This document shows positions 1-46,145 of a DNA stretch of 46,145 nt, piece by piece. The notes beneath the pieces are model-generated. The model searched no databases and was not told the origin of the DNA. It saw only the letters and a list, made by a program, of their open reading frames with translations. How positions within the stretch are numbered: the stretch's first letter is position 1; each line of letters starts with the position of its first letter. Source of the DNA: Oscillospiraceae bacterium (GTDB lineage: Bacteria; Bacillota; Clostridia; Oscillospirales; Ruminococcaceae); assembly GCA_009783205.1 (NCBI GenBank), contig WRHO01000012.1, positions 1 through 46,145 on the forward strand. The letters run 5' to 3'. The position numbers and the translations under genes were made by a program.

Positions 1-62
1 ATGGCATTGTACAGATACTTTTCGCGATTGTAGGTGCAAATGATTACGGAAATTTCGGGCAT
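1..62 (-). CDS. Glycosyltransferase family 2, N-terminal fragment (runs off left edge)
   Basis: Read on the minus strand from an ATG at 62, the first 20 codons give MPEISVIICTYNREKYLYNA. This is the classic opening strand of a GT-A fold family-2 glycosyltransferase (hydrophobic strand followed by TYNR). Such enzymes transfer a sugar from a nucleotide-sugar donor at the cytoplasmic face during surface polysaccharide synthesis. The rest lies outside the window, so substrate and length cannot be judged. No clear Shine-Dalgarno sequence precedes the ATG. It diverges from the envelope operon on the plus strand, which fits a polysaccharide or teichoic-acid-like locus. The assignment rests on one short but characteristic motif. 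Confidence 0.7.
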   Translation of the reverse strand, partial: MPEISVIICTYNREKYLYNA

Positions 63-251
63 TGTTTTGTTAAATTATTGTTTGAGACGTTTTATAAACA
101 TTTTATGATTGACATAACACGAATAATTTACATCTGCAAAAGTAACATCTTCTTTGGATTGTCAACCCTAAAACTTCAATTTATTTTTCCCGTTCCAAAT
201 TGTTTAAAAAACGACAATGTTTCATATTAAGTACAAGTAATAAATTAGTTT

Positions 252-596
252 GTGTTATTTTTAATAAATGTATTTTTACCTAAAGAATCATACGGAGAAG
301 AGTGGTTGGGAAAAGAATTCCTTTCTTATGAGACGATTGATGAATCCAATTATAAAGTTGTTCGTTCAACAAAAAATTTGAATTCAGACGAGGAAAAACA
401 AATTATTGAATACGCTTCTATCTATAACATAACATCTCCTGACGGTAATCACGAAAAGCTTGAAGACAAAATGATACTGCGTTATTATTACCCCGACCAA
501 ATAAAAAAACTGCTGACAGATTATAATTTTAATATCATTGAAGAAAGAAAAACTGAAGATGATTTATTCCTTATTTGCGGTTTAAGCCAAGAATAG
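252..596 (+). pseudogene. 5'-truncated SAM-dependent methyltransferase remnant
   Basis: This 114-codon frame has only a GTG at its start. It begins in what looks like the middle of a class I methyltransferase fold. The first residues (LFLINVFLP) resemble the central strand after motif I, and residues around 76-100 (LRYYYPDQIKKLLTDYNFNI) match the usual end of small-molecule methyltransferases, where an RY(F/Y) strand precedes the last helix and a GF/NF-I-I turn. The SAM-binding glycine motif is missing and the frame closes with a stop at 246-248 just upstream, so the gene has lost its 5' half. Its 3' end overlaps the upstream extension of the next frame. It is probably non-functional debris in the glycosylation locus. 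A short independent protein is possible but less likely. Confidence 0.5.
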
Positions 597-616
597 TTAA
601 TTTGAGGTATCGACAT

Positions 617-2488
617 TTGAATATCCTGATTGAACCATTGATTTATATAATAGACAAATGCTATTCCTTAACCGGAAATTTTGGTATAGCAATTGTTTTG
701 TTTACACTGTTGACGAGGGTAATTCTTTTTCCGATTTCACTTATTTCTCAAAAGAATTCTCTTATCCTTTTTAAAATTCAACCGCAATTAGAAGACTTAA
801 AGGCACGCCATTCGGGTGAGCCGGGAGAGATGTTTCGCGAACAAAAAAAGCTGTATAAAAAAGAAAAGTACAGTTCCATAAAAGCATTACTGCCGCTTTT
901 TATACAAATTCCGATTATTATCGGGGTTGTAAGAGCCGTTTATTCTGTGGTCACAGACAGTAAATATGATTTTTACTTTTTAGGGTTAAATCTGGCAGAA
1001 ATCCCCACTCTGACTTCAAATCTTGTTATCTATCCGATTTTAGCGGCTGTTTCCTCTTTCTTACTCTGCCTTATACAGAATAATCTCAATCCGCTGACAA
1101 AATCACAGGGGTTCTTGACTAAATGGGGCGTTGCAATCTTTCTGACCGGATTTTCCGGGTATTTCGCCTTTGTGTGCCAAGCGAGCGTCGGACTTTACTG
1201 GATATGCGGAAATGTTTTCAGCGCGCTTGTTACCGTTATCTGCACAATGATTTATAATCCTAAAAAATTGGGTTGCGATGATGTCACCTTTTCAAAACCG
1301 ATTCTCACAAAAGAAGAGAAAATGGCAAAACATGAACGCAAACACATGGAAAAATCCCGCGAAAAAGAAGATATGACCAGATTTCACATCGCTAAGAAAC
1401 AACTCGTATTCTTTTCGGAAGCGAGCGGTTTTTTTAAATATTTCGAGCATTTTATTAATTATATTCTCGACAATTCCGAACTGACCGTCCATTATTTAAC
1501 GGCTGATTTCAACGACCAAGTCTTCAAACTAAGCAAACCGAGGCTTGAAACCTACTTTTGTACGCCAAACGGCTTGATTTCCGCGTTTATGAAAATGGAT
1601 TCTGATATGGTTGTCATGACAATGCCGGACTTGGAAACTTATCATTACAAGCGTTCTATCGTTCGTAAAAATATAGAATATATCTATTTAGACCATGGAA
1701 TGGGCAGTGATAATCTATTGCTCCGAAAAGGAGCGTTAAATCATTTCGATACTATTTTCTGTTACGGCAAAAGCTATAATGAAGAAATTCGTGCTACCGA
1801 AAAAGTTTATAATTTGCCCGAAAAGAATCTTGTTAACACAGGATTCGGATTGCTTGATATGCTGATTGAACAATATAACGCATCAAGCCAAACCCCAAAC
1901 GAAAAACCTCAGATTTTAATCGCACCTTCTTGGCAAAAAGATAATATTCTTGAACTTTGCCTTGATGAATTACTTTCGGGACTTTTAAATGCACAATATA
2001 AGGTCATCCTTCGTCCTCACCCGGAATTTGTAAAACGCTTCACCTGGAGAATGAAAGCGATTTTCGATAAATATGGTTCTCAAACCGGAGAAAATTTTGA
2101 AATCCAAACCGACTTTTCCTCCAATTCCACCATCTATTGTTCGGATTTGGTTATCACCGATTGGTCGGCAATTGCTGTTGAGTTTTCTTTTACGACTAAA
2201 AAGCCCGCACTCTTTATTAATACCCCGATGAAAATCATGAACCCCGAATGGGAAAAAATTGGTGTAACGCCCATTGATATATGGCTTCGTGACAAAATAG
2301 GGGTTGCTGTTGATGTAGGGCAACTTGGTAATATAAGCCGAATTTGCACCGACTTGCTTGAAAAAAGAAAGGAGTACCGCATAAAGATAACCGATATCTT
2401 AGACGAATGTGTTTATCATTTGGGTCATTCGGCAGAAGTCGGGGGCGAATATATCATAAGCAGGATAAAGGGGGAAATCAATGAGTAA
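617..2488 (+). CDS. YidC/Oxa1 insertase fused to CDP-glycerol glycerophosphotransferase
   Basis: The 623-residue protein joins two modules. Residues 1 to about 215 are a YidC/Oxa1 membrane insertase of the short Gram-positive type. They include the conserved groove arginine (R34, in LLTRVILFP), the basic cytoplasmic hairpin (QPQLEDLKARH) and about five membrane segments. A charged linker (about 225-270) leads to a TagB/TagF-type domain with LDHGMGSDN near 358, RPHPE near 466 and DWSAIAVE near 515, which are the CDP-glycerol and acceptor site signatures. This suggests a membrane-inserted polymerase adding glycerol-phosphate units to a surface polymer, with the YidC part acting as anchor, insertase or flippase-like partner (inference). 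The frame is open from a TTG at 575. The TTG at 617 was chosen because GAGG sits 9 bases upstream and the protein then begins like other YidC proteins. The stop overlaps the next start by 8 bases. Confidence 0.85.
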   Translation: MNILIEPLIYIIDKCYSLTGNFGIAIVLFTLLTRVILFPISLISQKNSLILFKIQPQLEDLKARHSGEPGEMFREQKKLYKKEKYSSIKALLPLFIQIPIIIGVVRAVYSVVTDSKYDFYFLGLNLAEIPTLTSNLVIYPILAAVSSFLLCLIQNNLNPLTKSQGFLTKWGVAIFLTGFSGYFAFVCQASVGLYWICGNVFSALVTVICTMIYNPKKLGCDDVTFSKPILTKEEKMAKHERKHMEKSREKEDMTRFHIAKKQLVFFSEASGFFKYFEHFINYILDNSELTVHYLTADFNDQVFKLSKPRLETYFCTPNGLISAFMKMDSDMVVMTMPDLETYHYKRSIVRKNIEYIYLDHGMGSDNLLLRKGALNHFDTIFCYGKSYNEEIRATEKVYNLPEKNLVNTGFGLLDMLIEQYNASSQTPNEKPQILIAPSWQKDNILELCLDELLSGLLNAQYKVILRPHPEFVKRFTWRMKAIFDKYGSQTGENFEIQTDFSSNSTIYCSDLVITDWSAIAVEFSFTTKKPALFINTPMKIMNPEWEKIGVTPIDIWLRDKIGVAVDVGQLGNISRICTDLLEKRKEYRIKITDILDECVYHLGHSAEVGGEYIISRIKGEINE

Positions 2489-4223
2489 CCATCCGAAACT
2501 TAAAGCGATATTTCCGATATTCTTCACCGAAAAGAACAAACGTGCGGCGTATATTGTCACTTTTACCGCATTTTCGCTGATGTTTTTCTTTCTGATACCA
2601 TTGGACTTGTATTTAAATAATTACAATGATTTCAACATTAATTTTTTAAGTGTTGCGTTTCCGTTAGCGTTAACGTGTTTAATCGTTTTTGTTATTACGA
2701 TTTTCCTGTTTCCTCTTATCATCAAAGAAAATGTTCTCGAAATCACCGCCTATATAGTCTGCGGGTTGATGTTGGCTTGTTATGTTCAAGTGTTATTTTT
2801 AAATCACGATATGGTAAGTTTAACCGGCGATAATATAGATTACAGCAGTTTTGACATAAACCGCACGATTAACATGATTTTATGGTTGGAAATACTGGCT
2901 TTACCGATTAGTTTTAAGTGGATTTTAAAAATGAGAGGCGTTAGAGCTGAACCGGTTTTAATAGGCGTTTCGCTTGTCATTATCGGGATGCAGCTTTCCG
3001 GAATTGTCGGGGTCGCGCCCAATTATAAGAGCGAAACCGTTACCGGAACCGGTTTTTTTTCCTATAACAAGACATTTGAACTGTCCTCCGACGAGAATAT
3101 TTGTGTTTTCTTGTTGGACAGGCTTGATGTTAAATATATGAGAGCCGCGATTGAAAAGTCTCCCGAATTACTTGAACAATTGGACGGGTTCACCTTTTAC
3201 GAGAATAATATTTCAACCGATACCAACACCTTCCCCGCGGTTACGCGTATGCTGACAGGCGTAGCGTACAACCGCACTGATGAATGGGCTGATTATTATG
3301 AAAAAGCATGGTCAGAGTACAGCTTTATTGACGAGTTACGCGATAACGGATACGGTTCCAGTCTGCTATTGGATAAATCTTGCACATTCGGGCTTGACAG
3401 CCAGATTAACGGCAGAAGCGATAATATGGTAAAATTAAATGATTCAGAAGTCAAAATAAACTATTCTCAAATCAAAAAAACCACCTTCAATATCGCTTTC
3501 GGAAAGTTAGCACCTTATTATTTAAAAGAAAAGTTTTTATCGCAAGACGATACCGGATTTAATGTTAGCTTTTACGACTTGAATACAAATATCGGCGATA
3601 CTTTGACGCCTCCGTCTGTTTCGTTTGAAACGGATATGGATTTTGGCAATTACCTTTGGGGTAAGGGAATTTCGCTTCAGAACCAACAGAAAATGTTTAC
3701 TTTTACGCATTTAAGCGGAGCGCACAGCGGCGATTCCCGCATTGAGAGAATATTGCTTAACCTCCAAATTCTTAATGAATATTTTAATCAAATGAAAGAA
3801 CTCGGAATTTATGATAATGCAACCATCATTATCATAGCAGACCACGGGCGCGCTCCCGGGGAAATAGAAAACACGGACCGGGTCGTTTTAAGAAGTGAAA
3901 TCACTTCCGCCTTGTTGATTAAACCCCGAAACACAAGAGGAAAAATGATAACAGATTCAAAGTCTGAACTCTCTAATGAGAATTTCGGTGCGAGTATTTT
4001 GCAAATCGCGGGGTTGCCGCATCAGGAACACGGTCTTTCTTATTTTGATATCATTGACGGTAATTTGTCGCCTAAAAGAACAATTTATGTAAACGGGTTT
4101 ACCAGTTTCGGGAAAATCATGGACCAAAAAGGTAAGTATGAAATAACCGGGGACGCGAACAATTTCGATAATTGGACGCATATTCCTCCGGAATCTGTTC
4201 AAACGGAGGAAATCAATGAGTAG
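2481..4223 (+). CDS. Membrane-anchored sulfatase/phosphoglycerol transferase-like enzyme
   Basis: This is a 580-residue alkaline-phosphatase-superfamily protein. Four or five membrane segments fill residues about 20-185, followed by an extracytoplasmic domain. FLLDRLD near 209-215 supplies the first metal-binding aspartate. TFPAVTRML near 250 supplies the likely nucleophilic threonine, in the position used by LtaS/OpgB-type enzymes, instead of a formylglycine cysteine. HLSGAHSGD near 410 and ADHGRAPGE near 453 complete the metal site. Enzymes of this layout move phosphoglycerol groups or hydrolyse phospho/sulfo-esters on surface polymers. Because its neighbour is a glycerophosphotransferase fusion, a role in making or decorating a glycerol-phosphate polymer is the best inference. 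The ATG at 2481 follows GGGGGAA and overlaps the upstream gene, so translation is coupled. It is a second open overlap in the operon (8 bases with the next gene). Confidence 0.8.
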   Translation: MSNHPKLKAIFPIFFTEKNKRAAYIVTFTAFSLMFFFLIPLDLYLNNYNDFNINFLSVAFPLALTCLIVFVITIFLFPLIIKENVLEITAYIVCGLMLACYVQVLFLNHDMVSLTGDNIDYSSFDINRTINMILWLEILALPISFKWILKMRGVRAEPVLIGVSLVIIGMQLSGIVGVAPNYKSETVTGTGFFSYNKTFELSSDENICVFLLDRLDVKYMRAAIEKSPELLEQLDGFTFYENNISTDTNTFPAVTRMLTGVAYNRTDEWADYYEKAWSEYSFIDELRDNGYGSSLLLDKSCTFGLDSQINGRSDNMVKLNDSEVKINYSQIKKTTFNIAFGKLAPYYLKEKFLSQDDTGFNVSFYDLNTNIGDTLTPPSVSFETDMDFGNYLWGKGISLQNQQKMFTFTHLSGAHSGDSRIERILLNLQILNEYFNQMKELGIYDNATIIIIADHGRAPGEIENTDRVVLRSEITSALLIKPRNTRGKMITDSKSELSNENFGASILQIAGLPHQEHGLSYFDIIDGNLSPKRTIYVNGFTSFGKIMDQKGKYEITGDANNFDNWTHIPPESVQTEEINE

Positions 4224-5670
4224 AATAAATTTAAAATCAGCGGTGAACAAAATCAGCGAAGCGTATAAATCGGATGGTGTTTTAAGAATAGAGTGGCTCT
4301 TCATCGGAATTGTCGTTTATATCTCTTTTTTTGTTTTCCGTTATTATGATTTAAACACACTGACTGTTTTTTCTGTCAATATTCTTGATTTGGCGTACGA
4401 AGGCAGATTAAGAGATTTCTATGCTTATTCCGTGTTTATGGATATAGAGATGGTCTTTAACGCTCCTGTAGGCTGGGATATATCCGCAATATGCCCGTGG
4501 GCGATTTGGAATATTCCGATTTGGATTGCACAGCGTTTCTTCGGTGTTGATATCATGACCTCCATACCGTCTATGATTTGGTCAAAGCTATTCTTATTTG
4601 CAGCATTATTTGTGACCTCATGGTACACGTTTAAAATCGGGTTGATGATTACCGGGAGTAAAAGTAAATCTAACTGGATGACCGCGTTGACCTTAACCTC
4701 TGCCTATACATTTTTCGGAGTGTATTACGCAGGGCAGAATGATATCGTCGCGGTCGCGTTCGCGGTCATTGCCGTGTCCATGCTTTTTGAGCATAAGACG
4801 GGATTGTTTTTATTGTTTTCCGCCTGCTCAATTGCAACAAAACCTTTATTTTTTCCCGCTTTTGTCGCGATTATCCTGCTCCATGAAAAAAGAATTCCGC
4901 AAGCGGTTTTAAAAATCGTTTCCGGTTTCGGCATTTTGTTCCTATTCAAACTTTTATACCATAACGCGCCTTTTTATAAAGGAAGTCAAGGGCTTGTAGG
5001 TAAAGAGATTTCTAATTTGTTATCGGTCGGCATCGACAATTCAATTGTTGGTTTTTTCTCGTTTTTCCTGATAGGCATACTGGTTATATTCTATATCTGT
5101 TATACAAAGAAGTCAGAAGAAGAAATTGAATTAAGGAAAACGACCATTTATATGATAGCGGCGGTTTATATACTTATGTTTGTATTCGGCACACACGTTT
5201 GGTATCGCCATGTGTTTTTAATTCCGTTTGTTCCCATGGTTTTATGTTTAAACGACAAGACAATAAAAATTAATATGATTCTTTACCCCGTTATCAATGT
5301 TTTGACGATTCTGCAATTTTGCCGAAGCGACGCTGTTTCAACAATGATTTTTCGGATAAGGGTCATCTATCACGAATTAATAACAGCGATTTTCCCGAAA
5401 ATTGTGTATGTTCATGATGAGAATATTGGGTTTAAGACGGTTATAGAACAAATCATACCGGAGTATATTTTTCCGGTGTTCAGCTCGGTTATTTTATTTG
5501 GTTATCTGTTATTATTGGTCATAAACTATCCCGGTTATCCTAAAAAAGTCCCGTTTGAAAATCAAAAGTGTGAACGAGTGATTATGTGGTGTAATCTTTT
5601 CACGATTGTTCCGTTTATAATCGGAATATTAGTTTTGTATCTTCATACCATTCAAAATGCGCTATATTAA
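4216..5670 (+). CDS. Polytopic membrane protein, GT-C glycosyltransferase-like
   Basis: The 484-residue protein has roughly ten hydrophobic segments, and it resembles integral-membrane GT-C glycosyltransferases that use polyprenyl-phosphate sugars. The first large loop after membrane segment 1 holds DLAYEGRLRDFY near residue 58 and APVGWD shortly after. Acidic residues in this position are typical of the catalytic loop of GT-C enzymes. No canonical family signature is clear enough to name the sugar. It starts at an ATG preceded by GGAGG and overlaps the sulfatase-like gene, so it belongs to the same envelope operon. It probably adds a sugar to the surface polymer from the outer membrane face (inference). 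A lipid-linked-sugar flippase is an alternative. Confidence 0.6.
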   Translation: MSRINLKSAVNKISEAYKSDGVLRIEWLFIGIVVYISFFVFRYYDLNTLTVFSVNILDLAYEGRLRDFYAYSVFMDIEMVFNAPVGWDISAICPWAIWNIPIWIAQRFFGVDIMTSIPSMIWSKLFLFAALFVTSWYTFKIGLMITGSKSKSNWMTALTLTSAYTFFGVYYAGQNDIVAVAFAVIAVSMLFEHKTGLFLLFSACSIATKPLFFPAFVAIILLHEKRIPQAVLKIVSGFGILFLFKLLYHNAPFYKGSQGLVGKEISNLLSVGIDNSIVGFFSFFLIGILVIFYICYTKKSEEEIELRKTTIYMIAAVYILMFVFGTHVWYRHVFLIPFVPMVLCLNDKTIKINMILYPVINVLTILQFCRSDAVSTMIFRIRVIYHELITAIFPKIVYVHDENIGFKTVIEQIIPEYIFPVFSSVILFGYLLLLVINYPGYPKKVPFENQKCERVIMWCNLFTIVPFIIGILVLYLHTIQNALY

Positions 5671-5686
5671 ATAAAGGAGAACGATA

Positions 5687-6277
5687 ATGGAAAATAACAT
5701 TGAAGAAAACACGAAAGAAGAAAATACAACCGCAGAAATACCAATGCAAGAAACCGAAACTAAAAAAACCCAAACGCACATTTATAAAGCCGTTTTGATG
5801 GGGTTTGTCAGTTTAATATTGCTAATCTTCTTTTTCGCTTTCGCGTGGAACAGTCCGCGGCTTGAAAGAGGTGATGACTGGAAAATAATCAAAAAATTTG
5901 AAAGTAATACAGGGAATGACTTTTTTTCCGCAATGTTTGACGGTGACCCCAGAACACGCTGGACTACCGTGACTCCGCAAACCTCCGGTGATTATCTCAT
6001 GCTTGAGTTTTATGAGGCGGTCGACTTTAACCATATAATCTTAGAACCCGGCAGATATGAAAACGATTATCCGAAAGGTGTGCTGTTCATTTCCACTTCG
6101 CTTGACGGTGATGCGTATGAAGGTGTTAAATACATCCATGCAGACGATAATACCGATTTTATATTTGAGTCTGAGCCGTATCGTTTCATCAAGTTTGAAC
6201 TCACGATATCCGATGATAAAAAAGCATGGAGTATCGTTGATTTTACTTTTGATAAAATCGAATCTCAGCCAACATGA
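5687..6277 (+). CDS. Membrane-anchored discoidin-like (F5/8 type C) protein
   Basis: This protein of 196 residues starts with a very acidic, Thr/Glu-rich cytoplasmic tail of about 30 residues. A single membrane helix follows (about 33-54), then a compact outer domain. Residues about 68-190 look like a discoidin/F5-8C jelly roll: a FDGDPRTRW motif (the usual D-G-(N/D)-x-x-T-x-W signature), a strand reading DYLMLEFYEAVDFNHIILE and a terminal RFIKFEL strand. Such domains commonly bind carbohydrates. No catalytic residues are evident. The gene follows the GT-C-like gene by 16 bases with a good AAAGGAG site, and its stop overlaps the next start as ATGA. It may bind the polymer made by the operon or position the enzymes (inference). 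Confidence 0.7.
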   Translation: MENNIEENTKEENTTAEIPMQETETKKTQTHIYKAVLMGFVSLILLIFFFAFAWNSPRLERGDDWKIIKKFESNTGNDFFSAMFDGDPRTRWTTVTPQTSGDYLMLEFYEAVDFNHIILEPGRYENDYPKGVLFISTSLDGDAYEGVKYIHADDNTDFIFESEPYRFIKFELTISDDKKAWSIVDFTFDKIESQPT

Positions 6278-7410
6278 TGAACACTGCAAGTAAATTAAAC
6301 ATGACCGCGCCCTGTCATTTCGGGTTAGAAAAGACACTTTCGTTTGAAATAAGGCGGGCGGGCGGAGAGAATTTAGAAATCACAGACGGCAGAATCAACT
6401 TTGAGGGGATGCCTGAAGTCCTTGTTCGTGCAAATATAAGTTGTTCTGCCGCCGAGAGAATCGGTGTTATACTTGCACGATTTAAAGCGTATAGCTTCGA
6501 TGATGTTTTTGAACATATTAAGCGAATTCCTGTCAGCGATTTTCTTGACAAGAACGCGGCTTTCCCTGTTACGAAAGGACAATCGGTCAATTCAAAACTC
6601 ACAAGCATACCCGCGCTGCAGCGTACAGTTAAAAAAGCGTTAGCCGAAGCGATGAGCTCGGTTTATAAAACAAACACTCTTCCCGAAACGGGCGCGGTCT
6701 TCCCTGTGCGATTCTTTTTGCATAAAGATGAAATGACGGTTTTTATCGACTCATCAGGTGAGGGGCTTCATAAACGAGGCTATCGACGGCATTCCGGTAT
6801 CGCACCGATTAAGGAAACATTAGCGGCAGGAATTATTGATATTGCAAAAGTCAGAGAAAGCGACTGTATCATTGACCCTTTTTGCGGAAGCGGAACAATT
6901 CTGATTGAATCGGCTTTTAAAGCATTGAAGATTCCTCCGGGTATGAATCGCAGTTTCGCTGCTGAAAAATGGGATTTGTTTCCTGCTAAACTATGGGCAG
7001 AACAGCGTGAAAATCTACGCGCCGGTATTATAAAAGATACCGAATTTAAAGTATTCGGGTATGATATTGACCCTGACTGTGTAAAACTCACCCTTGAAAA
7101 TGCAAAAAAAGCGGGCGTTGAAAAGTATATCACAGCGGAAACGCGAGCAATTAAAGATTTTAATTTGGATATAACTCGTTTTTCTAAAATTATAACCAAT
7201 CCGCCCTACGCTGAACGGTTGTTGGAAAAGTCTGACACTGAACAAATTTATCGCGAAATGGGAGAAAAATTTTTTTGTGAAAATCATCACCGTGAAATGT
7301 ACATCATCACATCAGATATGGAATTTGAAGATTATTTCGGACGTAAAGCTAAGAAGAACAGAAAACTTTACAACGGTATGCTGATGTGCAGATTGTATAT
7401 GTATGTTTAA
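6274..7410 (+). CDS. THUMP-domain class I SAM-dependent rRNA methyltransferase (YpsC/RlmL-like)
   Basis: The 378-residue protein has an N-terminal ferredoxin-like/THUMP half (about 10-150) and a Rossmann methyltransferase half. DPFCGSG near 202 is the SAM-binding motif. NPPY near 308 is the catalytic motif of N2-guanine and related amino-methyltransferases. GLHKRGYRRHSGIAPI before it is the family signature of the UPF0020 group that methylates a 23S rRNA guanine. The length fits the stand-alone bacterial form, without the RlmK half found in enterobacteria. The ATG at 6274 overlaps the stop of the discoidin-like gene (ATGA), so translation is probably coupled. The ATG at 6301 would also give a plausible start. 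This housekeeping enzyme is the last gene of the operon and is followed by a strong terminator. Confidence 0.88.
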   Translation: MMNTASKLNMTAPCHFGLEKTLSFEIRRAGGENLEITDGRINFEGMPEVLVRANISCSAAERIGVILARFKAYSFDDVFEHIKRIPVSDFLDKNAAFPVTKGQSVNSKLTSIPALQRTVKKALAEAMSSVYKTNTLPETGAVFPVRFFLHKDEMTVFIDSSGEGLHKRGYRRHSGIAPIKETLAAGIIDIAKVRESDCIIDPFCGSGTILIESAFKALKIPPGMNRSFAAEKWDLFPAKLWAEQRENLRAGIIKDTEFKVFGYDIDPDCVKLTLENAKKAGVEKYITAETRAIKDFNLDITRFSKIITNPPYAERLLEKSDTEQIYREMGEKFFCENHHREMYIITSDMEFEDYFGRKAKKNRKLYNGMLMCRLYMYV

Positions 7411-7413
7411 GAT

Positions 7414-7470
7414 AAATCACCCCCCGTAAAGAAGGCACTGCCTTTCTTTATCGGGGGGATTCACTTTTTG
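7414..7470. terminator. Strong bidirectional hairpin terminator
   Basis: A long stem pairs CCCCCCGTAAAGAAGGCA with TGCCTTTCTTTATCGGGGGG around a minimal loop, and TTTTTG follows on the plus strand. It separates the convergent methyltransferase (plus) and recombinase (minus) genes. It also marks the left side of the accessory region. Confidence 0.85.
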
Positions 7471-7476
7471 TTTAAT

Positions 7477-9624
7477 CTACTCTTCCATCTGCTTACTGAA
7501 ATACATTGCTGCCGCGTTGACTAATGCTGTTTGTTCGGGATTGGCATATTCGTGCCCTTCCGCAGAAAGCATCATGACCGCACCGCTGACATCGCCTTGT
7601 GAAATAATCGGTGAACAAGCAATGGCATATCTGTCCATACCTTCTATCGGGTTGAGTTGCTTGTCTTCATATGACTTGTAAACGTGTGTTTTTCTCTGTT
7701 CAATCAAATCTTCCAGTGAGTTGGAAACACGCCTTTCGAGTATTTCCTTTTTTTGTATTCCCGAGGCCGCGATAACATGGTCGCGGTCACATATCACTGC
7801 AGGGCACCCGCCGATTCTCGACAGAACTTCGGCATATTGAGCCGCATTGCTGGAAATTTCACCCACCGGTGAATATTTTTTGAAGATTACTTCTCCGTCT
7901 ACATTGGTGTATATTTCGAGAGGGTCGCCTTCATTGATAACACTGATGCGGTATTCTTTGTCTTTTCGGTTCACTGAAGACTGGATTATATGCCCGAAAA
8001 CCTCCTCGGTGGAGCATTTGAGAATATGGTCAATATCGCTTTTTAGCTGAATTTCGATTCTATCCTCATAGACAGTGATTTTTTCTATAATCAGCTCAAT
8101 GTCGGACTTGTCTAATTTTTCTTTATTGAGCAGGTCGGCGAAAATATCCATTGCGTTTTTGGCAGTGCGGTTAATGCGAACGGCAGTATTACGGCGATTA
8201 GCGGTAAGTTCGATTTGGTTCTGCAAGCCCTCGATTCTATCGGCAAGTTCGTCAATCATCTCATCATATACTTCATCTACTATTAAGAGATTAGACGATT
8301 CGCCACCGGAGGCTCTCCGGTCGGGATTCCGCATAAGTTCGCGTGTTTTTTGACGGGCAAGCATTTTCATTTCGGCTTTGCTGTCGTCAATCTGTTGTTG
8401 AAGCATTGTGATTGTGTCGGTGCTTTCCTTGACGTGGATTTTTTCGTCTTTGATTGCTTCGTTAAGCAGAGCAAGCATTTCTGTGGAATTTTCCTTGACC
8501 TTTGCTATATACGATTTCAACAGTTTGTCAAGCGTTTCGGTTTTGGTATGGTGGGAAGTACAGCCTTTCAGTCCTCGCTTATGGTACGATGAACAGATAT
8601 ACGCGGGGTGGTCGGGATTGCTCCGTGAAAACATCGGCACACCACAGTCGCCACAGAATAAAAATCCCGAATAGTTATTGTCGTATTTCTTGACCCCTCT
8701 GTAATTGGAAGTCGAACGCTTTTTAAGCTGTTCTTGTGTGATTGTGAATGTTCGGTAGTCTATAATCGGCTCGTGATTTTTTTCAAAAACAATGTGTTCG
8801 CTATCGTCCGCCTTGACATCACCGCCGTTGATTTTTTTACGCTTATACTTCCCTTGCCGAAGTGTCCCGATATAGAAATCGTTACCAAGAATAGTCGAGA
8901 TTGTGATAATACTCCACGTTTCGTTGGTTTTGAGCTTGCACTCCGAACCATCGGATTCTCTCCGCATTTTTTCCGAAGTTCTCGGCGTGGGGATATGCTT
9001 GTCTGTCAGATGATTGGCGATTTTCTTGTAACCCCAACCGCTGTTATACAATGTAAAAACTTCACGCACGACATCTGCCGCAGATTCGTCAATTTGAAAC
9101 GCCATTGTCTTTGTGTTTGTAATCACATACCCATAAGGAACGGCACAAATCCATTTTCCCTCACTTTGCCGACGTTTGACTACGGATTTCACTTTCTTGG
9201 ACGTGTCGGTGACAGGCATTTCGTTGATGAGAAACCGAAACTGAATCGCTGTCCAGTCATCGTAAGTCGGGTAGTCGATGTTGTCGCCGATTGCGATAAT
9301 ACGCACTCCTGCGTCGCGTAAGTCTTCAAGCTCTACAAGTCCCTTGCTGTTTCGGCGGGAAAATCGTGAGAAGTCTTTTATTATAAGTATGTTGTAGCTG
9401 AGGTTCATCAGTTGAGGGCGGAGCTTCATATAGCCCTCGCGTTGCTCGAACGTGTAGCCGGAGCGGTCGCGGTCTTCGTAGAAGTCGAGTTCAACATCGG
9501 GGAATTTGCGGTTTACAAAGTCCGATATAATCGACTTTTGGTTCTCTATACTGGTGTTTTCTCTATCCATTTCCTCGTCAACCGAGATTCGGCAGTAGGC
9601 GGCGATTTTCACTTTGTTTTCCAT
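7477..9624 (-). CDS. Large serine recombinase with a C-terminal SpoVT-derived domain
   Basis: This 715-residue protein has four regions. Residues about 7-155 are a resolvase catalytic domain, with the catalytic serine in YCRIS. Residues 165-285 form a recombinase domain (PYGY...ILGNDFYIGTL). A zinc ribbon follows (FCGDCG...CSSYHKRGLKGC, about 300-365), then a coiled coil to about 490. From about residue 563 the sequence stops looking like a recombinase and reads EGDPLEIYTNVDGEVIFKKY...SPVGE, then VICDRDHVIAASG and a final FSKQMEE. This is the end of the AbrB domain plus the whole GAF-like domain of SpoVT, the forespore regulator. The AbrB half that contacts DNA is absent. The ATG at 9624 was chosen because GAGGTG lies 6 bases upstream; the GTG at 9633 overlaps that site. 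The fusion may reflect integration into a spoVT gene or a genuine sensor domain. Confidence 0.9.
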   Translation of the reverse strand: MENKVKIAAYCRISVDEEMDRENTSIENQKSIISDFVNRKFPDVELDFYEDRDRSGYTFEQREGYMKLRPQLMNLSYNILIIKDFSRFSRRNSKGLVELEDLRDAGVRIIAIGDNIDYPTYDDWTAIQFRFLINEMPVTDTSKKVKSVVKRRQSEGKWICAVPYGYVITNTKTMAFQIDESAADVVREVFTLYNSGWGYKKIANHLTDKHIPTPRTSEKMRRESDGSECKLKTNETWSIITISTILGNDFYIGTLRQGKYKRKKINGGDVKADDSEHIVFEKNHEPIIDYRTFTITQEQLKKRSTSNYRGVKKYDNNYSGFLFCGDCGVPMFSRSNPDHPAYICSSYHKRGLKGCTSHHTKTETLDKLLKSYIAKVKENSTEMLALLNEAIKDEKIHVKESTDTITMLQQQIDDSKAEMKMLARQKTRELMRNPDRRASGGESSNLLIVDEVYDEMIDELADRIEGLQNQIELTANRRNTAVRINRTAKNAMDIFADLLNKEKLDKSDIELIIEKITVYEDRIEIQLKSDIDHILKCSTEEVFGHIIQSSVNRKDKEYRISVINEGDPLEIYTNVDGEVIFKKYSPVGEISSNAAQYAEVLSRIGGCPAVICDRDHVIAASGIQKKEILERRVSNSLEDLIEQRKTHVYKSYEDKQLNPIEGMDRYAIACSPIISQGDVSGAVMMLSAEGHEYANPEQTALVNAAAMYFSKQMEE

Positions 9625-9657
9625 GTTGTTCACCTCGACTTAGATTAGTATATCAAC

Positions 9658-9686
9658 ATTGTAACACAGTTTGGGAGAATTTGCAA
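9658..9686 (-). promoter_or_regulatory. Promoter of the SpoVT-fused recombinase
   Basis: On the minus strand, TTGCAA (9686-9681) and TACAAT (9663-9658) are separated by exactly 17 bases. Transcription would start near 9651, leaving a leader of about 27 bases that holds the GAGGTG ribosome site. This is a good match to the housekeeping sigma-A consensus, so the recombinase does not look restricted to sporulation by its own promoter. Confidence 0.65.
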
Positions 9687-9761
9687 GCGGTAATTTGAGA
9701 TTATTTACAAGCACAGCAAAGCTGACCGCTTAAAAAGAAGTCAATAATAAGGATTTACCTT

Positions 9762-9992
9762 TTATAATTGTCTTTCTTCACCGAAGATTATATAGTCAAG
9801 CGATGTTTCAAGAACCATTATAATTCTTACCAATGAACGGAGGCTCGCCTTTTTCTTCCCTGTTTCAATATAACTGATAAAGGTATCATGTAAATCTGTC
9901 ATTTCCGCAAGATTTGCTTGTGTCATTTTTACAAGTCGGCGTGCGCTTTTTATACGCTTGCCAACTTGTTTATAATCGACTTCATTATACAT
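9762..9992 (-). CDS. Small XRE-family HTH regulator
   Basis: The protein is 76 residues of a single lambda-repressor-like helix-turn-helix domain. KQVGKRIKSARRLVKMTQANLAEMTDLHDTF covers the first three helices in pieces, and SYIETGKKKASLRSLVRI is the family recognition-helix and following region. The upstream frame extends to 10040, but the ATG at 9992 is preferred because AAAGGA lies 11 bases before it and the protein then begins at the domain. It lies between two divergent recombinase genes, the usual place for a repressor controlling excision or integration genes (inference). No effector domain is present. Confidence 0.8.
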   Translation of the reverse strand: MYNEVDYKQVGKRIKSARRLVKMTQANLAEMTDLHDTFISYIETGKKKASLRSLVRIIMVLETSLDYIIFGEERQL

Positions 9993-10080
9993 ATTGGTTA
10001 CTGTCCTTTCATGAAAAAGAGAATAATGACAGCATAACATATTTAGCAGAATAAAATTAAAAACTTGACCTACAGTCTAT

Positions 10081-10108
10081 TTTATTTCATTAAAAATTGA
10101 GCTATAAT
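10081..10108 (+). promoter_or_regulatory. Promoter of the second recombinase operon
   Basis: TTTATT (10081-10086) and a perfect TATAAT (10103-10108) are 16 bases apart. An inverted pair TATTG...CAATA (about 10114-10132) overlaps the expected start of transcription and could be an operator for the neighbouring XRE protein. The -35 element is weak, so activation or repression by a regulator is plausible. Confidence 0.5.
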
Positions 10109-10152
10109 AACAGTATTGAATATTCGACAATATTTTTAATTGGAGGTTGAGA

Positions 10153-11985
10153 ATGAAACAGGAAAATTCTAAAACATCAAAAGAAACAGAAAAGGAAAGA
10201 ATTCGTAAGCGTTACACAAAAGGCAGAGCGGAAAATGCAGAGTATATCCCCGCTAAAGAGCAAAAATCACTCTTTGATTCAGATGAAGAAATGCGGGTTG
10301 CCGTTTATGCACGAGTTTCAACGCTGAACACACAACAAACATCTTCACAGGTAATTCAAGAAAAGTATTATGAAGATTTTGTTTCACGCCAAAAAGGCTG
10401 GGAATTGGTAAATATTTACAGCGACGAGGGTATCAGCGGAACATCATTAAAGAATCGTGATGCTTTTAAGCAAATGATTGAGGATTGTCAAAAAGGCGGT
10501 ATTGACCTCATTGTTGTAAAAAGTGTTTCGCGTTTCACACGCAATGTAAAAGATGGTCGTGCCAGTATTGATATGCTTACAGATTTGAATCCGCCCGTCG
10601 GTGTTTGGTTTGAAAATGAAAGAATTTATTCGCTAAGTAACGACAGAGCCTTTATCTTAGATTTAATGATGTCGCTTGCTGCAGAAGAATCACGAGCAAA
10701 AAGTGCCGCAATGGAGATTTCATTAAAAATGAGGTTTGAACATCAAATATTACTTACGCCACCGCTGCTTGGATATGATAACGATGAAAATGGGGAGCTT
10801 ATTGTTAATGAGGATGAAGCAAAGATAGTTAAACTCATATTCCGTATGTATCAACGCGGGTACAGCACAAAAGATATAGCCGAAAAATTAACTGCTCTCG
10901 GATTAAGTACAAAAGCAGGAAATAAAATATGGTCTCAAGGGTCTGTACTCGGAATTCTACAAAATGAGAAACATTGCGGTAGGGTTCTTACATGGAAGAC
11001 CTTCACAACCAGTTATAAAACGCATAAGAAAAGAAAAAACAGAGGAGAACGTGACCAATATCTTTATTATGACCATCACGAGGCAATTATTTCACCTGAT
11101 GATTTTAATGCAGTTCAAAAAATGATTGCTAATTCAAAGTATGGCGGTCACAGCTTTATGCCTGAGCTATACACGATAACAGAGGGTTTTTTAAAAGGTT
11201 TTGTATCGGTTAATCCGCGATGGGCGTCATTTACACCTGATGACTATCGTATTACTTCTAAAAAAGTCAGTATATCAGATATTATTGAAAAGAAACCGAC
11301 AATCAACAATAATTATCAAGGTTACGAAATAGTTCGTTCTCAATTCTTAGGAAGGTTTAATGTAGTCAGCATAACGCTTACTCCTACGAGAACACGAATT
11401 GATACAATAGAAAATAAAGATGTGCCGGGTGAAAAATTCGAGAAAAGTTATACTATTGCTCCAAGAATCCGAATCAGCGGTGCAACTATAAAGAAGTTTA
11501 GTTTTTCAGAATACGTAGAACTGCTTATACACCCACTAAGAAAACTTGCCGCTGTGAGAATTTGTGAAAACACACACAAAAACGCTATTAAATGGGGAAT
11601 TCAAAAAAATGGCAGTATATACTCGCGGTGTATCGGTGGTACAGCCTTTGTTGACACGTTATATGGTTTATTTGACTTGAAGCCAAGTTTAAAATACAGG
11701 TTTCGCGGTGCTGTAAAGAAGATAGACACAGAGAACATTGCCTTGTTTGATTTGAGCGAACCCGAAATATTGAGTGAATCAGGTGTAATATACCCTATAG
11801 AATGGGAAGACAGCTTTGGAAAAGATTATTATAATACTTCTGACAATAATATTAATGAAATTGGTTCAAAACTTCGTAAATATAACACAGAACCTGATAT
11901 TTATCCGACTTCTGACAAAACAATCACAAGTGAAATAAAACAACTCATAGAGTATTTCAACGAAAATAGCGAGGAAATATCATGA
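10153..11985 (+). CDS. Serine recombinase lacking the zinc ribbon, with a novel C-terminal half
   Basis: The protein has 610 residues. A basic N-terminal extension precedes the resolvase domain (about 48-180), in which VAVYARVS carries the catalytic serine and SVSRFTRN is the conserved loop. The recombinase domain follows (205-325, with LGYDND and ILQNEKHCGRVL). Where most large serine recombinases have a cysteine zinc ribbon and coiled coil, this one has about 260 residues without a CxxC pair, starting near ITEGFLKGFVSVNPRW. Residues about 438-541 resemble the product of the next gene. The ATG at 10153 has GGAGG 6 bases upstream; the TTG at 10147 overlaps that site. The stop overlaps the next ATG (ATGA), so the operon is translationally coupled. 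The family is common in gut-type Firmicutes elements from memory, but its mechanism is not something the sequence settles. Confidence 0.85.
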   Translation: MKQENSKTSKETEKERIRKRYTKGRAENAEYIPAKEQKSLFDSDEEMRVAVYARVSTLNTQQTSSQVIQEKYYEDFVSRQKGWELVNIYSDEGISGTSLKNRDAFKQMIEDCQKGGIDLIVVKSVSRFTRNVKDGRASIDMLTDLNPPVGVWFENERIYSLSNDRAFILDLMMSLAAEESRAKSAAMEISLKMRFEHQILLTPPLLGYDNDENGELIVNEDEAKIVKLIFRMYQRGYSTKDIAEKLTALGLSTKAGNKIWSQGSVLGILQNEKHCGRVLTWKTFTTSYKTHKKRKNRGERDQYLYYDHHEAIISPDDFNAVQKMIANSKYGGHSFMPELYTITEGFLKGFVSVNPRWASFTPDDYRITSKKVSISDIIEKKPTINNNYQGYEIVRSQFLGRFNVVSITLTPTRTRIDTIENKDVPGEKFEKSYTIAPRIRISGATIKKFSFSEYVELLIHPLRKLAAVRICENTHKNAIKWGIQKNGSIYSRCIGGTAFVDTLYGLFDLKPSLKYRFRGAVKKIDTENIALFDLSEPEILSESGVIYPIEWEDSFGKDYYNTSDNNINEIGSKLRKYNTEPDIYPTSDKTITSEIKQLIEYFNENSEEIS

Positions 11986-12374
11986 ATGAACCTACTATTA
12001 CATTCAAACATGGGCGGGTGTGGTTTAATATGGCTTGCTTAAAAGAGCTTGCGGATACAGATTATATTAGATTCGTTATTAATAGCGATAAACAGAAATT
12101 GCTTATAGAACACTCTAATGGGGAAGAAAGTAATGAAGGTCGATGGTGCAGTTGGAATTCTAAGAAACGCAAACCTAAAGCTATACCATGTATCGAGTTT
12201 TTTAGGAAAATAATCAATCTTATGAATTGGAATGATGAATACCGTTACAAAATAATCGGTGAATTCATATATAAAGGAGAAAGGATTTCTATTATGTTTG
12301 ACTTGAATAGTGTACTAATTTTCAAGCCTAATAAAATAATAACGGAGGAACAAAACAATGAACAGCAATTATAA
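11982..12374 (+). CDS. Small protein paralogous to the C-terminal domain of the upstream recombinase
   Basis: This is a 130-residue protein. It aligns by eye with residues about 438-541 of the adjacent recombinase. The shared spacing runs from a hydrophobic strand before a Phe-containing turn (WFNMACLKEL against ATIKKFSF), to YIRFVINS against YVELLIHP, a Trp after a charged loop, YRYKIIGEF against KYRFRGAV, and IMFDLNS against ALFDLSE. It therefore looks like a stand-alone copy of the recombinase's accessory domain, possibly a DNA-binding or subunit-contact module (inference). It has no recombinase catalytic residues. It overlaps the recombinase gene by 4 bases and the following gene by 17, so the proteins are probably made in fixed ratio. 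Confidence 0.7.
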   Translation: MNEPTITFKHGRVWFNMACLKELADTDYIRFVINSDKQKLLIEHSNGEESNEGRWCSWNSKKRKPKAIPCIEFFRKIINLMNWNDEYRYKIIGEFIYKGERISIMFDLNSVLIFKPNKIITEEQNNEQQL

Positions 12375-13038
12375 AATAGCTATGGGTTTTCGCAATACTG
12401 AAATAACGATTGAAGATATTAAAACATTAGAGGATAAAATTTCACCGGAATGTCGTTACTATTTAATAGGGCTTCTTTTTCGTTATGAACTGTCAAAAAA
12501 AACATTAGAAGAAACAATAATCTCATTAACAACAAGAATAGGTCGAAACTTTAATTACGTTTCTCAAACTGTTGTGCATAGCGGTCATTATGTAGATGCA
12601 ATCGGGCGTTTGGAAAATCTTGTTCCTGAACTTATTCCGCTTATTTTTGAAAGAAAGACAAGATTATCAATAGAGAATACTATGATTTTATCAAAAAAAG
12701 AGATTAACGAAATTCATATTATTCTTGAAAAGCTTACCGATGAAAACAAAAAAATATACGAAGTATTTCCGGAGCAGCTTCAAAAATCACCCTCAAGAAA
12801 AAAATCAAAAACTACCGTGAAAGATACACCCACTTATGACCCGGATGCACAAATTTCGAGTTTGACTTATACTGTGCCTTCTTGGCTTAGTGTAATTGAT
12901 AAAGCCTTTATGAATACAGATTTCGGCAATATTTCATCTAAAGCACGATATAAGTTTATAAAAGAATTGACCTTATTAAGGGAAACTGTTGATATATTCC
13001 TTGAAATGATTAGAGAGGAGTTACAAGCAAATGGTTGA
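12358..13038 (+). CDS. ParB/KorB-HTH-like protein
   Basis: This 226-residue protein has no obvious catalytic motif. Residues about 45-110 resemble the helix-turn-helix core of ParB/KorB: an R-I-G-x-N-F-x-Y-V-S recognition region, then an all-helical stretch ending in LVPELIPLIFERKTRLSIEN, close to the PELLELV...GKLS pattern after the ParB HTH. A basic Ser/Lys linker (about 143-160) leads to a helical C-terminus that could dimerise. It overlaps the upstream gene by 17 bases and the downstream gene by 8, and has GGAGG 9 bases before its ATG. Next to it is a separate gene with the ParB N-terminal fold, so the two may form a split ParB. The assignment is by pattern only and is moderately sure. 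Confidence 0.5.
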   Translation: MNSNYKIAMGFRNTEITIEDIKTLEDKISPECRYYLIGLLFRYELSKKTLEETIISLTTRIGRNFNYVSQTVVHSGHYVDAIGRLENLVPELIPLIFERKTRLSIENTMILSKKEINEIHIILEKLTDENKKIYEVFPEQLQKSPSRKKSKTTVKDTPTYDPDAQISSLTYTVPSWLSVIDKAFMNTDFGNISSKARYKFIKELTLLRETVDIFLEMIREELQANG

Positions 13039-13825
13039 TTTAAATAAATTTATTCCGCCTGTGCGAATTGAATTGATTCCAATAAAAAATTTAGTTTCTA
13101 ATCAAGTGTATCAAAGGCACTTATCATTGCGTCACATTCAACGGATGGTATCCGATTTTTATCTGTATCAAATTAATCCGGTAAAAATAAGTTACCGTGA
13201 TAATTTATATTATGTAATCAACGGTCAGCACACAATAGAGGTTATAGCCGCAGTTTCCGAATCACGTGAAACACCCGTATGGTGTATGATTTATGATGAT
13301 TTAAATTATGAACAGGAAGCACATATTTTTGCCAATCAACAGCGATACCAAAATCAATTATCTTCATACGACCTTTTTAATGCAGATATAGAAGCCGGTG
13401 ACGATAATTCAATCATTATTAAAGAATTAGTCGAATCATACGGGTTGAAAATCACACCTAAACATGGTGTTTGTTCAATCGGGGCAGTAAACTGTCTGTT
13501 GCGTATTTATAATAAGTATGGGTACCATGTTCTTGACAGAACATTACGACTTACTGTCGGAACGTGGGAAGGGGTTCCACAATCACTGGCAGCGAGTGTT
13601 TTGAGAGGTATTGCCCATATAATCGTTACATTTGGAGATTCCCTGAAAGATGACCGTTTTATTCAATGTCTTAGTAAAATCTCCGCGCTTGAAATAATTC
13701 GCGACGCTAAAGCAAGAAACTCAGGAATTGTGGGTTACTCAGAAATTATATTAATAAATTATAATAAGGGTAAACAGAAAGGGTTGCCTATGGGGTTATT
13801 GCATGACAAGAAAATAAACTGTTGA
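13031..13825 (+). CDS. ParB N-terminal domain-like protein (DUF6551-like)
   Basis: The protein is 264 residues. It opens like a ParB/sulfiredoxin-fold domain: IELIPIKNLVSNQVYQRH (ParB motif: I-x-x-I-x-x-N-x-x-Q-x-R), then ISYRDNLYYVINGQHTIEVI near residue 62. The GQHT sits where ParB has its nucleotide-binding GERR/GxHR motif. EQEAHIFANQQRYQNQ matches the E-x-A...N-x-x-R helix of the fold. The C-terminal 120 residues are helical and unassigned. No ParB helix-turn-helix is present; that role may be taken by the preceding gene. It ends the recombinase operon, with an 8-base overlap upstream, and is followed by a convergent small gene. Roles in DNA clamping or in modulating recombination are inference. 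Confidence 0.6.
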   Translation: MVDLNKFIPPVRIELIPIKNLVSNQVYQRHLSLRHIQRMVSDFYLYQINPVKISYRDNLYYVINGQHTIEVIAAVSESRETPVWCMIYDDLNYEQEAHIFANQQRYQNQLSSYDLFNADIEAGDDNSIIIKELVESYGLKITPKHGVCSIGAVNCLLRIYNKYGYHVLDRTLRLTVGTWEGVPQSLAASVLRGIAHIIVTFGDSLKDDRFIQCLSKISALEIIRDAKARNSGIVGYSEIILINYNKGKQKGLPMGLLHDKKINC

Positions 13826-13834
13826 TACACGTAA

Positions 13835-14041
13835 TTAATTAGAACGGTTATTACGTAATAGATAAGATGTATTCGCTTTTAAATCATCGTTTCCGGAGCA
13901 GAATACTGCGACGGTATATTTTTTTGCTTTATATTCTTCAAAGAGCGGTTTAAGCGCATTTTGTATAAGCGGATTATGTTTTTCAGAATTTGTAAGCCAT
14001 ATTTTAGCTATACGCTCAGATTTTAAGACATTTATTTCCAT
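13835..14041 (-). CDS. Small conserved mobile-element protein of unknown function
   Basis: The 68-residue frame has strong coding support from an AAGGAGGG ribosome site 6 bases before its ATG and a near-perfect promoter upstream (14170-14197). The sequence has a strand-turn-helix look (KIWLTNSEKHNPLIQ, then KKYTVAVFCSGNDDL, ending in a basic tail). From memory this resembles short proteins found in clostridial conjugative or integrative elements, but no function can be given. It is convergent with the recombinase operon and divergent from the XRE regulator, which probably controls it. Confidence 0.65.
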   Translation of the reverse strand: MEINVLKSERIAKIWLTNSEKHNPLIQNALKPLFEEYKAKKYTVAVFCSGNDDLKANTSYLLRNNRSN

Positions 14042-14092
14042 AATCGCCCTCCTTTTATATAGGGATTCTTCCCTATTACTCGAAAGTTATTC

Positions 14093-14121
14093 TTGACACG
14101 TCCTGCAGAACATGATAGAAT
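14093..14121 (+). promoter_or_regulatory. Promoter of the XRE regulator gene
   Basis: TTGACA (14093-14098) and TAGAAT (14116-14121) are 17 bases apart on the plus strand. The transcript would begin near 14128, immediately before a GAACATT element, leaving a leader of about 125 bases. Confidence 0.65.
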
Positions 14122-14128
14122 AAGAAAA

Positions 14129-14227
14129 AGAACATTATTATTTTCGCGTTCTTTTTCGTTCTGATTACCATTATACTCATATTTTCGGGCTTGTCAAATC
14201 GAAACGAACTAAAAACGAACAATGTTC
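14129..14227. promoter_or_regulatory. Repeated GAAC/GTTC operator array between divergent promoters
   Basis: GAAC or its complement GTTC occurs at about 14130, 14148, 14158, 14205, 14217 and 14224. The two right-hand CGAAC copies and the two left-hand CGTTC copies are each spaced about one helical turn. GAACAATGTTC (14217-14227) is a palindrome. The array brackets the minus-strand promoter and lies just downstream of the plus-strand promoter, so the XRE protein probably controls both genes through it (inference). Confidence 0.5.
14170..14197 (-). promoter_or_regulatory. Consensus promoter for the 68-residue gene
   Basis: On the minus strand there is a perfect TTGACA (14197-14192) and a perfect TATAAT (14175-14170) with a 16-base spacer. 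It points at the small gene whose start is at 14041, giving a leader of about 120 bases that also carries GAAC repeats. Confidence 0.7.
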
Positions 14228-14254
14228 TAAAACAACACATAAAGAGGTGGTATT

Positions 14255-14929
14255 ATGCCGAAACATGATGTGCAAAGTATAGGGAACCGGATTAGAGAAT
14301 TGCGGGAAAATCAAGGGTGGACACAGGAGGATTTAGTTGAGGAACTGAAGACATACGAGCGAGTGGAGCGTTCAACGCTCGCAAAATGGGAAACAGGCAG
14401 ACAGGATTTTAAGACGAAACACATCATCGCTTTGGCTGAAATCTTCGGTGTTACATCTGATTATCTGCTCGGATTATCGAGTACACCGTCAACCGACCCA
14501 AACATAAAAGCGGTCTGCGATTATACCGGACTTGACGAAGCGGCGGTTGAATTTTTGCATGATGAACCCGATTCAATATCATTGGAAATCATAAATCAGC
14601 TTATTAAAAGTTACGAGTTTTGGGATATTCTTGATGAGCTCCAACAAATTCAAATTCTATCAACAATGATAAAAAATGATTGTTATTCAAAAGCCGATGA
14701 GCAGTTTGACACGCTCAAGGAATGTATACAATTTTTGGATTCTTATTATGTGAAAAATCCCAAATCCAAGAACAGCTTGAAACAATTTATGGAACACAAG
14801 AAGGAACTGAAATTATCGCAATTCGGTTGTGATAATTCCTTCAAAGACATTGTTAAGGCGTTTGTTGACGGCATAGAATTAACGCCGTTTTATTTTGATA
14901 AAGATGAAAATAACGACACGCTTGAATAA
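14255..14929 (+). CDS. XRE-family transcriptional regulator
   Basis: This is a 224-residue protein. Residues about 9-70 form a lambda-repressor-type helix-turn-helix (IGNRIRELRENQGWTQEDL, then RSTLAKWETGR as turn and recognition helix, then AEIFGVTSDYLLGL as the usual closing helix). The remaining 150 residues are acidic and helical with no peptidase (Ser-Lys) motif, so it is not a LexA/CI-type self-cleaving repressor. The start has AGAGGTGG as ribosome site. It diverges from the small 68-residue gene across the GAAC-repeat region, which suggests autoregulation, and is closed by a hairpin terminator. It is probably the master regulator of the accessory element (inference). Confidence 0.85.
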   Translation: MPKHDVQSIGNRIRELRENQGWTQEDLVEELKTYERVERSTLAKWETGRQDFKTKHIIALAEIFGVTSDYLLGLSSTPSTDPNIKAVCDYTGLDEAAVEFLHDEPDSISLEIINQLIKSYEFWDILDELQQIQILSTMIKNDCYSKADEQFDTLKECIQFLDSYYVKNPKSKNSLKQFMEHKKELKLSQFGCDNSFKDIVKAFVDGIELTPFYFDKDENNDTLE

Positions 14930-14985
14930 GGAAATCAAGCTTACAATTTTTATAAATTTCTTTTTCAGGGCAAGTAACAAAAATG

Positions 14986-15018
14986 AAAAACTGTGCTTTA
15001 TAGTCAGCACAGTTTTTT
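14986..15018 (+). terminator. Rho-independent terminator of the XRE gene
   Basis: AAAAACTGTGCT pairs with AGCACAGTTTTTT around an eight-base loop, followed by a second T-run. It lies 57 bases after the stop of the regulator gene. Confidence 0.85.
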
Positions 15019-15091
15019 GATTTTTAACTTCGGCGTTTTTTCGAAAGAGCGATTTTATTGTTTTGAAAAATATGTGAATCGTAAAAATAGG

Positions 15092-15300
15092 GTTTGGGAA
15101 TTTCCCAACTTCGGAGAAGTTAAGAGAATAATCTGATTGTTTTTCTGTACAGCAAAAATCACGTTTTCGTAGAAAAGTGAGCAGATTATTTTTGCAAATC
15201 AATGTCGGCGACATTGCCCAATAGTGAGCGTTGCGAACGTGCAGTCCTGTTGATTCCGTTTCGGATTGACAGGACTGCTATTGGGTCAAAGTCGCAATGT
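15092..15300. other. Non-coding island of consecutive inverted repeats
   Basis: Nearly every base of this stretch lies in an inverted repeat. The units are 15092-15109 (GGGAA/TTCCC), 15107-15121 (AACTT-C-GGA-G-AAGTT), and an outer pair 15127-15135/15182-15190 (AATAATCTG/CAGATTATT) that encloses two smaller hairpins centred on CTGTACAG and on 15160-15179. Then come 15200-15216 (CAATGTCG/CGACATTG), 15229-15239, and a nested pair 15217-15224/15278-15285 around 15241-15250/15269-15278 (GCAGTCCTGT/ACAGGACTGC). No believable frame is present; the minus-strand frame through 14879-15214 is a shadow. Candidates are an origin or transfer site, a recombination site, or a structured RNA. The rest of the 525-base gap holds a terminator on the left and a promoter on the right; I see nothing in 15301-15386. 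Confidence 0.6.
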
Positions 15301-15386
15301 TGTCATGTATGATGTAAATGATAATTATTTTATAAAAGCCTATAACTAATTCATTCAGTTTTTGGAAAAATTTATATGGGAAATGC

Positions 15387-15415
15387 TTGACTTTATTTAT
15401 ATATTGTGTTATCAT
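15387..15415 (+). promoter_or_regulatory. Promoter of the restriction-endonuclease-like gene
   Basis: TTGACT (15387-15392) and TATCAT (15410-15415) are 17 bases apart. The leader of about 35 bases carries AAGGA 10 bases before the TTG start. Confidence 0.65.
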
Positions 15416-15454
15416 ATAAAATATGCATCTACATCTTGAAAGGATAAAACGGTC

Positions 15455-16396
15455 TTGAGAAAAAATGATAAGGTAATAACTTTAAATTCAAACATACGTA
15501 TTATGAGCAATGGAGAAAGAAAAACCCACTCGAAAGCTTCCGAAGAATATATCCATGTGCAATTTCAATATGATGATAATACTTGGGACGGTTGGGTTCC
15601 GGTAGAATATCGTCGCACAGGTGTTTCTATACAGAGTCAAGACGAATTATACGAACATCTTAACTCAGTATATGAGCAATTACGTCCGAAGAATCTTGAA
15701 TCATGGTTATCGGCACAGAATTTGTTTTGGGAAGAAAAAGGACGTGCCGCAGTTACTAAGGGATTCTTTGACAGTTTAGTAAAAGGTGATTGGCAATGCG
15801 TAAACTGTACATTACCATCAAATCCGAACTGGGCACGAAGAATTCAAGATTTGAAAGAGTTCGGTTATACGCTCTCTACCGACACAAAGCGTTACTGTCC
15901 GCGTTGTAATGCTAATAAAACACATATTCTTTTATTACCTGTTGAGCGTGGCTGTGCAGAGGGAAATGGTTATGAAACATGGTCTCCTGCATTACGAAAA
16001 CGTATTCTCAATGTCTTAGAAAAATTTGATGTGTATGAATGTGTAAAAAATCCTCATTCATTACCCGACCATAAATACTCAGAAATTCGTTGGGGAAGTT
16101 CTGTAAAAGGCGAAAATCCTGACAATATGACAGACGAAGAAATTCGCAGTAAATTCCAATTACTATCAAACCAAAGAAATCAACAAAAACGTGAAATTTG
16201 CCGTAATTGCTATCAGACCGGAAAACGCGGTACGATTTACGGTATACCTTTCTTTTACGAGGGAACGGAAGAGTGGGACGATAGTATACCGAAAACAGGT
16301 AAAGAAGCAGAGCGAGGTTGTGTTGGCTGTGCATGGTATGATATTGCCGAATGGAGAAAGCGTTTGATAGATAAACTCAAACAAAACGAAGAATAG
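15455..16396 (+). CDS. Probable type II restriction endonuclease with zinc-binding cysteines
   Basis: The 313-residue protein starts at a TTG that has AAGGA 10 bases upstream. It has two cysteine pairs in the middle (WQCVNC near 112 and YCPRC near 148) and a second set at the end (ICRNC near 247 and GCVGCAWYD near 291). Near these lies a conserved-looking block, IYGIPFFYEGTEEWDD, followed by GKEAERGC. Placement 21 bases before a C5-cytosine methyltransferase gene points to a restriction endonuclease partner. I do not recognise the exact family and cannot identify a PD-(D/E)XK or HNH site with certainty. Whether it is active is in doubt because the methyltransferase is broken. Confidence 0.55.
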   Translation: MRKNDKVITLNSNIRIMSNGERKTHSKASEEYIHVQFQYDDNTWDGWVPVEYRRTGVSIQSQDELYEHLNSVYEQLRPKNLESWLSAQNLFWEEKGRAAVTKGFFDSLVKGDWQCVNCTLPSNPNWARRIQDLKEFGYTLSTDTKRYCPRCNANKTHILLLPVERGCAEGNGYETWSPALRKRILNVLEKFDVYECVKNPHSLPDHKYSEIRWGSSVKGENPDNMTDEEIRSKFQLLSNQRNQQKREICRNCYQTGKRGTIYGIPFFYEGTEEWDDSIPKTGKEAERGCVGCAWYDIAEWRKRLIDKLKQNEE

Positions 16397-16417
16397 AAAT
16401 AAACAGGAGATTATAAT

Positions 16418-17025
16418 ATGTATTCAGTTGGTAGTGTGTGTTCGGGCATTGAAGCGGCTTCGGTTGCATGGCGTCCGTTTGGATTTAAATTCGAGTGGTT
16501 TTCTGAAATAGCGGATTTTCCGTCAAGAGTTTTAAAAGAAAAATATCCTAATACACCAAACATAGGTGATATGAACGGAATCCCTAAATTGATACGCAAC
16601 CAAGAAATTACTGCACCGGATATTATTTGCGGCGGAACACCGTGTCAAGCCTTTTCTCTTGCGGGGTGGAAAAACGGATTAAATGATTTACGCGGTAATC
16701 TGACAATGAATTTCATTGATATGGGCTTGAAAGTAATATAAATATATCACCACAACCCGAAAATTGTGTGTTTTCTAAAATATCTTCAATTATATCGCCT
16801 AACGCTCCCGAAGAAATATATATTTCTCCTACGGGGTGTTATGGTATTATTAGGCGTAAAAATGAGCGGAATTTGCGTATAAATCCACGTTTGGAGGAGA
16901 TTTTGCTTAAAGTTTCTTCTACATGGTCTTCTGATGAGATAGAAAGGCAGTCAAGGGTACAAAAGCGTGGGCAGTTTAGTGAACCTGCCAAAGGAGATAA
17001 CCGGTTAGCTTTTATAGATTGTTGA
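16418..17025 (+). pseudogene. Broken C5-cytosine DNA methyltransferase
   Basis: The first frame (16418-16741) encodes the N-terminus of a phage-type Dcm enzyme: motif I as VCSGIEAASVAWRPFGF, then motif IV with the catalytic cysteine as GGTPCQAFSLAGW. It stops after 107 codons, just after the GNLTMNFIDMG strand. A second frame, shifted by one, continues with SPQPENCVFSKI and the typical tail of these enzymes (YISPTGCYGIIRRKNER), ending at 17025. The middle, with motif VI (ENV), motif VIII (QRR) and the target-recognition domain, is missing. The simplest reading is an internal deletion that also shifted the frame. Complete enzymes of this kind are about 300-450 residues. A good AGGAGA ribosome site precedes the first frame. 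Confidence 0.75.
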
Positions 17026-17040
17026 TTATACAGGCTTAAT

Positions 17041-17078
17041 TCAAAAGCTGTATCAATGCTTTGATACAGCTTTTGAAT
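17041..17078. terminator. Perfect 17-bp hairpin terminator, probably bidirectional
   Basis: Bases 17041-17057 pair perfectly with 17062-17078 around a four-base loop, and TCTGTTTT follows. It sits between the convergent methyltransferase remnant and the spore-surface-type gene. It also forms the apparent right limit of the accessory region. Confidence 0.85.
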
Positions 17079-17095
17079 CTGTTTTAAACGAAATT

Positions 17096-18172
17096 TCAAA
17101 TATTAAATATTCTCGAGTCTACCCAAAGAGCGGGGTAAACCAAACCGTGTTCGCTGTCTTCATCGCTATCGTGTATTGAGGCATGGAAAACCCTTCCGTA
17201 AAATTCAAGCGAGGATGCGGTATCTGAGGAAATGCCGGGAGAACGCAACCAACAGAAGAAGCCTTTCGGAATTTCTATTCTTTTGAAGTTGTCTTGCGCG
17301 ATTTGTGAGCTGTTTTCAGGTGTACCGCCACCCAAAGCGTAAATTTCAGAAATATAATTAGCAGCTTCACCGTAGCTTAACGCAAACGCAACATCTAATC
17401 CGGTTCTGTCGGATTCTTCAATCGGCTTGCTGAAACCGTCGTTGAAGCCCGCAGAGACAGGCCCTGAACCGATTTCGGCAAGAGCGGTATTCTTAACTGT
17501 GAAATTGCGTAGCTTCGCATCATCGGCAAGATTATCGGCATCGCCTGTATTTGTGCCTTGGAACCAGTTGTTAATCTCGGTACGGACTTTTGAACTGCTA
17601 TACACATTTGTGGAGCCAAAAGGGGTATGCTGCCAAGACGGAATATCGTTATACCCGTTAGGATAGATATTGAGGAAATTCTCACGTACAATCAGCGAAT
17701 ATCCGTTGTATCTCGCAATTTCAAGCCAATCAGAGCTGTCTCCCGCAACATCTGCCTCAAGAATATGGCCGGTTACAGCTATAAGTCTGTTGGTATCGCT
17801 TCCGCCCCCGCCACATCCGTTTCCGCCACAGCCGTTTTCGTTACAGCTGTTGCCGTAGGTTAATTTAGAATACGCGTTCATTGCCGCCGACAGTTTGCCC
17901 AACAAAAACATTTGATTCATCGAAATGGTTGAAAGCATATCTTTTACACTTTCGTTTACTTCAAGAATCTCGCCAATTGTCGGAGGGATAACGGGCGAGT
18001 TAGGTCTTAACGCTCCGCTGTGCAACGTCCCGAGGACATATTGCAATTTTTCTCCTTCAGCATTAATGATATGACTTAATGCAAGCTCTTCCATCGCTAT
18101 GGAAGAAATAATCTGAACCACTGAATCTTCAACGGTTAAATCCGGAACTTCCGGGAATTTCGGCATTGACAT
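17096..18172 (-). CDS. Spore-surface-type N-terminal module fused to a DUF6273-like domain
   Basis: This is a 358-residue protein. Residues 1-90 (MSMPKFPEVP..., then SIAMEELALSHIINAEGEKL) form a module shared with the divergent neighbour and, from memory, seen in clostridial exosporium or collagen-like surface proteins. A short Gly/Cys linker (CNENGCGGNGCGGGG, about 112-127) leads to a C-terminal half like DUF6273: EINNWFQG, AFALSYGEAANY, FCWLRSPG and a final VYPALWVDS. That domain is common on clostridial surface proteins and has no assigned activity. No signal peptide is present, as expected for a protein assembled on the spore from the mother cell (inference). The ATG at 18172 is chosen over the TTG at 18178 because it has AAGGAGG 10 bases upstream and matches the neighbour's MSMPKF start. 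Confidence 0.75.
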   Translation of the reverse strand: MSMPKFPEVPDLTVEDSVVQIISSIAMEELALSHIINAEGEKLQYVLGTLHSGALRPNSPVIPPTIGEILEVNESVKDMLSTISMNQMFLLGKLSAAMNAYSKLTYGNSCNENGCGGNGCGGGGSDTNRLIAVTGHILEADVAGDSSDWLEIARYNGYSLIVRENFLNIYPNGYNDIPSWQHTPFGSTNVYSSSKVRTEINNWFQGTNTGDADNLADDAKLRNFTVKNTALAEIGSGPVSAGFNDGFSKPIEESDRTGLDVAFALSYGEAANYISEIYALGGGTPENSSQIAQDNFKRIEIPKGFFCWLRSPGISSDTASSLEFYGRVFHASIHDSDEDSEHGLVYPALWVDSRIFNI

Positions 18173-18178
18173 AATCAA

Positions 18179-18287
18179 TCAACCTCCTTGTTTTTATTAT
18201 ACTATATTTACCTTACCTGTTTTTTGTTACAAGATTAAGCTGTAATGAATATAGTATAGTAAAATTTATTTTAAGGAGAGTTTTCAA
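18179..18287. promoter_or_regulatory. Divergent promoter region with mirror-image motifs
   Basis: AATATAGTATAA (18208-18197, minus) and AATATAGTATAG (18248-18259, plus) lie at nearly the same distance before the two start codons (24 and 28 bases), each followed by TAAAA and a strong Shine-Dalgarno. The motif can be read as a -10 box, either housekeeping (TATAGT) or a variant of the mother-cell CATA-type box. Shared placement implies that the two genes are expressed together. Confidence 0.55.
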
Positions 18288-18620
18288 ATGTCAATGCCTA
18301 AGTTTCCCGATAAGTGTACTATATTAGACCGCGAGGACGCGGTCAACTCAATCTTAACCTCTATCGCAATGGAGGAAGCGGCTCTCAGCCATATCATCAA
18401 CGCAGAGGGTGAAAAAATTCAATTCGCGCTTGCAACCTGCGACACAGACATACACAATGTAATTAAAGTCAACGAAAGCGTCTCCTCTTTGATTGACAGA
18501 GTTATTGATTTACAGATAATTTTAAAAAACAAAATGATTGTTGTAAAGAATTTTTTGCCGCCGGAAAGTGAATTTTGTTGTCCGAACTGCCATAGCTCGA
18601 ATAAATGTCACCCGCGATAA
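18288..18620 (+). CDS. Small spore-surface-type protein with Cys-rich tail
   Basis: The protein is 110 residues. Its first 85 repeat the N-terminal module of the divergent gene (MSMPKFPDKC, then SIAMEEAALSHIINAEGEKI and VNESVSSLI), and a short tail carries CCPNCH...NKCH. It has no signal peptide or membrane segment. The module probably mediates self-assembly on the spore surface and the cysteines could crosslink or bind metal (inference). The ATG has AAGGAG 9 bases before it. This is the simpler of the pair and may be the ancestral or partner subunit. Confidence 0.7.
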   Translation: MSMPKFPDKCTILDREDAVNSILTSIAMEEAALSHIINAEGEKIQFALATCDTDIHNVIKVNESVSSLIDRVIDLQIILKNKMIVVKNFLPPESEFCCPNCHSSNKCHPR

Positions 18621-18662
18621 TAACTTTTAACAAAAAAGTTTGAAAATTTTCTCAAAAACCTA

Positions 18663-18691
18663 TTGACAAACAAAAAAATATAGTGTATACT
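18663..18691 (+). promoter_or_regulatory. Consensus promoter of the infC operon
   Basis: A perfect TTGACA (18663-18668) and TATACT (18686-18691) are exactly 17 bases apart. Transcription would start near 18698, giving a leader of about 170 bases before infC. Confidence 0.85.
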
Positions 18692-18697
18692 GCAATG

Positions 18698-18850
18698 AGT
18701 TCAATAAACGAAAGCGGAAATCCCCGCGCCTGGCTTGCTTTTTTATGCTTGCGGGCTGTTTATTAAGAATTCTTATTTATCGGTATGAATTTTTAAGCAT
18801 GGGATTTTCCTGTGCTTATTTTATTGTGAACATTAATTAGTCTCAAGCAT
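18698..18850 (+). ncRNA. infC-operon leader RNA (L20-leader-like attenuator)
   Basis: The leader folds into a hairpin closed by AATAAAC (18703-18709) with GTTTATT (18758-18764) and containing CCCGC (18723-18727) with GCGGG (18751-18755). A second hairpin, AAGCATGGGA/TCCTGTGCTT (18795-18817), is followed by ATTTTATT and looks like an intrinsic attenuator. In Firmicutes the infC-rpmI-rplT operon is known to be autoregulated by ribosomal protein L20 binding such a leader. Whether the rRNA-mimic site is conserved here was not tested. Confidence 0.6.
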
Positions 18851-18866
18851 AGGGGGGTGTAATTTT

Positions 18867-19517
18867 ATTAACAAAAATAGCGGCAACGTCAATAAAAACA
18901 ACAAGAATAATTTAGCCGTGAACGGCGATATTCGCGAGGCACAAGTGCGTTTGGTTGCGGAAGACGGCGAGCCTCTCGGCATTATGTCCGGAAAAGATGC
19001 TCAGGCTCGGGCGGATAATGCTAATCTCGACCTTGTTATGATTGCGCCACAGGCGTCACCGCCCGTTTGTAAGATTATGGACTACGGGAAGTATCGTTTT
19101 GACCAATCTAAAAGGGAAAAAGACCAACGTAAGCATCAACAGCAGACCGAGTTAAAAGAGGTCAGGCTGTCTCTTAATATTGACGACCATGATTTCATGA
19201 CGAAGGCTAACCACGCTAAAAAATTCCTTAAACAGGGCAGTAAGGTAAAGGTCACGATTCGGTTTAAGGGCAGAGAGGTTACGCACTTTAACTTAGGACA
19301 AAAGCTTATGGAGCGTTTTAAACTCGAATGTGCCGAATTCGGTGTTTCGGATGAAAAACCGTCAAAGTTAGAAGGAAGGTTTTATACCTCTGTTATATCT
19401 CCAAAGGCTGACGCGGTTTCTGCAAAGGCGAAAGCTAAAGAACAACCAAGAGAACAACAAAAAGAACAACAAAAAGAACAACAAAAAGAACAACAAAAAA
19501 CAAACGACGAGACTTAA
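18867..19517 (+). CDS. infC: Translation initiation factor IF-3, AUU start
   Basis: This is IF-3 of 216 residues. It binds the 30S subunit, prevents premature 50S joining and proofreads the initiation codon. An N-terminal domain (AQVRLVAEDGEPLGIM, then the linker KIMDYGKYRFDQSK) and a C-terminal domain (EVRLSLNIDDHDF, HFNLGQKLMERF) are complete. The annotated-looking GTG at 18918 lies too far inside. In frame upstream there is an ATT at 18867 preceded by AGGGGGGTG, matching the classical AUU start of infC, by which IF-3 limits its own synthesis. The last 25 residues are a low-complexity EQQK repeat made from a 12-base tandem repeat (about 19438-19500), which is unusual for IF-3. First gene of infC-rpmI-rplT. 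Confidence 0.92.
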   Translation: MNKNSGNVNKNNKNNLAVNGDIREAQVRLVAEDGEPLGIMSGKDAQARADNANLDLVMIAPQASPPVCKIMDYGKYRFDQSKREKDQRKHQQQTELKEVRLSLNIDDHDFMTKANHAKKFLKQGSKVKVTIRFKGREVTHFNLGQKLMERFKLECAEFGVSDEKPSKLEGRFYTSVISPKADAVSAKAKAKEQPREQQKEQQKEQQKEQQKTNDET

Positions 19518-19591
19518 TAATTGGGTATGTTAGAGGAAGCCTAAGAGAATTGTCAAAATAATTAAAAAAGCAAGAATGAAGGAGGGAACAA

Positions 19592-19792
19592 ATGAAAAAC
19601 AAGATAAAAACTCATAGCGGGGCGAAAAAACGCTTTAAGCTGACCAAATCGGGAAGAGTTAAGTATCAACAGACGAATCGTCGACACAGACTTACACAAA
19701 AAGCTACAAAGAGAAAACGTATCAACCGCAACGGTGCGTATATTGATAAATCTAACGAGGCACAGGTTAAGGCTTTATTGCCTTATAAATAA
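19592..19792 (+). CDS. rpmI: 50S ribosomal protein L35
   Basis: The 66-residue, very basic protein begins MKNKIKTHSGAKKRFKLTKS, the standard L35 start, and contains the HRLTQKATKRKR core. It binds 23S rRNA in the large subunit. The length is normal for the family. AAGGAGGGA precedes the ATG. It is the middle gene of the operon, 74 bases after infC, a spacing in which many bacteria keep part of the L20-controlled regulation. Confidence 0.97.
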   Translation: MKNKIKTHSGAKKRFKLTKSGRVKYQQTNRRHRLTQKATKRKRINRNGAYIDKSNEAQVKALLPYK

Positions 19793-19867
19793 TAAAATAA
19801 TAAGGAACATTAGCGCGGAATTATTCCGTGTTTATACTAAACAAAAAGTAAGGAGGACTTAGAAAAA

Positions 19868-20221
19868 ATGGCAAGAGTAAAAGGTGCGCTTGCGACCCGC
19901 AAAAGAAGGAACGCCGTATTAAAATTAGCAAAAGGCTATTGGGGCGGAAAAAGCAAGCTTTTTAAGACCGCAAAGGAAGCGGTTTATAAATCGGGGCAAT
20001 ATGCTTATATAAGCAGAAGACTGAAGAAAAGGGATTTCAGACGGCTTTGGATTACGAGAATTTCCGCCGCTTGTAAATTAAACGGCATGAACTATTCTAC
20101 GTTTATTAACGGGCTTAAAAAAGCAAATATAAGCCTTAATCGCAAAATGTTGTCCGAGATAGCAATTAATGACCAAGCGGGATTCACACAGCTTTGCGAA
20201 AAAGCAAAAGCGGCTGTATAA
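19868..20221 (+). CDS. rplT: 50S ribosomal protein L20
   Basis: The 117-residue protein has the L20 features: a basic N-terminal extension ([36 protein letters not shown]), the [11 protein letters not shown] helix and [19 protein letters not shown] in the globular part. It is needed early in 50S assembly and represses its own operon through the leader. The length is standard. GGAGG lies upstream of the ATG. It ends the operon; a palindromic repeat and then a hairpin terminator follow. Confidence 0.97.
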
Positions 20222-20383
20222 TATACTCCTTAACCACTAAATATTACACCGTTTTTTGTATATTTTCCGTCATACTGCGTTGATTTTTTTCTTAAATATA
20301 AGCGTATATTCGCGAAAAAATCGCCTTGTCTGACGAAAAATATTCTGCAAAATCATTGCAAAATTTAGCAGTTAAGGAGTATA
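20222..20383. repeat. MITE-like palindromic repeat, copy 1
   Basis: The ends are 13-bp perfect inverted repeats (20222-20234 and 20371-20383), extended by a matching CTAAAT/ATTTAG. Inside, TATTTTCCGTCA and TGACGAAAAATA, and GATTTTTT and AAAAAATC, also pair, so the whole 162 bases can fold into one long hairpin. A core of about 80 bases recurs in opposite orientation at 21838-21915. Confidence 0.7.
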
Positions 20384-20385
20384 AT

Positions 20386-20419
20386 AAAGCAGTATAGTAT
20401 TTAATACTATACTGCTTTT
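20386..20419. terminator. Bidirectional terminator between rplT and a convergent gene
   Basis: AAAGCAGTATAGTAT pairs perfectly with ATACTATACTGCTTT around a TTA loop, with T-runs on both strands. It serves the plus-strand ribosomal operon and the minus-strand gene ending at 20426. Confidence 0.85.
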
Positions 20420-20425
20420 CTAAAA

Positions 20426-20968
20426 TTATTTAATCTCGTTTTTGTATAATACATGGATTGAAATACTTGCAACTAATGCTAATAATATTTTATGAGCTAT
20501 TGTTGTCGGGAAGAAAAGGATAAGCGTTAATGCGGTTATGCACACCGAAACACAAACCGTAAACATTTTTTTAAGCCGAAATTTTTTACGGGGCGGTTCG
20601 GGCATCTCTGTTGTATTAACGGCGAGTATATCAAAAGGTAACGGCGTCCCCGTTTGTGATTTTGTCACAATATCGACCGTTTTCAACAAGAGGGGGAGCC
20701 TTTCTTGTGACATAAGGTATTCTGAAAAGTAAAGGGATATTTTGGACTTTTCAACATTAAGCGAGACAATGGCGTTTTTTGGAAGAAAATCGAGTTCGAG
20801 TGTTTTTATCGGTTGCTCACAGAAAACGGTCATTATAAGCTCCGACGCGGGTTTATCGTTGCGTATTATCACATTATAACCGTTAATCGTTCCCGTTAAG
20901 GTGAGCTCGTTGGGATTATATACCAGCCCGAGCTTCCCGTTTAATTTAGATAATTCGGAATATTTCAT
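20426..20968 (-). CDS. Membrane protein of unknown family
   Basis: This is a 180-residue protein I do not recognise. About 115 residues form a soluble N-terminal domain of alternating strands (KLGLVYNPNELTLTGTINGY, VIIRNDKP, TLELDFLP), a Pro-rich basic linker follows (EPPRKKFRLKK), and two membrane helices fill the last 45 residues. The domain would face the cytoplasm. The frame is open to 21151, but that part overlaps the divergent methyltransferase gene. The ATG at 20968 is preferred because a promoter sits immediately upstream, with the predicted transcript start at or one base from the ATG. No Shine-Dalgarno is present. It is divergent from the RNA methyltransferase gene. Confidence 0.6.
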   Translation of the reverse strand: MKYSELSKLNGKLGLVYNPNELTLTGTINGYNVIIRNDKPASELIMTVFCEQPIKTLELDFLPKNAIVSLNVEKSKISLYFSEYLMSQERLPLLLKTVDIVTKSQTGTPLPFDILAVNTTEMPEPPRKKFRLKKMFTVCVSVCITALTLILFFPTTIAHKILLALVASISIHVLYKNEIK

Positions 20969-20975
20969 GCAACAA

Positions 20976-21004
20976 ATATTACCATAATAGAATCGGGTTG
21001 TCAA
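20976..21004 (-). promoter_or_regulatory. Promoter abutting a start codon (possible leaderless mRNA)
   Basis: On the minus strand a perfect TTGACA (21004-20999) and TAATAT (20981-20976) are 17 bases apart. Only seven bases separate the -10 box from the ATG at 20968, so transcription should begin at the start codon or a base before it. Confidence 0.6.
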
Positions 21005-21005
21005 G

Positions 21006-21791
21006 ATGAACATTACATCAAAACAAAACACAATTATAAAAAGCTTTAAAAAGCCGGGCAATTTTATAGTAATCGAAGGGGCAAAATTAACCTCCGAAGC
21101 GGTTGCTTCGGGGTTCGTTCCGCAAAACGCTTTGTTCACACAAAAAGCCAAGGCGGTTTACCCCGATTTATTTAAAAGCCTTTCCGCTTTTGTCATAAGC
21201 GACGATTTGAGCGAATATATTTCCGATACAAAGACTCCGCAGGGGGTGTTTGTTATGTTCAATCGGCGGGAAACGCATATTGATTTTTCGGGAAAGAAGC
21301 GACTTATGCTCCTCGACTCTGTACAAGACCCGGGAAACGTAGGAGCGATTCTTCGCTCATGCGAGGCATTTGGTTTTGACGGTGCAATTCTTTCCGACGA
21401 CTCGGCAGATATGTACAGTCCGAAGGTAATAAGGGCGTCCGCCGGCTCCGCATTAAGACTTCCCGTTCAAAGGGGAAATATAAAAAATGCAATTAACGAA
21501 ATAAAAAAATCGGGGTTTAAAGTATATGCCGCGGCGTTGGACGAAAACGCCATACCTCTCAACCGACTGTCAACTGTCAATTGTCAACTGTCAACTGTAC
21601 GTCAATCGTCAATTGCCGTTGTCATCGGTAATGAGGGGAAAGGCGTTTCCAAAGAAACGCTCGCTTTATGCGACAATAAGCTTTATATTCCGATAAAAGG
21701 CGCGGAATCGCTTAATGCGGCGGTTGCGGCGGGGATTATATGTTACGAATTGACAGTTGACAGTTGTCGGTTGACGGTTGTTCATATATAA
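21006..21791 (+). CDS. SpoU/TrmH-family RNA 2'-O-methyltransferase carrying repeat-derived inserts
   Basis: The 261-residue protein has a small N-terminal substrate-binding domain and a SPOUT trefoil-knot methyltransferase domain. Motif 1 is QDPGNVGAILRSCEAFG (about 115), motif 2 VIGNEGKGVS (about 207) and motif 3 IPIKGAESLNAAVAAGI (about 230). Such enzymes put a 2'-O-methyl group on rRNA or tRNA using SAM. Between the motif 1 region and motif 2 is an odd stretch, NRLSTVNCQLSTVRQSS, and the C-terminus reads ELTVDSCRLTVV. Both are encoded by copies of a TCAACTG-type heptamer in opposite orientations and are probably insertions in surface loops. No ribosome site is evident; the ATG overlaps the divergent promoter. 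Confidence 0.88.
   Translation: MNITSKQNTIIKSFKKPGNFIVIEGAKLTSEAVASGFVPQNALFTQKAKAVYPDLFKSLSAFVISDDLSEYISDTKTPQGVFVMFNRRETHIDFSGKKRLMLLDSVQDPGNVGAILRSCEAFGFDGAILSDDSADMYSPKVIRASAGSALRLPVQRGNIKNAINEIKKSGFKVYAAALDENAIPLNRLSTVNCQLSTVRQSSIAVVIGNEGKGVSKETLALCDNKLYIPIKGAESLNAAVAAGIICYELTVDSCRLTVVHI
21558..21616. repeat. Heptamer repeat block A inside the RNA methyltransferase gene
   Basis: Tandem heptamers of the TCAACTG/TCAATTG type encode the LSTVNCQLSTV stretch. Bases 21564-21582 are the reverse complement of 21748-21766 with one mismatch. Confidence 0.75.
21747..21783. repeat. Heptamer repeat block B (inverted) at the end of the RNA methyltransferase gene
   Basis: The same heptamer in the opposite orientation (TTGACAG type) encodes the last residues of the protein. 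With block A it could form a 19-bp stem in the mRNA. Confidence 0.7.
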
Positions 21792-21837
21792 TTTTAGAAG
21801 TTGTGTTCATAGACGAATCGTTTAAATTTCGAGCGAA

Positions 21838-21915
21838 TTTTTCGTCAAACAAGGCAAAAATTTTGCGAATATCCGTTGATATTTAAAAAATTTTTAACGC
21901 AGTATGGCGGAAAAT
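21838..21915. repeat. MITE-like palindromic repeat, copy 2 (core)
   Basis: The segment from TTTTTCGTCA through ACAAGGC, GCGAATAT, ATATTTAA and ACGCAGTATG to CGGAAAAT matches the reverse complement of the core of copy 1 (20222-20383) with scattered differences. It keeps its own internal pairing (GCGAATTTT and its complement). The outer terminal repeats of copy 1 are not recognisable here. It lies between the RNA methyltransferase gene and topA. Confidence 0.65.
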
Positions 21916-21978
21916 TCGCCGAAAGATGAGCGGTGATGTCTATGAATACAGCTTCTCACAGGGGGGAATCTTTGTCGA

Positions 21979-24060
21979 ATGTCAAAGTTAGTAATAGTTG
22001 AGTCGCCGGCGAAGGCGAAAACAATCGGGAAATACCTCGGGAATGATTTTAAGGTAATTGCGTCGGTGGGGCATATTCGCGACCTTCCGAAGTCTAAGCT
22101 GGGCGTAGACGTCGAAAACGATTTTGCGCCGTTATACGAGAATATGAAGGACAAATCGAGCGTTATAAAAGAACTCAAATCCAAAGCGAAATCGAGCGAC
22201 GCCGTTTATCTCGCGACCGACCCGGACAGGGAAGGGGAAGCCATTTCATGGCACCTCGCCACAATTCTCGATTTAGATGCGTCCGAGCCTATCAGAGTGA
22301 CGTTCTCCGAAATTACAAAAAACGGAGTAAAAACGGGAATGTCTCACCCGCGAAGCGTGGACATGGACTTGGTAAACGCGCAACAGGCGCGTAGAATTTT
22401 AGACAGAATTGTGGGCTATAAGCTGTCGCCTTTTTTGTGGAAAAAGGTTCGCAGAGGCTTGTCGGCGGGACGGGTTCAATCGGTCGCGGTAAGGATTATT
22501 GTTGACCGCGAAAGAGAAATTGAGGCGTTTATTCCGGTCGAGTATTGGAGCGTTGACGGTAGGTTTATATCCGCTAAAGCCCCAAAAAAACCGTTTGAAG
22601 CAAAGCTTATCGAGGTCGACGGAAAAAAAGCGGAAATATCAAACGGGGAACAAGCCGAGAAAATACTGTCCGATTTAAAGCTTACAACAACCGAGTTTGT
22701 TGTAAGCAAGGTTAAAAAATCAAAACGCAAGAAACAACCCGCGCCACCCTTTACCACATCTACAATGCAACAGGAGGCGTCGGGAAAGCTTTCGTTCGGC
22801 TCAAAAAGAACAATGAAAGCCGCACAGGAGCTGTACGAGGGGGTCACCGTCCCCGGCTACGGCGCGGTGGGGCTTATTACCTATATGCGTACCGACAGCT
22901 TGCGGGTTTCCGATGAGGCAAAAGCGGAGGCGGCAGAATTGATTAATAAAACCTACGGCAAAAACTACCTTCCCGAAAAGCCGCGCTTTTACAAAGAAAA
23001 GAAAGGCGCGCAGGACGGACACGAGGCGGTTCGCCCTTCAATAATTGATATTACACCCGAACAGGTTAAGGCGGCGTTGACCCCCGACCAGTATAAGCTG
23101 TATAAGCTTATTTGGGAGCGATTTATGGCGAGCCAAATGGCGGACGCGGTATTTGATACCGTTTCGGTTGATATAGAGGCGCGCAATTGCGTGTTGCGAA
23201 CCACCGGCTCAACCGTCTTCTTCGACGGCTTCACAAAGCTGTACGATAAAGACAGAGATGTTCTTTTACCTGATTTAGAGGTCGGCGAAAGGCTGACCCC
23301 CGCCGATATTTCCGCTAATCAACATTTTACGCAACCGCCGCCGCGCTATACCGAGGCGTCATTAATAAAAGCACTTGAGGAGTACGGTATAGGAAGACCG
23401 TCAACCTACGCGCCGACCATCTCAACAATTATCGACAGACAGTATGTCGAGAGAAATCAGAAACAGCTTAAGCCGACCGTATTGGGCGGGGTAATAACCG
23501 ACCTTTTTATGGAACATTTCAGCAATATCGTCTGTACTAAGTTCACCGCACAAATGGAGACCGATTTGGATAAGGTCGAAGAGGGGAACCGCCCGTGGGT
23601 AAATGTCCTCAAGGATTTTTACGGCGATTTTGAAGACACTCTCACCAAGGCGGAAACAGAAATGGAAGGTAAACGCATTAAAATTCCCGCAGAGCCGACA
23701 GAAGAAGTCTGCGAGCTGTGCGGTCGCAATATGGAGATAAAAATAGGCAGATACGGTAAGTTCATGAGCTGTTCGGGGTTCCCCGAATGTAAGGGAACAA
23801 AAAAAATCGTACAAACGACCGGCGGTAACTGTCCTTTATGCGGAAAGAAGATGCTTTCCAAAAAGTCGAAAAAAGGTAAAACCTTCTACGCCTGTGAAGA
23901 TTTTACGGATTGTAAATATATGACATGGGACACGCCTATTCCCGACCTCTGTCCCCAATGTAACGCCACCCTCTTCAAAAAGACGGGGAAGGAAAAGAAG
24001 ATTTACTGTGCAAAGCCCGAATGTGGCTTTGGTGATATTACTCCGCCGACAAAGTTATAG
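21979..24060 (+). CDS. topA: DNA topoisomerase I
   Basis: This 693-residue type IA topoisomerase relaxes negative supercoils by transient cleavage of one strand. The TOPRIM domain is at the N-terminus (LVIVESPAKAKTIGKYLG and ATDPDREGEAISWHL with the acidic metal-binding triad). The catalytic tyrosine is in LITYMRTDS near residue 305. The AGRVQSVAVRIIVDRE and GIGRPSTYAPTI motifs are in place. Three C-terminal zinc-ribbon modules (CELCG, CPLCG, CPQC) complete the Firmicutes layout. GGGGGGAA lies about 11 bases before the ATG. The gene stands alone, with its own upstream region containing a palindromic repeat. Confidence 0.97.
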   Translation: MSKLVIVESPAKAKTIGKYLGNDFKVIASVGHIRDLPKSKLGVDVENDFAPLYENMKDKSSVIKELKSKAKSSDAVYLATDPDREGEAISWHLATILDLDASEPIRVTFSEITKNGVKTGMSHPRSVDMDLVNAQQARRILDRIVGYKLSPFLWKKVRRGLSAGRVQSVAVRIIVDREREIEAFIPVEYWSVDGRFISAKAPKKPFEAKLIEVDGKKAEISNGEQAEKILSDLKLTTTEFVVSKVKKSKRKKQPAPPFTTSTMQQEASGKLSFGSKRTMKAAQELYEGVTVPGYGAVGLITYMRTDSLRVSDEAKAEAAELINKTYGKNYLPEKPRFYKEKKGAQDGHEAVRPSIIDITPEQVKAALTPDQYKLYKLIWERFMASQMADAVFDTVSVDIEARNCVLRTTGSTVFFDGFTKLYDKDRDVLLPDLEVGERLTPADISANQHFTQPPPRYTEASLIKALEEYGIGRPSTYAPTISTIIDRQYVERNQKQLKPTVLGGVITDLFMEHFSNIVCTKFTAQMETDLDKVEEGNRPWVNVLKDFYGDFEDTLTKAETEMEGKRIKIPAEPTEEVCELCGRNMEIKIGRYGKFMSCSGFPECKGTKKIVQTTGGNCPLCGKKMLSKKSKKGKTFYACEDFTDCKYMTWDTPIPDLCPQCNATLFKKTGKEKKIYCAKPECGFGDITPPTKL

Positions 24061-24110
24061 AACTTCGCTCTTGTCTTTTTGCCGATTTTTCACAATTTCT
24101 TTAAAAACTC

Positions 24111-24139
24111 TTGCAATCGGTGAAAATATTTGATATAAT
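24111..24139 (+). promoter_or_regulatory. Promoter of the DUF975-lysA-ilvE run
   Basis: TTGCAA (24111-24116) and a perfect TATAAT (24134-24139) are 17 bases apart. The leader of about 25 bases carries GGAGAGG before the ATG at 24171. It rules out the TTG at 24111 as the gene start. Confidence 0.75.
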
Positions 24140-24170
24140 AATATATTATAAAAATATTGGAGAGGTTTTT

Positions 24171-24947
24171 ATGTGGACGATAACTCAACTAAAGGACGCC
24201 GCAAGAAACGAATTAAAGGTATCGTACTGGCTTTCGTTCGCGGTATGTCTTGTTTCGGGGATATTAGCGGGCGGGGGAGCGAGTCCGAGCTTTAGTTTTA
24301 ATTTACCTTTAAGCGGTAATTCCGCCGGGGTGAATATATTCGACGGCTCACATTCGCCTTCGTTGGGCGCGGGGATTGCGTTCGCGTTTCTCTTTCTTAT
24401 TTTTTTCATTTTCGCTTTAATAATTTCATTTGGGTTTAATACATTTGTTACCAATCCCATTATAGTAGGGAAATGCCGATATTTTATCAAGTGCAGAGAT
24501 GAGGACAGAAGCTTCAAATACCTTTTTTCGGGATTCTCGAAGAACAACGGGTATCTCTCTACCGTTAAGACTATGCTTTTAAAGAACATATTTATATCGC
24601 TTTGGTCGCTTTTATTTATTATCCCCGGTATTATCAAATCGTACTCGTGGCGCATGGTACCGTACATTTTAAGTGAATACCCGAATATGCACTATAAAGC
24701 CGCACTTGATTTAAGCGAGAAAATGACAAACGGCGAAAAGGCGAATATGTTTGTTTTAGATTTGTCATTTTTAGGATGGATTTTTTTAGGAGTAATGGCT
24801 TGCGGCGTCGGAGTTTATTTTGTAACTCCGTATATTGAAGCAACATGGGTACAGTTTTATTTTGTTATGCGAGACAAAATAGGATTAGGAGGAGTTAATG
24901 AATCAGACAATCAAACCGACCTTTATAACCAAGGAACAAATTATTGA
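24171..24947 (+). CDS. DUF975-family membrane protein
   Basis: This 258-residue protein has five or six hydrophobic segments. MWTITQLKDAARNELKVSYW at the start and LLFIIPGIIKSYSWRMVPYILSEYP in the middle are the usual marks of the DUF975 family, found in Firmicutes and of unknown function. A Gly/Ser-rich outer loop (about 37-70) lies between the first two membrane segments. The frame extends upstream to 24111 but the ATG at 24171 has GGAGAGG and follows a promoter. Its 3' end overlaps lysA by 50 bases, a long overlap that implies coupled expression with lysine synthesis. No functional link is known. Confidence 0.85.
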   Translation: MWTITQLKDAARNELKVSYWLSFAVCLVSGILAGGGASPSFSFNLPLSGNSAGVNIFDGSHSPSLGAGIAFAFLFLIFFIFALIISFGFNTFVTNPIIVGKCRYFIKCRDEDRSFKYLFSGFSKNNGYLSTVKTMLLKNIFISLWSLLFIIPGIIKSYSWRMVPYILSEYPNMHYKAALDLSEKMTNGEKANMFVLDLSFLGWIFLGVMACGVGVYFVTPYIEATWVQFYFVMRDKIGLGGVNESDNQTDLYNQGTNY

Positions 24948-26175
24948 TATAACTGCCGACCACCCCACCCCTTTTCATTTGTACGACGAAAAGGGGATTC
25001 GCGAAAAGGCGAGGGCGTTGAACGCGGCATTTGCGTGGACGGAGCAATATGGCGGCTTTCGCGAGTATTTTGCGGTAAAAGCGACGCCGAACCCGCATAT
25101 AATGCGTATTCTCATGGAAGAAGGGTGCGGCTTCGACTGTTCCTCGTACACCGAGCTTTTACTTTCCGAGTCGCTCGGTGCGAAGAACGACGACATTATT
25201 TTCAGCTCTAATCAAACCCCCGACGATGACTTTTTATTGGCGAATAAATTAGGCGTCGTAATAAACCTTGACGATTTTACACATATTGATGTTTTAGACA
25301 AGCTTTTGGAAAATAAGGGCGGTATACCCGATACAATCTTTTGTCGATATAACCCCGGCGGCGAGTTCAAGCTCAGACAGGATTCTAATGTTATGGATAC
25401 CCCAGGCGACGCCAAATACGGCTTCACAAAAGAACAATTGTTTGACGGGTACAGGCTTTTGCACAATAAGGGTGCGAAAAGCTTCGGTATTCACGCGTTT
25501 TTGGCGAGCAACACAAAAACTAATGCTTATTATCCCGAGTTGGCGCGGATTTTATTTGAACTCATCGTTGAAATCAAAAATAAAACGGGCATTTCTATAG
25601 GTTATGTCAATTTGTCGGGCGGCGTCGGTATTGCCTATCACCCCGACGAAACCCCCAACGATATTGCCGAAATAGGAAAAGGGGTGCGAGAGGCATACGA
25701 AAGCGTTCTTGTTCCGGCGGGAATGAGCGACGTTAAAATATTAACCGAATTGGGGCGTTTTATGCTTGCCGAACATGGTTGTCTGATTACTCGGGCAATC
25801 CGCGAAAAGCATATCTATAAGGAATACATAGGCGTCGACGCTTGTGCGGCGAACCTAATGCGCCCCGCAATTTACAAGGCGTATCACCACATAACCGTTG
25901 CGGGTAAGGAGAAACAAGAATGTGGCTACAGGTATGATATAGCGGGCGGGCTTTGCGAGAATAGCGACAAATTTGCGATTGACCGAATGTTGCCTAAAAT
26001 TGATATAGGGGATTACCTCATTATTCACGATACGGGCGCGCACGGCTTCGCAATGGGTTACAATTATAACGGTAAGCTTCGTTCGGCAGAGCTTTTGTTG
26101 AAGGAAGGCGGCGAAGTAAAGCTTATCAGACGCGCCGAAACCCCCGCAGATTATTTCGCAACGCTTGAAGTCTGA
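24898..26175 (+). CDS. lysA: Diaminopimelate decarboxylase
   Basis: The 425-residue PLP enzyme converts meso-diaminopimelate to L-lysine, the last step of lysine synthesis. The PLP lysine is in YFAVKATPNP (near 62). The phosphate and cofactor contacts appear as SFGIHAFLASN, NLSGGVGIAY and ELGRFMLAEHG, and the active-site cysteine region is AGGLCENSDKFA near 350. GAHGFAMGYNYNGKLRSAELL closes the family pattern. The ATG at 24898 has an excellent AGGAGGAG site and lies inside the end of the DUF975 gene. The pair with ilvE downstream makes a small amino-acid synthesis cluster. Confidence 0.93.
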   Translation: MNQTIKPTFITKEQIIDITADHPTPFHLYDEKGIREKARALNAAFAWTEQYGGFREYFAVKATPNPHIMRILMEEGCGFDCSSYTELLLSESLGAKNDDIIFSSNQTPDDDFLLANKLGVVINLDDFTHIDVLDKLLENKGGIPDTIFCRYNPGGEFKLRQDSNVMDTPGDAKYGFTKEQLFDGYRLLHNKGAKSFGIHAFLASNTKTNAYYPELARILFELIVEIKNKTGISIGYVNLSGGVGIAYHPDETPNDIAEIGKGVREAYESVLVPAGMSDVKILTELGRFMLAEHGCLITRAIREKHIYKEYIGVDACAANLMRPAIYKAYHHITVAGKEKQECGYRYDIAGGLCENSDKFAIDRMLPKIDIGDYLIIHDTGAHGFAMGYNYNGKLRSAELLLKEGGEVKLIRRAETPADYFATLEV

Positions 26176-26202
26176 AAAGCTTAGAAAGGAATTATAATAC
26201 AA

Positions 26203-27270
26203 ATGAATATAAGTATAACAAAAACAACATCGCCAAAGAAAAAGCCGACCGACGAAACACAGCTCGGGTTCGGTAAAGTCTTCTCCGACCATATGTTTAT
26301 TATGGAATATGATACGGGGAAGGGGTGGCACTCGCCGCAAATAAAAGAATACTCCGATATAAGTCTTTCCCCCGCGGCAATGGTTTTCCATTACGGACAG
26401 GAGATTTTTGAAGGCTTAAAGGTTTACAGAACGCCCGAGGACAAGATAATGCTCTTTCGCGCAGAAGAGAATTTTAAACGCTTGAACAGCTCTGCCGAAC
26501 GCTCGGTTATCCCCGCTATTAACATTGACGACGCTTTATTTGCGTTAAACGAGCTTATAAAAATAGACAAGGATTGGGTTCCGAAAAGTGAAGGCACGTC
26601 GTTGTACATTCGTCCGTTTATAATCGCGGTTGATTCATTTTTAGGGGTCAAGCCGTCGGATAAATATTACTTTATAATAATAACATCTCCGTCGGGTGCC
26701 TATTATTCGACGGGGCTTAACCCGGTAGGCATCGCCGTCGAGGAACGCTATGTCCGCGCAGTCAAGGGCGGCATGGGGTTCGCAAAGGCGGGAGGAAACT
26801 ACGCCGCCTCAATGTTGGGACAACAGGAGGCGCACGCGCAAAATTATGAACAGGTTCTTTGGTTGGACGGAATCGAGAGGAAATATATCGAAGAAGTCGG
26901 CGCAATGAACGTATTTTTCGTGATAAACGGCGAAATTGTCACGCCGGAGCTTTCCGGCTCGATTTTACCGGGCATAACGAGAATGTCTGCTATAGAACTC
27001 TGCCGAAAATGGAACATGAAGGTCACCGAACGCAAACTGTCAGTCGATGAAGTATTTGACGCATTTGACTCCGGGGCTTTAACCGAGGCATTCGGCACGG
27101 GTACGGCTGCCGTTATATCGCCGATTGGCGTATTAAAGAAAGGAGAGAGGGTGATAAAAATTAACAACGGGCAAATCGGAGAAATTTCGCAAAAATTGTA
27201 TGACGCTTTAACCGGAATCCAATTCGGAAAAATCCGCGATGACATGGGTTGGACAAAGGTTGTAGTGTAA
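26203..27270 (+). CDS. ilvE: Branched-chain amino acid aminotransferase
   Basis: This is a 355-residue class IV PLP aminotransferase that interconverts branched-chain 2-oxo acids and valine, leucine or isoleucine with glutamate as partner. FHYGQEIFEGLKVYR near the N-terminus, the PLP lysine in GFAKAGGNYAASM near 194, and EVGAMNVFFV and GSILPGITRMSAIEL are family signatures of the longer (type II) IlvE. EAFGTGTAAVISPIG closes the cofactor site. The start follows lysA by 27 bases with AAAGGA upstream, so co-transcription is likely. No attenuator-type leader is visible between the two. Confidence 0.95.
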   Translation: MNISITKTTSPKKKPTDETQLGFGKVFSDHMFIMEYDTGKGWHSPQIKEYSDISLSPAAMVFHYGQEIFEGLKVYRTPEDKIMLFRAEENFKRLNSSAERSVIPAINIDDALFALNELIKIDKDWVPKSEGTSLYIRPFIIAVDSFLGVKPSDKYYFIIITSPSGAYYSTGLNPVGIAVEERYVRAVKGGMGFAKAGGNYAASMLGQQEAHAQNYEQVLWLDGIERKYIEEVGAMNVFFVINGEIVTPELSGSILPGITRMSAIELCRKWNMKVTERKLSVDEVFDAFDSGALTEAFGTGTAAVISPIGVLKKGERVIKINNGQIGEISQKLYDALTGIQFGKIRDDMGWTKVVV

Positions 27271-27327
27271 ACCGGCTTTTAATTTCTAAACAAAAAAAAT
27301 TAATATAATAAAAGGAGAAAAATAATA

Positions 27328-29475
27328 ATGAAACGCAAAAGAATAAGAATAACGGCAATTGTACTTACGTTAACATTGCTGTTGACGATTATACCGGTGT
27401 CGGCTTCGAGTAACGCCGATAAACCCAAAATCGGAACACCCAATATGCTCGGCGATATAGACGGGGACGGCGTGGTTACGATATTTGACGTAATATACCT
27501 GCTTTGTCATTTGGTAGAAATGCCGCCCGACGACCCCAATCGCGACCCGGGTAAAACCCACCCGCAGGTTGGCGTGTTAAATTCGTGGGTATTACCGCAC
27601 GCCTGCGGAGGAAGCTGTCCTAATCCCGCGCCGAATGGCTGTCACAAAAACGCCGCCGACTGTACGGCTAATCGCTGTCCCAATATAAAAACATCTTGTC
27701 ACAATACCGCGGCGGATTGTGTGGCAAACCGCTGTACCGATAAGGTAAACGGCTGTCACCGCAAAAAGATAGATTGTGACGACGTTTGGGAATTGACCGA
27801 CCAGATTAGAAAAGGAAATCAATGTCCTAAGGTCAAGGGGGACTGTGAAGCCGATTATTCGGCGTTGCAAGACATAAGCGATAAGTATACCGAGAAAAAC
27901 GCACTTCTCGCCGCGGCTAACGCTATTATTGATTCAATGTTGTGTCAGGATTGCGGCGGTTCGTTAGACGATGTTTGCATCGCGTTGCAAGGTTTGTTGG
28001 ACGAATCGAGAGCAGAGGTTCAAGAGTTGAAGGACAGGGTACAGGAGCTTGAATCAAATCCTATAATTCGCGATTGTACACGCGAGCATTGTGAGACGGG
28101 CAAATGTCGCCAAAAATGTGAGCTTAATCATTGTCCTAACGACTGCGCTCTGCCTAATCAGGATTATCTCGGCGAATCCTCCGGCCCGTTACCTGTCGAC
28201 CCTAACCCACAGTTGCTTCCTCCCGGGGCGAGTTACCACCCGACACAGCGCGTCAGAAGGGTGAATTTGACAACCCACCGCAATAAAAACGGGCAAGGCT
28301 CAACCGGCTCGTGGAGATTTGAAGACATAGACGGAAACGCCGTTTCCGACACAAACACAAAGGCACCGTACAGACTCAGAATAAGAAGAGGCGGAACCTA
28401 TATTATTACCGGCGCGTGGTCGAGCGGACAATTGTATATTGACGCGAGAGAGACGCACGAAGACGCATATGAAAGCACCGATTATGTTAAAAATTACATC
28501 GTTTGCGACTGTTCCGGAAAAACGACAACGAAACCGGGTTGTTCACAGCCCACAAAGGCACAGCTTGACGCACCCGGCTATAACGGACACTGGACTGAGA
28601 TTGACGACCCCGACCCCGCCTTTAAAGGCAAAATAATCGTTCCGACGAGACACAGGCTTGTTGAACCGGTAAAAATCATTTTGTACGGGGCACAGCTTAC
28701 CGCAAATGCACAGGGACCGGCGATTCTCGAAAGACGTTCTGCCGGTGTAACGCTCGTGATTCAAGATGTTAAGGAATACAGCTCAGACAGTATTCTTAAT
28801 GTGTTAGGCGATACAAAGGGCGTCGTTTATCCGAATATCATTAGAGAAGATGAAGAAGACCCGAATATTGAACCTAACGGAACGGTATATATGCGCGGCG
28901 ACTTGACTATTACCGGGCGGGGTACGCTCACCGTAAACGGCAATTTCAGACACGGAATCATCTCCCGCGATAATATTACTATAGACGGCGGAGACATTCG
29001 CGTTAATACAAACAGAGGCGCGACAATTAATATACCGGTATTGAACCTGATTACCGGCAAATATGAAAAGGCAGAAGAGGATACCGATACGACAAAGGTC
29101 GGAAACTGTATTCACGGTCGTGATTCGATTACTATTAACGGCGGAACATTCAGACTTAACGCGGGAAGACACGGTTTAAGAACCGACAATATAATGAATA
29201 CGCGTAAATCCACTACTAACAGATATAATAAGGCAACCGACTCGGGGTTCATTCGTATTAACGGCGGAAGATTCCTTCAAATTCACGCACCCAACGGTAC
29301 GGCTATCCGTGCGGCGGTTCCCGAAATGACCGCTACGGTAAACGCCGCGGGCGATATTCAACCGTATTCCGCGGGAGCGGGCGGCGGAACAAAAATAGAA
29401 GCTCGCGCAATATTTGATTATACCGTAGAACGTCAAAGCATAGAAGAAGATGAAGAGGTTGAACCCGAGGAATAA
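27328..29475 (+). CDS. Secreted dockerin-like / Cthe_2159-type carbohydrate-binding protein
   Basis: The 715-residue protein has a signal peptide (1 to about 26, KRKRIRITAIVL...VSASS). A single dockerin-like repeat follows (about 41-65: LGDIDGDGVVTIFDVIYLL), with the calcium-loop DxDGDG intact. Residues 88-150 hold three Cys-rich repeats of the form CHxxxxDCxxNRC, and 185-250 are coiled-coil-like. The C-terminal 400 residues show the strand-rich pattern of the Cthe_2159 carbohydrate-binding family (GGTYIITGAWSSGQLYIDA, DLTITGRGTLTVNG, HGIISRDNITIDGGDIRVN, CIHGRDSITINGGTF), a beta-helix that binds acidic polysaccharides in its known member. AAAGGAG precedes the ATG. It lies between ilvE and glyS and shares neither function. 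It may attach to plant or cell-wall sugars at the cell surface (inference). Confidence 0.8.
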   Translation: MKRKRIRITAIVLTLTLLLTIIPVSASSNADKPKIGTPNMLGDIDGDGVVTIFDVIYLLCHLVEMPPDDPNRDPGKTHPQVGVLNSWVLPHACGGSCPNPAPNGCHKNAADCTANRCPNIKTSCHNTAADCVANRCTDKVNGCHRKKIDCDDVWELTDQIRKGNQCPKVKGDCEADYSALQDISDKYTEKNALLAAANAIIDSMLCQDCGGSLDDVCIALQGLLDESRAEVQELKDRVQELESNPIIRDCTREHCETGKCRQKCELNHCPNDCALPNQDYLGESSGPLPVDPNPQLLPPGASYHPTQRVRRVNLTTHRNKNGQGSTGSWRFEDIDGNAVSDTNTKAPYRLRIRRGGTYIITGAWSSGQLYIDARETHEDAYESTDYVKNYIVCDCSGKTTTKPGCSQPTKAQLDAPGYNGHWTEIDDPDPAFKGKIIVPTRHRLVEPVKIILYGAQLTANAQGPAILERRSAGVTLVIQDVKEYSSDSILNVLGDTKGVVYPNIIREDEEDPNIEPNGTVYMRGDLTITGRGTLTVNGNFRHGIISRDNITIDGGDIRVNTNRGATINIPVLNLITGKYEKAEEDTDTTKVGNCIHGRDSITINGGTFRLNAGRHGLRTDNIMNTRKSTTNRYNKATDSGFIRINGGRFLQIHAPNGTAIRAAVPEMTATVNAAGDIQPYSAGAGGGTKIEARAIFDYTVERQSIEEDEEVEPEE

Positions 29476-29505
29476 GTAAACAAGAGCGGCAAATAAAAGT
29501 AATGT

Positions 29506-29535
29506 TATAGGGGCGTCAATAATGGCGTCCCTATA
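29506..29535. terminator. Hairpin between the surface-protein gene and glyS
   Basis: TATAGGGGCG pairs with CGTCCCTATA (one G-T pair) around a ten-base loop, followed by an A-run, not a T-run. It probably stabilises or ends the upstream transcript. It is not a T-box; no specifier loop or T-box sequence is visible before glyS. Confidence 0.45.
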
Positions 29536-29574
29536 AAAAACAACAATTAAACTAAAACAATAAAGGAGCAATAA

Positions 29575-30951
29575 ATGTTTAACACAGAAAAGTCAATGGA
29601 TAAAATCGTAACCTTATGCAAAGGGCGCGGCTTCGTTTATCAGAACAGCGAGATTTACGGAGGACTTGCAAACACATGGGATTACGGGCCGTTAGGCGCA
29701 CAGCTTAAGAGCAATATAAAAAGCGCGTGGCTCAAAAAATTTGTTCAAGAGAGCCGCTACAACGTGGGTCTCGATTCGGCAATTTTGATGAATCCGCAAA
29801 CCTGGGTAGCGTCGGGACATTTAGCGGGGTTTTCCGACCCGCTCATATCCTGTAAGTCTTGTAAAACGCGTCATCGCGCCGATAATCTTATTGAGGAGTT
29901 TGACGAAACGAATACAACCGGGTGGGATTTTGATAGGCTTTCGGCTTATATAAAGGAAAAGAATATAGTCTGTCCTAAATGCGGTAAGAACGATTACACG
30001 GATATTAAACAGTTCAACCTCATGTTTAAGACGTTTCAGGGGATTACAGAGGACACAGCCGACGAGATTTATCTTCGCCCCGAAACGGCACAGGGGATTT
30101 TTGTCAACTTCGCGAATATTCAAAGAACGACGCGCAGAAAGCTCCCGTTCGGCGTCGCTCAAATAGGAAAATCTTTCCGTAACGAGGTAACCCCCGGAAA
30201 GTTTATATTCCGCGTTCGCGAGTTTGAACAGATGGAGTTAGAGTTTTTTTGTAAACCCGATACCGACCTCGAATGGTTCAATTATTGGAAGGGGTTCTGT
30301 CACGATTGGCTCAGGCTACTCGGAATCAAGGACGAGAGCCTCCGCTTACGCGACCACGACAAGGAGGAGCTTTCGTTTTATTCAAAAGCGACTACCGATT
30401 TTGAGTTTATGTATCCGTTCGGGTGGGGTGAGCTTTGGGGAATAGCCGACAGAACAGATTACGATTTGAAACAGCATATTGATGTATCGGGTAAGTCGCT
30501 CGAATACTTTGACCCCGAGACAAACGAAAAGTATATCCCATATGTAATTGAGCCGAGCCTCGGCGTAGAGCGGTTATTCTTGGCTTTATTGGTTGACGCA
30601 TATGACGAGGAACAACTCGAGGACGGGACGGTGCGTAATGTATTACGATTACACCCGTATTTGTCGCCCGTTAAGGCGGCGGTTCTTCCGTTATCAAAAA
30701 AATTATCGGACGGTGCCGAAAAGGTCGCAGATGAATTGTGCAAGCATTTTCCCGTAGAATATGACGACACCGGCGCGATTGGAAAACGGTACAGGCGACA
30801 AGACGAAATAGGAACGCCGTTTTGCGTCACCTACGACTTCGACAGCGTTGAGGACGGTTGTGTTACGGTGCGCGAGCGCGATTCGATGAAACAAGAGCGA
30901 ATCGGTATTGAAAAGGTTCGCGAATGGATAGGCGAACGGATTGGGTTCTGA
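29575..30951 (+). CDS. glyS: Glycyl-tRNA synthetase (alpha2, single-chain type)
   Basis: This 458-residue class II synthetase charges tRNA-Gly. The family opening, [27 protein letters not shown], is intact in two parts. A zinc-like CKSC/CPKC pair (about 92-140) is present. [30 protein letters not shown] and [14 protein letters not shown] are motifs 1-3. The C-terminal anticodon-binding domain ([35 protein letters not shown]) is complete. It is the short bacterial/archaeal-type enzyme, not the alpha2beta2 form. AAAGGAG lies before the ATG. It stands alone and is convergent with the ABC transporter operon. Confidence 0.96.
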
Positions 30952-30990
30952 GAGCCTTTTTACGTTTTCCGCTCTGTCTGTAAAAATTCC

Positions 30991-33900
30991 TCATTCGACA
31001 TTTTTCAACGATTCAACCATATCAATCTTACTAAGTCGCGTGTTCATAACGAGATTTACCGAAACGGCGAACAACAGAGTCAGCAAAGACGCCTTAATAT
31101 AACTCGAAAGATTAATCAAAACGGGAAATTTTAAAACGTCAATCTCAACCGTAGTAATAACAAATCCGTGTAAAAGAATACCGCCTATAATGCCCGTAAG
31201 AATCCCGACCGCGGTGACTATGCCGTTTTCGCGATATATATACATTGCCAATTCCGAGTTATAGAACCCCAAAACCTTTATTGTCGCTAATTCACGTATC
31301 CTTTCGGTGATATTAATATTTGTCAGATTAAACAACACGACAACCGCCAATATACAAGCTATGAATATTAAAACTACGGTAACTATTTTCATTGCGTCGG
31401 TTGAATCGCCGATATAGGTCATAAGCTCATCATTATGAACGACCGCCCTAACGCTTTTGTTGTCGAGCAAATCGGTAACATAATCCTTGTTGTCGTTTTC
31501 GTTGAACACAAAAACGCTGTTTGGATTTGGGGCTTCATCGAATGTATTCTTATACATTTCCGGCGACATATAAATATAGTGTTGAATATAATTGTCAACA
31601 ATGTCCGTTGCCTCGGCGGTAAAAGACCTTCCGTCGTCATAGACCATTTCAAAAGCGTCACCCGCCTTAACCCCCATAACGCGCGCTAATTTTTCGGTCA
31701 ACAAAACCGAGTTATTGTCTATGGCTACGGGTTTATTGTTGTCGGGGGAATATAGGCTTATATAATCGCTCATATCTTCGAGCGATTGCGGGACAATAAC
31801 CGCCGCCGACATTCCTCCGTTTTTTCCGTTTGCCGTAACCGCCGCCTCTCTTATAAACAAATGAGCGGCGGGTAAAATTGCGTTTAGCTCCTCGATTTGT
31901 TTATTTCTCTCTATTTCCTTTAAATATGCTCTCGTATTATATTTAATAATCGTTCCGTATTGTAATTCGACAACCCCGGCTATACTGTCGCTTAAGCCGA
32001 AGGCGGTAACCAAAAGCGCGGTGCAGCCGGCTACCCCCGCCAACGACATTATAAACCGCTTTTTATAGCGCAGTATGTTTCTTACGGTCACCTTACTGAA
32101 AAAGCCGAGACGTTTCCAGACGGGTGTAATACGCTCGAGCAATACCCGTTTACCGTCCAATGGCGATTTCGGGCGCATTAAAAGGGCGGGCGTTCCGCCC
32201 ATCGCGCTTAAATAAGTCCAAAGCGTTACAATTATTACGGATAAAACCGATATTGCTACGGCGACTACAGACAGCAGGAACGGCACGGGCATATAAATAG
32301 GCGGAAGAGTATACATATGTCCGTATGCGTCGGAGATAATGAACGGGAAGAGCTTACTCCCCCATATAACGCCCGCAACTCCCCCGATTAATGCCGAGCT
32401 TATTGCATACAAAAGGTATTTGAACAAAATCGAAAACGGGCGATATCCGAGTGCTTTATAAATGCCGATTTGCGTGCGGCTTTCCTCAACCATACGCGAC
32501 ATAGTTGTTAACGTCACCATAATCGCAACAAGAAAAAACACAAGAGGGAATACATAGCCTATCCGTTGTAGCCGCATTGTATCTTGATAATACGAGTCGA
32601 AATCCAACCCGTCCTTGCGGGTGAATATAAACCACTCGGGGTCGGGCGCGTCGTCCAGCTTATCCTGTGCGTCCTCCAACTCGAGTTTTGCGTCCGCTAA
32701 CTCGATACGCGCATCGCGCTCCTCATCTCTGAGCGTCTTTAAGCCGTCGTTGTATTCCGCTAAGCCGTCGTAATACTCAATCCAACCGTCATCAATTTCC
32801 TTTTGCGCTTTAACCCGCTCTTCCTCAATGGTAATGCGCGCGTCGTTCAACTCTCGAATCCCGTCGTCTATTTCCGCTTGTGCCTCAATAATAAGTGTCC
32901 GCCCGTCGTCGAGCTTTTCCAAGCCGCGTTCAACCTCGCGAAATGAAGCGTTTAACTCGTCATAAATAGCGTCCAATTCGGGCGAAACGCCGTAAGGCCC
33001 CATCATCGTCAATTCCGCTTTTGAGCTTTCCAATAACGCTAAAGCAATGTCGAGCGTTCTTTGCCCTTCCTCAAGCTCCTTCCTCTTTTCGTCCAACTCA
33101 GCCTGTCCGTCTTTTATTTTCTGTTCGTTTTCGTATATCTCGTCCCAACCGTCGGATATTTCGCGGTTTAAAGTAAGCTGTCCGTCAGTCAATTCTGTAT
33201 AAGCATCCGCTAACTCAATTTCCGCGTCCGCCAACTCCCCCCGCACTTTTTCAAGCTCGGCTTCGAGCTCCGCCTCGCCGTCGTAATACTCAACCCAACC
33301 GTCGTCAATTTCCTCCTGTGCATCCTTTAATTCGCGAACCATGTCGCCGACTCGTAAATCGCCGATTGTATCAATCGTTCCCTTCCATTCTTCTGCAAAT
33401 TCATAATATTCGTCGGTAAGATTGTTCAGGGTTTTTGAACCGTCCATAACGACAAAAACATCTGTATACACGTCGAGCGAATAAGCGGAGGGGTGAAGAT
33501 ACATATAATATTGCAGAGAGCCGTCGCCGAGCGCGGTGTTACCCCTTTGAAAGGTTATATATAACGGCGACGTAGCAACGCCGACTATTGTAAAAGTTTC
33601 GTTATCAATTAATTCGTGATAATCGTCCATATTCTCTAAGCTTAGTTGAATACTGTCTCCTATTTGTATATTCCCGTCATTAAGCAGGTGTCTCTCCTCT
33701 ATCACACATTCGTCCGCTTTTTCGGGAAACCGCCCCGCAATAATATCAATTGTATTAACGCCGTCGGGGAGCGCGTATGTACGGACGGCGGAATTAATAT
33801 CGGCAACATTAGCATAAACGTCAATAATAGTTGTGGGCATAACGAGGTATGTCTCCGCGTTATTCTTTAAAGCGGCGATATCATCATCATCAAACCCCAT

Positions 33901-34092
33901 TGTTGATTTAATTTGAAGGTCGTAAAGCCGATGCTCCTTATAAGTTTTATCGGCAATATTCCTCATATCAATTGCCGCCGCTTGAATCCCGACCACCGAC
34001 GAGGTTCCCAATGACGCTAATATTAACAAAGAGAGAAAACGACCCATTGTGTTTTTTATTTCGCGGAACAAATCTTTAAAATACGCATTCAT
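30991..34092 (-). CDS. FtsX/MacB-type ABC permease with long extracytoplasmic coiled coil
   Basis: This is a 1033-residue protein. Membrane helix 1 (about 15-37) is followed by a MacB-like periplasmic-type core and then a long acidic coiled coil (about 255-525). That part is built of repeats such as EIDDGWVEYYDG and EIDDGWIEYYDG and of L-x-D-G units like those in YhgE/Pip proteins. Three membrane helices (about 545-670) form the first FtsX domain. A second extracytoplasmic core and three more helices (about 890-1025) form the second. Such permeases do not move small substrates across the bilayer; they use ATP to drive motion of outer-surface domains, or to remove lipids or peptides. Its ATPase is encoded immediately upstream (6-base gap). 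It is the last gene of the minus-strand operon. Confidence 0.85.
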   Translation of the reverse strand: MNAYFKDLFREIKNTMGRFLSLLILASLGTSSVVGIQAAAIDMRNIADKTYKEHRLYDLQIKSTMGFDDDDIAALKNNAETYLVMPTTIIDVYANVADINSAVRTYALPDGVNTIDIIAGRFPEKADECVIEERHLLNDGNIQIGDSIQLSLENMDDYHELIDNETFTIVGVATSPLYITFQRGNTALGDGSLQYYMYLHPSAYSLDVYTDVFVVMDGSKTLNNLTDEYYEFAEEWKGTIDTIGDLRVGDMVRELKDAQEEIDDGWVEYYDGEAELEAELEKVRGELADAEIELADAYTELTDGQLTLNREISDGWDEIYENEQKIKDGQAELDEKRKELEEGQRTLDIALALLESSKAELTMMGPYGVSPELDAIYDELNASFREVERGLEKLDDGRTLIIEAQAEIDDGIRELNDARITIEEERVKAQKEIDDGWIEYYDGLAEYNDGLKTLRDEERDARIELADAKLELEDAQDKLDDAPDPEWFIFTRKDGLDFDSYYQDTMRLQRIGYVFPLVFFLVAIMVTLTTMSRMVEESRTQIGIYKALGYRPFSILFKYLLYAISSALIGGVAGVIWGSKLFPFIISDAYGHMYTLPPIYMPVPFLLSVVAVAISVLSVIIVTLWTYLSAMGGTPALLMRPKSPLDGKRVLLERITPVWKRLGFFSKVTVRNILRYKKRFIMSLAGVAGCTALLVTAFGLSDSIAGVVELQYGTIIKYNTRAYLKEIERNKQIEELNAILPAAHLFIREAAVTANGKNGGMSAAVIVPQSLEDMSDYISLYSPDNNKPVAIDNNSVLLTEKLARVMGVKAGDAFEMVYDDGRSFTAEATDIVDNYIQHYIYMSPEMYKNTFDEAPNPNSVFVFNENDNKDYVTDLLDNKSVRAVVHNDELMTYIGDSTDAMKIVTVVLIFIACILAVVVLFNLTNINITERIRELATIKVLGFYNSELAMYIYRENGIVTAVGILTGIIGGILLHGFVITTVEIDVLKFPVLINLSSYIKASLLTLLFAVSVNLVMNTRLSKIDMVESLKNVE

Positions 34093-34098
34093 ATATAA

Positions 34099-34806
34099 TC
34101 ACCATTCTATGTCCGAAACGGGGGTGGGATTATCGTTATGCAGTATCGCTTTTACTTTACCGCTTTTTATTTTTATAACCCTATCCGCTATAGGCATAAC
34201 CGCGCTATTATGCGTAATTACAACCACCGTAACGCCTTTTATCCTGCACACGTCTTGTAACAACTGTAATATGCTCTTCCCCGTCTCATAATCCAACGCG
34301 CCGGTAGGTTCGTCGCACAAGAGAAGCTTTGGATTTTTTGCGATTGCGCGGGCAATTGCAACGCGCTGTTGCTCGCCGCCGGAAAGCTGTGCGGGGAAGT
34401 TTCCGAGCCTGTGTCCGAGTCCGACGTCCTCTAAAACGGTTCGCGGGTCAAATGCGTCCTTGCGAATTTGTGACGCAAGCTCAACATTTTCGAGGGCGGT
34501 CAAATTTGGGATTAGGTTGTAGAATTGGAACACAAACCCGACGTCGTCTCTTCGATATGTGCAGATTTCCCGTTTAGAAAGTCGAGATATATCGCGCCCG
34601 TCTACGGTAACCTTTCCCGAGGTTGCCGAATCCATACCGCCTAATATGTTCAAAACCGTTGTCTTTCCCGCGCCGGACGGCCCGACTATAATGTTAAGCT
34701 TCCCCTTTTGCAGGTTAAAGGTAATGCCGTTTGCGGCGCGTACCGGAACCGAACCCGTTCGATACTCGCGCACTACGTCGGTAAAGGTAACATAATTCTC
34801 GTTCAT
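34099..34806 (-). CDS. ABC transporter ATP-binding protein (MacB/LolD type)
   Basis: The 235-residue ATPase has Walker [10 protein letters not shown], the Q-loop in VFQFYNLIP, the signature [14 protein letters not shown], Walker [13 protein letters not shown] and the switch histidine in VVVITHN. Length and the PTGALD box are typical of the LolD/MacB group that pairs with FtsX-type permeases. It sits 6 bases before the 1033-residue permease, its partner. It is separated from the CPBP gene by 26 bases. The substrate cannot be deduced. Confidence 0.92.
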
Positions 34807-34832
34807 TTTAACCCCGTTTCTTTAGAAGTTCT

Positions 34833-35531
34833 TTAAATTATATAAAAATAATAAACACCTACTAAATTAATTGCAATATTCGCGCTTATATGGACAATTA
34901 AGCTACCGGTCACGCTTTTACAGCGGCGGGACAGCTCGTTGAAAATCAAGCCCGCCGCAACCAAGCCGCACATAAGGAATATGAATATTCCGAGCGAAAA
35001 TAATCTGTCTATAATAAATATATGATAAAGCGAAAACAACAAACTCGAATATATATAAGCGACGCGCTTATAGCCCATGTTAAACAGCGTCAAAAAAACA
35101 AAACCGCGAAAGAAAAACTCTTCCATAATTGCGTTTATACCGATTACATACGCGAAAACAAAAGGATAGGTCTCGGGCGTTATATTGTTCACGGCGAGCG
35201 CGTTAATTATCATATCCCTATCGAGCGACGGCCTTATTATAACAAACACAATCATCATAAACGCGAATACAACGAAGCCCAACCCAAACGACAATTTTAT
35301 ATTACGCCCATGTCCCTTTTTATACAATAATGCTTTTATATCCGAAAAGCTTCTCCCCAAAAAACACAGATAACAAAAAATCGGAAAAAGAATAAATACA
35401 CACAGCTTCAACGCCGAAGTGAACAAATATTGTTCAAAGCCGGCGTTGAGTATTCCCGCGTGTATGACACAGGCGGTAAGCGAAAAGAGTATTACAGCGA
35501 ACAGATATGCTTTGTCGGCTTTAGCTTTCAT
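34833..35531 (-). CDS. CPBP (CAAX/Abi) family intramembrane metalloprotease
   Basis: This protein of 232 residues has about seven membrane segments. Motif 1 is EEFFFRG (near 138), motif 2 LYHIF (near 170) and motif 3 HISANI near 217, which together hold the glutamates, arginine and histidines that coordinate the catalytic metal. In bacteria these proteases are often found with bacteriocin or lantibiotic genes, for processing or immunity. Its ATG overlaps the stop of the upstream ATPase gene by 4 bases, so it is part of the transporter operon and is probably made together with both transporters. No precursor peptide gene was seen nearby. Confidence 0.85.
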   Translation of the reverse strand: MKAKADKAYLFAVILFSLTACVIHAGILNAGFEQYLFTSALKLCVFILFPIFCYLCFLGRSFSDIKALLYKKGHGRNIKLSFGLGFVVFAFMMIVFVIIRPSLDRDMIINALAVNNITPETYPFVFAYVIGINAIMEEFFFRGFVFLTLFNMGYKRVAYIYSSLLFSLYHIFIIDRLFSLGIFIFLMCGLVAAGLIFNELSRRCKSVTGSLIVHISANIAINLVGVYYFYII

Positions 35532-36214
35532 ACTTGTTTTTTATTTTTTGTGCCTTTCTTTTTACTCTTGCGTAAAGAGGCAAGCTCGTAGACCTCGTCC
35601 GCTTGTGCCGCGACCTCGGGCGAATGTGAAACGATAATCACACATTTATTTTCCTCGTGCGACAAACGCTTAAATATATCCATAACCTCGTCCTGCGTCG
35701 AAAGGTCAAGGTTGCCCGTCGGTTCGTCGGCTAATATAATGTCCGGGTTAAACGACAACGCTCTCGCAATTGCAACCCTTTGCTGTTCCCCGCCGGAAAG
35801 CTTTAATATCCTTCTTTTTGCGAGCGTTTCGTCTAAATTAACCTTTTCTAAAAGCTCAAACGCTTGTTTGCGTTTATCGTTTATCTTTTTCCCGGATGCG
35901 CGCATAGATAATTCGACATTTTCGACCGCGTTCAAATGCGGGAGAAGGTTAAACTGTTGAAACACAACGCCCACATAGCGGCTTCGATATTTATAACGGT
36001 CTACCTTCTTAACATCTTTCTCGTCAAACAATATGCGACCGTCGGTCGGAGACGTAAGCCCCGATAATAATGACAAAAGGGTTGTCTTACCCGCGCCCGA
36101 CCTTCCGACTATTGCATAAACCCGTCCTTTTTCAAAAACATAATTGATATTGTCTAAAACTTTTTCGCGCCCGTCGTAGCTGTAGCTTATATTTTCTAAT
36201 TTAAGAATACTCAT
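35528..36214 (-). CDS. ABC transporter ATP-binding protein (second MacB-type ATPase)
   Basis: The protein has 228 residues. Walker A is GRSGAGKTT, the Q-loop is in VFQQFNLLP, the signature is [14 protein letters not shown], Walker B is ILADEPTGNLD and the switch is VIIVSHS. It is closely related in layout to the other ATPase in the operon but differs enough in sequence to be an older duplicate. The basic tail (LRKSKKKGTKNKKQV) is unusual. It follows the 572-residue permease gene by 27 bases, so those two form the first transporter of the operon. Confidence 0.92.
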   Translation of the reverse strand: MSILKLENISYSYDGREKVLDNINYVFEKGRVYAIVGRSGAGKTTLLSLLSGLTSPTDGRILFDEKDVKKVDRYKYRSRYVGVVFQQFNLLPHLNAVENVELSMRASGKKINDKRKQAFELLEKVNLDETLAKRRILKLSGGEQQRVAIARALSFNPDIILADEPTGNLDLSTQDEVMDIFKRLSHEENKCVIIVSHSPEVAAQADEVYELASLRKSKKKGTKNKKQV

Positions 36215-36241
36215 ATTTATACTATACCTTTCCGAGCTTCA

Positions 36242-37960
36242 TCAAGCTCTGTTCGCGAGAATTTTTAACGGCTCATAACGCATGACAAATATAACCGCCG
36301 CCAAACTCGATACTAATGTTAAACCTATTCCTATAAGAATTAATTGTGCTAATATCATAAGATTAACGGACGCATTGACCGTTTCGAGATAGCTTATCCT
36401 CTCGTTTTCTCCACCCCCAAAAGAAGAGAAGCTCATGACGCGTCCACCGCCCCCGCCGCCGTCAAATGATATCGGGCCGCCGCCGGGTCTTCCGAAGCTC
36501 TGCGCCTGATTCAAGGCTTCGTCCTCGGCTCTTTCGATTTGTGTCGCTAAAAGATTATTTGATACGGGTACGCTTATAACCGCGCCGACAACCGTTCCTA
36601 TGATAATAGCGGACAAGGTGACGCATAATAGCTCGGTAACAAATTGCATGGCTACCTTTCCTTTTTTTATGCCGATTGCCGTTAAAACGCCGACCTCATA
36701 TTTACGCTCGCGAATGTTAAACACGTTTATAACAACGAGAATGACCGCGCCAATAGCTAATATTATGAACAGCATGGTTGTGGCAAATGCCGAAAGATTG
36801 CGGAGCGGGATTACGCTCGATTCATAATTGTTAAGGTTTGAGGACGTCAACACGTAATATTCGGACAAGCCTTTGGCGGTCAATTCTTCCGTAAAGCTAT
36901 CATAATCTCCCTTATCGGCAAAAATAAAGCTGCTCGAAAGTGTATCGGTTAGCGCGGTTGTCGTTTCCGTTCCCCAATCGTCGGTTCCGGTTATCTCGTT
37001 TTCAATCGAGTTTTCAATAACCGCACTTAAGCTCGGGTAACTCACACATATTAAGTTAGCGGGGTCTTGTGCCGTCGAAAACATCGGCATATCGTTCACC
37101 TCGCCCGAGCTTGTATCGGTATATATCCCCACAATTGTAAAAGTATACTCGCCCGCGTTTTCGCCGTAGGCATTGTCTTCGGCATTGTCTTCATTGGCGA
37201 TGTCTTCGTCGTCGCCGTTTTCGTCAATGTCTTCGTCGTCGGAATCATAATTCGGATTAGCCAACACAATACTGTCGCCCACCGATAATCCGTTCGTATA
37301 GGCTAAAACATCGCTGATTAAACAGGTCATGTCGTCCGACGCTATGTCGAACATTTCGCCCTCTTTAATCGACGCCGTTGAGTTCATAAATTTTGTCATA
37401 GCTTCCTCAGAGCTGTAGCCGGTTACGGTAAAATCGCCGATTGTCAAGGCGCGCCCAACCATAATAGCCCGACCGCCCCTCATTCCGCCACCGCCGCCGC
37501 CCGGGCCTCCGCCGCGAGCGACCATTCCGCCTTCGGGCGACACGAAAACATTGTCCGAGTCGTTATCGGCATTGTCTTCGGAGCCGTATGCCTTTAATTC
37601 ACCCGTTGCGTTAAGGGCGGTTGAACTCGAATAATTAAAGTCCTTAACATATGCCGAATCGGAATATATAAGCAGTTCATCTAACTCCAAATCCTTATAC
37701 CGCTCCATTAATTCCCGCATTTGGCTCATATCTCCCCTGCCCCCGCCGCCGTTCTCCTCAATAAGCTTTTGGCGGTCGACCGAGATTGTACCCGTTATAC
37801 TGACCGATTCGAGTCCTACGGCTTCGGCATCGTCTGCGGCGTTTCTTATTGCGAGCGCGATGCACGATGACGCGGCAATTGCCAAAACGATGATACCGAT
37901 TAGAATATTTCGCCCTTTTGAGCGGCTTATACTCTTAAACGCGTTGATAATTACTAACAT
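36242..37960 (-). CDS. FtsX/MacB-type ABC permease with Gly-rich and acidic inserts
   Basis: This 572-residue permease has one N-terminal membrane helix (about 15-37), a large outer domain, and three helices at the C-terminus (about 395-560), the MacB topology. Three Gly-rich inserts (near 71-77, near 145-165 and near 490-525) and an acidic Asp/Glu/Asn loop (near 230-270, DSDDEDIDENGDDEDIANED) interrupt the outer domain. These are low-complexity surface loops that normal MacB proteins lack. It is the first gene of the minus-strand operon. AAAGGA precedes the ATG. It pairs with the ATPase that follows it. The acidic loop might bind calcium or cationic peptides (inference). Confidence 0.85.
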   Translation of the reverse strand: MLVIINAFKSISRSKGRNILIGIIVLAIAASSCIALAIRNAADDAEAVGLESVSITGTISVDRQKLIEENGGGGRGDMSQMRELMERYKDLELDELLIYSDSAYVKDFNYSSSTALNATGELKAYGSEDNADNDSDNVFVSPEGGMVARGGGPGGGGGGMRGGRAIMVGRALTIGDFTVTGYSSEEAMTKFMNSTASIKEGEMFDIASDDMTCLISDVLAYTNGLSVGDSIVLANPNYDSDDEDIDENGDDEDIANEDNAEDNAYGENAGEYTFTIVGIYTDTSSGEVNDMPMFSTAQDPANLICVSYPSLSAVIENSIENEITGTDDWGTETTTALTDTLSSSFIFADKGDYDSFTEELTAKGLSEYYVLTSSNLNNYESSVIPLRNLSAFATTMLFIILAIGAVILVVINVFNIRERKYEVGVLTAIGIKKGKVAMQFVTELLCVTLSAIIIGTVVGAVISVPVSNNLLATQIERAEDEALNQAQSFGRPGGGPISFDGGGGGGRVMSFSSFGGGENERISYLETVNASVNLMILAQLILIGIGLTLVSSLAAVIFVMRYEPLKILANRA

Positions 37961-38071
37961 GATTAGTTTTTTCCTTTCTGTTTTAAAAAGTCCCTTAACA
38001 TAAAATTAGTATATCCTATAAAACTGAACACACGTTGTCGTCTGACTGAATATTATATGAATATATGTATC

Positions 38072-38105
38072 AGGGCGGGGATTAACCCGCCCTAATTCTT
38101 TTTTT
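38072..38105. terminator. GC-rich hairpin with T-run (intergenic)
   Basis: AGGGCGGG pairs perfectly with CCCGCCCT around GATTAA, and on the plus strand TAATTCTTTTTTT follows. Both flanking genes are on the minus strand, so as a minus-strand terminator for the giant surface-protein gene it has its A-run before the stem and no good T-run after it. It probably still ends or protects that transcript. Confidence 0.6.
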
Positions 38106-38137
38106 ACAGTGTCTTATTTGTGCCTCATTATACTTTT

Positions 38138-41100
38138 CTATCCGAGCGTTTTATATGTCGGTAAGCCCACGATATATAACAGAATTTCAATACCGCAGAA
38201 TATTGTCGGTTCGCCCGCGGCTTCACCCTCGGGGCTGAGAATTGCGGCGGGGTTGTTTGCCGCGTTGCTCGGCATTTTCACAAGATATAACAGAATCTCA
38301 ATGAAACAGAAGATTGTCGGCGCGCCCTCGCCTTCGCCCTCGTTCGAAATAACGCCGTATTTGGGTTCGGGCGGCTCCGTCGATTCGGTAGTTTCGGACG
38401 GGTCTGTCGTGATTGGCGGGGTGGTTGTTACCGTTCCGATTGAGGTTGAGGTTGAGGCAGATGTTCCGGTACCCGTTTCCGTATCGCTCGTATCTGTTCC
38501 CGTTGAATCTGTAGTATCGGTTGTATCATCGGTACCTGTGCCTGTAGCATCTGTAGTGTCGGTTGTATCGGTACCCGTGCCTGTTGTGTCGGTTGTATCG
38601 GTACCAGCGCCTGTTGTGTCTGTTGTAACGGTACCCGTGCCGGTGGTGGCGGTTGTATCAGTATCCGTTCCGGTGGAGTCTGTTGTGACAGTACCCGTGC
38701 CTGTTGTGTCTGTTGTGGCAGTATCCGTGCCGGTGGTATCTGTTGTGACAGTATCCGTGCCTGTTGTGTCTGTTGTAACGGTACCCGTGCCTGTTGTGTC
38801 AGTTGTAATGGTACCCGTGCCTGTTGTGTCTGTTGTGACAGTACCCGTGCCGGTTGTAACAGTAACCGATTCAGAAGTTGAAGTGGTTATTGACGGAGTT
38901 GTTGTTACTGCAGTTGTCGCGGTTGTTTCCGGCGGACAGGTGCAACGGTCAACGTCATTTTTGCATACCTCACAAAGTATAATTGCGGAGCTGGTATCAT
39001 TAAACACTATGATATGCTCATTTGTGTTTGTTAGAATTACAAATGTGAAGCTTCCGTCATTATCGAGCTTCGAGAACGCGCTTTCGTAGAAGTAAGAGCC
39101 GCTACGATTTGTCATTATAGCGTATTCCCACTTTCCGAAGTGATTATCCTTTGCGACCTTAGGCTCAAGGGTTACTGCATAGAGAATACTTCTGCAATCG
39201 ACAATGTTCATCTGCCAAATCGGTCTGTTTCTTTCGTCAACATACTTGTTTTCTGTCGCCGCCTTTGTTGCGGGTGCTAAAATCCACGGACACGGCGGTT
39301 CTTCAATACCGATTCCGTATTCAATGTTTAAGCTTAAGTTGTAATTTCTCGGCGTTACGGTAAGACCCGTTCCCCTTATATGAAGGGTGTAGCCGTCATA
39401 CGGGAATAAAAGGTCAAGGTTTACGTTTTTGTCTTTTATAATCTCTAAGACAACCTTCGGCATATCGTACCACGTTTTGACCCCGTTAAACATATTTACC
39501 TCAACGGTTTTAGCGTTGGTCGGCGTAGCTTCCTCTGCCGCTTTTTCAATGTCCTCTAATTTTTCTAAGAGCGGATTAACATTATCCTTCGTTGTCCAAC
39601 AAGCGTATAGAGTGAATTTGCCCGATTCCTTCCTTTCGTCGCCATCCTTTAAATTAATATAATCCTTAGAGAAGACCCAAGGTGACGCACTTAAAAATTC
39701 GACGGGGAGGTTATCGTCTTTATTGAGAGTGTATGGCTCGGAGTACCATCCGACAAACGAATAGCCGGGGATATTTACGGGCTTAGTCACCCTCGTTATA
39801 TAGAAGTTATTCTCGGCAAATTTACCGAAATGCGCGCCGTCCCACACCTGTTGCACGTTATACGGAACGCCCGCGGAGCCTTTGTAGTTTTCGGGATAAT
39901 TGTATTCAAACGATACGTTATAGCGTTTTACCCAGCCGCCGTGTAATATTATATCTTCTACAACCACGTCGTTCTGTAAATCCCATCTTTTGCTTTGGTC
40001 AAGAACGTCTTCTTTTGCAGATTCTTCATCTCTGTACCAACCGCCCCATGCGTAACCGTCACGCGGAGGTAATATCGGGTTTGTGACCTTTCCGCCCTCT
40101 TCAACCAATATCGGCTCGGGGTTGGTTATATTCGTACCGAAATTAAACGATACGTTATACACATTAATCCAACCCGCATAGAGCGTAATCACGTCATCTT
40201 TTGCATACGCTTCAATTATGTCCTTATCCACCACCTTGCTCCAGCTCCACGGTACAGTACATTCCTTATCAATGTACCATGCGGTGAATCTTTTTCCGTC
40301 GCGTTTAGGGTCATTGTTGGGGTCGTTTGTGGGGTTGGGGTTTGTAATTACCTTGTTAATGCCGAGGAATAATGTTGAAGGAACATCAACCTTCTCACCT
40401 TGGCTCAACGCGCCGGCGTTAAACTCGACCGAGAACCCTTTTTCCCAACCGGCGTATAAAATAGTATTCGCATCTACAAGCGTTCCCGCGCCCGACGCGC
40501 CGAACTTAAACGCTTCCTCGGCGTTGAGATTATTTGCTTCCTGCGGCGCGGTATACCACCCGACGAATGTCCATACCTCTTTTGTTTGCGGAACATTCAT
40601 ATTATTGCCTTTGTTCGAGGCTGCACTCAGGTAGGTACTCGGCGGAGTCGGAATCGTGCTGCTTTTTGAAATTTGATTAAGAATTTCATAATACTCGATA
40701 TTAGCACCCGAACCCGTGCTTGTTGTTAAAAAGCCCTTGCGCCAATGGTCTTCGGCTAATCCCGGCGGCGGAGGTTCGCCCGTTCCCTCCGGCCAGTTGA
40801 GGTTATAGCGCACTTGTATCGCTTTTTCAGCATTAATGTATAAGCGCAGATATAACATATCGTCTTCTTCAACGAGAATGTCCTCACCCGCTTTTTCGCC
40901 GGTGGTGTATTTTATGTCGGTGTTTATCTGTTTGGTGAAATCCCAAACACAGTCGTCGTCTTTACACTCGGGGTCTCCGCACAAGCACCAGCTTATTGCG
41001 GTATGACCGTCGAGAAGACCGTTTTTATTACCCTCGGTAATCGGGTTTACGGCGACCCCACCTTGATTAATTTCGGTAAACTTTGTCAAGTAGTGGGTGT

Positions 41101-43690
41101 CCCCTATGTTATAATCGAGGAATTCGAGAGTCTTTTGCCCCGATTGTAACACGTTACAGCATACGCAGCCGGGTCTGTTCGGCCAATCCCAGTCGGCTTC
41201 ACATTCCGGGTTCCAGTGTGCGTAAAATTGAATCGTTATTTTGCGAGTCCAACCCGCGTATACCGTTATATCCTCCGTGAGCTTTAAACCGTCGTTCCAT
41301 TCTTTTGTACACTCTTCATCGGAAAACCACCCCGTAAACTGATAATTCTTACGAGTAGGCGCGGATATAGTCTGTGTGTTGTTAGCGGTGTTATTGTAGA
41401 GCTGTTTGCCGGTTCCGCCGTTCGGAACTCTCCTTGTTCCGCCGCCGGTTCCGCCGTTAGCGTCAAATGTAATCTGATACGTGCGAAGGGTACCGTCGTC
41501 AACGCTTAATACCCTCTCCTTTGTTATAGGGTCGTCATCAACTATAAGCCAACCGGCGTAGAGCGTTGTATCGCCCTCCAATATATCCTTTGTTGTGCCG
41601 CCGGTGTTCCAACGCTTTAAGAGGGTGTCCTCTTTAAACCAACCGGGTGCGTTTGACGACTCATTTGCGAGAATATTCCTTTTTGCAACCAACCCCGTCA
41701 AGGTCGACGATATCGCGTCAATACGCGCCGCCGTTGTTTCGAGAGTTTTGCCGGTAGGCGCAACATATCTGAACGGTGTATAGTTTGCGGGGGTGTTCAA
41801 ATCGGTTACATGGTCAACCTTTCCGAGTACATAAGAAACCTCATAAGACGGAACCCAATGTGCGTATAATGTGAAATCCACGTTTTTCGCGGGAGTTCCG
41901 ACAATTGCCGTTGCACCCGAGCCGGAGGAGAATACCCATTTTTCGTTTTCACCTTCGGGCCCGTTCGGGCCTTCGGGCGTCGGGTACCAACCCTCGAGCG
42001 ACCATATAAACCCGTGACGGTTTACATCATATCCCGCCGTTCCCGTATTCACCATAACGGGATTTCCCTCGTCGTCCGTTCCGTCCTCAAGCTTGAAGCC
42101 TCGGCAACAGGGGTTTGTAGCGGCGGTTGTGCCGTATGAGCAAAGAGTGTCCCAATAAGGACAGGTTAAGGGAGCCATGAGCGGGGTCATTGTGTCGGGG
42201 TCGATAATAGGCTCGCCCGTATCCTCGTCAATTATCGGAAGCCCGGTATCTTCATCAATAAACGGGTCTCCCGAATCCGGGTCCATAATCGGTTCGCCCG
42301 TATCCTCGTCAACCACGACAACCAAGTTTGGTTTACGGTAATTTGCGCTCGACGCCGTGGGCGCCTGTACATATGTCGGGTTAATACGGTTTCCGGTTAA
42401 AACGGTTGAAGGTATCGGCTTACCGGCAATAGGTCTTTGTGCCGCGGTAAGCTTATCCGGACCCGCCGATGAACCGGAGGTGGGCGGGGTATATCCCGCA
42501 AAGTTATAATCAAAGGTAACGTCAACCTGTCTCTCCCAATGTGCATATAGGGTTAGGTTGCCTATATTTTCCGGTATTCTGTCTTTATTCATGTCCCATT
42601 TGCGATTTTCGCCTTCAACATCTATGTCGTCATATGTCGCGTCTAAGTACCACCCGAGAAATTCCCAACCCGCGTTTTGGCGATTAGGTCTGTTGGTAGT
42701 CACCATGTTTTCCGGTCTGAAATCGTTGGGAATACGGAATTTGTCCAAAACCTGTATCTCGTGACCTAAATCAATGGCGGTTGTTCCGGAGCCTCTGACG
42801 ATATTTAAAAAATACCTGTTCGGATTCTCGCCGTCAACCGTAGTATTTTCGAGAACCTTTTCGCTTAAAGCGTCATTAAGAGGGTAGTTTTCATAGTTGA
42901 GGTCGAACCTTACATTGTTCGCCGGTATCCACCCCGCAAAAAGGTTGAGCGGCGAGCTTATAACGGAGTTTGCAACAAAAGGCACCTTCAACTCCGAATC
43001 GGTATACCATTTGTCGAACAGAAAATCCTTTGTACGCGGCGCGCCCGTTCTGACGTTTTGTACCGCGCTTCTGTGCGTTGAAATTAAATCGGGGTCAAAT
43101 GTATCGTGGTCATAATTCGCAAGCGTCGTTAGATTTGCATTGGCGGCGATTTGAGCCTGCATCGCGGTGGATAACGCTTCGCCGTCGGGAAGTCTGTTGT
43201 CATAAACCTCTTTAAACCGTTCAAAGCTTAATGCCGAAGGGTTTTTAATGTCCTTTGGCAAAACCTCTGAATAATTAAAAGAAGCACCATGTAATGTTTT
43301 CCAACGTAAGTAAAGGTTTGTGTTCGCATAGACGCGGGAAACATTCGCGGTAGTTCCCGTACCGAAGACCCAAGCCGTTCCGGTACACGACGGGTTGTCA
43401 AACCATTGCGGAGTAGCGTCAAGGATATAATCCGGCCGAATGACGTTCGCGCCGCTCGTATTTGCGGCAATAGGATAAGCATCCGTTCCGCTCGTGGGGA
43501 TAGTCCCCCCGTCTGCAACTATTCGCGTTGCCGGGCCCGCTACGCCGTCTAATGTGCCGGTACCTCCGTTCATGTAAAATGTTACGGTATGTCCCGTTTG
43601 TGACGCAAAGACCGCGTTTGTCGGGATTAAGGTAAACGCCATCGCTATTACCAAGAATAACGACACAACCCTGTTCCTTGTCCTTTTCAT
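38138..43690 (-). CDS. Giant secreted InlB-type B-repeat surface protein with degenerate dockerin-like tail
   Basis: This is an 1850-residue protein. A signal peptide (1 to about 30, VVSLFLVIAMAFTL...VFAS) is followed by about nine InlB/Listeria-Bacteroides B-repeats. Each begins with a strand like VTFYMNGG, ITFDANGG, VEFNAG or VSFNFG and ends with a W-x-x-P-x-C or LYAGW/LYAHW motif. Cys clusters lie near 515-545, 840-860 and 900-915. A short tandem DEDTGEPI repeat covers about 455-500. The end has a Thr/Gly/Asp-rich tract (about 1597-1750) and two repeats reading PTIFCFIEILLYLVKMPS and PTIFCGIEILLYIVGLPT. The latter match the second half of dockerin repeats, with the calcium-binding aspartate replaced by Cys. 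There is no LPxTG anchor. It is probably an adhesin or scaffold-bound surface protein. Confidence 0.82.
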   Translation of the reverse strand: MKRTRNRVVSLFLVIAMAFTLIPTNAVFASQTGHTVTFYMNGGTGTLDGVAGPATRIVADGGTIPTSGTDAYPIAANTSGANVIRPDYILDATPQWFDNPSCTGTAWVFGTGTTANVSRVYANTNLYLRWKTLHGASFNYSEVLPKDIKNPSALSFERFKEVYDNRLPDGEALSTAMQAQIAANANLTTLANYDHDTFDPDLISTHRSAVQNVRTGAPRTKDFLFDKWYTDSELKVPFVANSVISSPLNLFAGWIPANNVRFDLNYENYPLNDALSEKVLENTTVDGENPNRYFLNIVRGSGTTAIDLGHEIQVLDKFRIPNDFRPENMVTTNRPNRQNAGWEFLGWYLDATYDDIDVEGENRKWDMNKDRIPENIGNLTLYAHWERQVDVTFDYNFAGYTPPTSGSSAGPDKLTAAQRPIAGKPIPSTVLTGNRINPTYVQAPTASSANYRKPNLVVVVDEDTGEPIMDPDSGDPFIDEDTGLPIIDEDTGEPIIDPDTMTPLMAPLTCPYWDTLCSYGTTAATNPCCRGFKLEDGTDDEGNPVMVNTGTAGYDVNRHGFIWSLEGWYPTPEGPNGPEGENEKWVFSSGSGATAIVGTPAKNVDFTLYAHWVPSYEVSYVLGKVDHVTDLNTPANYTPFRYVAPTGKTLETTAARIDAISSTLTGLVAKRNILANESSNAPGWFKEDTLLKRWNTGGTTKDILEGDTTLYAGWLIVDDDPITKERVLSVDDGTLRTYQITFDANGGTGGGTRRVPNGGTGKQLYNNTANNTQTISAPTRKNYQFTGWFSDEECTKEWNDGLKLTEDITVYAGWTRKITIQFYAHWNPECEADWDWPNRPGCVCCNVLQSGQKTLEFLDYNIGDTHYLTKFTEINQGGVAVNPITEGNKNGLLDGHTAISWCLCGDPECKDDDCVWDFTKQINTDIKYTTGEKAGEDILVEEDDMLYLRLYINAEKAIQVRYNLNWPEGTGEPPPPGLAEDHWRKGFLTTSTGSGANIEYYEILNQISKSSTIPTPPSTYLSAASNKGNNMNVPQTKEVWTFVGWYTAPQEANNLNAEEAFKFGASGAGTLVDANTILYAGWEKGFSVEFNAGALSQGEKVDVPSTLFLGINKVITNPNPTNDPNNDPKRDGKRFTAWYIDKECTVPWSWSKVVDKDIIEAYAKDDVITLYAGWINVYNVSFNFGTNITNPEPILVEEGGKVTNPILPPRDGYAWGGWYRDEESAKEDVLDQSKRWDLQNDVVVEDIILHGGWVKRYNVSFEYNYPENYKGSAGVPYNVQQVWDGAHFGKFAENNFYITRVTKPVNIPGYSFVGWYSEPYTLNKDDNLPVEFLSASPWVFSKDYINLKDGDERKESGKFTLYACWTTKDNVNPLLEKLEDIEKAAEEATPTNAKTVEVNMFNGVKTWYDMPKVVLEIIKDKNVNLDLLFPYDGYTLHIRGTGLTVTPRNYNLSLNIEYGIGIEEPPCPWILAPATKAATENKYVDERNRPIWQMNIVDCRSILYAVTLEPKVAKDNHFGKWEYAIMTNRSGSYFYESAFSKLDNDGSFTFVILTNTNEHIIVFNDTSSAIILCEVCKNDVDRCTCPPETTATTAVTTTPSITTSTSESVTVTTGTGTVTTDTTGTGTITTDTTGTGTVTTDTTGTDTVTTDTTGTDTATTDTTGTGTVTTDSTGTDTDTTATTGTGTVTTDTTGAGTDTTDTTGTGTDTTDTTDATGTGTDDTTDTTDSTGTDTSDTETGTGTSASTSTSIGTVTTTPPITTDPSETTESTEPPEPKYGVISNEGEGEGAPTIFCFIEILLYLVKMPSNAANNPAAILSPEGEAAGEPTIFCGIEILLYIVGLPTYKTLG
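38500..38870. repeat. Tandem Thr/Gly-coding minisatellite
   Basis: About a dozen imperfect 30-base units (CCTGTTGTGTCTGTTGTAAC plus a GGTACCCGTG-like end) encode GTGTVTTDTT on the minus strand. The same DNA also leaves a long open frame on the plus strand, rich in VPVPVVSVV, which is an artefact. The unit length is a multiple of three, so copy-number changes keep the frame. Confidence 0.8.
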
Positions 43691-43742
43691 TAATGAAATC
43701 CTCCTGTTTTATATTTAATATTTAAGACTATATATGAAATAT

Positions 43743-43771
43743 ATTATAGCAAATCAAAATAATAAAGTCAA
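43743..43771 (-). promoter_or_regulatory. Promoter of the giant surface-protein gene
   Basis: On the minus strand TTGACT (43771-43766) and a perfect TATAAT (43748-43743) are 17 bases apart. The leader of about 45 bases ends in AGGAGG before the ATG at 43690. Confidence 0.75.
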
Positions 43772-43817
43772 TACATTTTTATAAATATAAAAATTTCTGT
43801 CTCTTTTTTTAATTCGC

Positions 43818-43846
43818 TTGAATTATTATCCAACCTGTGATATTAT
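43818..43846 (+). promoter_or_regulatory. Promoter of apbE (possible leaderless mRNA)
   Basis: TTGAAT (43818-43823) and TATTAT (43841-43846) are 17 bases apart. Only seven bases separate the -10 box from the ATG at 43854 and no Shine-Dalgarno is present, so the transcript would begin at or next to the start codon. Confidence 0.5.
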
Positions 43847-43853
43847 GTATAGT

Positions 43854-44894
43854 ATGAAAAAATATATAAAAAGAATCACATATTTGTTTTTTTTCGCGAC
43901 TCTTTTCGCGACTCTTCTGCCGGCGGCAACGGGCTGTATGCGCGGCAATAACGCGCCGCCCTTGAACGAAATCACGGAAAAGACGGCGTTTTCGATGGAT
44001 ACCGTTGCAAAAATAACGGTATACGGCGATTCCGAGGTTGCCGAGGTCGCTATTGTTGCGGCATTTGAGCGTTTGGAGCGACTCGACGAAGTGTTCAATT
44101 ATTACAACCCGGAAAGCGAATTGAGCCATATTAACGCGACCGCATACGGAAAAGCCACAGAAATCGGCGACGATATGTACGAAATGATTCGGGCGGGGTT
44201 GATTTGTTCAAAGGTGACCGACGGCGCGTTTGATATATCTCTCGGTTTACTGATTGATTTATGGGGCGATGAGAAAACGCCGTCAAAAAGCGTTATCGAG
44301 TTGTTATTGCCTAAGCTCGGGTATGAAAATATTGTTGTAAAAGACGAAAACGGACTTCGCACCGTTGAATACCTTAACGAATCGGTAAAAATACACTTCG
44401 GCGCAATCGCCAAGGGGTACGCGGTCGATGAGCTTATACTCGTTCTGTCGGAAAAAGGCGTGAAATCGGCAATGGTAGACATAGGCGGAGAAATAGGAGT
44501 TATCGGCGAATCTCCGCATGAAGACGGATTATGGCGGGTAGGCATAAGAGACCCCTTTAACACGGGGGAGATTATCGAAACAATTAAATTGAGCGAGGGT
44601 TATGCGGTCGCGACGAGCGGTAACTATGAACGGGGGGAGCATATTTTCGACCCGAAAACGGGTTTCCCCGTTGATATTGACTATTCGGCGGTAACCGTTG
44701 TCGGGTCGTCGGGTACAAAAGCCGACGCTTTCGCAACTGCGTTTTTTGTAACGGGGATTGAGAATTGTACAGAGGAAATGGGGTACGCTTGTGTTATCTG
44801 CGTTGATAAAGAAGGAAATGTCGGCGGTGATTGTTCCGTCAATTGTAATCATGATGTTGTTTATAGCGGCGGTGGCGGCACAGCTTTGGATTAA
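43854..44894 (+). CDS. apbE: FAD:protein FMN transferase (lipoprotein)
   Basis: The protein of 346 residues starts with a lipoprotein signal, KKYIKRITYLFF...LPAATGC, with the lipobox cysteine near residue 28. The mature part is ApbE, which transfers FMN from FAD to a threonine of its target protein outside the membrane. GAFDISLGLLIDLWG, HFGAIAKGYAVDELI, MVDIGGEIGVIG and TSGNYERG...HIFDPKTG are the family motifs, and KADAFATAFFVTG holds the metal-binding aspartate. The frame extends upstream to 43818 but the lipoprotein signal fits the ATG at 43854. It overlaps the next gene by 68 bases. With its two neighbours it looks like a flavin-transfer/extracellular electron transfer cluster. Confidence 0.92.
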   Translation: MKKYIKRITYLFFFATLFATLLPAATGCMRGNNAPPLNEITEKTAFSMDTVAKITVYGDSEVAEVAIVAAFERLERLDEVFNYYNPESELSHINATAYGKATEIGDDMYEMIRAGLICSKVTDGAFDISLGLLIDLWGDEKTPSKSVIELLLPKLGYENIVVKDENGLRTVEYLNESVKIHFGAIAKGYAVDELILVLSEKGVKSAMVDIGGEIGVIGESPHEDGLWRVGIRDPFNTGEIIETIKLSEGYAVATSGNYERGEHIFDPKTGFPVDIDYSAVTVVGSSGTKADAFATAFFVTGIENCTEEMGYACVICVDKEGNVGGDCSVNCNHDVVYSGGGGTALD

Positions 44895-45177
44895 TCGCGC
44901 CGAGCTTGCACAACCGATTGCCCGAATACAACAAAACGGCGTTTTATTGTATGAACTGCCGCTGTCGGGTGAGGTTGACATTAAGCTGAACGGTAATATC
45001 GTTCGTATACAAAACGGTAAAATCGGAGTGGTACAAGCCGATTGTGCCGATATGGTTTGCATGAAAATGGGGTTTATCGGCGGCGGGTTGCCGATAATAT
45101 GCCTCCCGAACAGATTAGAGGTGCGGATTGTTGAAAACAAAACGGGTTTATCGGACATAGACGGTATTACGGGATGA
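44827..45177 (+). CDS. NusG domain II-containing membrane-anchored protein
   Basis: This is a protein of 116 residues. One N-terminal membrane helix (IVPSIVIMMLFIAAVAAQL) leads to a NusG-II-like beta-barrel domain, with VDIKLNGNIVRIQNGKIGVV, DCADMVCMKMGFI and the final ICLPNRLEVRIV, the usual signature of this small family. The two cysteines before GFI are conserved in it. The start is uncertain. The GTG at 44827 has GAAGGA 10 bases upstream; the ATG at 44818 has that site too close. The gene overlaps apbE by 68 bases and the next gene by 4. Partners of ApbE with this domain are typical of Firmicutes flavin-transfer loci. Confidence 0.8.
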   Translation: MIVPSIVIMMLFIAAVAAQLWINRAELAQPIARIQQNGVLLYELPLSGEVDIKLNGNIVRIQNGKIGVVQADCADMVCMKMGFIGGGLPIICLPNRLEVRIVENKTGLSDIDGITG

Positions 45178-45674
45178 GGAAGCCTTTAAAAAAAACGATA
45201 ACATTAGCGTTGTTGACCGCCGTCTCGTTAATACTTTTTACGGTCGAAATGCAATTCCCGCCCCTGACCCCGTTTCCGTGGATTAAAATAGGACTCGCCA
45301 ATACAATAACCCTTTTCATTTTGTACAGACGGGGCTTCACCGCGCTTGACGCCTTTTTGGTTGTGATTGCGCGAGTTTTGCTCGCCGCGCTCATAACCGG
45401 AAGCCCGACCGCATTATTGTTCAGCTTTTGCGGCGGAATTGCGGCGGTTACGGCAATGTTGGCTTTTATAAAGACGGTATCGGGAAAAAAACCGCCCCCC
45501 GCTATCACAAGCGTTGCGGGAGCGTTGGCGCATAATATAACACAAATTGCGATTGCCGTATTTGTTTACGGCGGTTTCGGCGTATTGATGTATCTGCCGG
45601 CTCTTATCATCGGCGGGATAATGTCCGGGGTGATTACCGGACTTGTCACAACGGTTGTTTTAAAGCGGCTTTAG
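45174..45674 (+). CDS. Gx-transporter family membrane protein (heptaprenyl diphosphate synthase component I-like)
   Basis: The protein is 166 residues with five membrane segments. EMQFPPLTPFPWIKIGLANTITL near the start and ALITGSPTALLFSFCGGI are the family pattern of the proteins annotated as Gx transporter or heptaprenyl diphosphate synthase component I. They resemble small-molecule (ECF-type) substrate-binding membrane proteins and are commonly encoded next to ApbE and NusG-II genes. A role in moving a quinone or flavin precursor is inference. The ATG overlaps the upstream stop (ATGA), so it is coupled to the NusG-II gene. Confidence 0.85.
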   Translation: MRKPLKKTITLALLTAVSLILFTVEMQFPPLTPFPWIKIGLANTITLFILYRRGFTALDAFLVVIARVLLAALITGSPTALLFSFCGGIAAVTAMLAFIKTVSGKKPPPAITSVAGALAHNITQIAIAVFVYGGFGVLMYLPALIIGGIMSGVITGLVTTVVLKRL

Positions 45675-45712
45675 ATGTTCACTTTAGAGAGAAAAAAGAA
45701 AGAGAGAAAAAA

Positions 45713-46078
45713 ATGGACTTAAACTATGACGATATAAACAATATTGACTTTATTAAAAAGCAGATTGAATCGGTTACAAGGGTATCGCGGGTTCATGTTA
45801 ATAGGATAATCGCGCTTATATCTATGCTCGAAGCCGCAGACGACGGCGAAAAAAACGGCGATATTATTTCCGATTTAAGGCTATGCTGTTATAAGCTTTT
45901 ATCGCAAAATATGAATATGATGTATCTTTACTCGGAGGAAATGACCGGCTCGGGGTCGGTCATTGACGCGGCGGAGTTTATGAAAGGAATAGTCGGCGAA
46001 TGTACAAAAATGCTCGAATCGTTTAATGTAAAGCTACAGCTTAAGGGGCCTTCCAAAAACCTCCCGGATATGTTATAA
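45713..46078 (+). CDS. Histidine-kinase-like DHp-domain protein without an ATPase domain
   Basis: This 121-residue protein is helical and resembles the dimerisation and phosphotransfer region of sensor kinases: FIKKQIESVTRVSRVHVNRIIALISMLEAAD, with a histidine in the H-box-like position (RVHVNRI), then a second helix (ISDLRLCCYKLLSQNMNMMYLYSEEM). The frame stops after NLPDML, where a kinase would enter its ATP-binding domain, and another gene begins 18 bases later. It may be a truncated kinase or a stand-alone phosphotransfer protein. It lies 38 bases after the Gx-type gene, with AGAGAGAAAAAA as a weak ribosome site, and so may be part of that cluster. The match is by pattern only. Confidence 0.5.
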   Translation: MDLNYDDINNIDFIKKQIESVTRVSRVHVNRIIALISMLEAADDGEKNGDIISDLRLCCYKLLSQNMNMMYLYSEEMTGSGSVIDAAEFMKGIVGECTKMLESFNVKLQLKGPSKNLPDML

Positions 46079-46096
46079 TGTAAAAGGGTGATAAAA

Positions 46097-46145
46097 ATGT
46101 TACAATTAGATTTGTTAGCGGAAGATAAACGCTTAACACGGCTCA
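46097..46145 (+). CDS. Start of an unidentified gene (runs off right edge)
   Basis: An ATG at 46097, preceded by AAAGGGTGA, opens a frame reading MLQLDLLAEDKRLTRL before the window ends. It is too short to identify. It follows the DHp-like gene by 18 bases and is probably in the same transcript. Confidence 0.4.
   Translation, partial: MLQLDLLAEDKRLTRL

Follow-up and report, generated by a model that had tools for sequence, protein, structure and literature searches.

A serine recombinase fused in frame to SpoVT: the probable attL side of a mobile element that splits spoVT in Clostridia

In a 46,145-nucleotide stretch of contig WRHO01000012.1 from an Oscillospiraceae bacterium (assembly GCA_009783205.1; hereafter the window), a large serine recombinase gene runs in frame into the 3' half of spoVT. 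This fusion is very probably the attL side of a mobile element that uses its recombinase to enter spoVT at a specific site; the copy in the window has probably decayed or been rearranged. The element would be a new variant of skin-type gene splitting, in which the integrase is joined to the back half of its target gene. No element in spoVT was recognised among the papers listed by a literature search with most subscription journals outside its coverage, and the word spoVT was absent from PMC10747680 and PMC5595907 in spot checks.

The fusion gene and its junction

The fusion and its parts lie on the minus strand, as follows.

7477..9633 (-): fusion ORF, a large serine recombinase followed by the C-terminal part of SpoVT (718 aa from GTG at 9633; 715 aa from ATG at 9624)
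7930..9633 (-): recombinase part, the element side of the junction, 49–57% identical to 13 likewise-fused recombinases
7477..7929 (-): host spoVT 3' half, 150 codons, from GDPLEIYT to the stop codon
7922..7929 (-): attL core GGCGACCC, with the predicted crossover dinucleotide GA at 7926–7925, placed from the dyad centre in relatives
7930..7950 (-): element-side att arm cgcatcagtgttatcaatgaa, read as codons RISVINE

Pfam recognised Resolvase (residues 10–161, E = 3.7e-14), Recombinase (184–306, 2e-21), and Zn_ribbon_recom (322–376, 3.7e-11) in this single protein, the domain set of a large serine recombinase, followed by SpoVT_C (592–717, 5.3e-35). The best recombinase model was NCBIfam CcrB (E = 1.7e-29), with 102.9 bits against a cut-off of 900. 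The SpoVT model TIGR02851 of NCBIfam matched residues 562–717 with its positions 23–180 of 180 (E = 2.1e-38), at 132 bits against a whole-protein cut-off of 235.9, and no match to its positions 1–22, the start of the AbrB part, was found in the fusion ORF, which does not contain a full SpoVT in the sense of an AbrB DNA-binding half plus a GAF-like domain with TIGR02851 above its cut-off. The SpoVT contribution starts at about SpoVT codon ~31, and sequence comparison matched it to the solved SpoVT chains 2w1t (E = 6.5e-26) and 2w1r. The first-pass annotation of this DNA had read the gene as a serine recombinase that ends as SpoVT, a description with which the SpoVT_C, TIGR02851, and structural-chain matches agree, and the kinship to SpoVT that it had assigned to residues 563–715 holds in the profile search; the junction that it had put at base ~7935 was right as to the approximate place, the exact core lying a few bases away at 7929–7922 (-). 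As in skin-type elements, the recombinase gene adjoins the att site, and the core common to the two ends is short.

Among the matches listed, a spoVT 3' half lay inside an open frame of 718–811 aa in at least 14 of 149 genomes, the source genome included. The 14 fused recombinases were used as queries in a scan of species genomes, which gave at least 568 relatives; the best 80 of these, together with four viral contigs (59–63% identity over most of the query, from a scan giving 57 loci), make up a set of 84 loci that were selected for likeness to the query. A fifth close viral locus, L204, was omitted as a fragment only. The recombinase and SpoVT were fused in frame in 74 of the 84 loci (L126 included), mostly from Ruminococcus and other Clostridia, so that the architecture for which the first-pass annotation had proposed a search does recur; in four of the 74 (L112, L119, L168, and L169), the contig ends within the SpoVT part. 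Among the unfused loci, L087 and L160 carry the element inverted in spoVT, and it is because of this reversal that their recombinases, like that of L237 (G158), are unfused; L091, L115, and L123 end in other sequence, L115 being frameshifted too; L116 and L118 are frameshifted before an intact spoVT half, by decay or sequencing error; L133 ends in a tail of the kind described below; and L136 and L170 are cut by the contig end. The same junction was found in isolates, such as R. bicirculans 80/3, whose two spoVT halves lie 20.1 kb from each other on chromosome II. With a second copy on contig C24 of the source genome and the recurrence in 74 of 84 loci, the junction is beyond chance and is not a single assembly error. 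The element is present in many gut Clostridia, cultured isolates included, and may explain annotated Ruminococcus genomes that seemingly lack an intact spoVT.

Split spoVT, attachment site, and recombinase tail in relatives

Twenty genomes picked from the recombinase loci were checked for a split gene. In 10 of these, the two spoVT halves shared a contig and a strand, the 3' half being the fused one, and lay 12.5–57.2 kb apart (G149, 20.1 kb; G150, 14.0; G152, 54.3; G153, 18.2; G156, 17.9; G157, 12.5; G163, 24.0; G166, 12.9; G167, 57.2; and G164, 35.9, measured from the nearer of two 5' halves), which argues that the element splits spoVT. The halves are likewise on the same contig and strand in G072, 32.8 kb apart, so that an element splitting a sporulation gene, as skin does, is seen in 10 of the 20 genomes and in G072. 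The halves were on different contigs in five of the 20 (G151, G154, G155, G161, and G162) and on opposite strands in G165. In G158 the element is inverted and the 3' half unfused; G160 has a second 5' half besides a full spoVT; in G159 spoVT is intact and the recombinase lies at another place; and G168 showed a 5' half only. The 5' halves of relatives end in REGDP and then continue into a tail.

At locus L067 (G023, 5578–8699), a tailed 5' half lies ~2.5 kb upstream of a full spoVT, with similar sequence before both as judged by eye, as if the insert had carried its own spoVT 5' end and so restored the gene; L074 (G114) and G160 resemble this arrangement. Two 5' halves per contig were found in L234 (G164; at 1519 and 9045) and L071 (G147; at 135 and 10651), which we read as tandem insertions at the same site.

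An inverted repeat across the core arms, centred between GGCG and ACCC (core offset 4.0), was found in 18 of 19 arm pairs. The arms paired at 0.61–0.94 of positions in the 18 pairs, compared with a mean of 0.47 and a maximum of 0.72 for shuffled right arms; given this maximum, single weak arm pairs are not significant alone, and more weight falls on the centre that the pairs have in common. The one pair that deviates (0.39) involves a 5' half in G147 that belongs to another insert. The putative attP would be an inverted repeat with this same centre, through which the integrase gene runs, and the variant cores of G161, G150, and G152 fit a crossover at GA. In L051 (G014) and L053 (G009), an intact spoVT has GTP in place of GDP, which alters the att core; these two genes are possibly immune to insertion.

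Of the 29 tails found after the core, the 22 that were analysed stop after 22–33 codons, a range that is partly a choice because seven tails of 8, 9, 20, 21, 39, 56, and 58 codons (other insert types, cut or inverted, or longer) were left out. The two other frames stop after 2–16 and 7–79 codons, the latter often being open too. Codon-position difference rates beyond the att arm were 0.58, 0.46, and 0.66 for the first, second, and third positions, the second differing least and the third most, and the rates within the arm were flat (0.32, 0.35, and 0.33). This codon-position pattern, together with the stop positions of the 22 tails, suggested that the short stretch after the core is probably the coding end of the free integrase, which would be exchanged for the SpoVT part on integration. 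At locus L136, recombinase, core, and tail follow one another, the order expected of an excised circle or a tandem copy, but the tail is not identical to the attR tail of that genome, one base being different.

Taken together, these data led us to propose that the large serine recombinase would target spoVT at its Gly-Asp-Pro codons, with the core given above and a predicted crossover at GA. In the sequences of relatives, the element separates the 5' half of spoVT (ending REGDP) from the 3' half (starting GDPLEI), and the recombinase gene continues in frame across the att core. In the free circle, the recombinase would end in a short tail, mostly 22–33 aa, encoded just past attP; with attP lying within the integrase gene, integration would swap the C-terminus of the enzyme, the tail being replaced by SpoVT residues ~31–178 and left on the orphan 5' half, and excision would restore both genes.

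The second explanation in the first-pass annotation was a stable fusion whose GAF-like domain couples excision to sporulation. Along these lines, the SpoVT part might be functional in the fused enzyme, its GAF-like domain sensing a sporulation signal or oligomerising, so that the short-tail integrase becomes a regulated excisionase. We consider this possible rather than probable. The fusion is in frame in 74 of 84 loci despite a varying linker length, and the tail of the free form looks coding; however, the tail needs the same frame, so the fusion may be incidental, and its recurrence could follow from site and frame alone. The fusion is also absent from the inverted (L087 and L160) and frameshifted (L116 and L118) insertions. 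The spoVT 3' halves of four close split pairs (L047/L050, L143/L146, L096/L103, and L111/L114) showed omega values of 0.013–0.055, as a functional fusion would have them, but a recent integration would leave the SpoVT half intact regardless, and values this low would be equally expected from recent insertion or from regular restoration of the gene. In seven pairs, moreover, the omega of the split half was above that of the recombinase (0.157 versus 0.037 in L148/L156). When split and intact copies were compared broadly by dN/dS, no difference appeared (median omega 0.38 and 0.36), but this comparison was unusable, as its pairs had reached saturation and it included no closely related intact pairs; the close split pairs were used instead. 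The more specific idea that the free short-tail enzyme integrates and that the integrated form, with SpoVT as sensor, is a sporulation-tuned excisionase seems doubtful to us; if it were true, the C-terminal part of the host regulator would itself set the time at which that regulator is restored.

Some near-identical recombinases are joined to diverged spoVT genes, so elements have moved between species. Among 30 close pairs of fused genes, 3 of which were not computable, the recombinase dS was less than half of the spoVT dS in 8 of 27 (recombinase versus spoVT: 0.049 versus 1.70 in L096/L097 and 0.073 versus 1.21 in L097/L103; 0.088/0.56, 0.129/1.31, 0.168/1.18, 0.168/0.43, 0.473/1.26, and 0.529/1.11 in the others). 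It was not less than half in the other 19 computable pairs, as older residence would give.

The copy in the window and its missing 5' half

The surroundings of the fusion in the window are as follows.

6274..7410 (+): host flank, RlmL-type methyltransferase, a single match in the assembly
9762..10040 (-): HTH (XRE-type) regulator
10153..11985 (+): second large serine recombinase (Resolvase and Recombinase domains)
11982..13825 (+): three ORFs 3' of the second recombinase (130, 226, and 264 aa), the last being DUF6551
13835..14041 (-): 68-aa companion protein, candidate recombination directionality factor, on the recombinase strand and 4.2 kb upstream of the recombinase
14255..14929 (+): HTH regulator
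15503..16396 (+): ICEA-domain protein, presumably restriction-enzyme-like
16418..17022 (+): broken C-5 cytosine methylase (107-aa N-terminal piece; Pfam DNA_methylase 2–97 of 324)
18984..24060 (+): host flank, infC (starting at 18984), rpmI, rplT, RNA methyltransferase, topA

The window to the right of about 17.1 kb is host chromosome; infC has a single match in the source genome, G000, and the order infC-rplT-topA is conserved in three relatives (the names rpmI, rplT, and RNA methyltransferase were assigned by eye from the sequence). Since the infC/topA side is host chromosome, the mobile part of the window spans no more than about 11 kb, and we dropped the reading in which the window simply stops within a long element. 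The last recognised mobile sequence ahead of the host genes is the broken methylase, which by eye also has an out-of-frame remnant. Two related, divergent proteins starting MSMPKFP lie at 17096–18172 (-) and 18288–18620 (+), without a Pfam match. The second serine recombinase with its three downstream ORFs (10153–13825) recurs beside such recombinases in the viral contigs L169 and L170.

The spoVT 5' half was not found between the fusion and infC, nor elsewhere in the window, nor in the G000 assembly (1.91 Mb in 49 contigs; completeness 96.6%), which was searched with a profile, at the protein level, and with two DNA patterns; a full spoVT was not found in G000 either. The first-pass annotation had offered as one explanation that an element integrated inside spoVT and its recombinase reads through into the host's 3' half. 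This explanation stands for the family, with 10 of 20 genomes and G072, GDP-ending 5' halves, and an attP-like repeat in its favour, and falls short in the window, where there is no 5' half. The annotation had itself found no 5' half there, which our search bore out, and had concluded that the explanation needs a later rearrangement or decay; infC at 18984, with no 5' half before it or in the assembly, points the same way. It had further suggested looking in the genome for a complete spoVT and a 5' fragment, in place of which two 3' halves came to light, one in the window and one on contig C24. With no 5' half found in G000, the insertion in the window is not demonstrable as a split gene; given this and infC 11 kb from attL, the window copy can be classed only as a one-sided remnant of such an insertion.

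On C24, the 3' half again follows a recombinase tail, and the contig stops 108 bases into the recombinase. The two copies mismatch at 3 of these 108 bases on the recombinase side, and their 150 spoVT codons differ in 3 amino acids and 68 silent codons; silent changes relative to the spoVT of G021 number 67 and 68, equal to the distance between the window and C24. With recombinase sides near-identical and spoVT silently diverged, alike elements are joined to two diverged spoVT genes. The 3' half on C24 is adjoined by cysK, as in G061 and G072. Given infC 11 kb away, the missing 5' half, and the second, diverged 3' half on C24, the window copy has probably lost or rearranged its other end. The likeliest reading is that it was an insertion into a second, diverged spoVT, of which the 3' half and recombinase would have been kept between rlmL and infC, the left end with the 5' half being gone. 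A point against our best explanation is that it does not account for two diverged 3' halves in G000. An inverted match to the attR arm at 15291 was set aside, neither the core nor spoVT adjoining it.

Alternatively, the fusion could be a passenger, the second serine recombinase having carried the unit with a foreign 3' half into the rlmL-infC interval, where it is now a stable gene of a composite element. The adjoining second recombinase module agrees with this, as do the window 3' half, silently as far from the C24 half as from another species, and the rlmL regions of seven close relatives, examined and without spoVT. Against it, a related module stands beside a SpoVT-fused recombinase in L169, and also in L170, where the contig ends at the core, so that this module need not be the mover; moreover, no direct repeat of at least 11 bases was found between 7380–7490 and 12000–30000, where the search for a second-boundary repeat gave one inverted 12-mer. 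In G104, from another family, rlmL and spoVT lie on one contig 5.2 kb apart, and their closeness could be old. We regard this passenger origin as unlikely, and return to insertion into a second spoVT as the preferred reading. An assembly error at the junction, or a foreign contig in the bin, might be suspected in a 49-contig assembly in which C24 stops just where the copies become alike, but was rejected as highly improbable, because the junction occurs in two variants (three base differences on the recombinase side and many in spoVT) and in many independent genomes, isolates among them, and because rlmL, infC (C12), and dapB (C24) are each a single match in G000.

Known gene-splitting elements, companion protein, and cargo

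Like the spoVT element, gin, which lies in gerE of Bacillus cereus ATCC10987 (PMC5595907), interrupts the gene of a transcription factor for sporulation, encodes more than one serine recombinase, has a short core in an inverted-repeat att site, is not phage-like, and was probably transferred between strains. It differs in that gerE is a mother-cell gene and that both its excision and its directionality factor, GirX, have been demonstrated, whereas the spoVT element is known from sequence and has a candidate factor only; in the available text of PMC5595907, no read-through of a recombinase across att into the host gene is described. The elements skin (sigK), SPbeta (spsM), vfbin (spoVFB), and yin (yabG) likewise bear a recombinase and lie inside a sporulation gene, as far as the accessible parts of PMC10747680 and PMC5595907 describe them; here, in contrast, the target is spoVT and the integrase gene would span the putative attP.

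The companion protein of ~70 aa, which may be a directionality factor, is common to eight of nine elements by BLAST. A profile, rebuilt once with hits from the same 84 loci, found it in 73 of them, including L125, the locus of the ninth element; it lies on the recombinase strand in 72 loci and 82–272 bases upstream in 65, and four of the 11 negative loci had less than 800 bases of upstream sequence at hand. Among 44 members scanned, there were no Pfam matches, one PHROG match (0.0017), and three NCBIfam matches (best 0.0022), and no directionality-factor model matched in PHROG or NCBIfam. Cargo varies among the nine elements compared, with type I restriction-modification and GmrSD in G150, kinase, PP2C, and VWA proteins in G149, and ABC and two-component genes, assigned by eye, in G166.

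The spoVT element resembles SCC cassettes (ccr recombinases) in combining a large serine recombinase with cargo such as the type I system of G150 and in its apparent tandem insertions at one site, and CcrB is its best recombinase model, below the cut-off. In mycobacteriophage BPs, attP lies inside the repressor gene, and SSV-type integrases are split by integration, so that in both, as here, integration alters the C-terminus of a protein encoded across attP. Those systems use tyrosine integrases, whereas here a serine integrase would lose its tail and gain a domain that belongs to a sporulation regulator of the host.

Excision in the mother cell costs nothing, because the mother cell dies. Known gene splitters act on mother-cell genes such as sigK and gerE, according to the available text of PMC5595907. 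In C. difficile, spoVT depends on sigma-G, a forespore factor, as stated in the accessible part of PMC3738446; the mother-cell logic of skin does not carry over to such a gene, a point against our best explanation, and excision in spoVT would change the spore's own genome. How bacteria with the spoVT element cope with forespore excision is a testable question. In G000, sigG was matched over its whole length (E = 2.4e-123), though under the curated cut-off, which was reached in none of the 149 genomes. It was not clear in four of the 14 fusion genomes (G034, G050, G058, and G068) and partial in G061, some of these genomes being incomplete. Among 18 relatives without a spoVT match in the matches listed, 13 were also without a strong sigG match; G033, G039, G046, and G103 have a strong one, and G056 a partial one.
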